Source: Pseudomonas tructae
GTDB taxonomy: Bacteria > Pseudomonadota > Gammaproteobacteria > Pseudomonadales > Pseudomonadaceae
Assembly: GCF_004214895.1 (NCBI RefSeq)
Contig: NZ_CP035952.1
Span: 3,172,501-3,236,500, forward strand
DNA length: 64,000 nucleotides
Reading direction: 5' to 3'
Shown: positions 1-64,000 of the stretch, one piece after another
Layout: the number at the start of each line of letters is the position of its first letter
Numbering within the stretch: the first letter of the stretch is position 1
The notes under the pieces: generated by a model
What the model was told of the DNA's origin: nothing
What the model saw: only the letters and a program-made list of their open reading frames with translations
Databases searched by the model: none
Translations under genes and position numbers: made by a program

Positions 1-3000
1 GCTGCTGTACTTGAGGATGATGGTGGCGCCCGCTTCCGCCGTACCAGTGACAAGCGTACCGTTGACCGGGTTGATCACCGGCGCGGCCGGGGCCACCGAG
101 TCGACGGTGGTGCTGATCGGCCCGCTGGTATTGCCGGCGGCGTCCCTGGCCACGGCATTGACCACGGTGCCGTTGGCCAGTGGTGCTCCTGGGGTGAAGC
201 TCCAGACCCCGCTGCCATTGGCCGTGGTTTCACCAATCGGGTTGCCACTGCCGTCGGTGAGGATGACTTTCGCACCGATCTCGGCGGTGCCGGTAATCAC
301 TACGCCAGTGCTGGCGTTGATGAACGGCACTGATGGCGCCAAGGCATCCACCGTGGTGCTGACTGGCCCGCTGGTGTTGCCGGCGGCGTCCTTGGCCACG
401 GCATTGACCACGGTGCCATTGGGTAGTGGGCTGCCCGGGGTGAAGCTCCACTGGCCGCTGCCATTGGCAGTGGTCTGGCCAATCGGGTTGCCGCCACCAT
501 CGGTGAGGATGATGGTCGCCCCGGCCTCGGCGCTGCCACTGAGTTCGGCGCCATTGCTGGCGGCTATCACGGGTGCGCCCGGGGCGACGCCATCGATGGT
601 GGCAACCGCTGCGGCGCTGTCGGTGCCTGTGGGATTGCGCGCAATGACCGTGACCACGGTGCCGTCCGGCAACGGCATGCCCAGGCTGAAACTCCAGTTG
701 CCGCTGCCATCGACCGTTACCTGGCCAATCGGGGTGCCATTGCTTAGGGCCAGGATGATGGTATTGCCGGCATCCGCCGTACCGCTGAGGATTGTGCCGT
801 TGCTGGGATCGACGTGAGGAATCGACGGCAGCGAAGTATCGATGGTGGTGGAACCTGGCGCGCCGGTGTTGCCTGCCGCGTCAGTGGCGGTGACATTGAC
901 CACGCTGCCGTTGGGCAACTGTGCACCCGGACTGAAGCTCCAGTTGCCGCCGGCGTCGGCCTGGACCTGGCCAATCGGGTTGCCGCTGCCATCTTTGAGA
1001 GTGACCGTGCTGTTGGCCTCGGCGATGCCATTGAGGGTGTTGCCGTTGCTCGGGTTGACCACCGGCGCCGCTGGCGGCAGGGCATCTACGGTGGCGCTGG
1101 CGGGCGGGCCACTGTTACCGGCCGGGTCCTGGGCCACGGCATTGACCACGGTGCCGTTGGGCAACGGGTTGGTGGGCGTGATCGTCCAGTTGCCGCTGCC
1201 ATCGGCAATGGCTTCGCCGATCGGGCTGCCGCCGCTATCGGTCAGCATCACTTTGGCCCCGGCCTCGGCGGTGCCGCTGACGGTTGCGCCATTGCTCGGG
1301 CTGATCACCGGTGCGCCCGGGGCGACGCTGTCGACTGTGGTTGCCGCCTGTGGCCCGGTGTTGCCGGTCGGGTCGGTGGCCTTGGCAATCACCACGGTAC
1401 CATTGGGCAGCGGGCTTGCCGGGGTGAAGCTCCAGTTGCCGCTGCCATCGGCAGTGACCTGGCCAATGGGGTTGCCGCCGCTGCCGGTCAGGGTCACGGT
1501 AGCACCGGCTTCAGCGCTGCCGCTGATGACGGCGCCATTGCTCGGATTGATGATCGGTGCCGCCGGTGCCGAACTGTCGACGGTCACTGTGGCAGGTGCG
1601 CTGCTGTTGCCAGCGGCATCCTTGCTGAGCACATTGACCACGGTGCCATTGGCGATCGGTGAAGCGGGCGTATAGCTCCAGTTGCCACTGCCATTGGCAG
1701 TGACCTCGGCAATCGGGTTACCACTGCCGTCAGTGAGGATCACCTTGCTGTTGGCTTCGGCCATACCGCTCAGGGTGCTGCCGTTGCTCAGGTTGACGGT
1801 GGGTGCAGGCGGGGCGACAGCGTCGACGATAGCGCTGGCCGGGGCGCTGGTGTTGCCGGCCGGATCCGTGGCGGTGACATTGACCACCGTGCCGTTGGGC
1901 AACGGGCTGGCGGGAGTGAACGTCCAGTTGCCGCTACCATCGGCGGTGACCTGGCCAATCGGGTTGCCGCTGCCATCGGTGAGGATCACCTTGGCCGCGG
2001 CCTCGGCGGTGCCGCTGACGGTTGCGCCATTGCTTGGACTGATCAGCGGTGCGCCCGGGGCCACGCTGTCCACGATCGATGTAGCGGTTGCGCTGTTGCC
2101 GGCCGCATCGCTGGCCGTGGCAACCACGACCGTGCCATTGGCCAGCGGGCTGCTTGGGGTGAAACTCCAGTGGCCACTGCCATCGGCGGTGACCTGGCCG
2201 ATCGGGTTGCCGCTACTGTCTTTGAGCGTCACCGTGGCGCCGGCTTCGGTAGTGCCACTGATAACGCTGCCATTGCTTGGATAGATGATCGGTGCCGAAG
2301 GCGCCGAGCTGTCGACGGTCGTTGTGGCGGGGGCGCTGCTGTTGCCGGCCGCGTCCTGGGCCAGCACCTTGATGACCGTGCCATCGACAATCGGCGTGCC
2401 TGGTGTGTAACTCCAGTTGCCGCTGCCATCGGCCGTAACCTGGGCAATCGGGTTGCCACTGCCATCGGTGATGATCACCTTGCTGTTGGCCTCGGCCGTA
2501 CCGCCCAGGCTGCTGCCATTACTCGGATTGACCGTGGGCGCCGCCGGGGCGATGGCATCGACGCTGACACTGCTCTGGCCACTGGTATTGCCGGCCGCAT
2601 CCTGGGCCACGACATTGACCTGCGCGCCGTTGGGCAACGCACTGCCAGGGGTGAAGCTCCAGTTGCCGTTGGCATCGGCAATGGTCTGGCCGATCGGGTT
2701 GCCGTCGCCGTCGCTGAGCACGATTTTCGCGCCGGCTTCAGCAGTACCGCTGAGCAGTGCGCCGTTGCTCGGATTGACCAGCGGCGCGTTTGGTGCCACG
2801 GCATCGATCACCGTGCTGGCCGGCGGGCTGCTATGGCCGTTGGCATCTTCGGTGACCACATTGACCACGGTGCCATCGGCCAGTGCCGTGCTCGGGGTGA
2901 AGCTCCAGTTGCCGCTGGCATCGGCCATGGTCTGGCCGATCGGGTTTCCGTCGCCGTCGGTGATTACCAGGGTGATGCCGGGTTCGGCAGTCCCTGACAG

Positions 3001-4335
3001 CACGCTGCCATTGCTGGGATTGACCTGAGGAGCATCGGGATAGTCCGGCGCCTGGACACTGACCCCAGCGCTGCTGTTGCCGGCCGGGTCGGTGATCACC
3101 ACCGTTACGGTCTGGCCATTGGTCAGCGGTGGGTTGAGCGGCACCTGGAAATTGCCATCGGCACCGATCACCTGGGTCACATCCGGCTGGCCATCGCCAT
3201 TGGTATCGACCCCTACCTGTGCCCCCGGCTCGCCTCTGCCGCTGACGCTGGTGCCATCGGTCGCGACTTCTACCTCGGTCGCAGGCGCCGGTGCGCTGGT
3301 GTCCGGGGCCTTGGCCTGGGCCACCGGACTGCTGTTGCCGGATGGGTCGGTGACCACCACAGACACGGTCTGGCCATTGGTCAGTGGCGGCGTCAGCGGG
3401 ATCTGGAAGGTGCCGTCGGGCGCGATCACCACGCTCACCTCGGGTTTACCATCGCCATTGGTGTCGATACCTGCAGTTGCGCCCGGCTCACCCTTGCCGC
3501 TGACGCTAGAGCCATCGGCAGCCACCTGAACATTGGTAGCCGCTGCCGGTGCAGTGGTGTCCGGGGCTTTGGTCTGGGTCGCCGAGCTGCTGTTGCCGGA
3601 CGGATCAGTGACCACCACGGTCACCGTCTGGCCATTGGTCAGTGGCGGGTTCAGCGGCAGTTGGAAGTTGCCATCGGCGCCGACCACCACACTGGTGTCG
3701 GCTTTGCCGTCACCGTTAGTGTCGACCCCGACCGTGGCGCCCGGCTCGGCCTTACCGCTCAACGAACTGCCGTCAGTGGCGACCTGAAGCCCGCTTGCGG
3801 CGGCCGGGGCGGTGGTGTCCCCTGGCTGTGCACCTCCCCCGCCACCGCCACCACCGCCTCCGCTGCTATTGGAGATGGCCACGCCCGCGCCGATCACGGC
3901 GGCGCCGGCCAGCAACATGCCACCCATCCCCAGCCCTGCGACGGTAGCACCGGTACCCGCGCCGGCACTGCCGGCGGCGGTCAGTGAGTCAAAACCGGCT
4001 ACGCTTTCCTGGGCAACGTAAGTCGCCGCCAGCACGCCGTCTGCCGCAACCGGAGGCAGGCTAACCGCCACCAGCTTGCCTTCCTGAACCAGAAACAGTT
4101 CGCTGGGTGCTTGCCCAGGCGCGTAGAAATTGGCGACGCGAATGCTTTCGCCGTTTTTCAGTTGCACCACCAGGTCCGCATCGCTTTTCGAATAGCTGGC
4201 GACCGCTTCGGGATTGATGTCGAGGGCAACTTCACTGCTTTCGCTGAGCGTGAGAATGCCTTTGTCCGGCACCTCAAGGACGGCAGCGGAGGAGACATTT
4301 TGATTGAGAGGGGAAATCTGCGCCTGAATCGACAT
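1..4335 (-). CDS. LapF-like giant Ig-repeat surface adhesin, N-terminal part
   Basis: Very large cell-surface adhesin; 1,445 codons lie in the window and the frame is still open at base 1, so the rest is outside. It starts at ATG 4335 with AAGGA about 9 bases upstream. Residues 1 to about 125 resemble the BapA-prefix-like domain (LSESSEVALDIN, LKNGESIRVANF). A Gly/Ala-rich hydrophobic stretch and ten consecutive Gly near residues 157-167 follow. Then come three Ig-like repeats of about 86 residues carrying DTNGDGK, and twelve complete repeats of about 82 residues (NPSNG, SGTAEAG, GNPIGQ, GNWSFTP, LPNGTVVN). No Sec signal is visible. The family is known to be exported by type I secretion, with the signal at the C-terminus, here unseen. 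The architecture matches LapF/Bap-type biofilm adhesins; which one it is cannot be decided without the C-terminus. Confidence 0.9.
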   Translation of the reverse strand, partial: MSIQAQISPLNQNVSSAAVLEVPDKGILTLSESSEVALDINPEAVASYSKSDADLVVQLKNGESIRVANFYAPGQAPSELFLVQEGKLVAVSLPPVAADGVLAATYVAQESVAGFDSLTAAGSAGAGTGATVAGLGMGGMLLAGAAVIGAGVAISNSSGGGGGGGGGGAQPGDTTAPAAASGLQVATDGSSLSGKAEPGATVGVDTNGDGKADTSVVVGADGNFQLPLNPPLTNGQTVTVVVTDPSGNSSSATQTKAPDTTAPAAATNVQVAADGSSVSGKGEPGATAGIDTNGDGKPEVSVVIAPDGTFQIPLTPPLTNGQTVSVVVTDPSGNSSPVAQAKAPDTSAPAPATEVEVATDGTSVSGRGEPGAQVGVDTNGDGQPDVTQVIGADGNFQVPLNPPLTNGQTVTVVITDPAGNSSAGVSVQAPDYPDAPQVNPSNGSVLSGTAEPGITLVITDGDGNPIGQTMADASGNWSFTPSTALADGTVVNVVTEDANGHSSPPASTVIDAVAPNAPLVNPSNGALLSGTAEAGAKIVLSDGDGNPIGQTIADANGNWSFTPGSALPNGAQVNVVAQDAAGNTSGQSSVSVDAIAPAAPTVNPSNGSSLGGTAEANSKVIITDGSGNPIAQVTADGSGNWSYTPGTPIVDGTVIKVLAQDAAGNSSAPATTTVDSSAPSAPIIYPSNGSVISGTTEAGATVTLKDSSGNPIGQVTADGSGHWSFTPSSPLANGTVVVATASDAAGNSATATSIVDSVAPGAPLISPSNGATVSGTAEAAAKVILTDGSGNPIGQVTADGSGNWTFTPASPLPNGTVVNVTATDPAGNTSAPASAIVDAVAPPAPTVNLSNGSTLSGMAEANSKVILTDGSGNPIAEVTANGSGNWSYTPASPIANGTVVNVLSKDAAGNSSAPATVTVDSSAPAAPIINPSNGAVISGSAEAGATVTLTGSGGNPIGQVTADGSGNWSFTPASPLPNGTVVIAKATDPTGNTGPQAATTVDSVAPGAPVISPSNGATVSGTAEAGAKVMLTDSGGSPIGEAIADGSGNWTITPTNPLPNGTVVNAVAQDPAGNSGPPASATVDALPPAAPVVNPSNGNTLNGIAEANSTVTLKDGSGNPIGQVQADAGGNWSFSPGAQLPNGSVVNVTATDAAGNTGAPGSTTIDTSLPSIPHVDPSNGTILSGTADAGNTIILALSNGTPIGQVTVDGSGNWSFSLGMPLPDGTVVTVIARNPTGTDSAAAVATIDGVAPGAPVIAASNGAELSGSAEAGATIILTDGGGNPIGQTTANGSGQWSFTPGSPLPNGTVVNAVAKDAAGNTSGPVSTTVDALAPSVPFINASTGVVITGTAEIGAKVILTDGSGNPIGETTANGSGVWSFTPGAPLANGTVVNAVARDAAGNTSGPISTTVDSVAPAAPVINPVNGTLVTGTAEAGATIILKYSS

Positions 4336-4556
4336 GCTAGACAGTCCTTTTGCCTATAGTTGACCGAAGGGTCACACTGCTGCCTGAATGAATAGCAGTT
4401 CTGCAAAAAAAAACGATTCTGGCTTTAGGCTTAATACCTAAGCGCGCTTAAACGTTTTTCGCGTTAGTCCAAAAGGCTTGCAGCGCCGGCGCTGTTGCGC
4501 AAAAAGCGGCAATTGGCCACACTGCGGCATCACTTAGCACAGTTGCCACCCTGCCC

Positions 4557-5072
4557 TTGAACATCCGCCTAGCCCGCCCTGAAGATGCGCCCCTGCTCCC
4601 GACCGTCGAGCGTTCGGCAGCGCAAGCCTTCCTCCGTCATCCTGGCCTTGAGTGGATTGCCCGTGGCCCGGTCATGAGCCTTGAGGATCATTTGGGCTTC
4701 ATCGAAGCGGGGCATGAATGGTTGCTGACTGACGAACACGACCCGCCCCAGGGGTTTATCTGCGCCACGCCGGCGGGCACAGACCTGTTCATTCATGAGC
4801 TGTCGGTTGCACAGGCGCTCCAGGGCCAGGGACAGGGTCGCCGACTCATCGCCACAGTCCGCCAGTGGGCAAGCGATCAGGGCTTTCAGGGCTTGACCCT
4901 GACCACCTTTGTGCAGGTACCGTGGAATGCGCCTTTCTATGCGCGCCTGGGTTTTGAGCTGCTCACTGAAACACAGCTCAGCCAAGCCCTGAGCCAACAG
5001 CTCAGGCGCGAACAACTGCAGTTCAAGAGCACCCGCTGCGCCATGCGCCTGAACCTTCAGCCGTTGTCCTGA
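4557..5072 (+). CDS. GNAT family N-acetyltransferase
   Basis: 171-residue acyl-CoA-dependent N-acetyltransferase. The acetyl-CoA loop is seen as the Q-G-Q-G-Q-G-R run (LQGQGQGRRLIATV, near residue 95), after the LFIHELSV strand. The C-terminal NAPFYARLGFELL is the usual GNAT beta-5/alpha-4 region. The start is TTG at 4557; no stronger ATG lies in frame upstream. The substrate is unknown. Its last 16 bases overlap the 3' end of the convergent KfrA-like gene. The 220 bases between this gene and the adhesin start hold the promoter regions of both. Confidence 0.85.
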   Translation: MNIRLARPEDAPLLPTVERSAAQAFLRHPGLEWIARGPVMSLEDHLGFIEAGHEWLLTDEHDPPQGFICATPAGTDLFIHELSVAQALQGQGQGRRLIATVRQWASDQGFQGLTLTTFVQVPWNAPFYARLGFELLTETQLSQALSQQLRREQLQFKSTRCAMRLNLQPLS

Positions 5073-6028
5073 GCCTGGGCGCTGGCGCGTTCTGCCTGAC
5101 GCAAAAGCGCTTCCTGTTTGCCGATCAGTTGCAACTGACGACGCAGCTCCGACACCCGCTCAGCCAGGCTCAGGGCCAGGTCCTTGTTCTGTTTTTCCAG
5201 CTCGTCCCGTGAGCCCGCCAGCTGTGCAAGCCTCACCTCCAGGCCGTGAATCTGCGCCTGCTGGCGTTCGTTCTGGGTCTTGTTGCTGCGCTGGGCATCC
5301 TTGAGGGTGCGGATTTGCACCAGCAGCCCCTCGTTATCGCGGTTCAGGCGGGTCAGTTCGTCCTGTTTGACGATCAGGGTCTGTTGCAACTGACGCACCT
5401 CCACCTGCAACTGCTGAACCTGGGATTCATGGCGACGCTGCTCCTGGTCACGCTGTTCGCGGCTGGCCGTGCGGTAATGCTCGAGCGCATCGCGTGCATG
5501 CCGGTGCTTTTCTTCCAGGGACTGGATCTGCTCGTCCTTGTCGGCCAGGCGCAGGTTCAACTCCCCTACCGCCTGGTTGAGCGTGGCGTTGCGTGTCTGT
5601 TCACTCTGCAAGGTGCTGCGGGTAGTCGCCAGCGCCTCTGATTCGCTGGCCAGTGCGGCAGCCTGGATTTCATGCTGCTGTTGCAGCGCGGCCAGGGCTT
5701 GCTGACTGAGCTGGACCTGGGCCAGCAGCGTCTGGCGCTGTTGCTCGAATGCCTCGCGGGCGTGCTCGATCCGCGCCTCACCCTCCTCCTGCAATTGCGC
5801 AGCCAGCTGCTCGACCAATACCGCCAAGGTATCACTGAGGTTGACGGCGGTTGCGGGCACGGCTGAGTGCTGGCTTTCCAGCTCTTTCAAGTAACGGTGG
5901 ATGGTGGTTTTCGAGCCGGTATTGCCCAGTTCGATACGTACCGCATCGATGCTCGGGTGCTCGCCCCGTGCCAGCAGCGCCTGCCGCGCCTTTTGCACGA
6001 CTGCCTTGTTGATGCCACCACGGGCCAT
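5057..6028 (-). CDS. KfrA-type N-terminal DNA-binding, coiled-coil protein
   Basis: 323 residues. Residues 1-110 fit the KfrA N-terminal DNA-binding domain (VQKARQALLARGEHPSIDAVRIELGN, then TGSKTTIHRYLKELE, a helix-turn-helix). The remainder is one long Gln/Glu/Leu-rich coiled coil. KfrA proteins of plasmids bind operators and form filament-like oligomers; chromosomal homologues are poorly characterised. It is transcribed away from the tyrosine recombinase at 6207, with a 178-base AT-rich shared promoter region that carries two palindromes. That arrangement suggests it controls itself and the recombinase (inference). RBS GGAGG precedes ATG 6028. Confidence 0.85.
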   Translation of the reverse strand: MARGGINKAVVQKARQALLARGEHPSIDAVRIELGNTGSKTTIHRYLKELESQHSAVPATAVNLSDTLAVLVEQLAAQLQEEGEARIEHAREAFEQQRQTLLAQVQLSQQALAALQQQHEIQAAALASESEALATTRSTLQSEQTRNATLNQAVGELNLRLADKDEQIQSLEEKHRHARDALEHYRTASREQRDQEQRRHESQVQQLQVEVRQLQQTLIVKQDELTRLNRDNEGLLVQIRTLKDAQRSNKTQNERQQAQIHGLEVRLAQLAGSRDELEKQNKDLALSLAERVSELRRQLQLIGKQEALLRQAERASAQAQDNG

Positions 6029-6063
6029 GCTGCCTCCTACGATTTCGTACTGTGATACGTACC

Positions 6064-6119
6064 ATGTATTTACATACTATATTAAGTGACCCATATGCGC
6101 TTGATAAATGCATTCATCA
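6064..6119. promoter_or_regulatory. Palindromes between kfrA-like gene and recombinase
   Basis: The AT-rich divergent promoter region holds two inverted repeats: ATGTA-TT-TACAT at 6064-6075, and TGATAAATGCATTCATCA at 6102-6119, a near-perfect 18-bp palindrome with one mismatched pair. Their position between divergent genes, one of them a DNA-binding protein, makes them candidate operators. No binding is demonstrated. Confidence 0.4.
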
Positions 6120-6206
6120 GATAAAATAATCACGGCTTATCGCATGTTAAGGGCTAAAATGCCGCGTTAAAGTGCCAAGTGCGGTACGTTTGGCGAGTGA
6201 GGGGCA

Positions 6207-7163
6207 ATGAACACGATCGAGCGCTATCTGCAGGCTGCCACCCGGGACAACACCCGGCGTAGCTATCAAGCAGCGGTGGAACATTTCGAAGTGAGCTGGG
6301 GCGGCTTTCTTCCGGCCACGGCAGACAGCGTCGCCCGTTACCTGGTCGACCACGCTGCCACTCACTCGGTCAACACCCTCAAGCAGCGCCTGGCCGCGCT
6401 GGGACAATGGCATGTCAGCCAGGGTTTTCCCGACCCGACCAAGGCGCCGGTGGTACGCCAGGTGCTCAAAGGCATTCGTACCCTGCACCCCAGTGAGCCC
6501 AGGCAGGCTGCTCCGCTGCTATTGCAACACCTGCAAACGGCAATCGCTGTACTTGAAGGTGAAGCCGCACACGCCCGCAGCCAACACGACCTGCCTGCGC
6601 TATTGCGCGCCAGTCGCGATAAGGCGCTGCTGTTGATCGGTTTCTGGCGTGGCTTTCGCGGTGACGAACTGGCGCGCTTGCAGGTCGAGCATATCCAGGC
6701 GCAGGCCGGGGTCGGAATGTCGATCTTCCTGCCGCGTAGCAAAGGCGATCGGCAGGCGCTGGGCGTGCGCCATCGGGCACCGGCATTGAAGGTGCTGTGC
6801 CCGGTACAGGCTTATCTGCAATGGCTTGAAGTCGCCGGCATCGCCCACGGCCCGGTGTTTAGAAAGCTCGACCGCTGGGGCAACCTCGGCGAGCAGGCGC
6901 TCAACAGCAACAGCTTGATCGGCCTGCTGCGGCGCCTCCTCGAACGCTGCGGTGTGCCCGCGGCCTTATATACCGGCCACTCGTTGCGTCGCGGCTTCGC
7001 CACCTGGGCCACCAGCAACGGCTGGGAGCTCAAGGCCTTGATGGGTTACGTGGGCTGGAAAGATGCCAAGTCGGCGCTGCGTTACATCGATGCCGCAGTG
7101 TCTTTTGGTGAGCTGGCCGTGCTGGACACAGGGCCGACATCGACCCTGCCCAGCCTGCCTTAA
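6207..7163 (+). CDS. Tyrosine recombinase / site-specific integrase
   Basis: 318 residues with the XerC/D-type two-domain layout. The N-terminal SAM-like core-binding domain is at residues 1-110 (TIERYLQAATRDNTRRSYQAAVEHF). The catalytic domain shows the first Arg in GFWRGFRGDELARL, the H-x-x-R box in TGHSLRRGFATWA, and the nucleophile Tyr in SALRYIDA near the C-terminus. All key residues are present, so it should be active. RBS GAGGGGCA precedes ATG 6207. No phage genes, att repeats or tRNA lie next to it, so it is not an obvious prophage integrase. Its stop overlaps the stop of the convergent thioesterase by 4 bases (7160-7163). Confidence 0.9.
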   Translation: MNTIERYLQAATRDNTRRSYQAAVEHFEVSWGGFLPATADSVARYLVDHAATHSVNTLKQRLAALGQWHVSQGFPDPTKAPVVRQVLKGIRTLHPSEPRQAAPLLLQHLQTAIAVLEGEAAHARSQHDLPALLRASRDKALLLIGFWRGFRGDELARLQVEHIQAQAGVGMSIFLPRSKGDRQALGVRHRAPALKVLCPVQAYLQWLEVAGIAHGPVFRKLDRWGNLGEQALNSNSLIGLLRRLLERCGVPAALYTGHSLRRGFATWATSNGWELKALMGYVGWKDAKSALRYIDAAVSFGELAVLDTGPTSTLPSLP

Positions 7164-7798
7164 CCTGCCAAGGTAGGCCATGCCAGCGCTGGGCTTTGCA
7201 TGACCAGCGCTGCCAGACACGGATCGTTGATGACTGAGGCATGGCTGGTGCCGGGCGCAACGTGGTAGCGATGGCATGCAGCGCGATGCAGTCCCAGCTC
7301 CTGGGCCAGTTCGCTGACGCTGCTCTGTGCTGACAGCAACACGTCGACCGGCACAATCGGCAGCGGTTGGCGCGGCAAGTGCGCGAGCATCTGAATGTTG
7401 CCCAGCACGCAGTCGCGTTCCACCAACTGGGCATCAACCAGGTCATCGATGTAGGCATATTGCGGGTCGGTTGCCAGGCGCTGGGCGATGCTCTGCAGGC
7501 TGTACCCCTGAACGCTGGCAACCGCAGGTGGATCAACCAGGCACAGACGCCGTGCCGCGCCCTGTTGTGACACACAACAGGCAGCCACCCGGGCACCAAA
7601 TGAGTAGCCGAGTACCAGATCCATGGCCGCGAGGTCATGGTCGTCAGTAATCCGTTCGGCCAGCACCTCGATGCGCGGATAGGGCCAGTAATCGCTGTAG
7701 TTGAGTGTCGTCAGCAGCGCCCTGCCCTTTAGTTGACGCGCCAGCGCAGAGAAACAGATGGGATGGCCGACAAAGTCGGGGAAACAGATCAGCTTCAT
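7160..7798 (-). CDS. Alpha/beta-hydrolase thioesterase of NRPS cluster
   Basis: 212-residue alpha/beta hydrolase resembling stand-alone type II thioesterases of NRPS systems. The N-terminus MKLICFPDFVGHP gives the first strand and oxyanion loop. The nucleophile Ser66 lies in GYSFGA, the acid is probably in LVDPPA, and the catalytic His is in GTSHAS near the C-terminus. It starts at ATG 7798, whose ATGA overlaps the stop of the condensation protein, so translation is coupled; a longer upstream start is less likely. As last gene of the operon it would release the product or clear misprimed carrier domains (inference). It is somewhat shorter than the usual 240 residues. Confidence 0.8.
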   Translation of the reverse strand: MKLICFPDFVGHPICFSALARQLKGRALLTTLNYSDYWPYPRIEVLAERITDDHDLAAMDLVLGYSFGARVAACCVSQQGAARRLCLVDPPAVASVQGYSLQSIAQRLATDPQYAYIDDLVDAQLVERDCVLGNIQMLAHLPRQPLPIVPVDVLLSAQSSVSELAQELGLHRAACHRYHVAPGTSHASVINDPCLAALVMQSPALAWPTLAG

Positions 7799-9081
7799 AG
7801 CTGCTTTACTCCCGCGACAAAGCACGCCAGGAATGACTCGGCCAGCGCCGCCGGCAAATAGCTATTGAGCAACACCTCGTGGCCCAGCGCAGACTTGATC
7901 AATGTCAGGTCAAGCAGGGTCTTGGGCTTCTCAGTCACCGGGTTGGCAATGTAACGCTGCAGCCATGCCGCATCCTGACTCGTCAGTGCAACCAGATTGA
8001 ACAGAAACGACGGGGTGAAATCGTACAATTGCAACGCGCCGAGAATCTCCTCATAACCGAGCAGGGCTTGGGCAAGCGTGGTATTGAGTTGTGCCACCTG
8101 TTGCTGCAGGTGGCTGTCCGTGGGCTCCAGGGCAATCGGCACGGTATAGGTGGAAAATCCGCTGGTGACGCTGCTATCGGCCCAGTCAACCAGCACATTG
8201 ACGATGGCCGCCTGGATTCCCAGGGCAGCGGCGCAGCTTTGCCGGTACACCTGCAGGAGCTGCGCAAGCCGCTGTGGCCCCTCCAGTGCCAAGCTATCGA
8301 CCGCCAGTGGCGCGCGCAACTGCAGTGCCTTGGCGTTGGCGGGTAGTGCGGGTAGCCGTGCCAGCCGGGTATAGCGGTGACTTTGCGCTTCCCAGTCGGC
8401 ACTGCAAGCGTCGACCTGGCGCTCGTACTCATCGGCCAGCATCAGGTTGTTGCTGACAAAGCTGAAGTCGGCAGGCTGTCCTGTGCCTGGCAGTTGCTGG
8501 GCAAGTTGCTGGACACTGCGCAACACGTTGAACTGACCGACATGATTGCCAAGAATGTGATGCAAACAGGCCCCCAGGTGCAACGTCTCACCAATACGCA
8601 CTTTGAACAGGTAGAACAGATCGTCTTTGAACAGTGAGAGCGGCTGCTGCAGGAAGTGTTCGACACAATCCTCCAGACTCTGGAAGGTGGGCACGTCAGT
8701 CAGCAGCAAGGTTGCAGGCGGCAACGGGTCAAGATCGAACGCATACTCGCCCTGTACCTGCACAACGCGACAGGCAATCAATGGATGAAAGCGCTTGAGT
8801 TGCTGGGCTAGCGATGCCAGGTCCACTGACGCTGCGGCCACCTGCTCGGGGTTGAACAGGTACACCACGTTGTTGGCAGTGAGATGCTTGCCCAACAGTT
8901 GCGCATACACCATCGACAACTGGCTTTTGTTCAATTCCACTGTGTGTTGGTCGTCGCTATCGTCAAGCCTGCCCGCAGTTGCCCACAGCCGTTGCCGGGC
9001 TTGCTGCTCAGAGGTGGCGCGCAGCACGGCAAAGCGCCCCAGATGAGTCTTGATCGAAAACACCTCGGATGGCTCAGACAT
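7795..9081 (-). CDS. Stand-alone NRPS condensation-domain-like protein
   Basis: 428 residues, one condensation-superfamily domain without attached A or PCP. The active-site motif HHxxxDG reads HHILGNH (H174-H180): both His are kept but Asp is Asn and Gly is His. The region around GFSTYTVPIAL matches the second half of the fold (floor-loop/latch area). The first 50 residues (FSIKTHLGRFAVL) are not part of the usual domain and were not recognised. It starts at ATG 9081, overlapping the upstream NRPS gene by 8 bases. It probably joins, esterifies or transfers the aminoacyl groups loaded on the two A-PCP proteins. The altered Asp leaves activity uncertain. Confidence 0.75.
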   Translation of the reverse strand: MSEPSEVFSIKTHLGRFAVLRATSEQQARQRLWATAGRLDDSDDQHTVELNKSQLSMVYAQLLGKHLTANNVVYLFNPEQVAAASVDLASLAQQLKRFHPLIACRVVQVQGEYAFDLDPLPPATLLLTDVPTFQSLEDCVEHFLQQPLSLFKDDLFYLFKVRIGETLHLGACLHHILGNHVGQFNVLRSVQQLAQQLPGTGQPADFSFVSNNLMLADEYERQVDACSADWEAQSHRYTRLARLPALPANAKALQLRAPLAVDSLALEGPQRLAQLLQVYRQSCAAALGIQAAIVNVLVDWADSSVTSGFSTYTVPIALEPTDSHLQQQVAQLNTTLAQALLGYEEILGALQLYDFTPSFLFNLVALTSQDAAWLQRYIANPVTEKPKTLLDLTLIKSALGHEVLLNSYLPAALAESFLACFVAGVKQL

Positions 9082-10837
9082 TGATCGCCTCCTGCTCCAG
9101 TGCAATCACGTAATAGCGCTCGACACTTGCCTGCCGCCATGCACCCAACCCCGGCTGACTGTCCAGCACAGCCAGCAGTTCACCCAACGTGGCCAACTGG
9201 TAGAACTGCGCAAGGCTCAGCCACTCCCAACCCAGCTGCTGGTTAACCCTGCCGATCAACTTGATCGCCGCCAGCGAGTTGCCACCGTTGTCGAAAAAGC
9301 TGGCCGCCAGATTCCGGCTGTGCAGGCCAAAGCTCGCCAGAAAGTCCGAGCCCGAATCGCCCGCCCGGTCGCTGGTGCCGCGCACGTGCTGTTGCAGGGC
9401 GTGGGTATCGAGCTTGCCTGAGACGCGCAGGGGAAACCGCTCGATCGCAACAAAGCGCTGAGGGACCATGAACGGCGGCAAATGAGTCCGGCCATAATCG
9501 GCCAGGTCCGCTGGCGAAATTGCCGACCTACGCAGATAAACCAGCACCAAGTGTTCCACGCCGCCCGGATCATCCAGCACAACGGCACAGTCGAGCATGC
9601 CCGGATATTGCTTGAAGGCCGCAGTGATTTCGCTCAGGGATATTCGCTGGCCACGCAGCTTGATCTGGTCGTCGCGACGCCCGTGAAAGCGATAAAGGCC
9701 ATCGCTGTCGCAAGACACCAGGTCGCCGCTGCGATAGCAACGCAGCCGAGTGCCCTGCCAGTCCAGTTCGATGAACTTGTCCCGTGTCTGCGCCGCATCG
9801 CCCAGGTACCCCGGGGACAAACCAGCACCAGCGATCAACAGTTCGCCAGGCTCATCCTCAGCACAGGCACTGCCATCGTCACGCACCACCAATAAGATGG
9901 CGTCTGCCACCGCATGGCCGATAGGAATGTCGCGGTGGTCGTCGAAGGTTCGAGGAATGGCGTAAACACAGGTGCCCATGGTGTTTTCCGTAGGCCCGTA
10001 ACCGTTGTAGATCGTCATTTCCCAGGTTGCGTCATACGCCTGACGAATGTGCGCAGGTGACAATGTCTCGCCGCCGACCATCAAGCGCTTTACCCCTTGC
10101 AGGCATTGCGCGTCGATGTCTATGAAAGTGTTGAACAGCGTCGAGGTCAACCACAAGCTGTCGACCTGCCCTGCCCTGACGTAGCGCTGCAAGGCGCTGA
10201 ACGTCAGTGGCCCGGGTGGATGAATGCACAGTTGCCCGCCATTGAGCAGGCTGGTCCAGATCTCGAACTGCGACGCATCGAAGGTCAGGTTCGAGGCATA
10301 GAGCATGCCAAAGCCCGGGGTCAGCGCGAAGTGCTGCGGCCGATCACAAAAGCCAAGCACGCCCTGATGGGTGCAGGGGATGATTTTCGGCGCACCGGTG
10401 GTGCCGCTGGAGAAGTTCACATACACCGCTTCCTCGCCACTCAAGGCCGGCCAGTGCGACGGCAGCGGCGCCGGCGCGAGCAGGTCGGCGAGCAGCAGGT
10501 TTGCCGAAGGTACTTCGCTGACGGTCCAGTCGATGCCACTGCGCGAGACGATCGCCGCATTCCACTGCGCCGGGTTGCCTGGGTCCAGATAGCAGTACGA
10601 CAAGCCCGCCCGCACCATCCCGACGATCAGCACCACCTGCTCGATCGAGCGCTGCACATCAAAGGCCAGCGTGGTGCCCGGTGCCAGGCCCAAGCCAAGC
10701 AAATGCGCTGCCACAACCGCCGAACACTCCTGCAACTGGGCATAGCTGATTGTCTGCCCATTGCAGCTCAGGGCAATGTCGTGCGCATGGCGGGCAAATA
10801 TTTGCTCCAGGCGCTCAGGTATTGATACACACGTCAT
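9074..10837 (-). CDS. NRPS adenylation-PCP didomain
   Basis: 587 residues. The A domain covers about 1-485 with core A3 FSSGTTGAPK (142-151), A4 FDASQFEIW, A5 NGYGPTENT, A7 YRSGD and A10 VSGKLD (catalytic Lys). The PCP follows, with the phosphopantetheine Ser521 in FFDNGGNSLAAI. The ten-residue specificity code, aligned by eye to GrsA, reads D-A-F-W-M-G-G-M-G-K, close in its first half to hydrophobic (Val-type) pockets. This is only a hint at substrate. There is no condensation domain; the next gene supplies one in trans. The start ATG 10837 lies 4 bases after the upstream stop. Confidence 0.9.
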   Translation of the reverse strand: MTCVSIPERLEQIFARHAHDIALSCNGQTISYAQLQECSAVVAAHLLGLGLAPGTTLAFDVQRSIEQVVLIVGMVRAGLSYCYLDPGNPAQWNAAIVSRSGIDWTVSEVPSANLLLADLLAPAPLPSHWPALSGEEAVYVNFSSGTTGAPKIIPCTHQGVLGFCDRPQHFALTPGFGMLYASNLTFDASQFEIWTSLLNGGQLCIHPPGPLTFSALQRYVRAGQVDSLWLTSTLFNTFIDIDAQCLQGVKRLMVGGETLSPAHIRQAYDATWEMTIYNGYGPTENTMGTCVYAIPRTFDDHRDIPIGHAVADAILLVVRDDGSACAEDEPGELLIAGAGLSPGYLGDAAQTRDKFIELDWQGTRLRCYRSGDLVSCDSDGLYRFHGRRDDQIKLRGQRISLSEITAAFKQYPGMLDCAVVLDDPGGVEHLVLVYLRRSAISPADLADYGRTHLPPFMVPQRFVAIERFPLRVSGKLDTHALQQHVRGTSDRAGDSGSDFLASFGLHSRNLAASFFDNGGNSLAAIKLIGRVNQQLGWEWLSLAQFYQLATLGELLAVLDSQPGLGAWRQASVERYYVIALEQEAINV

Positions 10838-10841
10838 GCCG

Positions 10842-11852
10842 TCAACCTTCCTGGTGATTGATCAGTTGAATGCCCGGGGCAAAGAAGGCCGCCGAGTTGT
10901 AGCGGAGCAACGCTTGGGTAACAGGCTGCTGCTCGCGTCGCAGGCAGTCCAGCCACACTTGGCTGTGCACCAGATCGTCCAGGCAGCGTGCAATGTTGTG
11001 ATCGACCGTTGATTCACCCGGCACACTGAGCAGGCTCTTGCGTCCATGGTGGTAGTCGTCATCGCGGTAGCCTGTGCCACAGCGCGATGCATTGACGATA
11101 TCGACATTGCCCAACTGCGGGGACAGTTCAAGGGACAGGCTGACGCGCCCGACATTGACCAGCCGCGAACGGCCGCGACCCTTGCCCTGCGGGTTGAGCA
11201 GGCTGATCAATCGCGGCAGCAGCGCTGTGATGTCGGCGTCAATACACAGGAATATCGTGCTAAAGCGCCCACTCAGCGCCTGCAGGTCACCCTGCAGATC
11301 AAGGGTACGGAGCGGCAGGCCGGTCTCGATGGCGTGCGGGTTGAGATCAGCCGCCCAGACCTGAACCTTGCGCCGCGCGGCCACCAGGCTCAGCAACTTG
11401 CCGACCGGTCCCATGCCAACCACCAGAATCTGCTCGCCCTCCTCCAACTGGCCACGGTCAGCGGCATGTACCGCTGTGGCGCCAAGGGTGGCGAGTACTG
11501 CCTGGTCCAGGCTGAGTGCGTCCGGCACCCGGCAGACCAGCCGCTGCGGTACGTTGATCCAGTTGGAGTGGGTGGCGATGTTCCAGCCCATGGCCACCAC
11601 CCGGTCGCCGGGGGTGAACTGATCGACCTGCGCACCCACCCCGCTGACAACGCCCGCAGCACAGTAACCGAGCGGCAGTTGCTCACCGCTCTGGGCAACC
11701 TGGCGAATGTAGTGTCGCTCGGTGCCCGGGCTGACCAGCGTGTAGTCTACGGCCACTTGCACCTCAGTCGGTGCGGGCGCGCCCAGCGACGCCTGCAAGC
11801 GTTGCACACCGTCAGCACCGCAGGCGGTGAGGGTGTATCGAAGTCTGCTCAT
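10842..11852 (-). CDS. MDR-superfamily (zinc alcohol dehydrogenase-like) oxidoreductase
   Basis: 336 residues with a GroES-like N-terminal half (VSPGTERHYIRQ, LGYCAAGVV, FTPGDRVVAMGW) and a Rossmann NAD(P)-binding half with VVGMGPVGKL. It belongs with COG1063-type dehydrogenases of the SPGTE subgroup. The Cys/His ligands of classical catalytic zinc were not recognisable, so zinc dependence is doubtful. The chosen start ATG 11852 forms an ATGA overlap with the EPSPS-like gene. In the pathway it would oxidise or reduce a hydroxyl/keto group on the intermediate before or after transamination (inference). Confidence 0.8.
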   Translation of the reverse strand: MSRLRYTLTACGADGVQRLQASLGAPAPTEVQVAVDYTLVSPGTERHYIRQVAQSGEQLPLGYCAAGVVSGVGAQVDQFTPGDRVVAMGWNIATHSNWINVPQRLVCRVPDALSLDQAVLATLGATAVHAADRGQLEEGEQILVVGMGPVGKLLSLVAARRKVQVWAADLNPHAIETGLPLRTLDLQGDLQALSGRFSTIFLCIDADITALLPRLISLLNPQGKGRGRSRLVNVGRVSLSLELSPQLGNVDIVNASRCGTGYRDDDYHHGRKSLLSVPGESTVDHNIARCLDDLVHSQVWLDCLRREQQPVTQALLRYNSAAFFAPGIQLINHQEG

Positions 11853-13195
11853 AAGCCACTGCGTCCTGTGAGGGTGTCCAGGCATTCGGCAAAGCCCGGG
11901 AATGAGGTCGTGTAGCAATGCCCTTCAAGAACGGTGCCCTGTAACCCATGGGCCAGCAGCAATACGTGAGCAGTCATCGACAGTCGATGGTCACCGAAGG
12001 TTGGCACGGCCTTGGGCGCATGGGGGACTTGTGCGCCGTCTACACGAACGTCATAGCCGTGTACCTGATAGTCCAGCCCGAAGGCATTGAGCGTACGGCG
12101 GGTCGCCTCGATGCGATCGGACTCCTTGAAGGTCAGTTCGTAAAGGTCGGTGAAGGTCGCCTGGCCTGGCAACAGGCAGGCGATCGCCAAGGCCAGTGGC
12201 ACTTCGTCGATCATCGCGTGAAACAGGTCCTTGTCACGCAGGTCGTGAGCCCTGGGTTCACCGCCGCCTTCAAGGATCAGCCGACCGATCGGTTCGCCAT
12301 GACGCACGCTGTCCACCACCACGGTCAGCTTGAAGCCGCACAGGCCAAGCCAGGTGAAAAAGCCCTGCCGTGTGGGGTTCAGGCAGACGTTGTCGAAGGT
12401 CAACTGCTGCTGCGCGCGGCCCCGGTTACACAGCAGGAACAGCGCAGCCGGATAGGCAATCGCCGAGGGGTCTTGTGGAATGCAAATCTCCTCGGGCACC
12501 GTGCACTGGCGTGGCTGATATTCGATGTGGTGATGGCGTTCGAGCAGGCTGTCGCCAAAGCTGTTGACGATTCGCTGGGTGTGATCCCGAGACACCACCG
12601 GGTAGCTGATCGACAGGGCCTTGCGGGCCGCTACACCGGCAAACAGCAAGGTGCTGATGGCCTGGGCACTGCCGATGCGGATCAAGGCATGGCCACCGTT
12701 GAATTGCGCCTTGTTGATGCGCACCGGCAGCGAGCCGGGCGTGCCCAGGTAGCGCAGGTCAGCGCCCATCTGATTCAACGGCTCGACGATCCAGTCGAAG
12801 GGGCGATTGCGCAGGGTTTCATCGCCATCGACGATGCACGGCACATTCAAGCCTACCAGCATGCCAATCAGCATCCGTGCAGCGGCGCTCGAAGGGCCCA
12901 GGTCAACCACTGTCTCGTGGGTATCAGCAGCGAAGTCGCCGCTGATACTCACGCAGTCGCGGGTCTCTTCCTGCTTCACCTGCAAACCCAGTTGTTGCAA
13001 GGCATCCAGCAATAGCGTCACGGCTTTGCCACGGTTGAGCGAGCGCAACTTGACCGGGTGCGCCGCCAGTGCCGCGAACAGAATCATCCGGTGGCTGATG
13101 GATTTGTCCGAAGGCAGGCGCTCATCGACATTCACCCAGACCTGATGTTCGCCATCGAGTTTGAAATCTATCTGTCGGTCCGGGTAATCGATCAT
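11849..13195 (-). CDS. Divergent EPSP-synthase (enolpyruvyl transferase) homologue
   Basis: 448 residues spanning the whole EPSP synthase fold. Conserved: PSDKSISHR (K31, R36), GDETLRNRPF, SRDHT (203-206), MIDE (D330), KESDRI (E358), GDHRLSM and TSFPGF. Changed: the LGNSGTAMR loop is LGPSSAAAR (99-107), the SAQxKS box is SAQAIS (176-181) without Lys, and the early acidic DD patch is NRGK. PEP-site residues therefore look partly kept while the shikimate-3-phosphate side is rebuilt. Housekeeping AroA of Pseudomonas is normally fused to TyrA, so this is a specialised paralogue. EPSPS relatives are thought to take part in shikimate-derived ring pathways such as cyclohexanecarboxylate formation (recalled). 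It starts at ATG 13195 with an ATGA overlap. Confidence 0.85.
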   Translation of the reverse strand: MIDYPDRQIDFKLDGEHQVWVNVDERLPSDKSISHRMILFAALAAHPVKLRSLNRGKAVTLLLDALQQLGLQVKQEETRDCVSISGDFAADTHETVVDLGPSSAAARMLIGMLVGLNVPCIVDGDETLRNRPFDWIVEPLNQMGADLRYLGTPGSLPVRINKAQFNGGHALIRIGSAQAISTLLFAGVAARKALSISYPVVSRDHTQRIVNSFGDSLLERHHHIEYQPRQCTVPEEICIPQDPSAIAYPAALFLLCNRGRAQQQLTFDNVCLNPTRQGFFTWLGLCGFKLTVVVDSVRHGEPIGRLILEGGGEPRAHDLRDKDLFHAMIDEVPLALAIACLLPGQATFTDLYELTFKESDRIEATRRTLNAFGLDYQVHGYDVRVDGAQVPHAPKAVPTFGDHRLSMTAHVLLLAHGLQGTVLEGHCYTTSFPGFAECLDTLTGRSGL

Positions 13196-14409
13196 TGTGC
13201 ACTCCTGTAGTTGGCGGGGTTGATCAGTTCGGCGTCATCCACTAACGCCATCTCGTCGAAAAGGTCACCGATGCCTGGGCCGGCGGGCAGCACCAGATCT
13301 TGCGTCTCGTAGAAACGCCGACGGTTTTTCTTGCGCTCAAGGCCAAGGTTGAAACCGCTCAGGTCAATCGCCCAGGTTTCCAGGCGACCATGGGCAATCG
13401 CTCTGTCAACCAGTAACTGGCCCATGTCGGTACGCACCAGCGCACGGCCATGCTTCTTTTCTTGCGAGCCGTTGAGGCTGGCTTCGAAGATATTCGGGTC
13501 ACCATCACAGACGCTGACGTCCGCCAGGCCGCTCATCCAGTCGCCGCAGCTCAGGCAGCGAAAAGTCTTGTTGTCCTTGAGCTTGCCGAGGATTTCCCAG
13601 AAATCGATGCCCAAGGTCTGGTTGTCGATCAGCGTTACCTGCAAGCGTCCGGGGTACTCGCCTTCGCGGTACTTGATATCCGTGACCTGCTGTGGGTCCT
13701 GGGCCAGCACATCACTGATGATGCTGCGGGTACCGGCCGGCAAGGTGTTGGACGAACAGGCGGTTTCAATCACACAGACAATCTGGCTTTTCGCCCAGCG
13801 GCCAATGGCCGTGTCCCGACGCTGCAGCTTGCGGATAGCCTGCACATGGCACGCCAGGCCAACCAAGGCGATACGCGCCTGAGGCGTTTGCTCGAAGCAC
13901 TCGCGCAAGGCATTGAGGTACGGCGCCAGTTGATAGGTGGACTGGGCGTTGTTGATAATCGCTTGCTCAGCACCATCCACTTGCGCAGCACTGCGCCAGC
14001 CTTGCTGTGCATGGCGGCCCATGGTCAACGTCAGGTCCACGCCCAAATGCGCCCGCGCAGTCAGCAGCAAGGTGGTTGCGGTACCGCCGCTGGCCGAACG
14101 CCGAACGATGTGCGCGTCGGTCGAGCGTGCGCCGATTGCCACCCGATTGATCCCCAGCCAGCGCTCCTGGGCGGTGCGCGTGCGGCCAAACAGTTCCTGT
14201 TCGGCGCGGTCCGTGTCTGGCTGCAGCCCTGGGCAGACTGCCAGACATTCACCGCAGGGCTCGCACTGATCACCCGCAAGGTCCAGCACCGGCGTGACCG
14301 TGTCGGGGTCGAAGCTGATCAACTGCTCCGGACAGACCAGGGCGCAAGCACCGCAGCCTGCGCAAAGGTTCTGGTCAAGAACGGTGAGTTTCAACAACAT
14401 CCCTGTCAT
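13192..14409 (-). CDS. FrhB-type iron-sulfur flavoprotein reductase
   Basis: 405 residues of the coenzyme F420 hydrogenase/dehydrogenase beta-subunit family. An N-terminal bacterial ferredoxin domain holds two [4Fe-4S] Cys sets: C16, C19, C22, C26 and C49, C52, C55, C59. The FrhB-type N and C domains follow, with extra Cys in IETACSS and FRCLSCGDWM. Family members include ferredoxin-dependent double-bond reductases such as the BciB vinyl reductase. Pseudomonas is not known to make F420, so ferredoxin/flavin chemistry is more likely. ATG 14409 is preferred over an in-frame TTG at 14424 because of the GAGG spacing. Its stop overlaps the EPSPS-like start. It may reduce a C=C bond created by that enzyme (inference). 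Confidence 0.8.
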   Translation of the reverse strand: MTGMLLKLTVLDQNLCAGCGACALVCPEQLISFDPDTVTPVLDLAGDQCEPCGECLAVCPGLQPDTDRAEQELFGRTRTAQERWLGINRVAIGARSTDAHIVRRSASGGTATTLLLTARAHLGVDLTLTMGRHAQQGWRSAAQVDGAEQAIINNAQSTYQLAPYLNALRECFEQTPQARIALVGLACHVQAIRKLQRRDTAIGRWAKSQIVCVIETACSSNTLPAGTRSIISDVLAQDPQQVTDIKYREGEYPGRLQVTLIDNQTLGIDFWEILGKLKDNKTFRCLSCGDWMSGLADVSVCDGDPNIFEASLNGSQEKKHGRALVRTDMGQLLVDRAIAHGRLETWAIDLSGFNLGLERKKNRRRFYETQDLVLPAGPGIGDLFDEMALVDDAELINPANYRSAQ

Positions 14410-14514
14410 TTTCAGTAACCTCAAGTGCCGATTTTCGGGTGCAGGAAGCCACGCCCTCGAAAAGACTCAAGGGCGGCGACTAAAACGATGTGTTGTCAGT
14501 AAGCAGCTGTCAGT

Positions 14515-14982
14515 TCAAAGGCTGCGCTGCATTTTTACGATCTCCAGCGAGACCGGGCTGCTCCCTCGGCTGAAGGTGCCTTCGCCGATTTTCTGAAAAC
14601 CATGCCGGGCGTAAAAGAGCTCGGCCGTGAGGGTGGCTTCCAGGTAGGCCATTTGCGCACCGCCATTGCGCAGGTGTTCGATAGCCACCTCAAGCAATCG
14701 GCTGCCGATACCGCGGCGGGCGCCGTCACCGCAAATGAACAGCTTGCTGATCTCGTTGCCCTCGACCTCGACGAAACCCTGAATCGAATCGGTCTCGGCC
14801 AGCCACAGCAAGCCCTTGTCAATTGCTTCACGGTAGGTCTGCGGTGAGCGCCCGTCGAGCCACATGCTGATCTGCTCGGGGCTGTAATCCTGGGTGCAAA
14901 GGCGCTCCACCGAGTTGCGATGGGCGTTGAAAATGCCATTGGCGTCGTCCGCAGTGGCCAAGCGAATCTGCAGGTCGTTCAT
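14515..14982 (-). CDS. GNAT family N-acetyltransferase in NRPS cluster
   Basis: 155-residue GNAT enzyme. The CoA loop is GARRGIGSRLLEVAIEHL, preceded by the SKLFICGD strand; ELFYARHGFQKIGEG is the typical end. Its ATG at 14982 directly follows the stop of the EamA gene (TGAATG), so translation is coupled. It may acetylate the product or an intermediate, for example as self-protection alongside the exporter (inference). A 105-base gap downstream, with a weak CGCCCT/AGGGCG inverted repeat at 14452-14475, is the largest break inside the operon. Confidence 0.8.
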   Translation of the reverse strand: MNDLQIRLATADDANGIFNAHRNSVERLCTQDYSPEQISMWLDGRSPQTYREAIDKGLLWLAETDSIQGFVEVEGNEISKLFICGDGARRGIGSRLLEVAIEHLRNGGAQMAYLEATLTAELFYARHGFQKIGEGTFSRGSSPVSLEIVKMQRSL

Positions 14983-15915
14983 TCAGGAAAACTCCAGTTT
15001 CTTCAGTCCAGGGTTGTATCGACATTTGAAGTTGATCAGGCTGCCAAGCATTACCAGCGCACTGCCGATCATCATGTGCAGGCCCAAGGGCGTTTCGCCC
15101 AGCCACACCGACAGGTAACTTGCGCCGATCGGATACAGCACGCCGACATAGCCGGCGTTCTCTGCCCCTACCCGCTTGATCAGGTCAATGAACAGCACGA
15201 ACACCAGTGCTGAACAGATCACCCCCAGATACAACAGGATGCTGGCATCGGCCAGGGTCGAAGGCAGTTGCAGGCCCTTGCCGGTCAGCAGCAGGCTGAG
15301 TGCGTAGAGGGCACAGGCCCAGCCGGCAGCCACCTTGTTGATGTGCAAGGTGCCCAGGCCATGGCTGCGCTGAATGTGCTCCGAGAGCACCGAGCCAAGG
15401 GCCACGCCAAGAAACGACGTCAGGGCCAGCACGGTGCCGGGCAGGGACAAGGGCCGAGCATCGTCGCCGAGCATGAACAGCCCCAGGCCAAGCAGGCTCA
15501 CCAGGCCGCCAACCAGGCTGTGTATGGCAACCGGCGCGTTGAACAGCAGGCGCTTGAGGCCGATGATGTAGAAAATCACCAACGCACTCAGGCACGCCAT
15601 CTGTGCACTGCCCATATAAGCGGTGGCCAGGTAGGCCAGGCCGATACCTGCATAAAAATACACCGCCCCCACGGTGGCCATCTGCAGGTAAGCGCTACGC
15701 GTCACCTTGGCCTGCACGGTGCCAAACAACCGCTGCCACAGCCACAACACCAGGTAGGCAATAAAAAACCGCAGCATCAGCGAAGAGCCGATGTCGGAGC
15801 GCTCTACCTGTAGCGAGATGGCGATCCAGTTGGTCGACCAGATCATCAGGCAACCGACGAACATCAGCGGTGCGATCAGTGAACGGGGTTTCTTGTTGTT
15901 GTGATCAGCGTTCAT
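14983..15915 (-). CDS. EamA/DMT family transporter, probable exporter
   Basis: 310 residues with about ten hydrophobic segments arranged as two EamA repeats. It starts MFVGCLMIWSTNWIAI after a short polar N-terminus. The second repeat begins near VLALTSFLGVALGSVL and ends LYPIGASYLSVWLGE. RBS GGAGTAGAG precedes ATG 15915. Drug/metabolite transporters of this type export amino acids and small metabolites. Placed between the NRPS gene (9 bases upstream) and the acetyltransferase, it most likely exports the cluster product. Confidence 0.85.
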   Translation of the reverse strand: MNADHNNKKPRSLIAPLMFVGCLMIWSTNWIAISLQVERSDIGSSLMLRFFIAYLVLWLWQRLFGTVQAKVTRSAYLQMATVGAVYFYAGIGLAYLATAYMGSAQMACLSALVIFYIIGLKRLLFNAPVAIHSLVGGLVSLLGLGLFMLGDDARPLSLPGTVLALTSFLGVALGSVLSEHIQRSHGLGTLHINKVAAGWACALYALSLLLTGKGLQLPSTLADASILLYLGVICSALVFVLFIDLIKRVGAENAGYVGVLYPIGASYLSVWLGETPLGLHMMIGSALVMLGSLINFKCRYNPGLKKLEFS

Positions 15916-15924
15916 GGTTGTTCT

Positions 15925-18795
15925 CTACTCCAAGGTTGCTCTGATCCTGTCGAGCACAGTGTCCAGGTCCTGGCGGGCGTATCGGTCGGGGTCATAGTCG
16001 ACTTTGAGCAGCAACTGGCCATCGACCAGGTAGCCGGTGAACTCCAGATGGTGACTGGGGCTGCCGTGCAGCAACTGCACACTCAGCGGGTGGACATTGA
16101 CCCGGCTACCGATGTGGCTCTGCAGTGCGCCAAGAAAGTTGTAGCTGTAGTCGCAGTCAAGATCGCCCGTCAGACGCTCGGCCCGGGGAGTGCCGAAGTA
16201 CTGGTTGCCGAAACTGTGGGCAAAGCCTTGTGTTGCCTGCTGATAGGCCTTGATCCGCTCGGCCAGTGCATACAGCTCTACCCCGCCAACCTGCTGCACC
16301 ATCGGGTAGATCAGGGTCAACCAGCCAAACACGCTGTTGAGATCGGCACCTTGCTTGTCCAAGGCGCGGCCATGATCGAGCAGGTGGACTTTCTGTACAG
16401 GCTTGTCATCGTGCTCGCTCATCGCCCCGAGAATTGCAGCCAGCAGCAGGTTACTGATCTCGGCCATTCCCTGTGCCGAGGCTGGCAGGCGCGAAATCGC
16501 CCCCAGCGACAGCTCGGCACGGACAAACGCTTCGCGACGTGGGAACGCTACACCGCGATGACTCGACGTAGCACACTGCTGCCAGGGCAAGGCTTGCCAG
16601 AAGTCGGTGTTGCGCACCTCGGCGTGCAACGCTTGGTAGCTTTGCAGCCACTCGTCAAAGCGCAAGGCCCGATGCCATTGGGTGATGCAGTGCAGGCCCT
16701 GGCTCAGGCATTCGTCGAGCTCGGCAACCAGCAGCATCCACGAATAACGGTCTACCTCGAACTGATGACAAGCGATGATCAACTGGTGGCTGTCGACCTG
16801 TTGTAGCTGGCTGAAACAGACGCGCTGTTGATTGCTCAAGGAAATGGCAGCGCACGTTTGGCTAACGGCCTGCGCAAGGTCGGTCGATGCGCCCAACTGA
16901 CCCAAGTCGTGTACGCCCTGCTCGATCGCATGATGGCCAAGCACCGCGCGCAGCGCCTGGCTTACGGCTTGAGCAGGCAAATCGCCGCTGATGTTCAGGA
17001 CAATTGCCTGACTCCAGTGGTCCAAATCGCTGATGCCCCGGCTTTGCAGGAAACGCCGGTTGGGCAAGCTGGCCTCACTTGCAGCCTGTCGCTTGCCACG
17101 GGCTTTGTTCACTGCCGGCTGCACCTGCAATTGCTCAAGAGCACCGTCTGAAAGCAAGGCCTCCAGATCCAGCAATAGGCCCTTGCGCTTTAGTGCAGCA
17201 ACCACCTGTAACGCCCGTAGCGAATCACCACCGTTGTCGATAAAACTCAGCGTCGGATCAGGCTGATGCCCACCGAGCACCTGAACAATTGCCTGCCATA
17301 ACGGCTCAGCCTGACCCGCGTCGAGAGGTTGCTCGGCCATGCCGGCGGCAATCTCGGCCAATGCCTGACGGTCGATCTTGTTGTTCCTGTTCAGCGCAAA
17401 GCGCTTCAGCAACAGGAACCGCGCCGGAACCTGCTGGGCCGGGAGTTGCGCCTTGGCCGCCTGACGCACAACGCTTTCGTCAATCTCTGGGGCGCTGGCG
17501 ATGACAAAGGCGACCAACGCTGTGTTGCCCTGAACCTGAGTGGCGATCACGCAGACTTCCTGCACCTGGCTCAGGCGCTTGAGCTGGGACTCTACGTGCA
17601 CCAAACTGACTTTCTGGCCGTTGATCTTGACGATAGAGTCTTTGCGCCCAAGCAGGCGAATCGCGCCGTCCGGCTCGCGGCAGGCCAGGTCGCCGGTCAG
17701 GTAGCACTGGCGCTGCGGATCAAGCGGGCTGGGCTGGGTAAGCGCAACGATCTGGCCGCTGGTACTGTCCAGGCGCCGAGCTACCCACGGCGAGTAAAGC
17801 AACAATTCACCGACGCCTTCGCCGTAAGGCTGCTGCGGCTCGAAGGTTACTGCCACCTCGACACCGTCAACCGGACTGTCCAAGGCCCAGGTTACCGAAC
17901 GTAGCTGTTCGCCCTGATTGATACGGGCGTGCAAAGCGGTGGTGCACTCAGTAGGCCCATAAGCGTTGAACAGTTGTGAACCCACTGCAAAACACTGGTT
18001 GAAACGTTCGATGTCCGAGCGATGAATGATCTCGCCGCCAATCACCAATTGCTTGGCAGCGGTATACGCAGTTGAGGCCGGACTGTAGAACGCGCGCAGG
18101 TACGGCACGGTCATGTGCAGCACATCAAGATCATGGGCAACAATCATTGCGTCGATGGCTGCGAAATCCATCTCCCGCGGGTTGAGGCTGCACAGCGTTG
18201 CGCCGGTCTTGAGGCTGGCAAAGATATCCATCAGGCCTGCGTCCCAACCCGCCGATGCCAATTGCAGCAAGCGATTGCGGGCTGAGATGCCGACGTATGC
18301 CACATAGTTGTCGATATGCTGGTTCAGCGCGTCGATACGCTGGACGATGGCCTTGGCCTCGCCGGTCGAGCCGCTGGTGAAGATGACATAGTCTTCACAA
18401 CACAGTTGCAGCGACTCACCAGTTGGCACCGGAGCAGGCTCGAACAGTCCCAGGTCGATCACCGCAAGATCGGTGGCCAAGTTTTGGCCCGACTGTACCG
18501 AACCGTTGAGGATCACGCTGACACCCAGCGACTTGAGCGTGGCCTGCAGGCTTGCCAAATCACTGGCAGGATCGATGAACACCAATCGTTTAGCACTGGC
18601 CAAACCGGCAACCAGCGCGGCATACATGAGGTGCCCGTGGCTGGCATAGAGCACCACCGCACCCCGTCCAGTCCGGGTGATTTCGGCGCTGAGTGCCGCC
18701 CGCAACCGCTCGATTGATGCAAACGAGTGGCTACCACTGGAATCAATTACGCCAACCACATCAGAACCCGCAGCGCGAACATAGGCCTGCAACAT
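15925..18795 (-). CDS. NRPS A-PCP-epimerisation-like trimodule
   Basis: 956 residues. The A domain (about 1-485) has A3 IFTSGSTGEAK (138-148), A5 NAYGPTECT, A7 YLTGDL and A10 NRNNKID. The code by eye is D-A-M-H-V-G-A-T-A-K, which matches no substrate I know. The PCP has Ser525 in FIDNGGDSLRAL. Residues about 580-956 are an epimerisation-type condensation domain (VFGWLTLIYPM, DYSYNFLGAL). Its HHxxxDG motif reads HQFEVDR (677-683) and the EGHGR motif reads LDHGR (806-810), so the second His and the Glu used by epimerases are both missing. There is no N-terminal C domain, so it is a starter-like module. RBS AGGAAAGGGA; 24 bases after the aminotransferase. Confidence 0.9.
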   Translation of the reverse strand: MLQAYVRAAGSDVVGVIDSSGSHSFASIERLRAALSAEITRTGRGAVVLYASHGHLMYAALVAGLASAKRLVFIDPASDLASLQATLKSLGVSVILNGSVQSGQNLATDLAVIDLGLFEPAPVPTGESLQLCCEDYVIFTSGSTGEAKAIVQRIDALNQHIDNYVAYVGISARNRLLQLASAGWDAGLMDIFASLKTGATLCSLNPREMDFAAIDAMIVAHDLDVLHMTVPYLRAFYSPASTAYTAAKQLVIGGEIIHRSDIERFNQCFAVGSQLFNAYGPTECTTALHARINQGEQLRSVTWALDSPVDGVEVAVTFEPQQPYGEGVGELLLYSPWVARRLDSTSGQIVALTQPSPLDPQRQCYLTGDLACREPDGAIRLLGRKDSIVKINGQKVSLVHVESQLKRLSQVQEVCVIATQVQGNTALVAFVIASAPEIDESVVRQAAKAQLPAQQVPARFLLLKRFALNRNNKIDRQALAEIAAGMAEQPLDAGQAEPLWQAIVQVLGGHQPDPTLSFIDNGGDSLRALQVVAALKRKGLLLDLEALLSDGALEQLQVQPAVNKARGKRQAASEASLPNRRFLQSRGISDLDHWSQAIVLNISGDLPAQAVSQALRAVLGHHAIEQGVHDLGQLGASTDLAQAVSQTCAAISLSNQQRVCFSQLQQVDSHQLIIACHQFEVDRYSWMLLVAELDECLSQGLHCITQWHRALRFDEWLQSYQALHAEVRNTDFWQALPWQQCATSSHRGVAFPRREAFVRAELSLGAISRLPASAQGMAEISNLLLAAILGAMSEHDDKPVQKVHLLDHGRALDKQGADLNSVFGWLTLIYPMVQQVGGVELYALAERIKAYQQATQGFAHSFGNQYFGTPRAERLTGDLDCDYSYNFLGALQSHIGSRVNVHPLSVQLLHGSPSHHLEFTGYLVDGQLLLKVDYDPDRYARQDLDTVLDRIRATLE

Positions 18796-18819
18796 GATGT
18801 CCCTTTCCTGTTGTTGTTA

Positions 18820-20040
18820 TCAGAGGGCTTGGCAAACGCCTTGCAGCGTCTGCATGAATGCCTGGATTTCGCTTCCAGACATGACAATCGGTGGGGTCAG
18901 CTTGACCGTGTTCGAATTGCACCCTCCGGTGCGGACGATGACGCCGTGATCGAGCAGGCCATTGCGCAGCGCCAGCACATCGCCGGCAAAATCGAAGGCG
19001 AGCATCAGCCCGCGGCCCCGCACATGGGTCACTCGCTCATCGTCCCGACCCAATTGTTCAAGTGCCTGGCGCAAGTGCGCGCCATTACTGGCCGCCAGTT
19101 GCCACGGTTGTTCCTGATCGAAGATATCCAGCACTTTCGAGGCTACCGCACAGACCAAAGGCATCAAGGTAAACGTCGAAGAATGCTCGGCGTAGCCCAG
19201 GCAATCGACCAGCTCGGTGCGTCCGACCACCGCCGAAATCGGCAAACCATTGCCCAGCGCCTTACCCAGCACCAACAGGTCGGGCAGTAGCGTCGGATCA
19301 CTGACAAACGGCTTACCGGTTCGCCCAAAACCGGTGTAGATCTCGTCGAATATGCTGACAACACCGAAGGTTCTGGCCAGCTCGACGATCGACTCCAGCA
19401 ATGGCCTTGGCACCGGATACATGCCTTCAGCCGCCTGAATCGGCTCGATGATCATCGCAGCTGGCAAACTGCCCGTCTGTTTGGCTTGGGTCAGGTAGGC
19501 AAACAACTGCTCATGCCATTGCGCGGCCCTGGCCGGGTCGTGTTCGGCCGCGTAGTCCAGGGCCAGCGCGCTGACCTGCAGGCCGCCAAGTGCCAGGTGT
19601 TTGCGAAAGTTGGGGTTGGAGGTAACCGACAGGGCCCCTTGGGTCTTGCCATGGAAGGCGTTGTCGAAGTACACAACGCCTTGCCGGCCGGTGGCGGCAC
19701 GGGCGATTTTCAGGGCGACTTCGATGGCTTCGGCACCGGTCACGGCGCCAAATACAGAGGCTTGAAGGTAAGGCACCAACCGTGCGAGTTTCGCCACCAT
19801 CTCGTGGCGATGCGGGTTGTCGATGTTCCAGCCGGTGTGCACCAACAGTTCGGCCTGGCGCTGGGTGACCTCGATCAGGTCATCGCGTTGATAACCAAGG
19901 TTGGCCGCCCCGCTACCACCGGACATATCGAGAAAGGCACGACCGTCTGCGTCGTAAAGAAAGCAGCCCTTGCCTCGAACGATCGAAGGGCTGCTGGGCG
20001 TGTTGCGTTTGACTGAAATCGAAAGCGCTTCTGTAAACAT
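18820..20040 (-). CDS. Class III PLP-dependent aminotransferase
   Basis: 406 residues, fold-type I PLP enzyme of the acetylornithine/4-aminobutyrate aminotransferase class. It shows GAVTGAEAIEVALKIAR (phosphate loop), FDNAFHGKTQG, the Asp in FDEIYTGFGRTG, and the Schiff-base Lys in VLGKALGNG. The motifs look intact. ATG 20040 with AAGG nine bases upstream is preferred to a TTG at 20049. It is first in the operon, so its amination is probably committed to the pathway: transfer of an amino group onto a keto or aldehyde precursor that one of the NRPS A domains then activates (inference). Confidence 0.88.
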   Translation of the reverse strand: MFTEALSISVKRNTPSSPSIVRGKGCFLYDADGRAFLDMSGGSGAANLGYQRDDLIEVTQRQAELLVHTGWNIDNPHRHEMVAKLARLVPYLQASVFGAVTGAEAIEVALKIARAATGRQGVVYFDNAFHGKTQGALSVTSNPNFRKHLALGGLQVSALALDYAAEHDPARAAQWHEQLFAYLTQAKQTGSLPAAMIIEPIQAAEGMYPVPRPLLESIVELARTFGVVSIFDEIYTGFGRTGKPFVSDPTLLPDLLVLGKALGNGLPISAVVGRTELVDCLGYAEHSSTFTLMPLVCAVASKVLDIFDQEQPWQLAASNGAHLRQALEQLGRDDERVTHVRGRGLMLAFDFAGDVLALRNGLLDHGVIVRTGGCNSNTVKLTPPIVMSGSEIQAFMQTLQGVCQAL

Positions 20041-20371
20041 CACTATCAACCTTGAGTGTCATGCCATTAACACGCACACATACTCAGGGCGAAATCGCTG
20101 ACGCGCAGTAAAACCGGGCGCTGCGAGGCTACCTTCCCTGGTATGCATCTTCCTTTTGCCAGGGTCGAAAACCCCTACCGGCAATATGGTTTTCAGTGAG
20201 CCATTAGCCGTTCACAACTGTCAACGTTCTGTGTAAATTTTATTTAACATAAGAAAAAACACCTGTTTCATACCGTAGAAACAGTTTAATTTCCTGAATT
20301 TGTGAGTAAAGCAATAGCAAAAAGACGCTAGCCTCCGTCATCCAGAGGCCATTATTTGAGTAAGGAATATC
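20041..20371 (-). promoter_or_regulatory. Upstream region of the NRPS operon with inverted repeat
   Basis: 331 bases with no gene. The part at about 20220-20330 is strongly AT-rich, unlike its surroundings, and should hold the promoter of the minus-strand biosynthetic operon. It contains a clean inverted repeat, CTGTTTC-8 nt-GAAACAG, at 20263-20284 (candidate operator), and a weaker CCCTGG/CCAGGG pair at 20136-20164 within the likely 5' leader. No cluster-linked regulator gene is present. Confidence 0.45.
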
Positions 20372-21505
20372 TCACCTTCCCAAGTGCCACAACCTTGCAA
20401 TATCTCTCGCTCGAGCCTCCAGCAATGCAGCGGCCTGACTACAGGCCTGCTCAAGGCTCATTGGCCCACTGGTCAGGGCGAACGCGGCATCAATGCCATG
20501 GCCGTACAGTTCCTCATAGCCTTGGCCCAGGGTACCGGCAATCACCACCACAGGTACGCCGTGACGCTGGGCAATGCGGGCGACACCAAATGGCGTTTTG
20601 CCGCGCAAGGTTTGGGCGTCAAAGCGACCTTCGCCGGTAATGACCAGGTCAGCACCCAGCACCGCCACCTCAAGCCCAGCCAGTTGCGCCACCACCTCGA
20701 TACCCGGGCGAAATGCCGCCTGCATGAAGGCCTTGGCGGCGAAGCCCATGCCGCCGGCCGCACCGCACCCGGGGAAATCACGAACATCATGGCCCAGCAG
20801 TTGCGCGCAGTGGTCGGCAAAATGCCCAAGGGCCTTATCCAGCGCCTGCACCTGCGCAGGGCTTGCACCTTTCTGCGGGCCGAAGATCGCCGAAGCGCCA
20901 TTGCTGCCGCACAGTGGGTTGTCGACATCGGCAGCCACTTCTAACTGCACTTCAAGTAACCGGTGGTCCAGCGCGCTGGCGTCAATACGGGCAAGCCCGC
21001 CCAAGGCCAGGCCGCCTTCGGCCAGGGAGTGCTCCTGTGCATCGAACAGCTGCAGGCCCAAGGCGCGGAGCATGCCGCTGCCGCCATCATTGGTGGCACT
21101 GCCGCCGATGGCCAAGATGATCCGCTGCGCCCCGGCGTCCAGTGCGGCGCCGATTAGTTGGCCGGTGCCGAAGGTGCTGCTGCGACAGGCGTCGCGCTGC
21201 TCCAGGCTGAGCAACTGCAAACCGCTGGCCTGGGCCATCTCGATAATTGCCGTGCGGCTCTCGCCCAGCCAGCCCCAAGCCGCCTGCACCGGTTCGCCAA
21301 GTGGCCCGCGCACCTGCACGTGGCGTAGTTCGCCGGCACAGGCGGCGACGATGGCGTCCATGGTGCCTTCGCCACCGTCAGCCATCGGGCATTTGACCAG
21401 CTGTGCCTGCGGCAGCACCTGGGCAAGACCGCTTGCGATGGCATCGGCGACACCTTCGGCGCTCAGGCTGTCTTTGAACGAGTCGGGGGCGATGACGATT
21501 TTCAT
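20372..21505 (-). CDS. garK: Glycerate kinase
   Basis: 377 residues, glycerate 2-kinase of the GarK/GlxK family: D-glycerate + ATP to 2-phosphoglycerate. Typical motifs are KIVIAPDSFKDSLSA at the start, CPMADGGEGT, IILAIGGSATNDGGSGML, GCGAAGGMGFA and LVITGEGRFDAQT. The start is ATG 21505 with RBS AGGAG; the longer upstream frame is not needed. It lies 114 bases downstream of the CdaR-type regulator on the same strand and likely works with the MFS transporter in sugar-acid/glycerate use. Confidence 0.92.
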   Translation of the reverse strand: MKIVIAPDSFKDSLSAEGVADAIASGLAQVLPQAQLVKCPMADGGEGTMDAIVAACAGELRHVQVRGPLGEPVQAAWGWLGESRTAIIEMAQASGLQLLSLEQRDACRSSTFGTGQLIGAALDAGAQRIILAIGGSATNDGGSGMLRALGLQLFDAQEHSLAEGGLALGGLARIDASALDHRLLEVQLEVAADVDNPLCGSNGASAIFGPQKGASPAQVQALDKALGHFADHCAQLLGHDVRDFPGCGAAGGMGFAAKAFMQAAFRPGIEVVAQLAGLEVAVLGADLVITGEGRFDAQTLRGKTPFGVARIAQRHGVPVVVIAGTLGQGYEELYGHGIDAAFALTSGPMSLEQACSQAAALLEARARDIARLWHLGR

Positions 21506-21619
21506 GGGGATTCTCCTGATCCAGATGACTGCATGCTGACAGCTGGCCCCAACGCAAGCCTTAGTCAGATGCACAAGCTGCAGCAACCTGGTTTGGGCGC
21601 TTGGCCAACCGTACGCATG

Positions 21620-22720
21620 TCAGACGTTGGCGGGCAACAGTTGCAAACCCAGGTAGAGGCTCAGCATGCCCTCGAGGCGCAGCGGATCAACCTCGCTCAA
21701 CTCGGCAATCCGCTCAAGCCGATAACGCAGGCTATTGCGATGAATGCCCAAGGCGTCGGCGCAGGCCTGACTCTGGCCGTCGTGGGCGCACCAGGCACGC
21801 AAGGTAGCCAGCAACTGGCCGCTGCTGTCCTTGGCGCGAATGCGTTGCAGCGGTTCGAGCAGCTCGTCCAGGGCGTCGTCGTTGCGATGACGCCACAGTA
21901 GCGCCGGCAGCCGGTAGCGGCTCAGGAGCAGCACCTGCTGCCCGGGCACCACCTCACGCCCATAGGCCAGCAAGTCGCGCACCCGGCGATAGCCACGGCG
22001 CAGTTGCTCAAGGCTTTGCGCCGCCGAACCTGCGGCCAGGCGCTGCACCTGCCAGCCGTGACGCTGCAAGCGCTCCAGCAGTTTCGGTTCATCCAGCGCC
22101 ACCGTGGCCGGTCGGCACCACAGCAGCGATTGCCGCGCCGGGCTGACGCACCAGCTGTCCGGGTAACGGCTCATCAACCAGCCGGCCAGGCTTTGCGCCT
22201 CAAGCCCGGCATCGAGTTCGAACAGGCAGGGAACACGTGGCAACTGCGGCTTGAGTCCCAGTTGCCGGGCTTCGTCGACCAGCCTCGGCGAGTCGCCTGC
22301 ACCGCCCAGCAGCAAGGCCAGCAGGTCATCGCAGCGCTGGCGCCGCCATTGTTGCTCAACTTGCAAGTGACGCTGGGCCAGGAGCATTTCGGCGGTCATG
22401 CGCACCAGCTCCGCGTAGGTCCGCACCTGCTGCGGGTCACCGGTCAGGCCCAGCACGCCGATCAGCCGCGTATCGAGCATGAGCGGCAAATTGACCCCGG
22501 GTTGAACGCCCTTGAGGCACTTGGCCGCCTCAGCATCGAGCTCGACGTTGCGACCGTTGGCCAACACCAGTTGCGCACCTTCATGGCGGGTGTTGATCCG
22601 CTCAGGTTCGCCACTGCCCAGGATCAGGCCCTGGCTGTCCATGACGTTGACGTTGCACGGCAGGATCGCCATTGCCCGGTCGACGATGTCTTGCGCCAGG
22701 TCATGGTCCAGTTCGAACAT
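21620..22720 (-). CDS. CdaR-family transcriptional regulator
   Basis: 366 residues. The N-terminal putative sugar-diacid recognition domain (about 1-135) includes GSGEPERINTRHEGA and PLMLDTRLIGVLGLTGDP. The C-terminal PucR-type helix-turn-helix is ADALGIHRNSLRYRLERI. CdaR proteins activate D-glucarate/galactarate/glycerate genes. The start is ATG 22720 with AAGGA upstream. It is divergent from the MFS gene (161 bases between starts) and upstream of glycerate kinase, so it probably regulates both. Confidence 0.9.
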   Translation of the reverse strand: MFELDHDLAQDIVDRAMAILPCNVNVMDSQGLILGSGEPERINTRHEGAQLVLANGRNVELDAEAAKCLKGVQPGVNLPLMLDTRLIGVLGLTGDPQQVRTYAELVRMTAEMLLAQRHLQVEQQWRRQRCDDLLALLLGGAGDSPRLVDEARQLGLKPQLPRVPCLFELDAGLEAQSLAGWLMSRYPDSWCVSPARQSLLWCRPATVALDEPKLLERLQRHGWQVQRLAAGSAAQSLEQLRRGYRRVRDLLAYGREVVPGQQVLLLSRYRLPALLWRHRNDDALDELLEPLQRIRAKDSSGQLLATLRAWCAHDGQSQACADALGIHRNSLRYRLERIAELSEVDPLRLEGMLSLYLGLQLLPANV

Positions 22721-22881
22721 GGGAGGATCCTTGTTTTCGCAATGATTGGTCCGGGGCACAGCCGTCCAGGAAAAATGCTGTGCAAAAGCACAAAGACAGC
22801 CACGGCCCGCTCACCGAGACTCATTGCAGCAGCCGCCTTGATGCAGGCTGCGGCGATAAACATAACAAAAGAGAGAGAATC

Positions 22882-24216
22882 ATGGCACACAGCCCTGCCC
22901 CTGACCAAGGCCACGACCTCACCCGCAATGCGCTGTACCGGCGCATTACCCTGCGGCTGATTCCGTTCATTTTCATCTGCTACCTGTTCAATTACCTGGA
23001 CCGGGTCAACGTCGGCTTCGCCAAGTTGCAGATGCTCGATGCGCTCAAGTTCAGTGAAACCATTTACGGCCTGGGTGCCGGGATCTTCTTCATTGGCTAC
23101 GTGTTGTGCGGGCTGCCCAGCAACCTGGCACTGAACCGCTTCGGCCCGCGGCGCTGGATCGCCCTGATGATGATCACCTGGGGCGCGCTGTCGACCTGCC
23201 TGCTGTTCGTCACCACGCCCATGGAATTCTACGTGCTGCGCCTGTTTACCGGCGCCGCCGAAGCCGGCTTCTTCCCCGGCATCGTGTTGTACCTCTCGCG
23301 CTGGTTCCCGGCGACCCGCCGTGGGCGGATCATGGCCCTGTTCATGTCGGCGATCCCGGTCTCGGGCCTATTGGGCGGGCCGTTCTCCGGCTGGATTCTC
23401 AATCATTTCGCCGCAGGCCAACACGGCCTGGCCGGCTGGCAGTGGATGTTCCTGATCCAGGGCCTGCCGACCGTGCTGCTGGGCTTTCTGGCGATCTTCC
23501 TGCTCAGCGATGGCTACTCCAAGGCCAAATGGCTGAGCCCGGCCGAGCGGCAGATCATCGAAACCGACCTCAAGGCCGATGCCGCAAGCAAACCGATCAC
23601 CAACAGCGACAGCCTGCTGTCGGTGTTTGCCAACCCGCTGATCTGGACCTTCGGTTTCGTCTACTTCTGCATTCAGAGCGGGGTTTATGCGATCAACTTC
23701 TGGCTGCCCTCGATCATCAAGAACCTGGGCTTCAACGATGCCCTGCTGATCGGCTGGCTGAGCGCGATTCCCTACCTGCTGGCCGGGGTGTTCATGCTGT
23801 TGGTCGGGCGTTCGGCGGACCTGCGCAACGAGCGCCGCTGGCATTTGGTGGTGCCGATGCTGATGGGCGCCCTGGGCCTGCTGATTGCGGTGAACTTCGG
23901 CCACAACCCGGTCATTGCCATCATCGGCCTGAGCATCGCCACCATGGGCGCCCTCACCGGCCTGCCGATGTTCTGGCCGATGCCCACCGCGCTGCTCAGC
24001 GCCGGTACGGCGGTAGCGGGCCTGGCGATCATCAACTCGGTCGGGCAGATGGCCGGTTTTCTCAGCCCCTACCTGGTCGGTTTTATCAAGGACCAGACAG
24101 GCTCCACCGATGCGGCGCTGTATTCGCTGGCGGGGTTGATTGTGTTTGGCAGCCTGGTGGCCTTGCGGGTTTCGCGGGTGCGGATTGCCAGCGCGGTGGC
24201 TGAGCAGGTGAACTGA
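22882..24216 (+). CDS. MFS transporter, anion:cation symporter family
   Basis: 444 residues with about twelve transmembrane segments. RRITLRLIPFIFICYLFNYLDRVNVGFAK is the signature opening of the ACS family (tartrate, phthalate, glucarate and similar acids). The start is ATG 22882 with RBS GAGAGAG; the frame is open upstream but has no better start. The substrate is probably glycerate or a related sugar acid, judged only by the neighbouring glycerate kinase and CdaR genes. Confidence 0.88.
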   Translation: MAHSPAPDQGHDLTRNALYRRITLRLIPFIFICYLFNYLDRVNVGFAKLQMLDALKFSETIYGLGAGIFFIGYVLCGLPSNLALNRFGPRRWIALMMITWGALSTCLLFVTTPMEFYVLRLFTGAAEAGFFPGIVLYLSRWFPATRRGRIMALFMSAIPVSGLLGGPFSGWILNHFAAGQHGLAGWQWMFLIQGLPTVLLGFLAIFLLSDGYSKAKWLSPAERQIIETDLKADAASKPITNSDSLLSVFANPLIWTFGFVYFCIQSGVYAINFWLPSIIKNLGFNDALLIGWLSAIPYLLAGVFMLLVGRSADLRNERRWHLVVPMLMGALGLLIAVNFGHNPVIAIIGLSIATMGALTGLPMFWPMPTALLSAGTAVAGLAIINSVGQMAGFLSPYLVGFIKDQTGSTDAALYSLAGLIVFGSLVALRVSRVRIASAVAEQVN

Positions 24217-24225
24217 AGCGAGTCG

Positions 24226-24279
24226 ATCGCGGGGCAAGCCCGCTCCCACGAATCTGTAGGAGCGGGCTTGCCCCGCGAT
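24226..24279. repeat. REP palindrome 1
   Basis: Long imperfect inverted repeat with arms ATCGCGGGGCAAGCCCGCTC and its complement, separated by a short loop. It lies between the MFS and aldo/keto reductase genes. Same family as the elements at 32607, 38467 and 41406; typical Pseudomonas REP. Confidence 0.9.
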
Positions 24280-24344
24280 GCTTTTAATCCCTTGGCGAAC
24301 TGTGTAAAACAGATCGAATTCCAACCGCGAAGGGACTTTCGATC

Positions 24345-25352
24345 ATGATCTACCGTCCTCTGGGCCAAAGCGGCCTGCAGGTGTCTGCGCTGACCCTGGG
24401 CAGCATGATGTTCGGCTCGCCGACCAGCACCGAAGACTCGCTGCGCATCATCGACAAGGCCTGGGACCAGGGCATCAACTTCATCGACACCGCCGACGTG
24501 TACAACACCGGGCGCAGTGAAGAAATCGTCGGCGAAGCCATCGCCCGCAACCGCCAGGACTGGATCCTCGCCTCCAAGGTCGGCTTCGGCCCCGCCGACG
24601 GCCTGCCCAACCGCAGCGGCCTGAGCCGCAAGCACATCTTCAATGCCATCGATGCCAGCCTGACCCGCCTGGACACCGATTACCTGGACATCTATTACCT
24701 GCACCGCGAAGACCACAACACTCCGCTGGAGGTCAGCGTCAGCGCCATCGGCGAGCTGCTGCGCCAGGGCAAGATCCGCCACTGGGGGGTGTCGAACTTT
24801 CGTGGCTGGCGCATCGCCGAAATCTGCAACCTGGCCGAGCGCCTGGGCGTGGCCAAGCCGGTGGTCAGCCAGCCGCTGTACAACATCGTCAACCGCCAGG
24901 CCGAACCCGAGCAGTTCACCGCCGCCGCCCACCACGGCCTGGGCATCGTCCCCTTCAGCCCGCTGGCCCGCGGCGTGCTCAGCGGCAAGTACGCGCCCAA
25001 TGCCAACCCCGACGCCAACAGCCGCGCCGGGCGGCAGGACAAGCGCATCCTGGAAACCGAATGGCGCCCCGAATCCCTGGAAATCGCCCAGAAGATCCAC
25101 GCCTATACCCAGGACAAGGGCGTGGGCATGGTCGAGTTCGCCATCGCCTGGGTCCTCAACAACCGCCTGATCAGCTCGGCGATTGTCGGCCCGCGCACCG
25201 AAGCCCAGTGGGACACCTACAGCGGCGCCCTGGCAGTGAAGATCAGCGCTGAAGACGAAGCCTTCATCGATTCGCTGGTTACTCCCGGCCACGCCTCGAC
25301 CCATGGTTACAACGACACGGCGCATTTTGTCAGCGGACGCCTGCCACGCTGA
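24345..25352 (+). CDS. Aldo/keto reductase
   Basis: 335-residue NADPH-dependent (beta/alpha)8 oxidoreductase. The catalytic tetrad is visible: Asp and Tyr in FIDTADVYNTG, Lys in ILASKVGFG, His in YYLHRED. The cofactor region near the C-terminus is SSAIVGPRTEAQ. It resembles the YajO/Tas-like AKR group. It is monocistronic, with a REP element upstream and 178 bases before the next gene. The physiological carbonyl substrate is unknown. Confidence 0.92.
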   Translation: MIYRPLGQSGLQVSALTLGSMMFGSPTSTEDSLRIIDKAWDQGINFIDTADVYNTGRSEEIVGEAIARNRQDWILASKVGFGPADGLPNRSGLSRKHIFNAIDASLTRLDTDYLDIYYLHREDHNTPLEVSVSAIGELLRQGKIRHWGVSNFRGWRIAEICNLAERLGVAKPVVSQPLYNIVNRQAEPEQFTAAAHHGLGIVPFSPLARGVLSGKYAPNANPDANSRAGRQDKRILETEWRPESLEIAQKIHAYTQDKGVGMVEFAIAWVLNNRLISSAIVGPRTEAQWDTYSGALAVKISAEDEAFIDSLVTPGHASTHGYNDTAHFVSGRLPR

Positions 25353-25530
25353 GTGCAGCGGGCTGGTCGCGATGATCAGCCCCGCACCCCATGCAAAAAT
25401 GCAGATTCAGCCTGCAGTTTTACCCATTGAACTGAGCAAAATTGCACTGATACGATCCGGGCATCCTCTAGCGTCTATCCAGACCGTGTTAAAACACGTG
25501 GAAAATCAATAACAAAGCAGGGAGACAGCG

Positions 25531-26601
25531 ATGACCGCGCACGCTCAAGCGGCAACCGACGCCCAGGTACTGGCCGAGGTTCGCAACCATATCGGTCACT
25601 TGACCCTCAACCGCCCCGCCGGCCTCAATGCCCTCACCCTGGATATGGTGCGCAGCCTGCAGCAGCACCTGATCGCCTGGGCCAATGATCCGCACGTGCG
25701 AGCAGTGGTGTTGCGCGGCGAAGGCCCGAAGGGTTTCTGCGCCGGTGGCGACATCCGTTCGCTGTACGACAGCTACAAGGCCGGCGACAGCCTGCACCGA
25801 GACTTTTTCGTCGAGGAATACGCCCTCGACCTGTGCATCCATCATTACCCCAAGCCGGTCCTGGTGCTAATGGACGGCTTCACCCTCGGCGGCGGCATGG
25901 GCTTGGCCCAAGGCGCCGACCTGCGGGTGGTCACCGAGCGTAGCCGCCTGGCCATGCCGGAAACCGCCATCGGTTACTTCCCGGATGTCGGTGGCAGCTA
26001 CTTTCTCTCGCGCCTTCCTGGCCAGCTGGGCATTTACCTGGGCGTCAGCGGCGTGCAGGTGCAGGCCGCCGATGCGTTGTACTGCGGCCTGGCCGACTGG
26101 TACCTGGACAGCAGCAAACTCGCCAGCCTCGATGAACGCCTGGACAGCCTGCACTTTGGCGAACACCCGCTAAAGGACCTGCAAGGCGTGCTGGCCAAGC
26201 TTGGCACCCAGGTGCTCGACGACGCGCCCCTGGCCAAGCTGCGCCCGGCCATCGATCACTTCTTCGCCCTGCCCGAGGTTGGCAGTATCGTGGAACAACT
26301 ACAGGCCGTGACCGTGGCCGACAGCCACGACTGGGCGCTGAAAACCGCCGAGCTGCTGAACAGGCGCTCGCCGCTGGCCATGGCCGTGACCCTGGAGATG
26401 CTGCGCCGTGGCCGTCATCTGAACCTTGAGCAGTGCTTCGCCATGGAGCTGCACCTGGACCGCCAATGGTTCGACCACGGCGACCTGATCGAAGGCGTGC
26501 GCGCGCTGATCATCGACAAGGACAAGCAGCCGCGCTGGAACCCCGCCACCCTCGCCGGCCTCGACCGCCCGCGCGTGGATCAATTCTTCGAAGGCCTTTA
26601 A
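25531..26601 (+). CDS. Enoyl-CoA hydratase family, probable 3-hydroxyisobutyryl-CoA hydrolase
   Basis: 356 residues. This is longer than hydratases and matches the HIBYL-CoA hydrolase branch of the crotonase fold: oxyanion-hole motifs [12 protein letters not shown] and [13 protein letters not shown], then [20 protein letters not shown] with the catalytic Glu. It would release 3-hydroxyisobutyrate in valine breakdown. RBS GGGAGAC precedes ATG 25531. It forms an operon with the acyl-CoA dehydrogenase 16 bases downstream, consistent with branched-chain acyl-CoA catabolism. Confidence 0.85.
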
Positions 26602-26617
26602 GGCCTGGAGTACGCAG

Positions 26618-27769
26618 ATGCAAGACCTGGAACTGACTGAAGAACAGATCATGATCCGCGACATGGCCCGGGATTTTGCCCGCGGCGAGATCGCCCCCAA
26701 TGCCCAGGCCTGGGAGAAGGCTGGCTGGATCGACGATGGCGTGGTCGCCAAGATGGGCGAGCTGGGCCTGCTCGGCATGGTCGTGCCCGAACAATGGGGC
26801 GGCAGCTACACCGACTATGTCGCCTATGCCCTGGCCGTTGAGGAAATCGCCGCCGGCGACGGTGCCACCGGCGCCCTGATGAGCATTCACAACTCGGTGG
26901 GCTGCGGTCCCCTGCTCGCCTATGGCAGCGCCGAACAGCAACAGACCTGGCTCGAACGCCTGGCCAGTGGGCAGGTGATCGGCTGCTTCTGCCTGACCGA
27001 ACCGCAAGCCGGCTCCGAAGCCCACAACCTGCGCACCCGCGCCGAACTGCAGGGTGATCACTGGGTGATCAATGGCGCCAAGCAGTTCGTCAGCAATGCC
27101 CGCCGCGCAGGATTAGCCATTGTCTTTGCGGTCACTGACCCGCAGTTGGGCAAAAAGGGCATCTCGGCTTTTCTGGTGCCCACCGACAATGAAGGCTTTG
27201 TGGTCGATCGCAGCGAACACAAGATGGGCATCCGCGCCTCCGACACCTGTGCGGTCACCCTGAACAACTGCCGCATCCCGGCGGCCAATCTGCTGGGCGA
27301 GCGCGGCAAGGGCCTGGCCATTGCCCTGTCCAACCTCGAAGGCGGTCGCATCGGCATCGCCGCCCAGGCCCTGGGCATTGCCCGTGCAGCGTTCGAGGCG
27401 GCGCTGCTGTACTCGCGCGAGCGTATCCAGTTCGGCAAGCCGATCAACGAACACCAGAGCATTGCCAACCTGCTGGCCGACATGCAGGTGCAGATCAACG
27501 CCGCACGGCTGTTGATCCTGCACGCCGCCCGCCTGCGCAGCGCCGGCAAGCCGTGCCTGAGCGAGGCCTCCCAGGCCAAGCTGTTCGCCTCGGAAATGGC
27601 CGAGCGGGTGTGTTCCAAGGCGATACAGGTGCATGGTGGCTATGGGTATCTGGAGGACTATCCGGTCGAGCGCTACTACCGTGATGCCCGTATTACCCAG
27701 ATCTACGAAGGTTCGAGCGAGATCCAGCGTATGTTGATTGCCCGGGAGCTTAAACACTACCCGCTATGA
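26618..27769 (+). CDS. Acyl-CoA dehydrogenase (probable isobutyryl/short branched chain)
   Basis: 383-residue FAD flavoenzyme giving 2-enoyl-CoA. The family motifs are [20 protein letters not shown] (FAD/substrate binding) and [33 protein letters not shown], whose Glu after IY is the usual catalytic-base position. With the preceding HIBYL-CoA hydrolase-like enzyme it fits isobutyryl-CoA dehydrogenase of valine degradation (inference). Its last 6 bases overlap the 3' end of the convergent 1,052-residue gene. Confidence 0.9.
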
Positions 27770-30700
27770 ATCCCCTGCCGGGCGGGACCCTTCGTGCTCG
27801 CAAGGCGCATGCGCAGGGGTGCATGCCCGGCAGGCAAGCGTAGCCAGCCGATAGCCCGTTGCATAAACCATGTTGCCGTGGGCTATGGGATAAATTCGGC
27901 CAACCCCTATGGACAGGCTATAGGCATACTCTGGCTGGGGTGGGGAGCCGAGAAACACGATGGTGCTGCCAGGCCAGTTACCCTCTTCATCTTGCAGCCA
28001 GCCGCACGCGCGCAAATCTCCCCATTCGCTCCACAATTGTCCAAGGCCTCGCTGCCCCTCACGATGAATCACCTCGCCAATGGTCGGCATCTGCAAGCCT
28101 TCACGCAGGCAGTAGTCTTGTGCCGAGGTAAAGGTGTACAGCAGCCTGGACGGCTTCTCGTACCACTTCAGCGGTGCATCCAGGCGATAGCTGGCGTGGC
28201 GGTCATCGGCACCATCGGCAGAGATGAACAGGGCTTGCTGTAAAGGCGCAAGCAAGGTCACCTCGCCGGTTTCGTCCACCGACGCCAGTTCGGGGTGACT
28301 GACACTGAAACGTATCGGTGGCACCAGGCCGATCGGTCTGCGCCTGAAACGTGCTCCGGCAAATCCGCTGACCGGTGCAAAGCGCCCGGTGATCCAGCCA
28401 TTGACCTCATAGGGATGCCAGCCCAGAGGCTTGACGATCAGCTGCAGGGGGGCGAAGGTCAGGGCGTTGGCCTCCAGTGCCGAGCCGTCGAAACAGACTT
28501 TGAACTGTAACGTGAATTGGCTGCCGGAGATCAACTGCAGCAGCAGTACGCGCGCGATCGCCAGGTTCAAGCCGTCAGTGAGTTGCTCGGGGTCGTCCAG
28601 TACACCCTCGAACAACGTCTGATTGACCGGCCCCTCTTCGCTGCTGCCATGCAAACGCAACCAGGCCCACTGACCCAGGGCAATAAATGGCCAGGGCGCG
28701 ACCAGAAAATGCGCATTTTCATCAAAGTCGGACAGATCAAGGCCGCCATCGTTCGCTTCAAGCACCTGGGTTGGCGGCAATTGAGCAAGCGTCTTGACAG
28801 ACAGCTCGAACTTTATGGAGAAACGTGGATCTTCAGCGCCGTCAGTGACGATATAGCGAATCACGACCGGGCTCGACAGCGGCCGAATGCTGCTGCCAAT
28901 TACCGCTGCGGGCACATCGAAGTCAACTACGCCAGTAGCATTGCCCGGCTTGCTCGGCGAGACCCAGCTGTCTTCGTCCAGCTCATCCTGCCACTCGACC
29001 GCGATTTGCTGCCCTTCGTGCATACCCTCGTAAACGACCCGCACCTGCAGTCCATCGACCGCATCGAAAGGGTCGAGTACTGCTCCGGGGGCTGCGGGCA
29101 CCTGGGGAGCCGGCAGGCCGATATCCAGTTCGCCCACTGTCAGGTTCAGGGCGTGCGAGGCGCGCCCAGGTCGCGCGGCATTGCTGACGGTGTAGCTTAC
29201 GTGAATGTGCTGGCCCTGGCTGGCCAGGACGATCTCACGGGGGACCTTGAACACCGGCGGTTGCTCTGCGGTTTCGACCTGTTGTCGTTCGCTGGCAAAG
29301 CCTTGCTCATCAAAGCCGTACCAGAAATAGGTCACCCAACTCCCCGGCAGTACATCCTCACCCGCCGGGATGACCAGCGTGGCGCCGTCTTCACCGATGT
29401 CACCGGGTGCCAGCATGCCACCCTGGGCCTCTTGCACCTCGGGTGCCTCGAGCAGCGCGAGCGCATCACCGATTTGCAGAAACAACGAAGCCGAGCGCTC
29501 GTTGTTGACCAGGTAGTAGACTTCAGCACGCTGGCCCCAGAGCTGCGCCACATAGTGTTCGGGAACGGTACGTTCAATGAAGCCCGGGCCGACCTCAAGC
29601 TCTTCTTCGGTAAGGGTCAGCACCTGCTCGTAGAACACCCGAGCGTTGTCAAAGCGCTTGCCGGTCCAGATAATCCGCACGGTTTGCCCGGCCTTGATCC
29701 AGGGGTAATGGCGTATCTGCACCGTCGCTGGCGAGTCAGGCTCCAGGTAGTTTTCTTCACTGGCTTGCTCCACTCCGGGCAGTGCCAGTGGTGTTCGGCT
29801 GTCAGTAAAGATCACCGGCACCTGGGGTGATGCCAGGTCTGGGGTCTCTGCCCGCAGGCGGCGATAGGACACGGCTGCAGTGCCTCGCCCCAAGGTTCTG
29901 GCCAATGCGTTGGGGACGACGAACGTCACCGGTCCCGGCACCTGAGCCACCGTTGACTCATGCTGGAACGGCACCGGCTCGCCGTTGAAAGCAAAGCCGT
30001 CAAAGTGTAACGCCAGCACATCACCGACTCTAAAATGATAGACATAGGTAAAGATCTCAACCAGCAGGTCGCGCTCATCAAGATTTCCGACTTGCGCCCG
30101 GCACCCGGTACCTCCTCCTTCGCCTCTGATCGCAACACAAGCCGCTGGCAACGGATCGCCATTGACCTTTACCGGAACCTCCAGCCGGGGTGACCACGGG
30201 CTCTTTTGCTCACCTTCGCTGCTGTTGAGCAGTTCATCAATGACCCGGTACTGCACAAGCACGTGTCGGGTCGGAGCGAGCTCGGCGCGATCACCATCGC
30301 CGGCCGCACGAATCACTTCGGCTGGCACCGTCAAGGACAAGGTGACGCCTACTTGCTCAAGGTCGAGCACTTGGCTGAAACGCTGCCCCCCCCAATCCAC
30401 CTCGACCCGATCACGTACGCGCATGCCTGGGTAAGGTTCGATACTCAGTTGTACTCTATTGATGTTGGAGGCTGTGACCTCCTCGACATTCACCGCCAGC
30501 GCAGGCAACTGCGACAACTCGCCAGGTGCCGTCTGCCCCGGCCGGCTCAGCTTGACCAGCACCCGTATCGGTGCACTGACCTGCCAGCCGCGGGTGGGCT
30601 GCCATAATGCGTAGTACACGCTGATCTGCCCATCGCTCAGGTAGTGCGCCGGGAGCGAAACATGCACGGTATTGCTAACGTCGACGTCGTTCAGCATCTG

Positions 30701-30922
30701 GACTATCGCAGGCTGGTCCCCCCAATAGAGCCACAACAGATCGCCCGCCTGCTGCCCTTGCCAGGGGCTGATGGCAAGCGCCAGCGAGCCGTTGGCGTCC
30801 AGCATCGCCAGGTTGACGCCTGCGTCGCCGTTCACCTCATGGCCATCCTCGTCTTGCACCACGACCGCAAGATGTTCACCAACAGGCAAGCGTGGTAAAG
30901 GTAACTCGAGCAACCAAGTCAT
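27764..30922 (-). CDS. Large Ig-like repeat protein of unknown function
   Basis: 1,052 residues, starting at ATG 30922 behind a perfect AGGAGG seven bases away. There is no signal peptide or membrane segment. About seven or eight repeats of 110-130 residues have a beta-sandwich look, each with phrases like [29 protein letters not shown] or [12 protein letters not shown] and a VPAEVI / VPEHYV / VPREIV strand. After a [14 protein letters not shown]ig-2-like segment, the last about 100 residues ([27 protein letters not shown]) resemble the C-type-lectin-like end domain of intimin/invasin-type proteins. I recognise the fold types but no function. Without an export signal it may leave by another route or act inside the cell. 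Confidence 0.8.
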
Positions 30923-31084
30923 AGGTATTCCTCCTGAGCGCAAAGCCTATTCAACCCTTGACTGCCAGGTGACGAAACTGGCAGAAATGCTAGGTAAGCG
31001 GCGCCGGCACTCTATTATGCAAATTAGCCATTGAAACCTTGGCAAGGCCTGAAGTAAGCTCGGGAGCATCAACTGGAGAGTCAC

Positions 31085-31216
31085 ATGTCGCCTACCACCC
31101 TCACTCACGCTTGCAGCACCGGTCGCCTGTCGCGCCCTGTGGTGGCTGGCGAGTGCGCGACGGCCTCCCCGGCAACGTTTTATTTTGGGTATTGGTTTAG
31201 CCACAGGCGCCGCTGA
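31085..31216 (+). CDS. Leader peptide with Phe/Tyr/Trp codon cluster
   Basis: 43-codon ORF with GGAG seven bases before ATG 31085 and a TGA at 31214-31216. Near its end it reads TFYFGYWFS: six aromatic codons (Phe, Tyr, Phe, Tyr, Trp, Phe) within nine. It is followed 52 bases later by a strong intrinsic terminator and then a DAHP synthase gene. This is the classic layout of transcription attenuation, in which ribosome stalling at aromatic codons would prevent termination. The function is inferred from layout; the peptide is too short for homology. Confidence 0.75.
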   Translation: MSPTTLTHACSTGRLSRPVVAGECATASPATFYFGYWFSHRRR

Positions 31217-31268
31217 TACCCACACCGGCGCCCACTTTCAAGGGGCCGCCGAACACGAGACTACTCAA

Positions 31269-31298
31269 CCCCCGGCCGGCTCCCCGACCGGGGGTTTT
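31269..31298 (+). terminator. Attenuator-type intrinsic terminator before DAHP synthase
   Basis: An 11-bp stem with one C-A mismatch, left arm CCCCCGGCCGG (31269-31279), loop CTCC, right arm CCGACCGGGGG (31284-31294), followed by TTTT. It lies between the leader peptide and the DAHP synthase gene, so it acts as a conditional terminator if the leader is an attenuator. Confidence 0.8.
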
Positions 31299-31339
31299 GC
31301 GTTTCAAGGCCCAACAGATATCAAATTGAGGAACAGCAC

Positions 31340-31489
31340 ATGAACACCATCTACCACCGTTACCCACGCTTTGGCACCTGGCGATTTAGCCAATCCCGTT
31401 CGGGCCAGTCTGCCGCCTCCGATCGGTCACATGTTGGTGGCACGCTCACACATGACGCCAATCAGGCCAACTGTCGAACACCTCGATAG
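31340..31489 (+). CDS. Second small ORF upstream of DAHP synthase
   Basis: 49-codon ORF starting at ATG 31340 with a GAGG about nine bases upstream, ending TAG at 31487-31489. Its first sixteen residues (MNTIYHRYPRFGTWRF) again concentrate Tyr, Phe and Trp. It sits downstream of the attenuator terminator and ends 49 bases before the enzyme start. It could be a second sensing leader acting on translation, or an N-terminal remnant. The RBS supports translation; the role is unknown. Confidence 0.5.
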   Translation: MNTIYHRYPRFGTWRFSQSRSGQSAASDRSHVGGTLTHDANQANCRTPR

Positions 31490-31538
31490 GGCCGACAGCG
31501 CGGGCCAGACCCCGCCATCCGCCCAGGGAACCCAGAAC

Positions 31539-32600
31539 ATGCAATCGTCCAACCTCGCTCTGCCACTGTCCGAACCCACCGCTGCCAACAGCGCCGTCAG
31601 CCAACGCCTGCCGAGCCCGCTGCTGCTAAAGCAGCAAATGCCGCTCACCCCGGCCCTCACCGCCCAGGTCCAGGCCCATCGCCAGGCCGTACGTGCCATT
31701 CTCGATGGCGAAGACAAGCGTCTGCTGGTGATCGTTGGCCCCTGCTCGCTGCACGACCCGCGTTCGGCCCGCGAATACGCCCAACGCCTGGCGCACCTGG
31801 CCATTGACGTCAGCGACCAGATACTGCTGGTCATGCGCGCCTACATTGAAAAGCCGCGCACCACCGTCGGCTGGAAAGGCCTGGCCTACGACCCGCACCT
31901 CGATGGCAGCGACGATATGCACGGCGGCATCGCCTTGTCCCGCGGCCTCATGCTGGCCATGCTCGAGCGCGGCCTGCCGGTGGCCACCGAGCTGCTGCAA
32001 CCGATGGCGGCCGGTTACTTCGATGACGTGCTCAGCTGGGCGGCGATTGGTGCACGCACCACCGAGTCGCAGATTCACCGCGAGATGGTCAGCGGCCTGG
32101 GCCTGCCGGTGGGCTTCAAGAACGGTACCGACGGTGGCGTTGGCATTGCCTGCGATGCGATCCGCAGTGCCGCCCACAGCCATCGGCATTTTGGCATGGA
32201 CATGCAAGGCTACCCGGCGATTGTCGAAACCCTGGGCAACCCCGACACCCACCTGGTGCTGCGCGGTGGCAACAAGGGCCCGAACTACGACCGCCAGAGC
32301 CTCGCCCTGGCCCGTCAAGGATTGGCCAAGGCCGGTGTGGCGGCGCGGATCATGGTCGATTGCAGCCACGCCAACAGCGGCAAGGACCCACTGCGCCAAC
32401 CGGCAGTGTTCAACGAGGTGCTGGAGCAACGCCTGCAAGGCGACACCTCGCTGGTCGGCATGATGCTCGAGAGCCACCTGTTCGACGGCTGCCAGACGCT
32501 GGGTGCACAACCGCTCAAGTACGGTGTGTCGATTACCGACGGCTGCCTGGGCTGGGATTCGACCGAGCGTTTGCTGCGTGAGGCGGCTGAGCGGTTGTGA
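31539..32600 (+). CDS. aroF: Class I 3-deoxy-7-phosphoheptulonate (DAHP) synthase
   Basis: 353 residues, AroF/G/H type: phosphoenolpyruvate + erythrose 4-phosphate to DAHP, first step of the shikimate pathway. Motifs are VGPCSLHDP, YIEKPRTTVGWKGL, SWAAIGARTTESQIHRE, PVGFKNGTDG, LRGGNKGPNY and MVDCSHANSGKD (metal and substrate residues all present). ATG 31539 gives the usual family length; an open frame runs back to 31371 but is extra. Expression is probably attenuated through the aromatic leader upstream. Which amino acid feeds back on the enzyme is not visible. Confidence 0.93.
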   Translation: MQSSNLALPLSEPTAANSAVSQRLPSPLLLKQQMPLTPALTAQVQAHRQAVRAILDGEDKRLLVIVGPCSLHDPRSAREYAQRLAHLAIDVSDQILLVMRAYIEKPRTTVGWKGLAYDPHLDGSDDMHGGIALSRGLMLAMLERGLPVATELLQPMAAGYFDDVLSWAAIGARTTESQIHREMVSGLGLPVGFKNGTDGGVGIACDAIRSAAHSHRHFGMDMQGYPAIVETLGNPDTHLVLRGGNKGPNYDRQSLALARQGLAKAGVAARIMVDCSHANSGKDPLRQPAVFNEVLEQRLQGDTSLVGMMLESHLFDGCQTLGAQPLKYGVSITDGCLGWDSTERLLREAAERL

Positions 32601-32606
32601 GCCTTT

Positions 32607-32665
32607 TCGCGGGGCAAGCCCGCTCCCACAGAGTGAGGCCTGTGGGAGCGGGCTTGCCCCGCGAT
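32607..32665. repeat. REP palindrome 2
   Basis: Inverted repeat with arms TCGCGGGGCAAGCCCGCTCC and its complement, just after the DAHP synthase stop. It may also protect the 3' end of that transcript. Confidence 0.9.
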
Positions 32666-32711
32666 TGCCATCAGCGTTAGGCTTGGCGTTTTACCTCAAG
32701 GAGCCACTCCC

Positions 32712-32993
32712 ATGGCCAGAGCCACTGCCCGTCACATCCTGGTTGCCACCGAAGACAAGTGCAACGAACTCAAGGCCCAGATCGAAGCCGGCGCCGATTT
32801 CGCCGACATCGCCAAAGCCAACTCCACCTGCCCCTCGAGCCGCCAGGGCGGTGACCTGGGCTCGTTCGGCCCGGGCCAGATGGTCAAGGAGTTCGATGCC
32901 GTGGTGTTCAGCGCACCGGTCAACACCGTGCAAGGTCCGGTGAAGACCCAGTTTGGGTATCACCTGCTGGAAGTGACCAGCCGTCAGGACTGA
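32712..32993 (+). CDS. ppiC: Parvulin-type peptidyl-prolyl cis-trans isomerase PpiC
   Basis: 93-residue single-domain parvulin without signal peptide, hence cytoplasmic. Family residues are visible: ARHILV at the start, CPSSRQGGDLGSFGPGQMV in the middle, FGYHLLEV at the end. Length and sequence fit E. coli PpiC. It is followed by a clear intrinsic-type hairpin at 33005. A second copy lies at 41528. Confidence 0.92.
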   Translation: MARATARHILVATEDKCNELKAQIEAGADFADIAKANSTCPSSRQGGDLGSFGPGQMVKEFDAVVFSAPVNTVQGPVKTQFGYHLLEVTSRQD

Positions 32994-33004
32994 CCGTTGT
33001 CAGA

Positions 33005-33029
33005 CAAACCGGCCCAGCGCCGGTTTGTT
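33005..33029 (+). terminator. Hairpin terminator after ppiC
   Basis: Perfect 10-bp stem ACAAACCGGC / GCCGGTTTGT with a 5-base loop, ending 36 bases after the ppiC stop. Only a weak T run follows. Confidence 0.65.
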
Positions 33030-33063
33030 CACTTAGCTGGCCTGCTAAGCTTCAGCCACAGTC

Positions 33064-34938
33064 GTGGTTCAGGTAGTCAGGCGCTTGCGAATTGTTCCCT
33101 TCCCGTTCCAGTTGTTCGTCTTCGGCCTGTTCCTTGCCTGGTCGTGCGTCGCCCTGTCAGCCCCTGTTCACGCCCTGACCGTCTATGGCGAAGCACCGCG
33201 CTACCCCGCAGGCTTCGGGCACTTCAACTACACCAACCCCAACGCCCCCAAAGGCGGCACATTGCGCCGTTCGGCCATCGAGATCGGCCAGTTCGACCAC
33301 CTGATTCCCTACATCGACAAAGGCATCGGCGTTGCCGAGGTCGATGGCTGGTTGTATGCGCCGCTGGCGGTGCGCTCGCAGGATGAACCCTATACGGTGT
33401 ACGGGCTGGTAGCGCGGCAACTGGAACGCGACCCTGACGGTCGCTGGCTGCGTTTTTACCTGGACCCACGCGCGCGCTTTGCCGATGGTCAGCCGATCCG
33501 CGCCGAGGATGTGCGCTACACCTTCGAACTGTTGATGCGAGCGGGCAATCTCAAGTACCGCACCCAGTTTGCCGATGTCGAGCGAGTCGAAGTCGAGGCA
33601 CCACGGCAGATTCTGTTCACCTTCAAAAGCAACCAGAACCGCACCCTGCCCCTGGACCTTGCAAGCTTGCCGGTGCTGCCCGAGCATTGGTGGAAAGACC
33701 GCGACTTTGCCAATGGCGCCGGCTTCGAAGCGCCGCTGGGCAGTGGGCCGTACCGGGTCGGGCGGGTCGACAATGGCCGCAGCATCACCTTTGAACGCGA
33801 GCCGAACTGGTGGGGCCGCGACTTGCCGGTCAATCGCGGCCGTTATAACTTCGACCAGATCCGCATCGAGTACTTCGGCGACACCGAAGTCGCGCGCCAG
33901 GTACTGCGCGGTGGCGGCTTCGACTATAACCGCGAGTTCTCCGCCACCGCCTACACCCTCGGCTACGCCAGCCCCGCCCTGGACGATGGCCGCCTGCAAC
34001 GGGCGCACCTGGCCAAGGACGCGCCGCAAACTGCCCAGGGCTTTATCTTCAACTTGCAACGCCCGGTGTTCAAGGACCGCAGAGTACGTCAGGCGCTGGC
34101 GCTGCTGTGGGACTTCGAATGGAGCAACCGGCAGATGATGCGTTCGCTGTACATCCGCCAGCAGAGTTTTTTCGCCAACAGTGCCCTGGCCGCTCGGGCC
34201 TTGCCCGATGCCCAGGAGCTCAAGTTGCTTGAACCCTTGAGCGGGCAGATCCCCGACGAGGTGTTCAGCCAGGTGTTCGAGGCACCGCGCACCGATGGCT
34301 CGGGGCTGATCCGTGACAAGCAGCTGCAAGCCCTCGCCCTGCTCGAAGCGGCAGGCTGGCAACCGCAGGGCGATCAATTGGTCAACGCCCAAGGCGAGCC
34401 GCTGAGCTTCACCTTCCTCAATGGCCAGGCCGGGTTCGAGCGCCTGCTGCTGCCATGGAAGCGCAACCTGGCGCAGATCGGCATCACCCTGCAGATCCGC
34501 CGCATCGACGCCTCGCAGTACGTCAACCGGCTGATGGCCCGCGACTATGACCTGATCGTCAGTGGCTACCCGGTGTCACCGTCACCGGGGCTTGAGCTGT
34601 ACAACTACTTCGGCTCGGCCGCGGCCAGCGACCCGGGTTCGAACAATTACATGGCCCTGCAGGACCCCGCGGTAGACCGCCTGCTCGACGGCCTGGTCAA
34701 GGCCGAGACCAAGGCCGACATGCTCCGCCATGCTCATGCCCTGGACCGGGTGCTGAGCTGGAACTACTACTGGATCCCCAACTACTACCCGCCGGGCAGC
34801 TCGACCGTGTGGTGGAACCGCTTCGGTCTGCCCAAGGTGCAAGCGAGCAACGACGAGGGCCTGGACAGCTGGTGGCAAGTCAGCCCGACACCGCTGACCA
34901 ACGCGCAGATGGCCGAGCGCCTGGGGAGCCAACCATGA
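33064..34938 (+). CDS. yejA: Periplasmic peptide-binding protein, YejA-type (family 5 SBP)
   Basis: 624 residues. The N-terminus has a signal peptide ([23 protein letters not shown]). The mature part matches the family 5 extracellular solute-binding proteins of the YejA/microcin C-uptake type: [55 protein letters not shown]. The start is uncertain: GTG 33064 is the first possible, TTG 33085 the next, and neither has a strong RBS. Its stop overlaps the yejB start (ATGA). It delivers oligopeptides to the YejB/E permease. Confidence 0.88.
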
Positions 34939-35993
34939 TCGGCTACATCTTGCGCCGCCTGTTGTTGATCATCCCGACCTTGCTGATCATCCTGCTGGTC
35001 AATTTCGTCATCGTTCAGGCCGCCCCCGGTGGTCCGGTGGAGCAGGCAGTGGCGCGCCTGCAAGGCATCGGTGGCGGCGCCCCCGGAGCCAGTGTCGAAA
35101 CCCTGCACGCCAGCTCCCGCGCCAGTCGCGGCCTGGACCCCAAGCTACTGGAAGACATCAAGCGCCAGTACGGTTTCGACAAGTCGGCGCCCGAACGCCT
35201 GTGGCTGATGCTCAGCCAGTACGCCCGACTGGACTTCGGCTCGAGCTTTTTTCGTGGCGCCAAGGTCACCGAGCTGATCCTGGAAAAGATGCCGGTGACC
35301 CTGTCGCTGGGCTTCTGGGCCACCCTGATCACCTACCTGGTGTCGATCCCCCTGGGCATACGCAAGGCGGTGCGCCACGGCACCGCTTTCGATGCCTGGA
35401 GCAGCAGCCTGATCGTCATCGGCTACGCCCTGCCCTCATTCCTGTTTGCCCTGTTGTTGATCGTGCTGTTTGCCGGTGGTACCTCGCTCAACTGGTTTCC
35501 GGTGCGCGGGCTGGTCTCGGAAAATTTCGACCAACTAAGCCTGCTGGGCAAGGTAGCCGACTATTTCTGGCACCTGGTGCTGCCGGTGGGCGCCCTGGTG
35601 ATCGGCGGCTTCGCCACCTTGACCCTGCTGACCAAGAACGCCTTTCTCAACGAGATCACCCGCCAGTACGTGATCACTGCCCGGGCCAAGGGCCTGAGCG
35701 AGCAGCGCGTGCTCTACGGCCATGTGTTTCGCAATGCCATCCTGCTGGTGGTGGCCGGCATCCCCCAGGCGCTGATCAGTGTGTTCTTTGCCGGTTCGCT
35801 GTTGATCGAGGTGATCTTCTCCCTCGATGGCCTGGGGCGCATGAGTTACGAAGCGGCGGTGTCGCGCGATTACCCGGTGGTGTTCGGCTCGCTGTTCATC
35901 TTCACCCTGTTCGGCCTGCTGGTGAGGTTGATCGGTGACCTGTGCTACACCCTGGTCGACCCGCGCATCGACTTTGCCACGAGGGCGCACTGA
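34935..35993 (+). CDS. yejB: Peptide ABC transporter permease YejB
   Basis: 352 residues, inner-membrane permease of the binding-protein-dependent type. It starts [24 protein letters not shown] and includes the YejB-specific periplasmic insert with [16 protein letters not shown]. The EAA loop lies near [27 protein letters not shown]. About six membrane segments. Coupled by ATGA to yejA and by TGATG to yejE. Confidence 0.92.
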
Positions 35994-37015
35994 TGTTCAG
36001 CCTGTCGCCGGTTTCGCGCAGGCGCCTGCAGCGCTTTCGGCGCAATCGACGCGGCTGGATTTCGTTGTGGCTGTTCGGCCTGTTGCTGTTGGTGAGCCTT
36101 GGCGCGGAACTGGTGGCCAACGCCAAGCCATTGCTGCTCAGCTATCAGGGGCAGCTGTATTTCCCGGCCTTCAAGCGCTACAGCGAACAGCAGTTCGGCG
36201 GCCAGTTACCATTTCAGCCGGACTACCGCAGCCAGTACGTACGCCAGTTGATCGAAGGTCAGGGCGGCTGGATGCTGTTCGCCCCTGTGCCCTTCAGCGC
36301 CGACACCCCCAACTACGACTTGCTGGTGCCCGCACCCAGCCCGCCGTCAGCGGTCAATTGGCTGGGCACTGACGATCAGGCCCGGGATGTGCTGGCGCGG
36401 GTGCTCTATGGCACCCGGGTGTCGATCCTGTTTGCCCTGGCGCTGACACTGATCAGCACGCTGATTGGCATCACCGCCGGCGCCCTGCAGGGCTACCACG
36501 GAGGCTGGGTCGATCTGATCGGCCAGCGCTTGCTGGAGGTCTGGTCGGGCTTGCCGGTGCTGTACCTGCTGATCATCCTCAGTGGTTTTGTCGAGCCGAA
36601 CTTCTGGTGGCTGCTGGGGATCATGGCGCTGTTCTCCTGGCTGGCCCTGGTGGATGTGGTGCGCGCCGAGTTCCTGCGCGGGCGCAACCTCGAATACGTG
36701 CTGGCCGCCCGCGCCCTGGGCCTGCCGGACCGCTGGGTGATCCTGCGGCACATTCTGCCCAACGCCATGAACGCCACCCTCACCTACCTGCCGTTCATTC
36801 TGACCGGCGCCATCACCACCCTCACCGCCCTGGATTTTCTCGGCTTCGGCATGCCCGCCGGCAGCGCCTCGCTGGGCGAGTTGGTGACTCAGGGCAAGCA
36901 GCATTTGCAGGCACCCTGGCTGGGCTTCACCGCGTTCTTCGCCCTGGCCCTGATCCTGTCGTTGCTGGTGTTCATCGGCGATGCCTTGCGCGAAGCCTTC
37001 GATCCACGGGCATAA
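35993..37015 (+). CDS. yejE: Peptide ABC transporter permease YejE
   Basis: 340 residues, second permease. The N-terminal membrane segment is RRGWISLWLFGLLLLVSLGAELVAN, followed by a YejE-type periplasmic domain. The LGTDDQARDVLARVLYG motif and the EAA loop (EYVLAARALGLPDRWVILRHILPNAMN) are clear. It overlaps yejB by one base. The ATPase YejF that completes the transporter in E. coli does not follow; the next gene is a regulator, so the ATPase must come from elsewhere. Confidence 0.92.
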   Translation: MFSLSPVSRRRLQRFRRNRRGWISLWLFGLLLLVSLGAELVANAKPLLLSYQGQLYFPAFKRYSEQQFGGQLPFQPDYRSQYVRQLIEGQGGWMLFAPVPFSADTPNYDLLVPAPSPPSAVNWLGTDDQARDVLARVLYGTRVSILFALALTLISTLIGITAGALQGYHGGWVDLIGQRLLEVWSGLPVLYLLIILSGFVEPNFWWLLGIMALFSWLALVDVVRAEFLRGRNLEYVLAARALGLPDRWVILRHILPNAMNATLTYLPFILTGAITTLTALDFLGFGMPAGSASLGELVTQGKQHLQAPWLGFTAFFALALILSLLVFIGDALREAFDPRA

Positions 37016-37044
37016 TCGCAGCCTTTGACCCGGCGGAGCGGCCC

Positions 37045-38436
<1,392 letters not shown>

Positions 38437-38449
38437 TGAGATAGTTGTT

Positions 38450-38461
38450 TCTAATTTGAGA
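38450..38461. promoter_or_regulatory. Candidate upstream activator site 1
   Basis: TCTAATTTGAGA, an imperfect dyad 158 bases before the -24 element. It matches 11 of 12 bases of the reverse complement of the site at 38541. Proposed binding site for the neighbouring sigma-54 activator. Confidence 0.4.
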
Positions 38462-38466
38462 TTGCT

Positions 38467-38531
38467 ATCGCGGGGCAAGCCCGCTCCCACAGAGTCAGCA
38501 CCTTCCCTGTAGGAGCGGGCTTGCCCCACGA
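38467..38531. repeat. REP palindrome 3
   Basis: Inverted repeat ATCGCGGGGCAAGCCCGCTC with its slightly degenerate complement. It lies between the two candidate activator sites and upstream of the sigma-54 promoter, an unusual position for a REP. Confidence 0.88.
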
Positions 38532-38540
38532 AAGAACCAG

Positions 38541-38552
38541 TCTCAATTTAGA
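38541..38552. promoter_or_regulatory. Candidate upstream activator site 2
   Basis: TCTCAATTTAGA, within the dyad TCTCAATTTAGAGA, about 60 bases before the -24 element. It is the inverted twin of the site at 38450. Confidence 0.45.
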
Positions 38553-38607
38553 GATATGAATCTATAGAATCATTATTAAATCTATAAAAAACAAATACTT
38601 ATGTAAT

Positions 38608-38623
38608 TGGCACGATTCCCGCT
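38608..38623 (+). promoter_or_regulatory. Sigma-54 (-24/-12) promoter of permease gene
   Basis: TGGCACGATTCCCGCT has the invariant GG and GC at exactly the sigma-54 spacing (TGGCACG-N4-xxGC). It lies 48 bases before the permease ATG and after a sigma-54 activator gene. Confidence 0.8.
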
Positions 38624-38670
38624 ATCTCCTGCTCACCAACAAAAACAAGATGCACCCAAGGAGACACTCG

Positions 38671-40062
38671 ATGAGTGTGATCATCGCCCTGGCAGCCCTG
38701 GCGCTGCTGATGCTGGCTGCTTACCGTGGTTATAGCGTTATCCTCTTCGCTCCCATCGCCGCCCTTGGCGCGGTGCTGCTGACCGACCCTTCGGCGGTGG
38801 CCCCGGCCTTTACCGGGGTGTTCATGGAGAAGATGGTTGGTTTCATCAAACTGTACTTCCCTGTGTTTTTGCTCGGCGCCGTGTTCGGCAAGCTGATCGA
38901 GCTGTCGGGCTTTTCCCGCTCGATCGTCGCCGCCGCCATCCGCCTGCTCGGTACCCGCCAGGCGATGCTGGTGATCGTACTGGTCTGCGCCCTGCTCACC
39001 TACGGCGGCGTGTCGCTGTTCGTGGTGGTGTTCGCGGTGTACCCGTTTGCCGCCGAGATGTTCCGCCAGAGCAACATCCCCAAACGGCTGATCCCGGCGA
39101 CCATCGCCCTGGGCGCATTCTCGTTCACCATGGACGCCCTGCCCGGCACCCCGCAGATTCAGAACATCATCCCCAGCACCTTCTTCAACACCACCGCCTG
39201 GGCCGCGCCCTGGCTGGGCCTGATCGGCACCCTGTTCGTGTTCTGCAGCGGCATGCTCTATTTGCAGCGCCAACGCAACAAGGCCCAGCGCGCCGGTGAA
39301 GGCTACGGTACCGAGCTGCGCAACGAACCGGAAACCGCCGCCGACCTGAAGCTGCCCAACCCGCTGCTGGCCTTGTCGCCGCTGTTGTTGGTGGGGGTGA
39401 TGAATCTGCTGTTCACCCACTGGATTCCAGCCTGGTACGGTAAAAGCCACACCTTGAACCTGCCGGGCATGAGCACGCCGGTACAAACCGACATCGCCAA
39501 ACTCACGGCGATCTGGGCGGTGGAAGCGGCCTTGCTGCTGGGGATCCTGCTAGTGCTGGTCGCAGGCTTCGGCGCGATCAAGAGCCGCCTGGCCGAAGGC
39601 AGCAAAAGCGCGGTGAGCGGCGCGCTGCTGGCGGCCATGAACACCGCCTCGGAATACGGCTTCGGCGCGGTGATCGCCTCGCTGCCAGGTTTTCTGGTGC
39701 TGGCTGATGCCCTGCGGGCGATCCCCAACCCGCTGGTCAACGAAGCGATCACCGTGACCTTGCTGGCCGGTATCACCGGCTCTGCGTCGGGCGGCATGAG
39801 CATTGCCCTGGCGGCGATGTCCGACAGCTTTATCGCCGCGGCCAACGCCGCCAATATTCCCCTCGAGGTGCTGCACCGGGTGGCGGCCATGGCCAGTGGC
39901 GGCATGGACACCCTGCCGCACAACGGCGCGGTGATCACCCTGCTGGCCGTCACCGGTCTGACCCACCGCGAGGCCTACAAGGATATTTTCGGCATTACCC
40001 TGATCAAGACCCTGGCGGTGTTCGTGGTGATTGCTACGTTCTATGCCACCGGTATCGTCTAA
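38671..40062 (+). CDS. GntP-family permease, probable 3-hydroxybutyrate transporter
   Basis: 463 residues with about twelve hydrophobic segments, GntP/citrate-transporter-like. Motifs: VGFIKLYFPVFLLGAVFGKL, RRLIPATIALGAFSFTMDALPGTPQ, ITGSASGGMSIALAAM and ASGGMDTLPHNGAVITLL. RBS AAGGAG precedes ATG 38671. It is co-transcribed with the dehydrogenase 10 bases downstream. By synteny with PA2004 it should import 3-hydroxybutyrate (established for that locus; inferred here). Confidence 0.88.
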   Translation: MSVIIALAALALLMLAAYRGYSVILFAPIAALGAVLLTDPSAVAPAFTGVFMEKMVGFIKLYFPVFLLGAVFGKLIELSGFSRSIVAAAIRLLGTRQAMLVIVLVCALLTYGGVSLFVVVFAVYPFAAEMFRQSNIPKRLIPATIALGAFSFTMDALPGTPQIQNIIPSTFFNTTAWAAPWLGLIGTLFVFCSGMLYLQRQRNKAQRAGEGYGTELRNEPETAADLKLPNPLLALSPLLLVGVMNLLFTHWIPAWYGKSHTLNLPGMSTPVQTDIAKLTAIWAVEAALLLGILLVLVAGFGAIKSRLAEGSKSAVSGALLAAMNTASEYGFGAVIASLPGFLVLADALRAIPNPLVNEAITVTLLAGITGSASGGMSIALAAMSDSFIAAANAANIPLEVLHRVAAMASGGMDTLPHNGAVITLLAVTGLTHREAYKDIFGITLIKTLAVFVVIATFYATGIV

Positions 40063-40072
40063 GGAGCACAGC

Positions 40073-40843
40073 ATGATTCTCAAGGGCAAGACAGCAGTCG
40101 TCACCGGTTCCACCAGCGGCATCGGCCTGGGCATTGCCCAGGTGTTGGCCAAGGCTGGCGCCAACCTGATCCTCAATGGCTTTGGCGATGCCAGTGCGGC
40201 CGTCAGCGAAGTGGCGAAGCACGGTACGCGTGTGGGTCATCACCCGGCGGACCTGAGCGATGTGGCACAGATTCAAGACCTGTTCGCCTATGCCGAGCGC
40301 GAGTTCGGTGGCGTCGACATTCTCGTCAACAATGCCGGCATTCAGCATGTGGCGGCGGTCGAAGACTTCCCGGTGGAACGCTGGGACTCGATCATCGCCG
40401 TCAACCTCTCGGCCGTGTTCCACGGCACCCGCCTGGTGCTGCCGGGCATGCGCCAGCGCAACTGGGGGCGGATCATCAACATCGCCTCGGTGCACGGCCA
40501 GGTCGGTTCCACCGGCAAGGCCGCCTATGTCGCCGCCAAGCATGGGGTGGTCGGCCTGACCAAGGTGGTGGGCCTGGAAACCGCCACCAGCAACGTCACC
40601 TGCAACGCGATTTGCCCGGGCTGGGTGCTGACCCCGCTGGTGCAGAAACAGATCGATGACCGCGCCGCCAACGGCGTCGATCCGCAGCAGGCCCAGCACG
40701 ACTTGCTGGCCGAGAAACAACCGTCGCTGGCTTTCGTCACTCCCGAACACCTGGGCGAGCTGGTATTGTTCCTCTGTAGCGAGGCTGGCAGTCAGGTTCG
40801 TGGCGCCGCCTGGAACATCGATGGCGGCTGGCTGGCCCAGTGA
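40073..40843 (+). CDS. bdhA: 3-hydroxybutyrate dehydrogenase (SDR)
   Basis: 256-residue short-chain dehydrogenase that oxidises D-3-hydroxybutyrate to acetoacetate with NAD. It has the TGSTSGIGLGIA cofactor loop, NNAGIQHVAAVEDF, catalytic Ser in IINIASVHG, Tyr/Lys in AAYVAAKHG, and the family's PGWVLTPLVQKQIDDRA lid. RBS AAGGAG precedes ATG 40073. Second gene of the sigma-54-controlled operon. Confidence 0.93.
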   Translation: MILKGKTAVVTGSTSGIGLGIAQVLAKAGANLILNGFGDASAAVSEVAKHGTRVGHHPADLSDVAQIQDLFAYAEREFGGVDILVNNAGIQHVAAVEDFPVERWDSIIAVNLSAVFHGTRLVLPGMRQRNWGRIINIASVHGQVGSTGKAAYVAAKHGVVGLTKVVGLETATSNVTCNAICPGWVLTPLVQKQIDDRAANGVDPQQAQHDLLAEKQPSLAFVTPEHLGELVLFLCSEAGSQVRGAAWNIDGGWLAQ

Positions 40844-40900
40844 CGGGCAGTCCGGGGCCTGATTGCGGCATCGTGTTTTTTTGACCTGCAAGGAGGCCTT

Positions 40901-41380
40901 ATGCGCCCACTTTCCCTCACCGCGTTGTTCACCCTGACCCTGGCAGTCGGTACTTCGGTACAGGCCGCCAGCCTCAAGGAGGTGGCGCCCTACCCCGAGG
41001 CCGAACAAGGCTTTACCCGCCAGGTGATCCACCTGCCCAAGCAGGCTGACGAATCGGCCTACAAACTTGAAGTGCTGGCGGGCAAGCAACTGGAAGTCGA
41101 CTGCAACCGCCAGCACCTGGGCGGCACCCTGCAAGAACAGACCCTGCAAGGCTGGGGCTACAGCTACTACCGGCTGGAAACGGTTTCGGGCCCGGCCTCG
41201 ACCCTGATGGCCTGCCCCGATGGCAAGAAGCAACAGGCGTTCGTGCCGGTGGTCGGTGAAGGCTTCCTGCTGCGCTACAACAGCAAGCTGCCGGTGGTGG
41301 TGTATGTGCCGGACGGCGTTGAAGTGCGCTACCGGGTGTGGTCGGCATCGAACAAAGTGAAAAAAGCTACAGTGGAATAA
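40901..41380 (+). CDS. eco: Ecotin, periplasmic serine protease inhibitor
   Basis: 159 residues with a signal peptide (cleavage after SVQA). The mature protein aligns along its length with E. coli ecotin: [72 protein letters not shown]. The reactive-site Met and the two Cys that form the loop disulphide are kept. It blocks trypsin-like and other serine proteases, probably those of hosts or predators. It stands alone, followed by REP 4. Confidence 0.95.
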
Positions 41381-41405
41381 GGCTGACAACGCCGCCCTCA
41401 CAGGC

Positions 41406-41466
41406 CTGTGGGAGCGGGTCTGGCCCTGCCAGGCTTCACTCCATCGCGGGGCAAGCCCGCTCCTAC
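41406..41466. repeat. REP palindrome 4 (degenerate)
   Basis: Right arm ATCGCGGGGCAAGCCCGCTC is intact; left arm TGTGGGAGCGGGTCTGGCCC has drifted. Between ecotin and the second ppiC. Confidence 0.8.
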
Positions 41467-41527
41467 CGTATGAGGCGCGCGATCAGGCATAATGCGCGGT
41501 TTTTACCGCTTGCGAAGGTACCTTGAG

Positions 41528-41803
41528 ATGAAAGCACAGGCCCGGCATATTCTGGTCAAGACTGCTGAAGAAGCCGAACAGCTCAAGCAACGCATTGCCA
41601 AGGGCGAGGCGTTCGACGTACTGGCCAAGAAGCACTCCACCTGCCCGTCGGGCAAGCGCGGTGGCGACCTGGGTGAAGTGCGCCCGGGGCAGATGGTCGG
41701 CGCCATCGACCAGGTGATTTTCAAGAAACCGCTGCGCACCGTTCACGGGCCGATCAAAAGCAAGTTCGGTTATCACCTGGTGCAGGTGTTCTACCGCGAT
41801 TAA
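41528..41803 (+). CDS. Second PpiC-type parvulin
   Basis: 91-residue cytoplasmic peptidyl-prolyl isomerase. ARHILVKT, HSTCPSGKRGGDLGEVRPGQMV and FGYHLVQVFY match the parvulin core. It is clearly paralogous to the protein at 32712 (same motif order, many substitutions). The start is ATG 41528; an in-frame upstream ATG at 41492 would add a non-homologous tail. Its stop overlaps the convergent DUF1652 gene by 4 bases. Confidence 0.92.
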   Translation: MKAQARHILVKTAEEAEQLKQRIAKGEAFDVLAKKHSTCPSGKRGGDLGEVRPGQMVGAIDQVIFKKPLRTVHGPIKSKFGYHLVQVFYRD

Positions 41804-42060
41804 AGGCTGTCGCTGCGCCGCTGGGCACGTATTGAGCGCTGGTCTGCCAGGTCGTTGCGCAGCCCGACGATCAGGTTGGAAATCGCCCGGCTGCTGGTCA
41901 ATTGCTCGGCATCGATGCCCGTGACCAACAGATCGACCCGCTCGCAACTGCGGTCGAACACCCGCACCGTCAGCGAGCGGTCGGCGGCCAGGGTGCACTG
42001 GCAACGGGTGGGTAGAAAACTGCTTTCAATGATGTTGCGCAACTCCAGGGTCGAGAGCAT
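41800..42060 (-). CDS. DUF1652 domain protein
   Basis: 86 residues of the Pseudomonas-specific DUF1652 family (LSTLELRNIIESSFLPTRCQC, SLTVRVFD, ISNLIVGLRNDL). Small, cytoplasmic, unknown function. GGAG-type RBS lies before ATG 42060. Confidence 0.85.
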   Translation of the reverse strand: MLSTLELRNIIESSFLPTRCQCTLAADRSLTVRVFDRSCERVDLLVTGIDAEQLTSSRAISNLIVGLRNDLADQRSIRAQRRSDSL

Positions 42061-42335
42061 CGGTGTGTCTCCTTGGCAGGTGGCGGACAGCGGTTCCGTG
42101 TTGCCCGGTCCACCTGCAAGCCTAGGCGATGTTCTCCAGTCGAATCAGACCCTTTCACTATAAGGATCCCGCGCTTTTGCCGGCGCCCAGGCAGTGGCGG
42201 CCACTGGCCACCTAGCATTTTTGCCAGTTGTCGATATTTCTGATTGCTCTATACATCAGGGCAGGACCGTCCAGATCTCTCAGGAAAGCTGGATCAGCAG
42301 TGGTCGATGACCTGAATGGAAATGGAGCCTACCTG

Positions 42336-44633
42336 ATGCGAGCCTCGCTTATTGTGGTATTTAGCACCCTGCCTTTAATGTCCGTTGCCCAAGATATCTC
42401 GGTCGGTCCAGGTGATACCTCCGGTGCCATCGTGCAAACTGCGTTCATCGATGATTTCCGCATGACCGGCGGGACAGTTCAGTCCCTGGCCCAGGGCGAT
42501 GCCCGCGACACCTTCAGGATGACTGCGGGGCAGATCATCGGAGCCTTTGAAGACGGTGACGAGGCATATTTTTTGGGCGGCAGTATCGGCCGGGTTGACA
42601 TGAAGCTGGACAACAACCTGTTCGACATGTCCGGTGGCACGATTGTCGGCAACCTGGTTACCGGCTTTGGCAACGACACAATACTGCTCAAGGGCGGGAC
42701 CATTGGCGGCAACATCAGCACCAGTGGCGGCGTCGATAAATTCGAAATCAGCGGCGGTGAACTCAAAGGTAACCTGCTCGCCAGCTTCGGCAAGGATGTA
42801 TTGACCTGGCAAGGCGGCGGGATCATCCGCGGCACCATCGACATGGGCGGCGACGACGACCTGGCAACCTTGCGCGACCTCAATCCCAGCTTGTTGACCA
42901 CTGTCGTCAACGGCGGTACCGGCCAGGACACCCTGAGCTTCGACAACAGCCAACCCGTTGGCGGCGCACGCTATGTAAACTGGGAAACAGTCAACCTGAA
43001 CAACGCCAGCCGTTTCACTCTGAACGATGCCCTTGTCCTGGGCGATACCGGTACTCCAAGCGCTTCCACCAGCCTGAACATCGATGCAAACAGTTCACTG
43101 ATTTCCACGACCGGGAGCATCCGCCCCTTCACTGCCGGCCAACCCCTGACCGTCACCAACAGCGGGCTGATTGACCTGAGCAGCGGCAACGATGCCCAGG
43201 GTCGGCTGACCATCAACGGTAACTACACCGGCAACAATGGCACCCTCAAACTCAACAGCGTGCTCGCCGGCGACGGCGCAGCATCGGACCGGCTGGTGGT
43301 CAACGGCGGGGCAATCACCGGCACCACCAACTTGCAGATCAGCAACTTTGGCGGAGCTGGCGCATCGACCACGCAGAACGGTATCCAGGTGGTCGAAGCG
43401 GCCAACGGCGCCACCAGCAGCCCTGGTGCCTTCGTCCAGACCCAGACCCTTTCCGCCGGTGCCTTCGACTACCGCCTGTACAAAGGCGGGGTGACCCCTG
43501 ACAGCGTCAATAGCTGGTACCTGCGCTCAAGCGTCGTGGCCGCCGCGCCGCAACCCCAGCCAGCGCCTGATCCCGGCAACCCGACCCCGGTCGAACCTGT
43601 GGTCGTGCCGCTGCCCACCCCGGCCCCGACCCTTGGGCTGCCAGCCGTACCGGCGCCGGTGGCCGGCGTGAGCATCCCGCTGTATCGCCCGGAAGTCGCC
43701 GTATACGCCGCCGCCCCCAGAGCTGCAGCGCTGATCGCACGGTCCGCGCTGGGCACCTTTCATCAACGCCAGGGCGACCAGGACCTGCTCAAGCAGACCG
43801 GCGCGCTGTCGGCCAGTTGGGGCCAGGCTTATGGCAACAGTTTCCACCAGAGCTGGTCGGGCACCGTGGACCCGAGCCTGGATGGCAACCTGTACGGCTT
43901 CAAGGTTGGCCAGGACCTGTTTGCCTGGCTAGGTGACAACGGCTATCGCCAGCATGTTGGCCTGTATGTCGGCCACAGCCGCCTGAACGGTGATGTGAAA
44001 GGCTTTGCCCTGGGCATCGAGGACAGTTCGGTGGGCGACCTGAAGCTCGACAGCGACAGTGTCGGCGCCTACTGGACCCTGGTCGGCCCACAGCACTGGT
44101 ATGTCGATGCGGTGGTGCAGTATGCCAACCTCGATGGCCGGGCAAAATCCGATCGCGGCGACAAGCTCGACCTCGATGGCCATGCTGTGACAGCGTCTCT
44201 GGAGACTGGCTATCCGTTTGAGCTGTCGGCGCACTGGGTGCTGGAACCCCAGGCACAGATCATCGCCCAGCAAGTGTCGCTGGACAGCGCCAATGACAGT
44301 GTCAGCCACGTCAGCTATGACGCCCAGACCGAGTGGACCGGGCGCCTGGGCCTGCGCCTGCAAGGCAACTTCAAATCCGCCAGCGTGCCCTTGCAGCCCT
44401 ACCTGCAGGTCAACGTCTGGCATGGCGACGGCGGCCGCGACACGGTCACCTTCGACGATCTCGACCAGGTCAAGACCGACTACCGCTACACCTCGATGGA
44501 CATCGGCACCGGCCTGGTTGCGCAGCTCAGCCAGAACCTCAGTGTGCATGCCGGTATCGATTACGCCAGCAACCTCGATGCCCGTCAACAGGAACGGGTT
44601 GGTGCCAACCTCGGCGTGCGCTTGAGCTATTAG
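42336..44633 (+). CDS. Autotransporter (type V) outer-membrane protein
   Basis: 765 residues. The signal peptide is MRASLIVVFSTLPLMSVAQ. The passenger (about 20-400) is a beta-helix with repeats of about 21-24 residues such as FDMSGGTIVGNLVTGFGNDT and FEISGGELKGNLLASFGKD. A Pro-rich linker near 404-445 precedes the C-terminal autotransporter beta-barrel (about 480-765), which ends in Tyr as is usual for BAM substrates. The start is ATG 42336; the frame runs further back but lacks a signal sequence. The passenger has no protease or lipase motif, so an adhesin role is likely. Its 3' end overlaps the LysE gene by 4 bases. Confidence 0.9.
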   Translation: MRASLIVVFSTLPLMSVAQDISVGPGDTSGAIVQTAFIDDFRMTGGTVQSLAQGDARDTFRMTAGQIIGAFEDGDEAYFLGGSIGRVDMKLDNNLFDMSGGTIVGNLVTGFGNDTILLKGGTIGGNISTSGGVDKFEISGGELKGNLLASFGKDVLTWQGGGIIRGTIDMGGDDDLATLRDLNPSLLTTVVNGGTGQDTLSFDNSQPVGGARYVNWETVNLNNASRFTLNDALVLGDTGTPSASTSLNIDANSSLISTTGSIRPFTAGQPLTVTNSGLIDLSSGNDAQGRLTINGNYTGNNGTLKLNSVLAGDGAASDRLVVNGGAITGTTNLQISNFGGAGASTTQNGIQVVEAANGATSSPGAFVQTQTLSAGAFDYRLYKGGVTPDSVNSWYLRSSVVAAAPQPQPAPDPGNPTPVEPVVVPLPTPAPTLGLPAVPAPVAGVSIPLYRPEVAVYAAAPRAAALIARSALGTFHQRQGDQDLLKQTGALSASWGQAYGNSFHQSWSGTVDPSLDGNLYGFKVGQDLFAWLGDNGYRQHVGLYVGHSRLNGDVKGFALGIEDSSVGDLKLDSDSVGAYWTLVGPQHWYVDAVVQYANLDGRAKSDRGDKLDLDGHAVTASLETGYPFELSAHWVLEPQAQIIAQQVSLDSANDSVSHVSYDAQTEWTGRLGLRLQGNFKSASVPLQPYLQVNVWHGDGGRDTVTFDDLDQVKTDYRYTSMDIGTGLVAQLSQNLSVHAGIDYASNLDARQQERVGANLGVRLSY

Positions 44634-45256
44634 GCCCGCCGCGCTGCCAGCAAACCGGCTCCGGCGCAGCTGAGCAGCGTGGCACTGACCCGGTTGAACA
44701 GGCGCCGTGGCCCGGGCTGGTTGAACCAGCGCTGCAGGTAGGCGCCGAGCCAGGCATAGATGGCAATGGCCAGCCATTCGAGCAACAGGAACAACCCGCC
44801 CAGCCAGGCGAACTGTTCGGCCACCGGCACCGGACTGCCAACACTGATGAACTGCGGCAGGAAGGCGGTAAAGATCAGAATCGCCTTGGGATTGCCCGCC
44901 GCCACGAAGAATTCCTGGCGCGCCAGACGCAAGGTACCGTGCTGGCGCCCGCTAGCCACCATAGCCTCAGCCACGGGTGCGCGCCACAGCTGCCAGGCGA
45001 TGTAGAACAGGTAGGCAGCCCCCAGGACCTTGATCGCCAGGAACAGGTATTCACTGGTGTGCAGTACCACCGCCAGGCCCATGGCCGCCAGTACGATCAT
45101 CCCGGCAAAAGCGAACAACCGGCCGATACCTGCCACGCAGGCGATGCGCAGGCCATAGCGGCTGGCGTTGTTCAGCGACAGCAGGTTGTTGGGGCCTGGG
45201 GCCATGTTCAGGGCAAAACACGCCGGGATGAACAGGGCGAGGGTGGACAGGTCCAT
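44630..45256 (-). CDS. LysE family amino-acid exporter
   Basis: 208 residues with six hydrophobic segments and the LysE/RhtB signature near the start (ALNMAPGPNNLLSLNNASRYG) and GNPKAILIFTAFLPQF in the middle. RBS GGAGAG precedes ATG 45256. Exports amino acids or homoserine-lactone-type solutes; the exact substrate is unknown. Confidence 0.9.
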   Translation of the reverse strand: MDLSTLALFIPACFALNMAPGPNNLLSLNNASRYGLRIACVAGIGRLFAFAGMIVLAAMGLAVVLHTSEYLFLAIKVLGAAYLFYIAWQLWRAPVAEAMVASGRQHGTLRLARQEFFVAAGNPKAILIFTAFLPQFISVGSPVPVAEQFAWLGGLFLLLEWLAIAIYAWLGAYLQRWFNQPGPRRLFNRVSATLLSCAGAGLLAARRA

Positions 45257-45563
45257 GGTGGCTCTCCGGTGACAGGAGGCAGAAGGTTCCGCTGTGGCAG
45301 CTTTGCGGGTCAAGGTACAGCTGGACGAAATAACTGTGTCTCTGGCGGTACACCGAGCCCTTTGTAGAACAACAGGTTAGAGACCGGTTACTGCGAATCG
45401 CTTGAATCCACCTCACGATTGATAGCGAAAAATTATCAATCTTAACATTGAGATTGACTATACCTCCCTCTGGCACATCAGTGCACAGGTGCACGGAGAT
45501 TGCACACAAAAAGAGGCAGCTCGCCGTCACCTGCTCTTTCATCATCAGGAAAAGGATATTTCC
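45257..45563. promoter_or_regulatory. Intergenic region with overlapping inverted repeats
   Basis: 307 bases between divergent genes, AT-rich in its middle. GATTGATA (45417-45424) pairs with TATCAATC (45434-45441). The same CAATCT (45437-45442) can instead pair with AGATTG (45451-45456). Further on, GTGCAC occurs twice near 45480-45495. Two mutually exclusive hairpins, or two operators, upstream of the 45564 gene; no known riboswitch was recognised. Confidence 0.4.
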
Positions 45564-46295
45564 ATGGAAAGCGTCGGATTACTTGCCACCCAAACCAACT
45601 GGAACGGTGGTCAGCGTCTTACCCTCAAAGGTGGCGATACCGCCACCTGCACGACCCTGCAACCAGGTCAGCTGTACGGGATCTTCATCTACAACTCGGC
45701 GCAGAACGACAAAGACGCTACCGTCAATGTAGTCTGGAGCAACAGCCAGCCTCCGTGCTCGATCACGGTCCCGGGTACCACGGCCAATGCCGGCCTGGCT
45801 TCAATGGGTTTTGTCTCGGGTACGGATACCCAGACAGTTTCGGTGTCAATTCCGACTAACAGCAGCCTGTCCCAAGTGGAGATCTGGCTCGGGAGCGTGG
45901 GCATGCCCACCAACACCGCCGGTTTGAGCAATCAACAGTTGCAGGCCAATGGCGACCAGTATCCGTTCAACAAGTACAACCGCTACTATGCAGTGCCACC
46001 GTCAAAATGGATGAACCTGACGATCGCCAGTACAATCACCCAGTTCATTTCCTGCCAGTTCCGCGAAGCCCAGGCGACCGTGTTCGTGGTCAATGAAACC
46101 TCCAACGGCCTGCTACCCAAGCAGGTTACCAAGATGGGGCCAACCGCCAGCGAAGATGGGGCGGTTACCATTAAGTCCACGTCCATCCAGAACATCAGCT
46201 ACAACCTGCAGGGTGATGGCTCCCAGTGGGTATGGATGGATGCTGACAGCCCACAAGATTCGCAATCGGCGAGCATCTCCTTGCAATCCCTGTAA
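45564..46295 (+). CDS. Unknown beta-rich protein, 243 aa
   Basis: Not recognised. 243 residues without signal peptide or membrane segment, rich in Ser, Thr, Asn and Gln with regular beta-strand spacing. It seems to consist of two halves (about 1-120 and 120-243), each with a paired Cys region (TCTTLQPGQLYGIFIYN; SCQFREAQATVFVVNE). RBS AGGAAAAGGA precedes ATG 45564. It is monocistronic, with its own structured upstream region and a strong terminator. A soluble binding or coat-like protein is possible; no function is claimed. Confidence 0.75.
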   Translation: MESVGLLATQTNWNGGQRLTLKGGDTATCTTLQPGQLYGIFIYNSAQNDKDATVNVVWSNSQPPCSITVPGTTANAGLASMGFVSGTDTQTVSVSIPTNSSLSQVEIWLGSVGMPTNTAGLSNQQLQANGDQYPFNKYNRYYAVPPSKWMNLTIASTITQFISCQFREAQATVFVVNETSNGLLPKQVTKMGPTASEDGAVTIKSTSIQNISYNLQGDGSQWVWMDADSPQDSQSASISLQSL

Positions 46296-46316
46296 TTTCG
46301 GCTGAGCCTGCATAGA

Positions 46317-46347
46317 CGCTCCTCCCGGTAACGGGAGGGGCGTTTGC
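46317..46347 (+). terminator. Intrinsic terminator after the 243-aa protein
   Basis: Stem CGCTCCTCCCG / CGGGAGGGGCG with loop GTAA, followed by TTTGCTTT. It lies 22 bases after the stop and could serve the convergent phosphatase gene as well. Confidence 0.85.
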
Positions 46348-46379
46348 TTTGTCCGATGATTTAGTGGCCTTGGCCGTGA

Positions 46380-47096
46380 TCATTCACCGGGCGTGTCGCT
46401 GATCACCCTCAAACTGCCCAGGTCCAGCAGGCTGAAACAGCCACTGGCCCAGCCGCCGGTGTCGATATGCCAGACATTGCCCAGCACCCGCACTTCACGT
46501 TGCGGGGTGTGACCGACGATCAACGCCCGCAGCCCCTCGATTGGCGTGTCATCTCCGGCATACAGACGCTTGCGTGACCATTGGCAGACCTCCTGAATTT
46601 CTTTTGGCGGTGTATCCTCCAGTTGCTCACGTAACTCGGCCCAGCGGCGCAAGGGGCTGTCAGCGTGCAACAGGCCAATCAACCCGTCGCCGGTCTCGAC
46701 CTCAAGGGCCAGCGGCAGGCGCCGGAACTGCTCGGCAAATCGCGCCTGTTCAGCTTCCGGCAGGGCCAGGAACCAGCTGCCACCAGCGGCCCGGTACTGG
46801 CTGTAGTCCAGCACGCCACCATCGACGTGGGTCACCGCCAAGGCTTCGTGATTGCCTTGCACGGCGTGAAACCACGGTTGGGCCAGCCACTCCAGCGCTT
46901 GCGGACACTCCGGGCCACGGTCGACCAGATCACCGACGCTGAACAGGCGATCCACTGCCGGATCGAAGCCGATGGCTGTCAGCCGTTGCTGCAGGCGCGA
47001 GAAATGCCCGTGGATGTCGCCCACGGCAATGTCACGCCCGCGCGTATTGGCTGTAAATCGCTCGATCCTGCGCACTACCGACTCCTCTGTTTTCAA
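46380..47096 (-). CDS. Metallophosphoesterase (PrpA/PphA-type Ser/Thr phosphatase)
   Basis: 238 residues with all calcineurin-like metal motifs: VGDIHGH, VGDLVDRGPE, VQGNHE, LLHADSP, VGHTP and IDTGGW. The length matches the lambda/PrpA bacterial protein phosphatases. Likely dephosphorylates phosphoproteins or small phosphoesters in the cytoplasm. Divergent from the DUF3016 gene. Confidence 0.9.
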   Translation of the reverse strand: MKTEESVVRRIERFTANTRGRDIAVGDIHGHFSRLQQRLTAIGFDPAVDRLFSVGDLVDRGPECPQALEWLAQPWFHAVQGNHEALAVTHVDGGVLDYSQYRAAGGSWFLALPEAEQARFAEQFRRLPLALEVETGDGLIGLLHADSPLRRWAELREQLEDTPPKEIQEVCQWSRKRLYAGDDTPIEGLRALIVGHTPQREVRVLGNVWHIDTGGWASGCFSLLDLGSLRVISDTPGE

Positions 47097-47160
47097 TCAG
47101 CACAGGCGTACAATGAAGCCTGTGCGGCAAATTGCGCAAGGCTGCACCTGGAGGTGAATC

Positions 47161-47676
47161 ATGCGCCCTGCCCTGACCCTGGCCAGCCTTAGCCTGCTGG
47201 CGTTCAACAGCCTGGCGCAACCTGCGGCCACGCCCAACGTCGAAGTCAGCTTCGACAAACCCGAACACTTTCGCGATGCCAGCCTCGACAGCAATGGCTA
47301 TGCGCGCGGTGCCGACGCCTATGTCATGAAGGAGTTGAGCACCTACCTGGTCAAACTCGGCCAGCGTTACCTGCCGCCCGGCCAACGCCTGCGCATCGAC
47401 ATCCGTGATATCGACCTCGCCGGCCAGTACGAGCCGTGGCGCGCCAATGCCTACTCGGTGCGCATAATGCGTGATGTCACCTGGCCCAGTATCGACCTGC
47501 AGTACACCCTGTCGCAACCAGGTCATGCAGTAAGCCAGGCCCAAGCGCACCTGAGTGACAAGTTCTACCTGCAACGCCCTGGCCGACGCGCCGATACCGA
47601 CCGGCTGTATGCCGAAAAAGCCATGCTCCAGGAGTGGTTTCGCAAGCAGTTCAGCACCTCGGTCCCGGGCGCCTGA
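47161..47676 (+). CDS. DUF3016 domain protein, periplasmic
   Basis: 171 residues with a signal peptide (MRPALTLASLSLLAFNSLA-Q). The DUF3016 body is recognisable: VEVSFDKPEHFRDA, LPPGQRLRIDIRDIDLAGQYEPW. Function unknown in the family. RBS GGAGG precedes ATG 47161. Confidence 0.85.
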   Translation: MRPALTLASLSLLAFNSLAQPAATPNVEVSFDKPEHFRDASLDSNGYARGADAYVMKELSTYLVKLGQRYLPPGQRLRIDIRDIDLAGQYEPWRANAYSVRIMRDVTWPSIDLQYTLSQPGHAVSQAQAHLSDKFYLQRPGRRADTDRLYAEKAMLQEWFRKQFSTSVPGA

Positions 47677-47714
47677 CCATTGTTGTACACACAACAGTGC
47701 CGAGGAGGATACCC

Positions 47715-47996
47715 ATGGTCACTCACTTCAAAACCGCTGGCCACCTTGCCTGTGGTCACCACGGTAACAACCTGGCAGCCACCACCGAACTCAATCGGGT
47801 CAAGTGCCGCAGCTGCCGCAATACCGACGCGTTCAAGACCGCCCGCAAGGACCAGCGCAATGCCGCGCAACGCGCGCGTAGAGCCGCCGCTCGACACGCC
47901 GCCAGCGACTGGCGTAGCGCCTGGATCGAGCGCCTGAGGGCCCTGCCCGGCCGCCAGCGCTTGCCACGCGGGTTCCACGGCCAGGGCTTTGTCTGA
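47715..47996 (+). CDS. Small basic conserved protein with Cys pairs
   Basis: 93 residues, start ATG 47715 after a strong GAGGAGG. The N-terminal part holds C-x-x-H and a C-x-x-C pair (ACGHH, VKCRSCRN), suggestive of a small zinc ribbon. The rest is very Arg/Ala-rich (ARKDQRNAAQRARRAAARHAA), as in nucleic-acid-binding tails. It lies 38 bases downstream of the DUF3016 gene, likely the same transcript. Function not recognised. Confidence 0.75.
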   Translation: MVTHFKTAGHLACGHHGNNLAATTELNRVKCRSCRNTDAFKTARKDQRNAAQRARRAAARHAASDWRSAWIERLRALPGRQRLPRGFHGQGFV

Positions 47997-47999
47997 AGC

Positions 48000-48530
48000 T
48001 CAAGCCTTGGCGCAGATCAGGCGCTTGAGGGCAATGGGCGCGATAAACCGGTGAAAAGGCGCAACCGGCAGCATGTACAACCGGCCGAGACGATTGTGCG
48101 TGTGCACCACGGTGGACACCACAATCTCGCGGCGCTTGTCGGCGCCCAAGGGACGCCGTAGCAACGCGATGTAGACGTCCAGGTGCTTGTCACGATCGAC
48201 CAGCAGCACTTCATCCGGGCTATTGCTGATCAGGGTAAAAATCCCGACCCGCTCATTGATCTGATAAGACGCCTCGTCGCGCTGCAAGTCGATCCGCGAC
48301 AGACGCCCCAGGTCCTTGAGACCAAACAGTTGCACCACGCGATTGCGCAGTACCATCAGGTTGTCGATCCAGCGCGGCATGCTGTTCATCAGGATGAGAA
48401 AGTGGCCCATCGCCGAGCGCTCGCCATCGTCGACGCTCACCTGGTGGGCATCGACGAAATCAGCCCCCGGCAACTGCGCGTAGATGCCCGAGCCCGCCGG
48501 TACCGCACAGGCGTTGATCCTGTTGTTCAT
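48000..48530 (-). CDS. DUF2867 domain protein
   Basis: 176 residues matching DUF2867 (GADFVDAHQVSVDD, NSPDEVLLVDRDKHLDVYIALL, RLYMLPVAPFHRFIAPIALKRL). This START-like-fold family is often fused to or near NAD-dependent epimerases; no enzyme activity is established. It converges with the preceding gene and lies 12 bases downstream of the VOC gene on the same strand, so the two probably share a transcript. Confidence 0.85.
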   Translation of the reverse strand: MNNRINACAVPAGSGIYAQLPGADFVDAHQVSVDDGERSAMGHFLILMNSMPRWIDNLMVLRNRVVQLFGLKDLGRLSRIDLQRDEASYQINERVGIFTLISNSPDEVLLVDRDKHLDVYIALLRRPLGADKRREIVVSTVVHTHNRLGRLYMLPVAPFHRFIAPIALKRLICAKA

Positions 48531-48542
48531 CGGTAGCTGTCC

Positions 48543-48968
48543 TTACCGGCAGTCGCGTGTCCCAAGGTTATCGAAGAAGCGCAGCAGGTAGCCGTCCGGG
48601 TCCTGAATCAGAAAATTGCGCTGGCCGATCTCGCGATCGTCGCTACGGTACCAATGGCTTTCGACCGCGCGGCGCAACGGATGCCCGGCCGCTTCGAAGG
48701 CATCGGCCAGGACCTGGACATTCTCGCAGAGGATCTGCAGGTTCAGCCCGCGGCCAAAAGGCGCCTCCAGCGGGCCTACGCGCCAGGGCGATTCAGTGTG
48801 CCAATCCTGCTCGAGCATCAGCTGGCTCTGGCCAAACGAGAGGAAGGCAAACTTGTCTTCAGGGCGCTGGTACTCCAGCGAAAAACCGGCAATATTGCAG
48901 TAAAAAGCCAGACTGCGTTGCAGGTCGCTGACGATCAGTTCTGGCACCAGGGCGTTCATCGTGAACAT
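48543..48968 (-). CDS. Glyoxalase/bleomycin-resistance (VOC) family protein
   Basis: 141 residues with the paired beta-alpha-beta-beta-beta modules of the vicinal-oxygen-chelate fold: VPELIVSDLQRSLAFYCNIAGF and IQDPDGYLLRF. It resembles bleomycin-resistance-type proteins in length and motif order. The start is ATG 48968 with GGAAG upstream; an inner ATG at 48959 is also possible. The substrate is unknown. Divergent from the AraC-type gene. Confidence 0.85.
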   Translation of the reverse strand: MFTMNALVPELIVSDLQRSLAFYCNIAGFSLEYQRPEDKFAFLSFGQSQLMLEQDWHTESPWRVGPLEAPFGRGLNLQILCENVQVLADAFEAAGHPLRRAVESHWYRSDDREIGQRNFLIQDPDGYLLRFFDNLGTRDCR

Positions 48969-49168
48969 GGGAGCTTCCGTAAAGGGTGAGTAGTGTAGCC
49001 AGCTGGACGGGCAACCTCGCCTTCCTGGCAACGCCCCGAGTCTACAGCAAGGCCTTGGAAGAAAACGAACGAGTCGCAACAAAAGGTGCCTTGAGCAAAC
49101 GCGGCTAGGCGCGTACACGCCGTTATCGTCGACTCTGTTGCCGACCCTACTTCCAGGAACCTTTGCCA

Positions 49169-50038
49169 GTGTCTGACATGCCGAGCCACTTCGCTTACAC
49201 AAAACGCTTCAACGCCGTGCTCGCCTACATCGATGCCCATCTTGAAGGTGACCTGTCGGTGAAAACCTTGAGCGGCGTGGCGAACTTTTCGGCATTTCAC
49301 TTCCATCGCCAATTCACCGCGTTCGTCGGCGTACCCGTCTCACGTTATGTGCAACTGATGCGGCTACGGCGCGCGGCACATCGCCTGGCTGCCACCGCTG
49401 ATCACTCGGTACTGGACGCAGCCCTGGGTGCTGGTTTTGAAAGCCCCGAGGCGTTTTCCAGGGCATTCAGGCGGGCGTTCGGCATGGCGCCGAGTGCGTT
49501 CAGGAAGGAGCCGAACTGGCAGGTCTGGAATGCGGTCTTCGCAATCCCTCATTTTTCCAGGACGATCATCATGCAAGTACGAATTGTGGAATTCCCCGAG
49601 GTCAGGGTAGCAGCGCTTGAACACCACGGAGCAGCTGGACTGGTCAGTGAAAGCGTGCGCACGTTCATCCAGTGGCGCCTGCACAGCGGACAGTCGCCGG
49701 CGGCATCGAGTCGCACCTTTGGCATTCCCTATAACAACCCCGATACGACACCTGCAGAAGATTTTCGCTTCGCCATTTGCGGCGAGATTCATGAAGCCGT
49801 GGCGCCAAATACGTTCGGCGTACACGAGCTTGTCATTCCTGGCGGCCGCTGCGCCGTGGTGCGACATACCGGTTCACCGGACCACATCGGTGAAACGATC
49901 TATCCGATTTACCGCGACTGGCTTCCCGGCAGTGGCGAGGAACTTCGTGACCAGTCGCTGTTCTTTCAATACCTGAGCGCCTATCCCCAGACACCGCTGG
50001 AGCAATGGCAAACAGATATATATATTCCGTTGCAATAA
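49169..50038 (+). CDS. AraC-type regulator with GyrI-like effector domain
   Basis: 289 residues with the DNA-binding domain first (about 10-110: AYIDAHLEGDLSVKTLSGVANFS, FHFHRQFTAFVG, ALGAGFESPEAFSRAFRRAFG) and a GyrI-like/SOUL-type ligand domain second (VRIVEFPEVRVAALEHHG). This is the Rob/SbmC-like layout seen in multidrug-responsive regulators. GTG 49169 is chosen because AGGAA is well spaced; TTG 49163 and ATG 49178 are alternatives. The target may be the divergent VOC gene (inference). Confidence 0.88.
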   Translation: MSDMPSHFAYTKRFNAVLAYIDAHLEGDLSVKTLSGVANFSAFHFHRQFTAFVGVPVSRYVQLMRLRRAAHRLAATADHSVLDAALGAGFESPEAFSRAFRRAFGMAPSAFRKEPNWQVWNAVFAIPHFSRTIIMQVRIVEFPEVRVAALEHHGAAGLVSESVRTFIQWRLHSGQSPAASSRTFGIPYNNPDTTPAEDFRFAICGEIHEAVAPNTFGVHELVIPGGRCAVVRHTGSPDHIGETIYPIYRDWLPGSGEELRDQSLFFQYLSAYPQTPLEQWQTDIYIPLQ

Positions 50039-50077
50039 CGGAGCAAGCAGCTTTCGCCCCTGAGGCCCAGTCAGGTC

Positions 50078-50257
50078 TCAGGCGGCTGCCCGACGCCGGA
50101 CAACCCGAAGCACAGCAAATACGACATTGGGCAACATCATGATTGCGAACATGCCCCAAAACCCGACCTTGCCCGCCCCGTGAAGGGACGCGCCCAGTGC
50201 GATGAACGCCATAGTGAGCACGAACTGAAACGATACGAATTTCTCTAAACCGCGCAC
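50078..50257 (-). CDS. Small membrane protein, 59 aa
   Basis: 59-codon ORF from GTG 50257, preceded by AAGGAGT at good spacing. Two hydrophobic segments (FVLTMAFIALGASL and GFWGMFAIMMLPNVVFAVL) and a basic tail RVVRRRAAA give a two-helix inner-membrane protein. It would be missed by length-filtered gene finders. Not recognised. Confidence 0.6.
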   Translation of the reverse strand: MRGLEKFVSFQFVLTMAFIALGASLHGAGKVGFWGMFAIMMLPNVVFAVLRVVRRRAAA

Positions 50258-50320
50258 CCTGACTCCTTACATTTATGAGTAGATCTCTCAGGATTCTACA
50301 GCCTGCAGCGAAGACACGGC

Positions 50321-50728
50321 ATGAAAACTCAAAAAACCTGCGTCGGTGACATTGTATTGATTCCTATCCCTGAAGGGTATAAACCAGCCAAAGTTCTTTA
50401 TGTATCACAGCGGTACAAAGACGTAATTTTACTGGGTGTGTACAAGGATTCGGTGAGCGCACGGGAGATGCCTAGTGGCCTGCCGGGTGACTTTGAACTT
50501 CTCGTCTACACATCGAAAGTGCCTGTCAAGCGACAGCGGTGGCATGCTGTCGGTAATGAACAACTGAGGCCGGCACAAACGGGGCTCGACGTAAGACTGG
50601 TCGCAGGAGAAGTCTGGCAGGGCGACAACCATCTAGGGGTAGCCACGGTTGTAGACAGGCTGAAGCTCCACGAAATGCTGGTGATGGGTGCAACGCTTCT
50701 CGAAAAAAAAGCCGCTGCCCTTAATTAG
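50321..50728 (+). CDS. Imm26-like orphan immunity protein
   Basis: 135 residues. The opening CVGDIVLIPIPEGYKPAKVLYVSQRYKDVILLGVY has the look of the Imm26 family of polymorphic-toxin immunity proteins; the match is by eye and moderate. No toxin gene adjoins it. It is the first of several orphan immunity-type genes in this stretch. Confidence 0.5.
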   Translation: MKTQKTCVGDIVLIPIPEGYKPAKVLYVSQRYKDVILLGVYKDSVSAREMPSGLPGDFELLVYTSKVPVKRQRWHAVGNEQLRPAQTGLDVRLVAGEVWQGDNHLGVATVVDRLKLHEMLVMGATLLEKKAAALN

Positions 50729-50819
50729 CGAATGATCATGCACTCATCAGCCCGCCACAGCTTGGCCGTTCCGGAAAATCATCGCAGGGCCGGCTGCCAG
50801 TGGTCGGAACGCTTATTTG

Positions 50820-51056
50820 CTAGCGCAATTCGTAAACCAGAACTGCTTCAGCCAACTCGATATCGCTGACTGTGCCCACCGCATTCTGAGTGCGCAAAAC
50901 CTCGAATGCAGCCTCCAGGCTAGCGCCTCGAATACCTCCATCGCTCGCGACGAAAGCTGCAGCATCATTGCGAGCGGTGAGTATTTTTTGGTCGCCTCCC
51001 TTAGCACTGTTCCGGCTACTTGCTTGGCTATCTTCGGTAAGCGTTTGTAACGGCCG
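50820..51056 (-). pseudogene. 5'-truncated DUF2388 gene
   Basis: A 78-residue open stretch ending at TAG 50820 reads GGDQKILTARNDAAAFVASD then GGIRGASLEAAF, and closes with DIELAEAVLV: the C-terminal two-thirds of the Pseudomonas DUF2388 family. There is no start codon, signal peptide or RBS; the frame hits a stop at 51057, exactly where the IS1182 end begins. About 25-30 N-terminal residues are missing, and they are not found on the other side of the IS. Other reading frames here are shadows. Confidence 0.75.
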
Positions 51057-51060
51057 CTAT

Positions 51061-52747
51061 CGACCCAGGCTGTGTGAAAACGCAGTAAACACGTCGAAAA
51101 CTGAGAGTCGCGCGGATTGCCTGTGGAATCAGCAGGCAAGAGCGTGAATAGCCTTACCCAGCGAAATAGACATTTGTAGTGCTATATGGGCCGCGTCAGC
51201 GGCCCATATAGCTGTTTGCGGGCCAGTAAACGGCGGGGTTTACGCCCTGATCGCCTCAAGTAGCCCTGCGATGCCGAAGATGCTCATCATTCGTTTGAGG
51301 TTGTAGGCAAGCACATAAAGGCTCATCTCGGTGCTTACCCTCGGCAGGGTTTTGGTCAGGAAGTGCGTACTTCCCATCCAGAATTTGAGCGTGCCAAAGG
51401 GATGCTCGACAGTCTGCCGGCGAACCTTCATTTTCCCCGGATCATGCTCCAATCGGATCTGCACGCCTTCGACTACTGCCTCATGCTCCCAACGCTTTAA
51501 TCGCCGCTCTTTACCAGTCGTACACTGCTTCTGCATGGAGCAGCTCTGGCATCCTGAAAACCAATAGCAGTGCAGTAGCATGCCGTCTTCCACCGAGGAA
51601 TGCCGTCGGGTCAGCAACTGGCCCGCAGGGCATCGATACTTGTCCGATGCAGCCATGTAGGTGAAGTCCTGCTTGCCGAATCGACCTTCCGCTTTACTGC
51701 TTGATGTCAGTGCTTTCGGTACAAAAGTGGTGATGCCAGCCTGCTCGCAAGCCAGGATATCCGGCCCTTTGTAATAGCCTCGGTCAGCAACCACCGTCAG
51801 CGCCTCAGCACCGATTTCTTCACGTGCCTGGTTAGCCATATTGCTCAGTTGCCCACGATCATTACCAACGTTGGTCACCTCATGGGCAATGATCAAATGG
51901 TGTTTGTCGTCGACTGCTGTTTGTACGTTGTAGCCAACTGTGCCGGAGCCTCGGCCGCTTGTGACCATTGAGCGGGCATCTGGATCGGTGAGGGATATTT
52001 GCTTATCAGGACTGGCCTGAAGCTGAGCATCGATGTCCTTGAGTTTTTCCATCTGCTGTTTCAGCTTTTCGATTTTGTCCTTCAACCGCTCAGTCTTCGC
52101 CTCAACCACTTCCGGCGATGTCCGATCCGCTGAATCCATTGCCGCTAGATAGCGGTCGATGCTCTGCTCGATCTGCTGCATGCGCGCCGTCACTTTGCCT
52201 TGAGTGAAATTGCGGTCGCGGTTATTCACGGCTTTGAATTTGCTGCCGTCGATGGCGATGATCGATTGGGAGAAGAGATCGAGGTTGCGGCAAAGCACTA
52301 CGAACTGTCGGCAGACGCTGCGAATGGCCTTACCGTTGTCTCCGCGAAAGTCGGCAATCGTTTTGAAGTCAGGCGCCAATCGGCCCACTAACCACATCAA
52401 CTCGACGTTGCGCTCTGCCTCACGCTCAAGTCGGCGGCTGGACTGAATCCGATTGAGATAGCCATAGATGTAGATTTTTAGCAGCACTGCTGGATGGTAA
52501 GCCGGACGGCCCGTTGTCGCGGGATTGGCACCCTCGAACCCGAGTGCTTTAAGGTCGAGTTCATCGACGAAAACGTCGACTACCCGAACTGGGTTTTCTT
52601 CGGTGATGTAATCATCCAGACATTCCGGCAGCAACGTGACTTGCGTCCGAGACTCACCCTCAATGAACCGCTTCATGGTCGTCCCCGCCACGGTCTCGAA
52701 GATCATAAGGTTAGACAATCGAGGGGGCGTTCACACAGCCTGGGCCG
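51061..52747. mobile_element. IS1182-family insertion sequence
   Basis: One transposase gene bounded by inverted ends: CGACCCAGGCTGTGTGAA at 51061-51078 and its complement at 52730-52747, 17 of 18 matching. The exact tips and a target duplication could not be fixed. The element abuts the truncated DUF2388 gene on the left. Confidence 0.8.
51240..52676 (-). CDS. IS1182-family transposase
   Basis: 478 residues, full length: MKRFIEGESRTQVTLLPECL, LLKIYIYGYLNRIQSSRRLE, APDFKTIADFRGDNG, IAIDGSKFKAVNNRDRNF, NVQTAVDDKHHLIIAHEVTN, VADRGYYKG and the C-terminal EHPFGTLKFWMG. The DDE-type catalytic Asp in IAIDGS and VADRGY and the late Glu are present, so it should be functional. A coiled-coil insert (KTERLKDKIEKLKQQMEKLK) is typical of the family. 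ATG 52676 is preferred over upstream in-frame starts. Confidence 0.93.
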   Translation of the reverse strand: MKRFIEGESRTQVTLLPECLDDYITEENPVRVVDVFVDELDLKALGFEGANPATTGRPAYHPAVLLKIYIYGYLNRIQSSRRLEREAERNVELMWLVGRLAPDFKTIADFRGDNGKAIRSVCRQFVVLCRNLDLFSQSIIAIDGSKFKAVNNRDRNFTQGKVTARMQQIEQSIDRYLAAMDSADRTSPEVVEAKTERLKDKIEKLKQQMEKLKDIDAQLQASPDKQISLTDPDARSMVTSGRGSGTVGYNVQTAVDDKHHLIIAHEVTNVGNDRGQLSNMANQAREEIGAEALTVVADRGYYKGPDILACEQAGITTFVPKALTSSSKAEGRFGKQDFTYMAASDKYRCPAGQLLTRRHSSVEDGMLLHCYWFSGCQSCSMQKQCTTGKERRLKRWEHEAVVEGVQIRLEHDPGKMKVRRQTVEHPFGTLKFWMGSTHFLTKTLPRVSTEMSLYVLAYNLKRMMSIFGIAGLLEAIRA

Positions 52748-52838
52748 ATGGTGGATTTCGTACCGATAAAAAACCTCAAATTGCGGTACCAAAAAATCAC
52801 CGACTATCCTAGCGTCAGCAGCAACCAGCGGGGCATTT

Positions 52839-53156
52839 TCAAGGATTCACAGTGATGCAAAAAAGTAGCTTGGTATCGGAAGTCTCGCTCTGAGATTCGT
52901 GTTCGTTCTGAGACAGGCGCATGGAGGCTTTGGCCCAGTTATAAGCCTGTGATGAGGGCAACGTTGAAGTGTCGGTGGTGCCTTGATATATATCGGAATG
53001 CCCTAGCCTGCCGTCTGGATAGTGCAACCACCCCTCCCATCCCACCAAGGTAGCGCCGGTTGCCTCCAGGAGTTGCAGAGCTTTAATCGCATGGACGTAG
53101 GGAAGAACTAGTTCGCTCTGAGATACGGACAGCCGCTGCAAGTCAGCCAGTGTCAT
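52839..53156 (-). CDS. Hypothetical protein, possible orphan immunity-type gene
   Basis: 105 residues, start ATG 53156 with AAGGA upstream (an earlier in-frame start at 53216 is less likely). Contains LQRLSVSQSELVLPYVHAIKALQLLEATGATLVGWEGWLHYPDGRLGH, soluble and acidic. Not recognised. By size and position between an IS and orphan immunity genes it may be another immunity remnant (inference). Confidence 0.55.
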   Translation of the reverse strand: MTLADLQRLSVSQSELVLPYVHAIKALQLLEATGATLVGWEGWLHYPDGRLGHSDIYQGTTDTSTLPSSQAYNWAKASMRLSQNEHESQSETSDTKLLFCITVNP

Positions 53157-53298
53157 TGGGAGATCCTTGTGGCATGCGTTAGGAGTCATGCTTGACAGAC
53201 TATCCCAAGAAGCCAAATGTCAGGTGCTGTTTGGAAAGAACCAGATTTGTGTACATGGGTGATTCTCGTCCTGCTTGAGGACATCCTAAAGCCTCGGC

Positions 53299-53330
53299 TA
53301 CGTTTTCACACAGCCTGGACCCATAGCGGA
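53299..53330. repeat. Solo copy of IS1182-end-like sequence
   Basis: The complement of this stretch reads CCGCTATGGGTCCAGGCTGT followed by GTGAAAACG, matching the left IS end with its flank at 51054-51080 except for two or three bases, in inverted orientation and without a transposase. Probably a relic of a second insertion. Confidence 0.55.
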
Positions 53331-53404
53331 CGCTCGAGATCATCCGCGCCATGTACTTCAAGGTTGATACAATCCCCCGCTTTTACACTGATGAGATGGA
53401 TTTC

Positions 53405-54007
53405 ATGGATCTGTATGTCGTGCGGCATGGTGAAACCTGGGCGAATGCCGAACATCGTTACCTGGGATCGCTCGACCCATCGCTCACAGAACGGGGGCGT
53501 GAGCAAGCTCAAGAACTAAGGGCGAGTTTGCCCCATGAGCTGGACACGCTTGTCGTATCTCCCCGTCTACGAGCAATGGAAACCGCCAGTATTCTTAACG
53601 AGAAGCTCAAGCTCCCGGCCCAGACAATGGACTGCTTTCGAGAGCGTGATGTAGGGGTTTTCGAGGGGTTGACCCAGGCAGACGCAAGGGAACGATATCC
53701 GCAGCTTTGGTCGCAAAACATTACGCGTCAATGGGGGCTCGAGCCCACCGGAGGAGAATCGATTGCTGATGTTGTGAAGCGGGTCAGAGGAGGATTGATA
53801 GATCTGGAGTCGAGATATCCGTCGAAGCGTGTACTTCTTGTAGCGCACGGATTTGTTGCGAAGACTATCCGGGCGCTGGCCAAGAGTGACTTTTCAGACT
53901 TCTACAACTGGCAACTCTCCAACGGCAGCATGCTGGCCTTGGAAAGCTTTGTACTCCCGACATCTGACCTAAAGACGCTACAGGCCTCGCTACCACCGGG
54001 CAATTAA
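53405..54007 (+). CDS. Histidine phosphatase (phosphoglycerate mutase-like)
   Basis: 200 residues starting MDLYVVRHGETWANAEHRY: the RHG motif with catalytic His is at the very N-terminus. Others: SLTERGREQA, VVSPRLRAMETASIL, the acid in RERDVGVFEGLT, and the second His in LLVAHGFVAK. Broad-specificity phosphatase of the PhoE/GpmB group. The start could also be 53396 or 53351. Isolated gene between repeats. Confidence 0.85.
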   Translation: MDLYVVRHGETWANAEHRYLGSLDPSLTERGREQAQELRASLPHELDTLVVSPRLRAMETASILNEKLKLPAQTMDCFRERDVGVFEGLTQADARERYPQLWSQNITRQWGLEPTGGESIADVVKRVRGGLIDLESRYPSKRVLLVAHGFVAKTIRALAKSDFSDFYNWQLSNGSMLALESFVLPTSDLKTLQASLPPGN

Positions 54008-54057
54008 GGTAATTCCTAATACCCTTGGCCTTAAGGGGATATCTGAAGGTCAGCTAT

Positions 54058-54097
54058 GGGTCGGAAGCGGTCGGTAGCGAGTGGCGGCTATCGACCC
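54058..54097. repeat. 40-bp intergenic repeat, copy 1
   Basis: Begins GGGTCGGAAGCGGTCGGTAG and ends GGCTATCGACCC, with complementary tips GGGTCG/CGACCC. Identical over 40 bases to 54615-54654. The pair brackets the Imm45 gene. Confidence 0.85.
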
Positions 54098-54179
54098 ATT
54101 GCAGCCGGTTGAGGTGTCTACGAAAGCAACGTCGATTCAATACGACACCAACCGCTCAGCACCTGGAGGGATAGTCAAA

Positions 54180-54503
54180 CTACCCCACATGCGAGCCAGG
54201 TTTATAGCCTTCAATCACAAGGACTTGCGAGATTTCACAGTCCGGATAGATCCACTTGCCCCAGTTGGCCAAAACCCATTCCCTGCTGAGGCCGAGGCAT
54301 TCTGCATTGCTCTCCCCAGGTAGCCAAACCAGCGGCAGCCCGGCTTTATAGCCAGTGGTAACCATCAGCCCAAAGCGACGATCCTCGTCCAATGTTTCGA
54401 AAACCATGAAATCCACAACCTCTTCATAAGGGTATGAACCCCTGACTCTGAACACGGTTCCGCGACTGAAAACCTCATTTGAGCATTCAAGAAGTGTTGT
54501 CAT
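54180..54503 (-). CDS. Imm45-family immunity protein
   Basis: 107 residues with the Imm45 pattern: FSRGTVFRVRGSYPYEEVVDFMVFE, LMVTTGYKAGLPLVWLP, SREWVLANWGKWIYPDCEIS. ATG 54503 has AAGGAA upstream; a GTG at 54512 is too close to it. These proteins neutralise secreted polymorphic toxins. No toxin gene adjoins, so it is an orphan that may protect against neighbouring strains. Confidence 0.75.
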   Translation of the reverse strand: MTTLLECSNEVFSRGTVFRVRGSYPYEEVVDFMVFETLDEDRRFGLMVTTGYKAGLPLVWLPGESNAECLGLSREWVLANWGKWIYPDCEISQVLVIEGYKPGSHVG

Positions 54504-54614
54504 GAAACTCACTATTCCTTATGTACACGTAGCCCAAAGCTTTGAGCAGTGTACGACAACTCGTGGCTCAAACATCTGCTGGGCTGAAGATAGTGCTTAT
54601 CGAACGGCTGCTCT

Positions 54615-54654
54615 GGGTCGGAAGCGGTCGGTAGCGAGTGGCGGCTATCGACCC
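54615..54654. repeat. 40-bp intergenic repeat, copy 2
   Basis: Second identical copy of the 54058 repeat, same orientation. It is followed by another common Pseudomonas intergenic motif (GCCGGTCGCGATAGGC). Confidence 0.85.
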
Positions 54655-54698
54655 GAAGCGGCCGGTCGCGATAGGCAAAAACGGCCAAAAGTGACCCT

Positions 54699-55586
54699 TT
54701 ACTCGGAAGTAGACGACACCTCTACCAGATATCCCATGTACTCCTGCGAAAAGTCCAGATACGCCCGCACAATGGCAGACGGGTGGCGATGTGATGGGTA
54801 GAGCAAGTTGATTTGCTGTTCCGGTAGTGGATGTTCAGGAAGTAGCGCAACTAAGTTCCCTTCCCGGATGGCACTCGCCGCCAGAAATGGCGGAAGCTCG
54901 GTTACCACATCACCGATCAACGCCCGGCTGCGCAGGTGCGCATAGTCGTTGGTGGACAGCATCGCCTCAGGTTTGAACACCACCCCTCCCAACTGCCATG
55001 TCGAATTGGCACCCTGGCTCCAGAGCGCACAGGGAAAACCGTACAAAGCCTCGACGCTTCTGGGTGCACCCAGGCGCTCAATCAATGCCGGACTGGCTAC
55101 GAGAATGTGACGGTAGGTCAGCATGCGACGGGCGACCATCGTCTCGTGCGCGATCGTGCCCACGCGCAACGCCACATCGACACCATCTTCGATGAGATCG
55201 ATGCGGCGCTCGGTGGTGTAGACACTGATCTGGATCTGCGAATAGCGGCGCTGGAACGCCGACAGTACCTCCCACCACGGTTCAAATGAAGGCGGCAGCG
55301 ACAGCCGCAAGTGCCCTTTCAAATGCGCCTGATCACTGAGCACGGCGTGTTCGCCTTCAATCAACGCCTCAATGCCACGGCTGGCATGTTCGTACAAGCG
55401 CGTCCCCGAATCAGTGAGTTTGGTGCCCCGTACAGAACGTTCGAGCAGTTGCACCTTCAACTGCTGTTCAAGCTCGCGAATGCGTCGACTCAAGGTGGGT
55501 AGCGCAATGTCCAGGCGCTCGGCGGCAGCCGAGAGGCTACCGGTCTGCGCCACGCTGACAAACATCCGGACGGCGTTGAAGTCCAT
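54699..55586 (-). CDS. LysR-type transcriptional regulator
   Basis: 295 residues. N-terminal helix-turn-helix MDFNAVRMFVSVAQTGSLSAAAERLDIALPTLSRRIRELE, then the substrate-binding domain of the CrgA/DhcR-like group (LRLSLPPSFEP, YTTERRIDLIEDGVDVALRVG). ATG 55586 with GAGGA upstream. Divergent from the quinone-reductase-like gene, which it most likely controls. Confidence 0.92.
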   Translation of the reverse strand: MDFNAVRMFVSVAQTGSLSAAAERLDIALPTLSRRIRELEQQLKVQLLERSVRGTKLTDSGTRLYEHASRGIEALIEGEHAVLSDQAHLKGHLRLSLPPSFEPWWEVLSAFQRRYSQIQISVYTTERRIDLIEDGVDVALRVGTIAHETMVARRMLTYRHILVASPALIERLGAPRSVEALYGFPCALWSQGANSTWQLGGVVFKPEAMLSTNDYAHLRSRALIGDVVTELPPFLAASAIREGNLVALLPEHPLPEQQINLLYPSHRHPSAIVRAYLDFSQEYMGYLVEVSSTSE

Positions 55587-55722
55587 CACAGCAATCCTCT
55601 CATTTTTGAGATATAGCCTATCTAACGCGTGGATTATCTTCCACATTCGAGTAGTGGATAGTGCACTCACTTGCTTGAAAACATCGCTTCAAGCAAGCCG
55701 CAACGTACCTGAGGAAACGACC

Positions 55723-56709
55723 ATGAAAGCTTATGTGATTGAACAACCGGGCGGCCCTGAAGCCCTGCAACTGCGAGATATCCCGTCAGCCGAGCCAACC
55801 TCGGACGAAGTGCAGATCCGCGTCCGTGCATTTGGCCTCAACCGCGCAGAAACCTACCTGCGCGCTGGCAAAATGGGTGACATCACCACCCCACGTGTGC
55901 CCGGCATCGAGGCCGTGGGCGAAGTCATCCATGACCCCGCCGGGGTCTTGCGCACCGGCCAGCGCGTGGCAACGGCCATGGGCGGCATGCAGTTCAGCCG
56001 CAATGGCAGCTATGCCGAGCAGGTTACGGTACTGCGCAATAACGTGATCTCACTGGACAACCTGTCTCTCTCGTGGGAACAACTGGCCACGCTGCCGGAG
56101 GCGTATCTCACTGCCTGGGGGGCGCTTGACAAGAGCTTAGCCATCCAACAAGGCCAGACCTTGCTGGTACGGGGAGGCACTTCGTCGGTTGGCCTGGCCG
56201 CCATCACCTATGCCAAGGCCCGCGGACTGACAGTGATCGCAACTACGCGCAGCGCTGAGAACATCGAACGTCTTTACCAAATGGGCGCTGACGAGGTGGT
56301 CGTCGATAACGGTGACATAGCTCAGCGTATTCGCGAAATCACGCCTGCAGGGGTGGATGCCGCACTGGAAATCGTCGGAGCCACAACACTGCGCGACACG
56401 ATCAGGACACTGCGACCGTTCGGCGCTGTGAGCGTCATCGGCCTGCTCGGTGGCCCGCCGGTAGTGGAGCAGTTCCACCTGATGCAGGACCTGCCTGGCG
56501 GAACGCGACTGAACTTCTTCCCGAGCGGCTTATTGGGAACACCGGCCTTGCCATTGCAGGACACGCCGTTAGCGTGGCTCGCAAAGGAACTCGCCGCCAA
56601 GAGCATGCCCTCCATACTTTCCCGAACCTTCGACTTCGACGAGGTCCGCCACGCGCACCGCTTGATGGAAAGCGATCGTGCACTGGGCAAGCTCGTCGTC
56701 ATGCTCTGA
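55723..56709 (+). CDS. Zinc-independent NADPH:quinone reductase-like MDR enzyme
   Basis: 328 residues. MKAYVIEQPGGPEALQLRD start, GLNRAETYLRAG, the cofactor loop LLVRGGTSSVGLAAITYAK, and VDAALEIVGATTLRDTIRTL. No zinc ligands, as in quinone oxidoreductases. RBS GAGGAAA precedes ATG 55723. With the divergent LysR and the following secreted NTF2-like protein it forms a small electrophile/quinone-response unit (inference). Confidence 0.9.
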   Translation: MKAYVIEQPGGPEALQLRDIPSAEPTSDEVQIRVRAFGLNRAETYLRAGKMGDITTPRVPGIEAVGEVIHDPAGVLRTGQRVATAMGGMQFSRNGSYAEQVTVLRNNVISLDNLSLSWEQLATLPEAYLTAWGALDKSLAIQQGQTLLVRGGTSSVGLAAITYAKARGLTVIATTRSAENIERLYQMGADEVVVDNGDIAQRIREITPAGVDAALEIVGATTLRDTIRTLRPFGAVSVIGLLGGPPVVEQFHLMQDLPGGTRLNFFPSGLLGTPALPLQDTPLAWLAKELAAKSMPSILSRTFDFDEVRHAHRLMESDRALGKLVVML

Positions 56710-56726
56710 CATAAAGGAGAACTGCC

Positions 56727-57212
56727 ATGCGTACCACATTGATCGTACTGGTTCTCGGCGCGTGTCTGCTACCCATGACGGCTCAGGCCGCCAAACCCGC
56801 TGCCAAGGATGCTGTGAAGACAGCCGTCACCCAGCAGCTCCACCACTATGAGGCCGCACTGAACGCATCCGACGTCGACCGTGTCATGACCTTGTATGCA
56901 GACGATGCCGTGTTCATGCCACAGCACAGCCCGCCGGCCGTAGGCCGTGACGCAGTGCGCGCGGCGTATGGCCAGGTCTTCGACACAATCAAGCTCGACA
57001 TACGTTTTACCATCGATGAGATTCAACCGCTGTCACGCGACTGGGCGTTTGCGCGTACGCGCTCTAACGGAACAGTCAAGTCGCTGTCCGGCGACCGGCA
57101 GGCCAGCGCCGAAGGCAACCAGGAAATCTTCCTGCTGCATCGAGAAACCGATGGTGAATGGCGCTTTGCGCGCTACATCTTCTCGACCACCCATCCACCC
57201 AGATTGCCGTAA
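56727..57212 (+). CDS. Secreted SnoaL/NTF2-like protein
   Basis: 161 residues: signal peptide MRTTLIVLVLGACLLPMTAQA, then an NTF2-like domain of the SgcJ/EcaC or DUF4440 type (LHHYEAALNASDVDRVMTLYADDAVFMPQ, GRDAVRAAYGQVFDTI, FLLHRETDGEWRFARYIF). 17 bases after the quinone reductase, same operon. Catalytic role unclear in the family. Confidence 0.85.
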   Translation: MRTTLIVLVLGACLLPMTAQAAKPAAKDAVKTAVTQQLHHYEAALNASDVDRVMTLYADDAVFMPQHSPPAVGRDAVRAAYGQVFDTIKLDIRFTIDEIQPLSRDWAFARTRSNGTVKSLSGDRQASAEGNQEIFLLHRETDGEWRFARYIFSTTHPPRLP

Positions 57213-57245
57213 GAGTCCGACATGAATTCGGTGCCGGGCTGTTAA

Positions 57246-57422
57246 TCGTTGGCGGTTTCAGAACCCGCGTTCAGCGATCAAATCCAGATGGTGATGTTCC
57301 TCAAGAACGTCGCAATGGCTGGTGGACTTGTGCTGTTGGCCGTCGCGGGACCCGGCGCATTCAGTCTCTCATCGAAGACGACAGCTTCGCGCTGGGCATG
57401 CCCACGCCTGCTCAAATGTTGA
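57246..57422 (+). pseudogene. DoxX-family gene remnant (C-terminal part)
   Basis: The frame ending TGA 57420-57422 reads FSDQIQMVMFLKNVAMAGGL followed by VLLAVAGPGAFSL, the last membrane segment and tail of DoxX proteins. It is blocked by TAA at 57243 and has no start, so the N-terminal two-thirds are missing. DoxX genes often sit with LysR/quinone reductase genes, as here. Between 57423 and 57688 nothing else was recognised. Confidence 0.65.
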
Positions 57423-57688
57423 ACCAGCACGCTCACCTGGTTGAGGCCGAGTGTGAACAGCTACGGTATGAACATCCTTGGCTGCGTGGTAGCGTCGCAT
57501 TGCCTCGAGAACTGCTCGTCAGCGTCTTCCTCATGTTGCTGCTGTGGATGTCAGCAAAGTGTTTCAAGAGGTCATTTGAAGAGCGCCTCGGGCCACATGA
57601 CGAACGGTTCATCATGAGTCCTACGTGCCGTTTCTCATGTCGCTAGGCTGATAGTATCAGTCTGAACCAGACGCTCAATGAGATCGCC

Positions 57689-58813
57689 ATGCAGCTGCCA
57701 GATTTCATCCTCGTCAACATGGAAGCCATTCTCCAAGGGTGGGAAGATTTCGCACGATCGGTAGATACTCCCATGCCCGATCTCGACAAGCGCGGCCTCA
57801 GAAATCATGCAGGGCAGATATTGAGAGCGGTCGTGCTCGACATGCGAACCTCTCAGAGCGAGCAGCAACAGATTGAAAAGTCCCATGGCCACGGACCTAC
57901 CAGCGAAGAAAGTACGGCGGCGCAAACACATGCAATAACCCGCTTGATAGCTGGTTTCAGCTTGGATCAGATGGTTTCCGAATATCGCGCCCTTAGATCG
58001 AGTGTTCTCCGATTATGGCTGGCCCAAGAGTATCTAGGGGACGGCCACCAAATCACGGAAATGGTTCGCTTCAACGAGTCAATTGATCAAGCGCTGGCCG
58101 AGTCGATCGCGTCCTATGGCAAAGCCGTGGAAGCGAACAGAAAAATGGTCTTAGGCGTGCTGGGCCATGACCTTCGAACGCCGTTGAGCGCTGTGACGAT
58201 GGGTGCCGACCTGCTACGCAAATCGAATAAATTGCCCGACCGCGAAAAAAGGCTTGCGACCCAGATTGCTATCAGCGCTCGAAATGCTAATCAGATGGTT
58301 AACGACCTGCTCGACCTGGCACGTTGTAATCTTGGGGTAGGAATCCCTATCAATAGAGAAGTCACTGATTTACTTTACATATGTCAAGGCATCGTAAATG
58401 AACTGCGCACCGGCCATCCTGACGCGCAAATTGTATTTAAAAACAATGAAAAAGTCGTAGGTCAGTTTGACCCAGTACGGATGGCACAGGTGTTCTCTAA
58501 TTTGATTAGCAATGCAGTGCGCCATGGAGACTTGAAACAACCCATAGAAGTAACCCTGAAAGCTGATGAGGCCTCAGTTTTATTCGATGTATTGAATTTT
58601 GGCGAGCCCATTCCTCCCGACGCAATACCTATTCTTTTCAGCCCTGAAGGCCGTTACTCGAGGTACTCAAACGACAACCGAGGGGAGACAGTAGGCCTGG
58701 GTTTGGGATTATTTATAGCTGCGGAAATTGTTGCGGGGCACGACGGAAAAATTGAAGTAGGGTCGACCCTTGAACAGGGTACAATTTTTCGTGTGTCGCT
58801 ACCTATTCTCTAG
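57689..58813 (+). CDS. Sensor histidine kinase with RsbRD-like N-terminus
   Basis: 374 residues, no membrane segment. Residues 1-150 resemble the RsbRD N-terminal sensor domain (LPDFILVNMEAILQGWEDF, SEYRALRSSVLRLW). HisKA follows with phospho-His in VLGHDLRTPLSAV, then HATPase_c with N box NLISNAVRHG and G boxes GLGLGLFIAAEI. No response regulator is adjacent. The second half is richer in A/T than the surrounding genes, which suggests transfer. RBS is weak. Confidence 0.88.
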   Translation: MQLPDFILVNMEAILQGWEDFARSVDTPMPDLDKRGLRNHAGQILRAVVLDMRTSQSEQQQIEKSHGHGPTSEESTAAQTHAITRLIAGFSLDQMVSEYRALRSSVLRLWLAQEYLGDGHQITEMVRFNESIDQALAESIASYGKAVEANRKMVLGVLGHDLRTPLSAVTMGADLLRKSNKLPDREKRLATQIAISARNANQMVNDLLDLARCNLGVGIPINREVTDLLYICQGIVNELRTGHPDAQIVFKNNEKVVGQFDPVRMAQVFSNLISNAVRHGDLKQPIEVTLKADEASVLFDVLNFGEPIPPDAIPILFSPEGRYSRYSNDNRGETVGLGLGLFIAAEIVAGHDGKIEVGSTLEQGTIFRVSLPIL

Positions 58814-58985
58814 GACTCTAATTGTTTTAAAGTATGCCTGGCAGGCCTGCAGCGCAATCAATCCTTGGTCACCTCCATCGGCAATGGCGACAATTCGTCC
58901 TTTCAGCTTTCAGAATCGCCTGATGTCCATTGATACTTTGATTGATTAGGCTGCAACGCTCTTTCCGTCCCGTGTAGCCCTCTTC

Positions 58986-59953
58986 ATGAAGCATTTGACT
59001 CTACAGAATCCCCTGCTCGGCATTGCCGCGACGACGATGCTGGCCTGCGCGTCGGACGCGATGGCGGCGAATTGCACATTCAACCCTTCCCCCACCACTC
59101 AAACCCTCAACTTCGGCGTAGGCCTGGCCAGTGGAGGCCTGACAATCCCCGCCGACACGCCGGATGGCACAGTGGTCAGGACACCGCGCAGCAATCGACA
59201 ACCCACAGTTGGTCGTGCCAGTACAACTCGCTATATGGCGTGGCAGTAAATCCTGCACTAGGCACTCCGGCCAGTAACGTAACGACCTTCCCCTTAGGTA
59301 AAACGGGGCTCTCGTTCCGTATCTGGATGGACATGTTAGATCGTTATGAGCCTTCTTTATTTGCGATCAGCCCAAAAGGCTATGGTATTGCATCCGGCAC
59401 GGTCCGCCTGGAAATCATCAAGTCAGGCCCATTGGCATCGCAAGTCAGAATTGCTGCCGGTAATCTGGGCAACCTGCAATCAGGCGAACTGATCCTGAAT
59501 AGATTCAACCTGGCCAATGCTCTGGTAGTGAATGCTGCCTCCTGCCAGACACCTGCCGTCCCCGTAGCCATGGGTGACGACTATCAACTCAACGAGTTTC
59601 GCGAGGCTGGCGCCAAGCCGCGAACGGTGCCTTTCGACATTGCCTTAAATCAATGCCAGACCGGCATCAAGAAAGTGACCTACTCGCTCAAGGCCAACAC
59701 CCCGGTCATCGACGGCCCGAACGGCATTGTTGCGCTCAACGCCAAATCCACCGCCAAAGGCATCGGCCTGCAATTGATGAATGCTCTCGGCCAGCCCATC
59801 GCACTCGATACCAGTTATCCGTTCGACGCGTTCTCCACGACCGGCCTCAACTTCAAGATCCCGCTATCCGCAGCCTACTACCGTCTAGGCACTGAAGAAC
59901 TCCGGGCAGGCAGCGCTAACACCGAGGTGACCTTTATCGTGAATTACCTGTGA
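58986..59953 (+). pseudogene. Fimbrial adhesin gene split by a frameshift
   Basis: Frame 1 (58986-59249) encodes a signal peptide (LLGIAATTMLACASDAMA) and a fimbrial N-terminus (CTFNPSPTTQTLNFGVGLASGG, TIPADTPDGTVVR). The rest (from about 59180 to 59953) continues in another frame with QQSTTHSWSCQYNSLYGVAV, CQTPAVPVAMGDDYQLNEF, FDIALNQCQTGIKKVTYSL and the fimbrial end NTEVTFIVNYL. Restoring one base near 59178 would join them into a protein of about 320 residues. No chaperone or usher is adjacent. True mutation or sequencing error cannot be told here. Confidence 0.8.
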
Positions 59954-60349
59954 GGCATTTAAGGGGCGTCTGACTTTCCTCGTCTGCAAGTGACTCGGCC
60001 TCCAGGCGCAGGCGCTCGACTTCCCGGGCAGGCTGACCTGAAACCTGGGCGGCATGGTCGCGGCGCTGCGCATCGATTGCCTGCCGAATCAGCGGTGGCC
60101 TCTTCCCGGCACATTTTTAACCAACGTCTATGCTTGAGCGGCAAAGGCGAATTTGGCATTCCCCAAGACGTCTTAACCAGAGTATTCGTGAAGGAGGTTC
60201 TGCGAAATCAGCCATCCCCTATCGCATCTGCGCCACTCACTGCGGGGTCAACTCTGCCGGCAAGCGTCCCGTGGTTAGTAACTGTGGCATTCGCTAATTT
60301 ATTCGCTTCAGCAATGAGAAAGACTAACTGTCCCACAGGAGTGATTTTG
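59954..60349. other. 396-base intergenic region with possible gene fragment
   Basis: No complete gene. On the minus strand a start-less open stretch (about 60103-59934) reads IRQAIDAQRRDHAAQ and VERLRLEAESLADEE, coding-like and helical, possibly the tail of a decayed gene. The right end is AT-richer and should hold the alkylsulfatase promoter. Confidence 0.3.
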
Positions 60350-62305
60350 ATGAAGTTTCGTCATCATTTGTTGGTCATGGCGATTAGCCTGAACAGTGGC
60401 TTGGTTTTGGCTCAAGTGGCGCCAAAGGATGCGAGCGAGCAAACGCGGCAGGCCAATGCGGCGGTGCTTAAAGAGCTGCCTTTCTCAGATAAGCAGGATT
60501 TTGAGGACGCCAAGAAAGGCTTCATCGAAACGCTGGTGCCAATGACGATTAAAGATGCAAAAGGAGGAACGTCGTGGGATCTGACCAGCTATGACTTCAT
60601 CAAAGGCGAGGCACCCGATACGGTCAACCCGAGCCTGTGGCGAATTGCGGAGCTGAACTTGAACAACGGGTTGTTCAAAGTCACCGACCGGGTGTATCAG
60701 ATTCGCGGTTTCGATCTGTCCAACATGACGATCATCGAAACGGATAACGGCTTGATCATCATCGACCCGCTGGTAACCACTGAAGTTGCCAAAGCGGGTC
60801 TCGACTTGTACTACAAAAATCGGCCCAAAAAAGACGTTGTTGCGGTGATCTATACGCATAGTCACGCTGACCATTATGGTGGCGTAAAAGGGGTAACCAA
60901 CGAAGAGGACGTGAAGTCTGGCAAGGTCAAGATCATCGCACCCGAGGGCTTCCTTGAAGAAGCCGTGAGCGAGAACGTGCTGGCCGGCAACGCGATGAGC
61001 CGACGCACCCTCTACCAGTACGGCGCGTTGTTGCCGCGTAGTGCCCGTGGGCAGCTGGATGCTGGGCTCGGCAAAACGACCTCGTTCGGTACCTTCACCC
61101 TGATTGCGCCGACCGACACCATTACCAAGACTGGCGAGAAGCGCAACATCGACGGCGTCGAGATGGAGTTCCAGATGGCACCGGGCACCGAAGCGCCGTC
61201 GGAAATGCTGATCTGGTTCCCTCAATTCAAATTGCTCAATACCGCCGAGGATGCCACCCATACCCTGCACAACCTGTACACCCTGCGCGGCGCCCAGGTA
61301 CGCAACGCGGCGAATTGGTGGAAGACCCTAAACCAGGCGATCAACGCCCATGGCAGTGAGGTCGAAGTGGTCATCGCCCAGCACCATTGGCCGATGTGGG
61401 GCCAGCAACGCATCGTCGACTTCATCGCCGACCAGCGGGACATGTTCAAGTACATCCATGACCAGTCCCTTAACCTGGCGAACAAGGGTTACACCATGGT
61501 CGAGATCGCCGAACAATTGCAGTTGCCCGACAGCACCGGCAAAAAATGGCACAACCGTGGTTACTACGGATCGGTGAACCATGATGCCAAGGCCATCTAC
61601 CAGCGCTACCTGGGCTGGTACGACAGCAACCCGGCCAATTTGCACCCGCTGCCACCCACCGAGGCGGGCCAGAAGTACGTTGAATTCATGGGTGGTGCCG
61701 AAGCGGTCATGACCAAGGCCAAGGCCTCGATCGACAAGGGCGACTACCGCTGGGCCGCCGAGGTGCTCAAGCATGTTGTATTTGCCGACCCTTCCAATCA
61801 GCAGGCGCGCAACTTGCAGGCTGATGCCTTCGAACAGTTGGGCTACCAAACGGAAAACCCGACATGGCGCAATGAATACCTGATGGGCGCCTACGAGCTG
61901 CGCAATGGCGTACCGAAGGTGCCGGGCATCAGCACCTCGAGCCCGGACATGGTGGCTGCGATGAGCCCGGACCTGCTGCTCGATTACCTGGGCGTGCGGA
62001 TCAACGGCCCAAAAGCCATCGGCAAGCACGCACTGCTGAACTGGAAACAGCCCGATGGCAGTAATTACGCGGTGGAGTTACGCAACGGTGTGATCATCTA
62101 CACCGAAGGCAAGGTGCTGGACAAAGCCGACGCCACGTTGACAGTCGACAAGCTCGGTTTCGCCGGGCTGATGATGGGCGGCGTGGACCTGGACAAGGAA
62201 ATTGCCGCAGGCAAGGCCAAGGTGGACGGGGATGTCACCAAGGTCAACGAGCTGTTGGGACTGCTTGATACCTTCCCGACGATGTTCGACATCGTCACGC
62301 CTTGA
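60350..62305 (+). CDS. sdsA: SdsA-type alkylsulfatase
   Basis: 651 residues, class III alkylsulfatase (BDS1/SdsA1) that hydrolyses alkyl sulfates such as SDS to alcohol and sulfate in the periplasm. Signal peptide (LLVMAISLNSGLVLAQ), metallo-beta-lactamase-type zinc motif THSHADH and later IAQHHWPMWG, a dimerisation region, and a C-terminal SCP-2-like domain (LNWKQPDGSNYAVELRNGV, GKAKVDGDVTKV). ATG 60350 with AGGAG seven bases upstream. Followed by an outer-membrane protein gene that may admit substrate. Confidence 0.93.
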   Translation: MKFRHHLLVMAISLNSGLVLAQVAPKDASEQTRQANAAVLKELPFSDKQDFEDAKKGFIETLVPMTIKDAKGGTSWDLTSYDFIKGEAPDTVNPSLWRIAELNLNNGLFKVTDRVYQIRGFDLSNMTIIETDNGLIIIDPLVTTEVAKAGLDLYYKNRPKKDVVAVIYTHSHADHYGGVKGVTNEEDVKSGKVKIIAPEGFLEEAVSENVLAGNAMSRRTLYQYGALLPRSARGQLDAGLGKTTSFGTFTLIAPTDTITKTGEKRNIDGVEMEFQMAPGTEAPSEMLIWFPQFKLLNTAEDATHTLHNLYTLRGAQVRNAANWWKTLNQAINAHGSEVEVVIAQHHWPMWGQQRIVDFIADQRDMFKYIHDQSLNLANKGYTMVEIAEQLQLPDSTGKKWHNRGYYGSVNHDAKAIYQRYLGWYDSNPANLHPLPPTEAGQKYVEFMGGAEAVMTKAKASIDKGDYRWAAEVLKHVVFADPSNQQARNLQADAFEQLGYQTENPTWRNEYLMGAYELRNGVPKVPGISTSSPDMVAAMSPDLLLDYLGVRINGPKAIGKHALLNWKQPDGSNYAVELRNGVIIYTEGKVLDKADATLTVDKLGFAGLMMGGVDLDKEIAAGKAKVDGDVTKVNELLGLLDTFPTMFDIVTP

Positions 62306-62315
62306 CCTGCCATAA

Positions 62316-62336
62316 GCCCCGGTACATGACCGGGGC
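62316..62336 (+). terminator. Hairpin between sdsA and the outer-membrane gene
   Basis: GCCCCGGT / ACCGGGGC stem of about 8 bp, 5-base loop, 10 bases after the sdsA stop. No T run, so it may only be partial or a processing site. Confidence 0.5.
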
Positions 62337-62366
62337 AACTCCATGGATGAACAGTGAGGACCCTCC

Positions 62367-63275
62367 ATGCTTCGACGCTCGTGGTGTATCGACACAACGC
62401 TGCTGGGTATCAGCATTGCCGCGTCCATAACCGCTCACGCAGACAACGCTCGCGACTGGCAGAACCTTCCAACCGACCTGAACATGATCTTTGGCTATTA
62501 CAACCTCATCGACACCAACACACCAATCGACACTTCATTACCGATCGACGGACTGTCGCTGAACGCCGACCTGTACATCCTGCGCTACGCAAGATCCTTT
62601 GGCATCGACGGACGAAACTCTGCGATACAGGTAATCCAGCCGTACGCTGATGTCAGCGCATCATTCGACGACGCGCGGTTTTTTGACGGTACCAAGCACA
62701 ACGGCGGCATGGGTGATGTGCAGCTGGTCTTCGTGCACAACCTGTTCGGCGGGCCGGCGCTGACCCAAGAAGAATTCGTCACCTGGCAGCCCGAGACATT
62801 CCTGACCGGGGCCTTGTGGGTAACGGCGCCCACGGGCGACTACGACAAGAAGCGCATCATCAATATCGGCGCCAACCGCTGGGTGTTCAAGCCGGAGCTG
62901 GCATTTGGCACGCCTATCGGGCCGACCTGGCTCGAGGTCAACACCTACGTATCTCTGTATGGCGATAATGATGATTACCTGGGCGACAACAAGCTTGAGC
63001 AGAAGCCGCTGTACGCTGTGGAAGGCCACTACAGCTACAGCTTCAATCGCGCGTTGTGGGCCTCCCTCGATGCGACCTACAACAAAGGCGGAGAAACCAG
63101 GATCAATGGCGTCAACCAGGATAATCAGCAAGAGAACACATTACTGGGTGCCAGCCTGGGCTTCATGCTATCGCCCCAGTTCGGGGGTTTGATTGCTTAT
63201 TCTGATACCGTCTCTGAGCGCACAGGCTCGCCGGACGTAAACACTTGGACGTTGCGCTTGCAGTACGTCTGGTGA
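62367..63275 (+). CDS. Outer-membrane transporter (phenol-degradation MetA-pathway family)
   Basis: 302 residues. Signal sequence (TTLLGISIAASITAHA), then amphipathic strands with FVHNLFGGPALTQEEF, GALWVTAPTGDYDKKRIINIGANRW and the terminal aromatic TLRLQYVW of beta-barrels. It matches the 'MetA-pathway of phenol degradation' outer-membrane family thought to import hydrophobic compounds. RBS GAGGA precedes ATG 62367. Next to sdsA it may take up alkyl sulfates or the released alcohols (inference). Confidence 0.82.
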   Translation: MLRRSWCIDTTLLGISIAASITAHADNARDWQNLPTDLNMIFGYYNLIDTNTPIDTSLPIDGLSLNADLYILRYARSFGIDGRNSAIQVIQPYADVSASFDDARFFDGTKHNGGMGDVQLVFVHNLFGGPALTQEEFVTWQPETFLTGALWVTAPTGDYDKKRIINIGANRWVFKPELAFGTPIGPTWLEVNTYVSLYGDNDDYLGDNKLEQKPLYAVEGHYSYSFNRALWASLDATYNKGGETRINGVNQDNQQENTLLGASLGFMLSPQFGGLIAYSDTVSERTGSPDVNTWTLRLQYVW

Positions 63276-63280
63276 GGATT

Positions 63281-63847
63281 TCAGCAACATAGGGTCGTGG
63301 GTTGCAACTGAAAGAATTTGTAGCCACCGCGATCGTCCGTTTTGCGTCGGAAGCAGCCGTCTCGGCATTCAGGGTCGAGCGGCCGTGCTCGTAGGTGCCC
63401 CAGAAGGCCCAGGGCGGCGGCGCACGGAATGTAATTCACCAGACCAGTAATCTGGATCATGCCGCGGCCTCGGTACAGCCAGCCGTCTCCTGGCCTTTTG
63501 TTGCCGAGGCTCTTCGTACCCCAGGCTCCGCCATAGACACAATTGGCAATGGTCTGCTGATTTGCTGGGCGGCCGGCGGCGCGGCCATAGGCCTTGGCAT
63601 CCGTCTCGCTGATGCGATCGCGACTGAACTTCGCCAGCAAGGACTCAACGCTGTAATTCAGGCTCTCCACCAGGTTGCGCAACTGGCCAGACTCATGGCC
63701 GATTTGGGCCAGGAACGCGGCTACGCGCAATGGGCTGTTGATCTTGTGGCAAGCAATGGCCCGGTTCAGCGCAGGCAAAAAAATGCCCGCAACTGGGCGG
63801 GCATTAGGGAAAATCTGCAGCAGCAGCTGCTCGCTTAAAGGGGACAT
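63281..63847 (-). pseudogene. Truncated GH19 endolysin/chitinase
   Basis: The first about 145 residues match phage-type GH19 lysozymes: VAAFLAQIGHESGQLRNLVESLNYS (catalytic Glu in HES), RAAGRPANQQTIANCVYGG and GWLYRGRGMIQITGLVNY. After AAALGL the sequence turns into an unrelated tail (PECRDGCFRRKTDDRGGYKF), so the C-terminal third is lost. The start ATG 63847 has GGAG upstream and the fragment may still be translated. Probably a relic of a prophage or tailocin lysis module. Confidence 0.7.
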
Positions 63848-63891
63848 GTGTTACTCCGGGTAGGGGGACCTACCGTCGGCAGATTTCAGCT

Positions 63892-63969
63892 TCAGCGACG
63901 GTTGGTCTGATATTGGGCTAGCAATTTGCTTCCAAAGGCGTTCGCTTGGGTCGATGAGTCGGGTAGCAT
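63892..63969 (-). CDS. Possible 25-residue ORF upstream of the endolysin fragment
   Basis: ATG 63969 with GAGAGG upstream, TGA at 63892; encodes MLPDSSTQANAFGSKLLAQY and five more residues. Too short for homology. It could be a fragment of a phage gene or a chance ORF. Confidence 0.2.
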   Translation of the reverse strand: MLPDSSTQANAFGSKLLAQYQTNRR

Positions 63970-64000
63970 ATGCCCCTCTCCGAAAGGAGCTGAGCGGCAA

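Follow-up and report, generated by a model that had tools for sequence, protein, structure and literature searches.

Gabaculine, a natural amino-cyclohexadiene carboxylate and ring analogue of GABA, is the same type of monomer as that proposed here for an operon of Pseudomonas tructae; no paper on a gabaculine gene cluster was found in the open-access literature. In the cyclohexanecarboxylate starter pathway of ansatrienin and asukamycin, an EPSPS homologue is reportedly proposed to dehydrate shikimate. That pathway is not known to include an amination or an FrhB protein, and it is likened to the operon by description. The aminoshikimate (AHBA) pathway of ansamycins and mitomycins supplies a nitrogen-bearing shikimate-type C7 ring as a building block, with the nitrogen introduced by RifH/G/J/K-type enzymes before the ring forms (PMC8788734). 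The ring proposed for the operon is also a nitrogen-bearing C7 ring of the shikimate type; unlike the aminoshikimate pathway, however, no RifG/H/J/K-type enzyme is among the families found for the operon's ten proteins.

The operon is contained in a window of 64,000 nucleotides of the P. tructae genome (contig NZ_CP035952.1) and extends on the minus strand from 20049 to 7160. All ten genes share this strand and have open frames, with gaps of at most 90 bp and four overlaps. The G+C content of the operon is not unusual (0.603 versus 0.607 in the remainder of the window). The original prediction of ten co-directional genes forming one unit stands. Its assignments of a divergent EPSPS homologue, a ferredoxin/FrhB reductase, an aminotransferase, a dehydrogenase, a free condensation (C) domain, a thioesterase, an acetyltransferase and an exporter are likewise borne out by the matches described below. 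The operon promoter is expected between garK and the operon (20050..20371, minus strand), where two minus-strand terminator-like sites are located; a sigma-70 scan of the coding strand in this region identified no promoter-like site. Within the operon, promoter-like sites occur at chance level (3 found versus 3.4 expected).

Cassette gene 3 (11849..13195, minus strand) encodes the EPSPS-like protein. Like EPSP synthase (AroA, class II type), it belongs to the PF00275 fold family (182.9 bits, cut-off 22.8) and keeps the shikimate 3-phosphate (S3P) and catalytic residues. Unlike AroA, it has a changed PEP loop, scores under the cut-off of the NCBIfam equivalog TIGR01356 (225.8 versus 287.25 bits) and is approximately 31–36% identical to canonical AroA among the matches listed. 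The host also has another AroA-type gene: two further PF00275 genes are present in its genome and, by length, are read as MurA and a TyrA-AroA fusion, the latter a 751-aa frame. In a tree built by a quick method, with several long branches flagged, the cassette proteins form one clade of their own (SH-aLRT 100; 54 sampled rows), which excludes the 35 canonical rows and the four from Paenibacillus. The tree used 25 of the 50 cassette-type and 35 of the 70 canonical hits, and fused AroA proteins of more than 600 aa were trimmed to their first 470 residues.

The residues of the active site may be considered in terms of those that hold S3P and those of the PEP loop, numbered as in E. coli AroA. 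The comparison covers 79 cassette sequences, comprising the window, 28 loci with the whole core and hits P0001–P0050, which are counted as cassette sequences irrespective of their surroundings and some of which are locus proteins, so that there are not 79 independent events, and 70 canonical sequences (hits P0051–P0120). Across both sets, the equivalents of the S3P-binding and catalytic residues K22, R27, R124, Q171, D313, E341 and R386 are at least 95% conserved, and within the cassette clade the positions by which EPSPS holds S3P (K22/S23/R27, S-A-Q and Arg/His) are conserved. In the PEP loop, GNSGTT of AroA is replaced by a G-x-SS-type loop (GPSSAAAR in the window). The Gly96 equivalent is Ser in 79/79 cassette sequences versus Gly in 69/70 canonical ones, and the Asn94 and Thr97 equivalents are changed in 79/79 and 72/79 cassette sequences, respectively. 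From these residues, we infer that the EPSPS-like enzyme would bind S3P and no longer make EPSP. Since the Arg and Lys residues that bind PEP are still there, it may nonetheless use PEP.

Cassette gene 2 (13192..14424, minus strand) encodes a ferredoxin-FrhB flavin/Fe-S reductase with a Fer4 domain and both the N- and C-terminal FrhB_FdhB domains (PF04422, 30.2 bits; PF04432, 79.1 bits). This is the composition of the FrhB/BciB/HCAR family, and the protein matches the solved HCAR structure 5dqr and F420-family enzymes; it differs from that family in its low score against frhB (73.8 bits versus a cut-off of 331.5), in its biosynthetic-cluster context and in a host that has no CofD. An alignment of 16 sequences contains 12 invariant Cys residues, which would be enough for three [4Fe-4S] clusters. 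The protein is the sole FrhB_C protein of the host genome. Since CofD was absent from that genome in a search whose control was positive in 10 of 14 genomes, no F420 synthesis is expected and the use of F420 by FrhB is unlikely. BciB, an FrhB relative, is described as an Fe-S protein with FAD that receives electrons from reduced ferredoxin (PMC4836224).

The MDR-type dehydrogenase (cassette gene 4; 10842..11918, minus strand) was identified from ADH_N (24.6 bits). Its top NCBIfam match, BchC, reaches 45.3 of 291.25 bits, and its family profile matches sorbitol/polyol and alcohol dehydrogenases. The class III aminotransferase (AT3; gene 1; 18820..20049, minus strand) matches PF00202 with 275.5 bits. 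Among solved structures, GABA aminotransferases match its family profile best, whereas NCBIfam ranks ArgD, not GABA-T, nearest.

An FrhB alignment together with two exact peptide patterns matched 74 stretches, of which 33 were confirmed as loci, with near relatives counted separately and phyla read from record names. The EPSPS-like gene adjoins FrhB in 32 of the 33 loci, and the whole core of AT3, FrhB, EPSPS-like protein and MDR is together in 28, with a span of 4.7–9.4 kb; AT3 is found in the same number. By record names, the 28 core loci represent five phyla: 15 are actinobacterial, four are from Pseudomonas, three are cyanobacterial, two are from Agrobacterium, and one each is from Halothiobacillus, Flavobacterium, a Flavobacteriaceae genome and a Syntrophobacterales MAG. 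The five loci without the full core are L022, a 3.8-kb contig, and four Paenibacillus loci in which FrhB is accompanied by an EPSPS variant alone. Protein matches named Burkholderia, Bradyrhizobium, Brenneria and Herbaspirillum, at 50–55% identity, suggest that there may be more carriers beyond these loci. Pairwise distances among the core proteins and the adenylation (A) domain correlate at r = 0.94–0.98 (29 or 25 members, window included), a value reached in none of 999 permutations and one that partly reflects shared host ancestry.

The core is accompanied by different partners. A-domain genes go with 24 of the 28 core loci, and L011 and L026, two of the other four, are truncated stretches. 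In the window and in L001–L005 and L033, the core is found with an A-PCP/C/thioesterase assembly line. In 14 loci, core and A domain are followed by one large protein family; the sole member read, in L013, has the KS-AT-KR-ACP domains of a polyketide synthase. L013 and L010 also encode luciferase-like monooxygenases, and L023 has the core with a creatininase and a PhzF-like protein. The core therefore seems to feed different assembly lines, and it likely makes a building block.

In the window, the cassette's own activating domain is part of an A-PCP-E-like protein (15925..18795, minus strand; PF00501, 98.1 bits; Condensation, 36.8 bits) with the code DAMHVGATA(K). A second A-PCP (9074..10837, minus strand; PF00501, 180.8 bits; PF00550, 31.6 bits) has the code DAFWMGGMG(K). 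The tenth letter (K517) was added rather than read, although its motif is present in both proteins of the window; the numbering is that of GrsA. The two proteins had been described as condensation-less A-PCPs. Both contain A domains and carrier Ser motifs (GGDS and GGNS, with PF00550 found in one); the first, however, ends in an epimerase-like domain with CHQFEVDRYSW and YNFLG in place of HHxxxDxxSW and FNYLG, so that the first His is lost and the second is kept.

The first-A code DAMHVGATA is common to the window and the six orthologous loci of Pseudomonas and Agrobacterium. DSQHAGACA is found in 12/12 actinobacterial loci, DSQHIGATC in three cyanobacterial loci, and other variants in L007, L013 and L025; the reading left out the A proteins of L016 and L027, which lack the motif and are not beside the core. 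D235, H278 and G301 are common to all 25 cassette-linked A domains read, which points to the same substrate class. The nine letters of the second-A code are the same in the window and in 6/6 orthologous loci. This code, which is close to that for Val, predicts that the second A-PCP would activate an aliphatic residue, and the two codes together would fit one unusual acid and one aliphatic residue.

The stand-alone condensation-fold protein (7795..9105, minus strand) has no Pfam match, and its C-domain fold was settled by structure. Profile-profile comparison against two C domains gave a weak match of 40 columns (probability 2.9), which was nonetheless centred at the HH motif, and a single-sequence model had a pLDDT of 38. 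In L002 and L004 (as aligned) and L003 (by length), the protein is fused to the A-PCP. Compared to HHxxxDG, the motif is HHILGN in the Pseudomonas sequences and HHILGD in A. vitis; the Asn makes peptide-bond formation by the Pseudomonas proteins uncertain. The remaining genes, all on the minus strand, encode a thioesterase (7160..7825; GYSFG motif; PF00975, 25.7 bits against a cut-off of 26.4), a GNAT acetyltransferase (14515..14982; PF13673, 50.6 bits), probably for self-protection or tailoring, and an EamA-type exporter (14983..15915; PF00892, 69.4 bits). GNAT and exporter cluster only with loci that hold the full operon.

Taken together, the operon with its four-enzyme cassette may make an aminated, partly deoxygenated ring amino acid derived from shikimate, likely coupled to an aliphatic amino acid, a reading held with slightly less than even confidence. 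S3P would be drawn from primary metabolism and bound by the EPSPS-like enzyme, whose remodelled PEP loop would favor elimination instead of enolpyruvyl transfer. FrhB, as a ferredoxin-fed flavin enzyme, would reduce the conjugated or allylic system so formed and remove an oxygen, and MDR would oxidize a hydroxyl still present on the ring, giving a ketone; both putative reactions go beyond what sequence can tell. AT3, as a GABA-aminotransferase-like enzyme, would aminate the ketone; the resulting carboxylic acid, of the amino-cyclohexene type, would be a ring analogue of GABA. The A-PCP-E-like protein would load this ring amino acid, while a Val/Leu-like residue would go onto the second A-PCP. 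The C-fold protein would then join the two, and the thioesterase would free a product that GNAT would acetylate and EamA would export. A wider version of this scheme is doubtful: a mobile sub-pathway in five phyla in which EPSPS became an eliminase acting on S3P, an F420-free FrhB deoxygenates and AT3 yields a gabaculine-like warhead, placed in a dipeptide in Pseudomonas and Agrobacterium or in a polyketide in Streptomyces and Flavobacterium.

Against a gamma-amino ring acid, as expected from a GABA-type transaminase, the chief evidence is Asp235, which normally marks alpha-amino acid substrates in A domains. Its conservation in all 25 domains favors an alpha-amino acid and gives one reason to consider that the EPSPS-like protein still transfers an enolpyruvyl group. 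The monomer would then be an alpha-amino acid on a three-carbon side chain (cyclohexenylalanine-type) with a ring deoxygenated by FrhB. The PEP-binding Arg/Lys positions and the E-like domain, which expects an epimerisable alpha carbon, agree with this alternative, which is still unlikely given the Ser at the Gly96 equivalent and the loss of the Asn94 equivalent in 79/79 sequences. There is also no mutase-like gene among the operon's ten, and alpha-amino acids of this kind are seldom products of class III transaminases.

It is quite unlikely that the substrate is a ring acid other than S3P, such as an unphosphorylated or other cyclohexene or cyclitol acid, that is still converted to an amino ring acid. 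The conserved K22/S23/R27, S-A-Q and Arg/His positions speak for S3P itself, even though, the EPSPS-like protein aside, no shikimate-pathway family was found among the ten genes or among nine flank proteins of six other loci.

The elimination reading concerns an operon that is mobile and built around a widespread cassette. Operons with the same functions in the same order were identified in P. rubra (L001), in P. protegens FD6 and 14B2 and Pseudomonas sp. PH1b (L002–L004), and in two Agrobacterium vitis strains (L005 and L033), with flanks that differ among the carriers. In the window, the operon is positioned between a tyrosine recombinase (Phage_integrase; 6207..7163, plus strand; PF00589, 43 bits), which marks its 3' edge, and the glycerate kinase gene garK. 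A related Pseudomonas genome presents the empty site, with recombinase and kinase adjoining and the block absent: positions 1–2512 of its stretch (L038, from G007) correspond to window 4615–7126 and positions 2631–5000 to window 20397–22770, the alignments being 118 bp apart. The recombinase is thus resident, as it is there also where the operon is absent. In P. protegens FD6 the operon is found between queC/tRNA-Lys and nadA, and in A. vitis CG118 it is flanked by two inverted IS240-type transposase genes that are 80% alike. In the stretches fetched, CG118 and A. vitis NCPPB 3554 have common sequence limited to L005 4194–17324, from 75 bp before AT3 through the end of the thioesterase gene. 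In P. rubra, just the last 83 recombinase codons are matched beside the operon. From the shared A. vitis stretch, the empty site, the differing surroundings and the P. rubra remnant, the natural boundaries are those of the ten genes. No direct or inverted repeats of at least 10 bp were identified at the operon edges (251 and 301 bases compared), and anti-phage models gave no match among six proteins tried.

The operon is rare in the genus: of the 298 Pseudomonas genomes sampled, 3 have FrhB, and one of these is the window's own. A phylum sample added no loci, as the one positive among 398 genomes was again the window's own. In a plasmid collection, a tblastn search with the EPSPS-like protein returned 44 records, all below 60% identity (none of the 20 listed above 31%), and an FrhB search at 1e-40 returned no match. 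This rarity, together with the lack of a promoter-like site upstream on the coding strand, would suit a silent or decaying island with no product in this strain. Such decay is very unlikely since all ten frames are open and the proteins are 92–98% identical to those of P. rubra. That the EPSPS-like protein is instead a resistant AroA copy protecting against a product that inhibits EPSP synthase is extremely improbable: Gly96 substitutions are the classic glyphosate-tolerance change and clusters often carry a resistant target copy, but the gene adjoins FrhB in 32 of the 33 loci, which were found by FrhB alone, and changes in step with FrhB, MDR and AT3. Its proteins also form a separate clade, approximately 31–36% identical to AroA among the matches listed, in which the Asn94 equivalent and, in 72/79 sequences, the Thr97 equivalent are lost.

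The earlier interpretation as a whole is partly supported. Its sequence of ring modification, amination and activation fits, and the recurrence of the same four enzymes with other assembly lines adds evidence for it; what has changed is the meaning of "EPSPS-like", which, given the altered PEP loop, should not be taken to imply enolpyruvyl transfer. Its statement that no characterised Pseudomonas metabolite has this gene set agrees with the open-access literature, in which no title or abstract among the search results describes the set, although the genes are not peculiar to Pseudomonas. If the elimination reading is true, the amination of an intact C7 ring at a post-shikimate stage would set this route apart from the aminoshikimate pathway, and the invariant Gly to Ser change of the PEP loop would provide a sharp, testable case of a primary-metabolism enzyme with a new reaction. 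The cassette may also be used as a marker to search for clusters in Pseudomonas, Agrobacterium, Streptomyces, cyanobacteria and Bacteroidota, for all of which the same building block is predicted.

The recombinase gene at the 3' edge of the operon (6207..7163, plus strand) lies divergent from a gene encoding a KfrA_N protein (window:5057-6028), and both genes are kept at the empty site, where recombinase and glycerate kinase genes adjoin and the operon is absent. KfrA_N proteins are plasmid-linked as a rule. Next to the P. rubra operon, only residues 236-318 of the window recombinase were matched (L001:13187-13435). The FrhB coordinates in the sampled Pseudomonas genome G510 are those of the P. 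rubra locus, and its garK gene is on a different contig. Two IS240-type transposase genes in inverted orientation (L005:3245-3976 and 17733-18464) flank the operon of A. vitis CG118, an arrangement like that of a composite transposon. Elsewhere in the window, a possible island is the low-G+C stretch at 49000-60000, where G+C falls to about 0.52-0.54 at 50-55 kb and 57-60 kb compared to about 0.61 elsewhere.

Creatininase-like and PhzF-like genes sit within the core of the Syntrophobacterales MAG locus L023 (11208-11996 and 14477-15469). A Breoghania protein (P0210) combines creatininase and FrhB Pfam domains in a single chain.

In four Paenibacillus loci (L028, L030, L031 and L032; about 10.0-12.6 kb), FrhB is paired with an EPSPS-like protein of a third type, which has the loop GNTATSAR and an Asp in place of the Glu341 equivalent. 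Both AT3 and MDR are absent beside these pairs. The Paenibacillus pair is thus a second FrhB-EPSPS partnership, besides that of the four-gene core.
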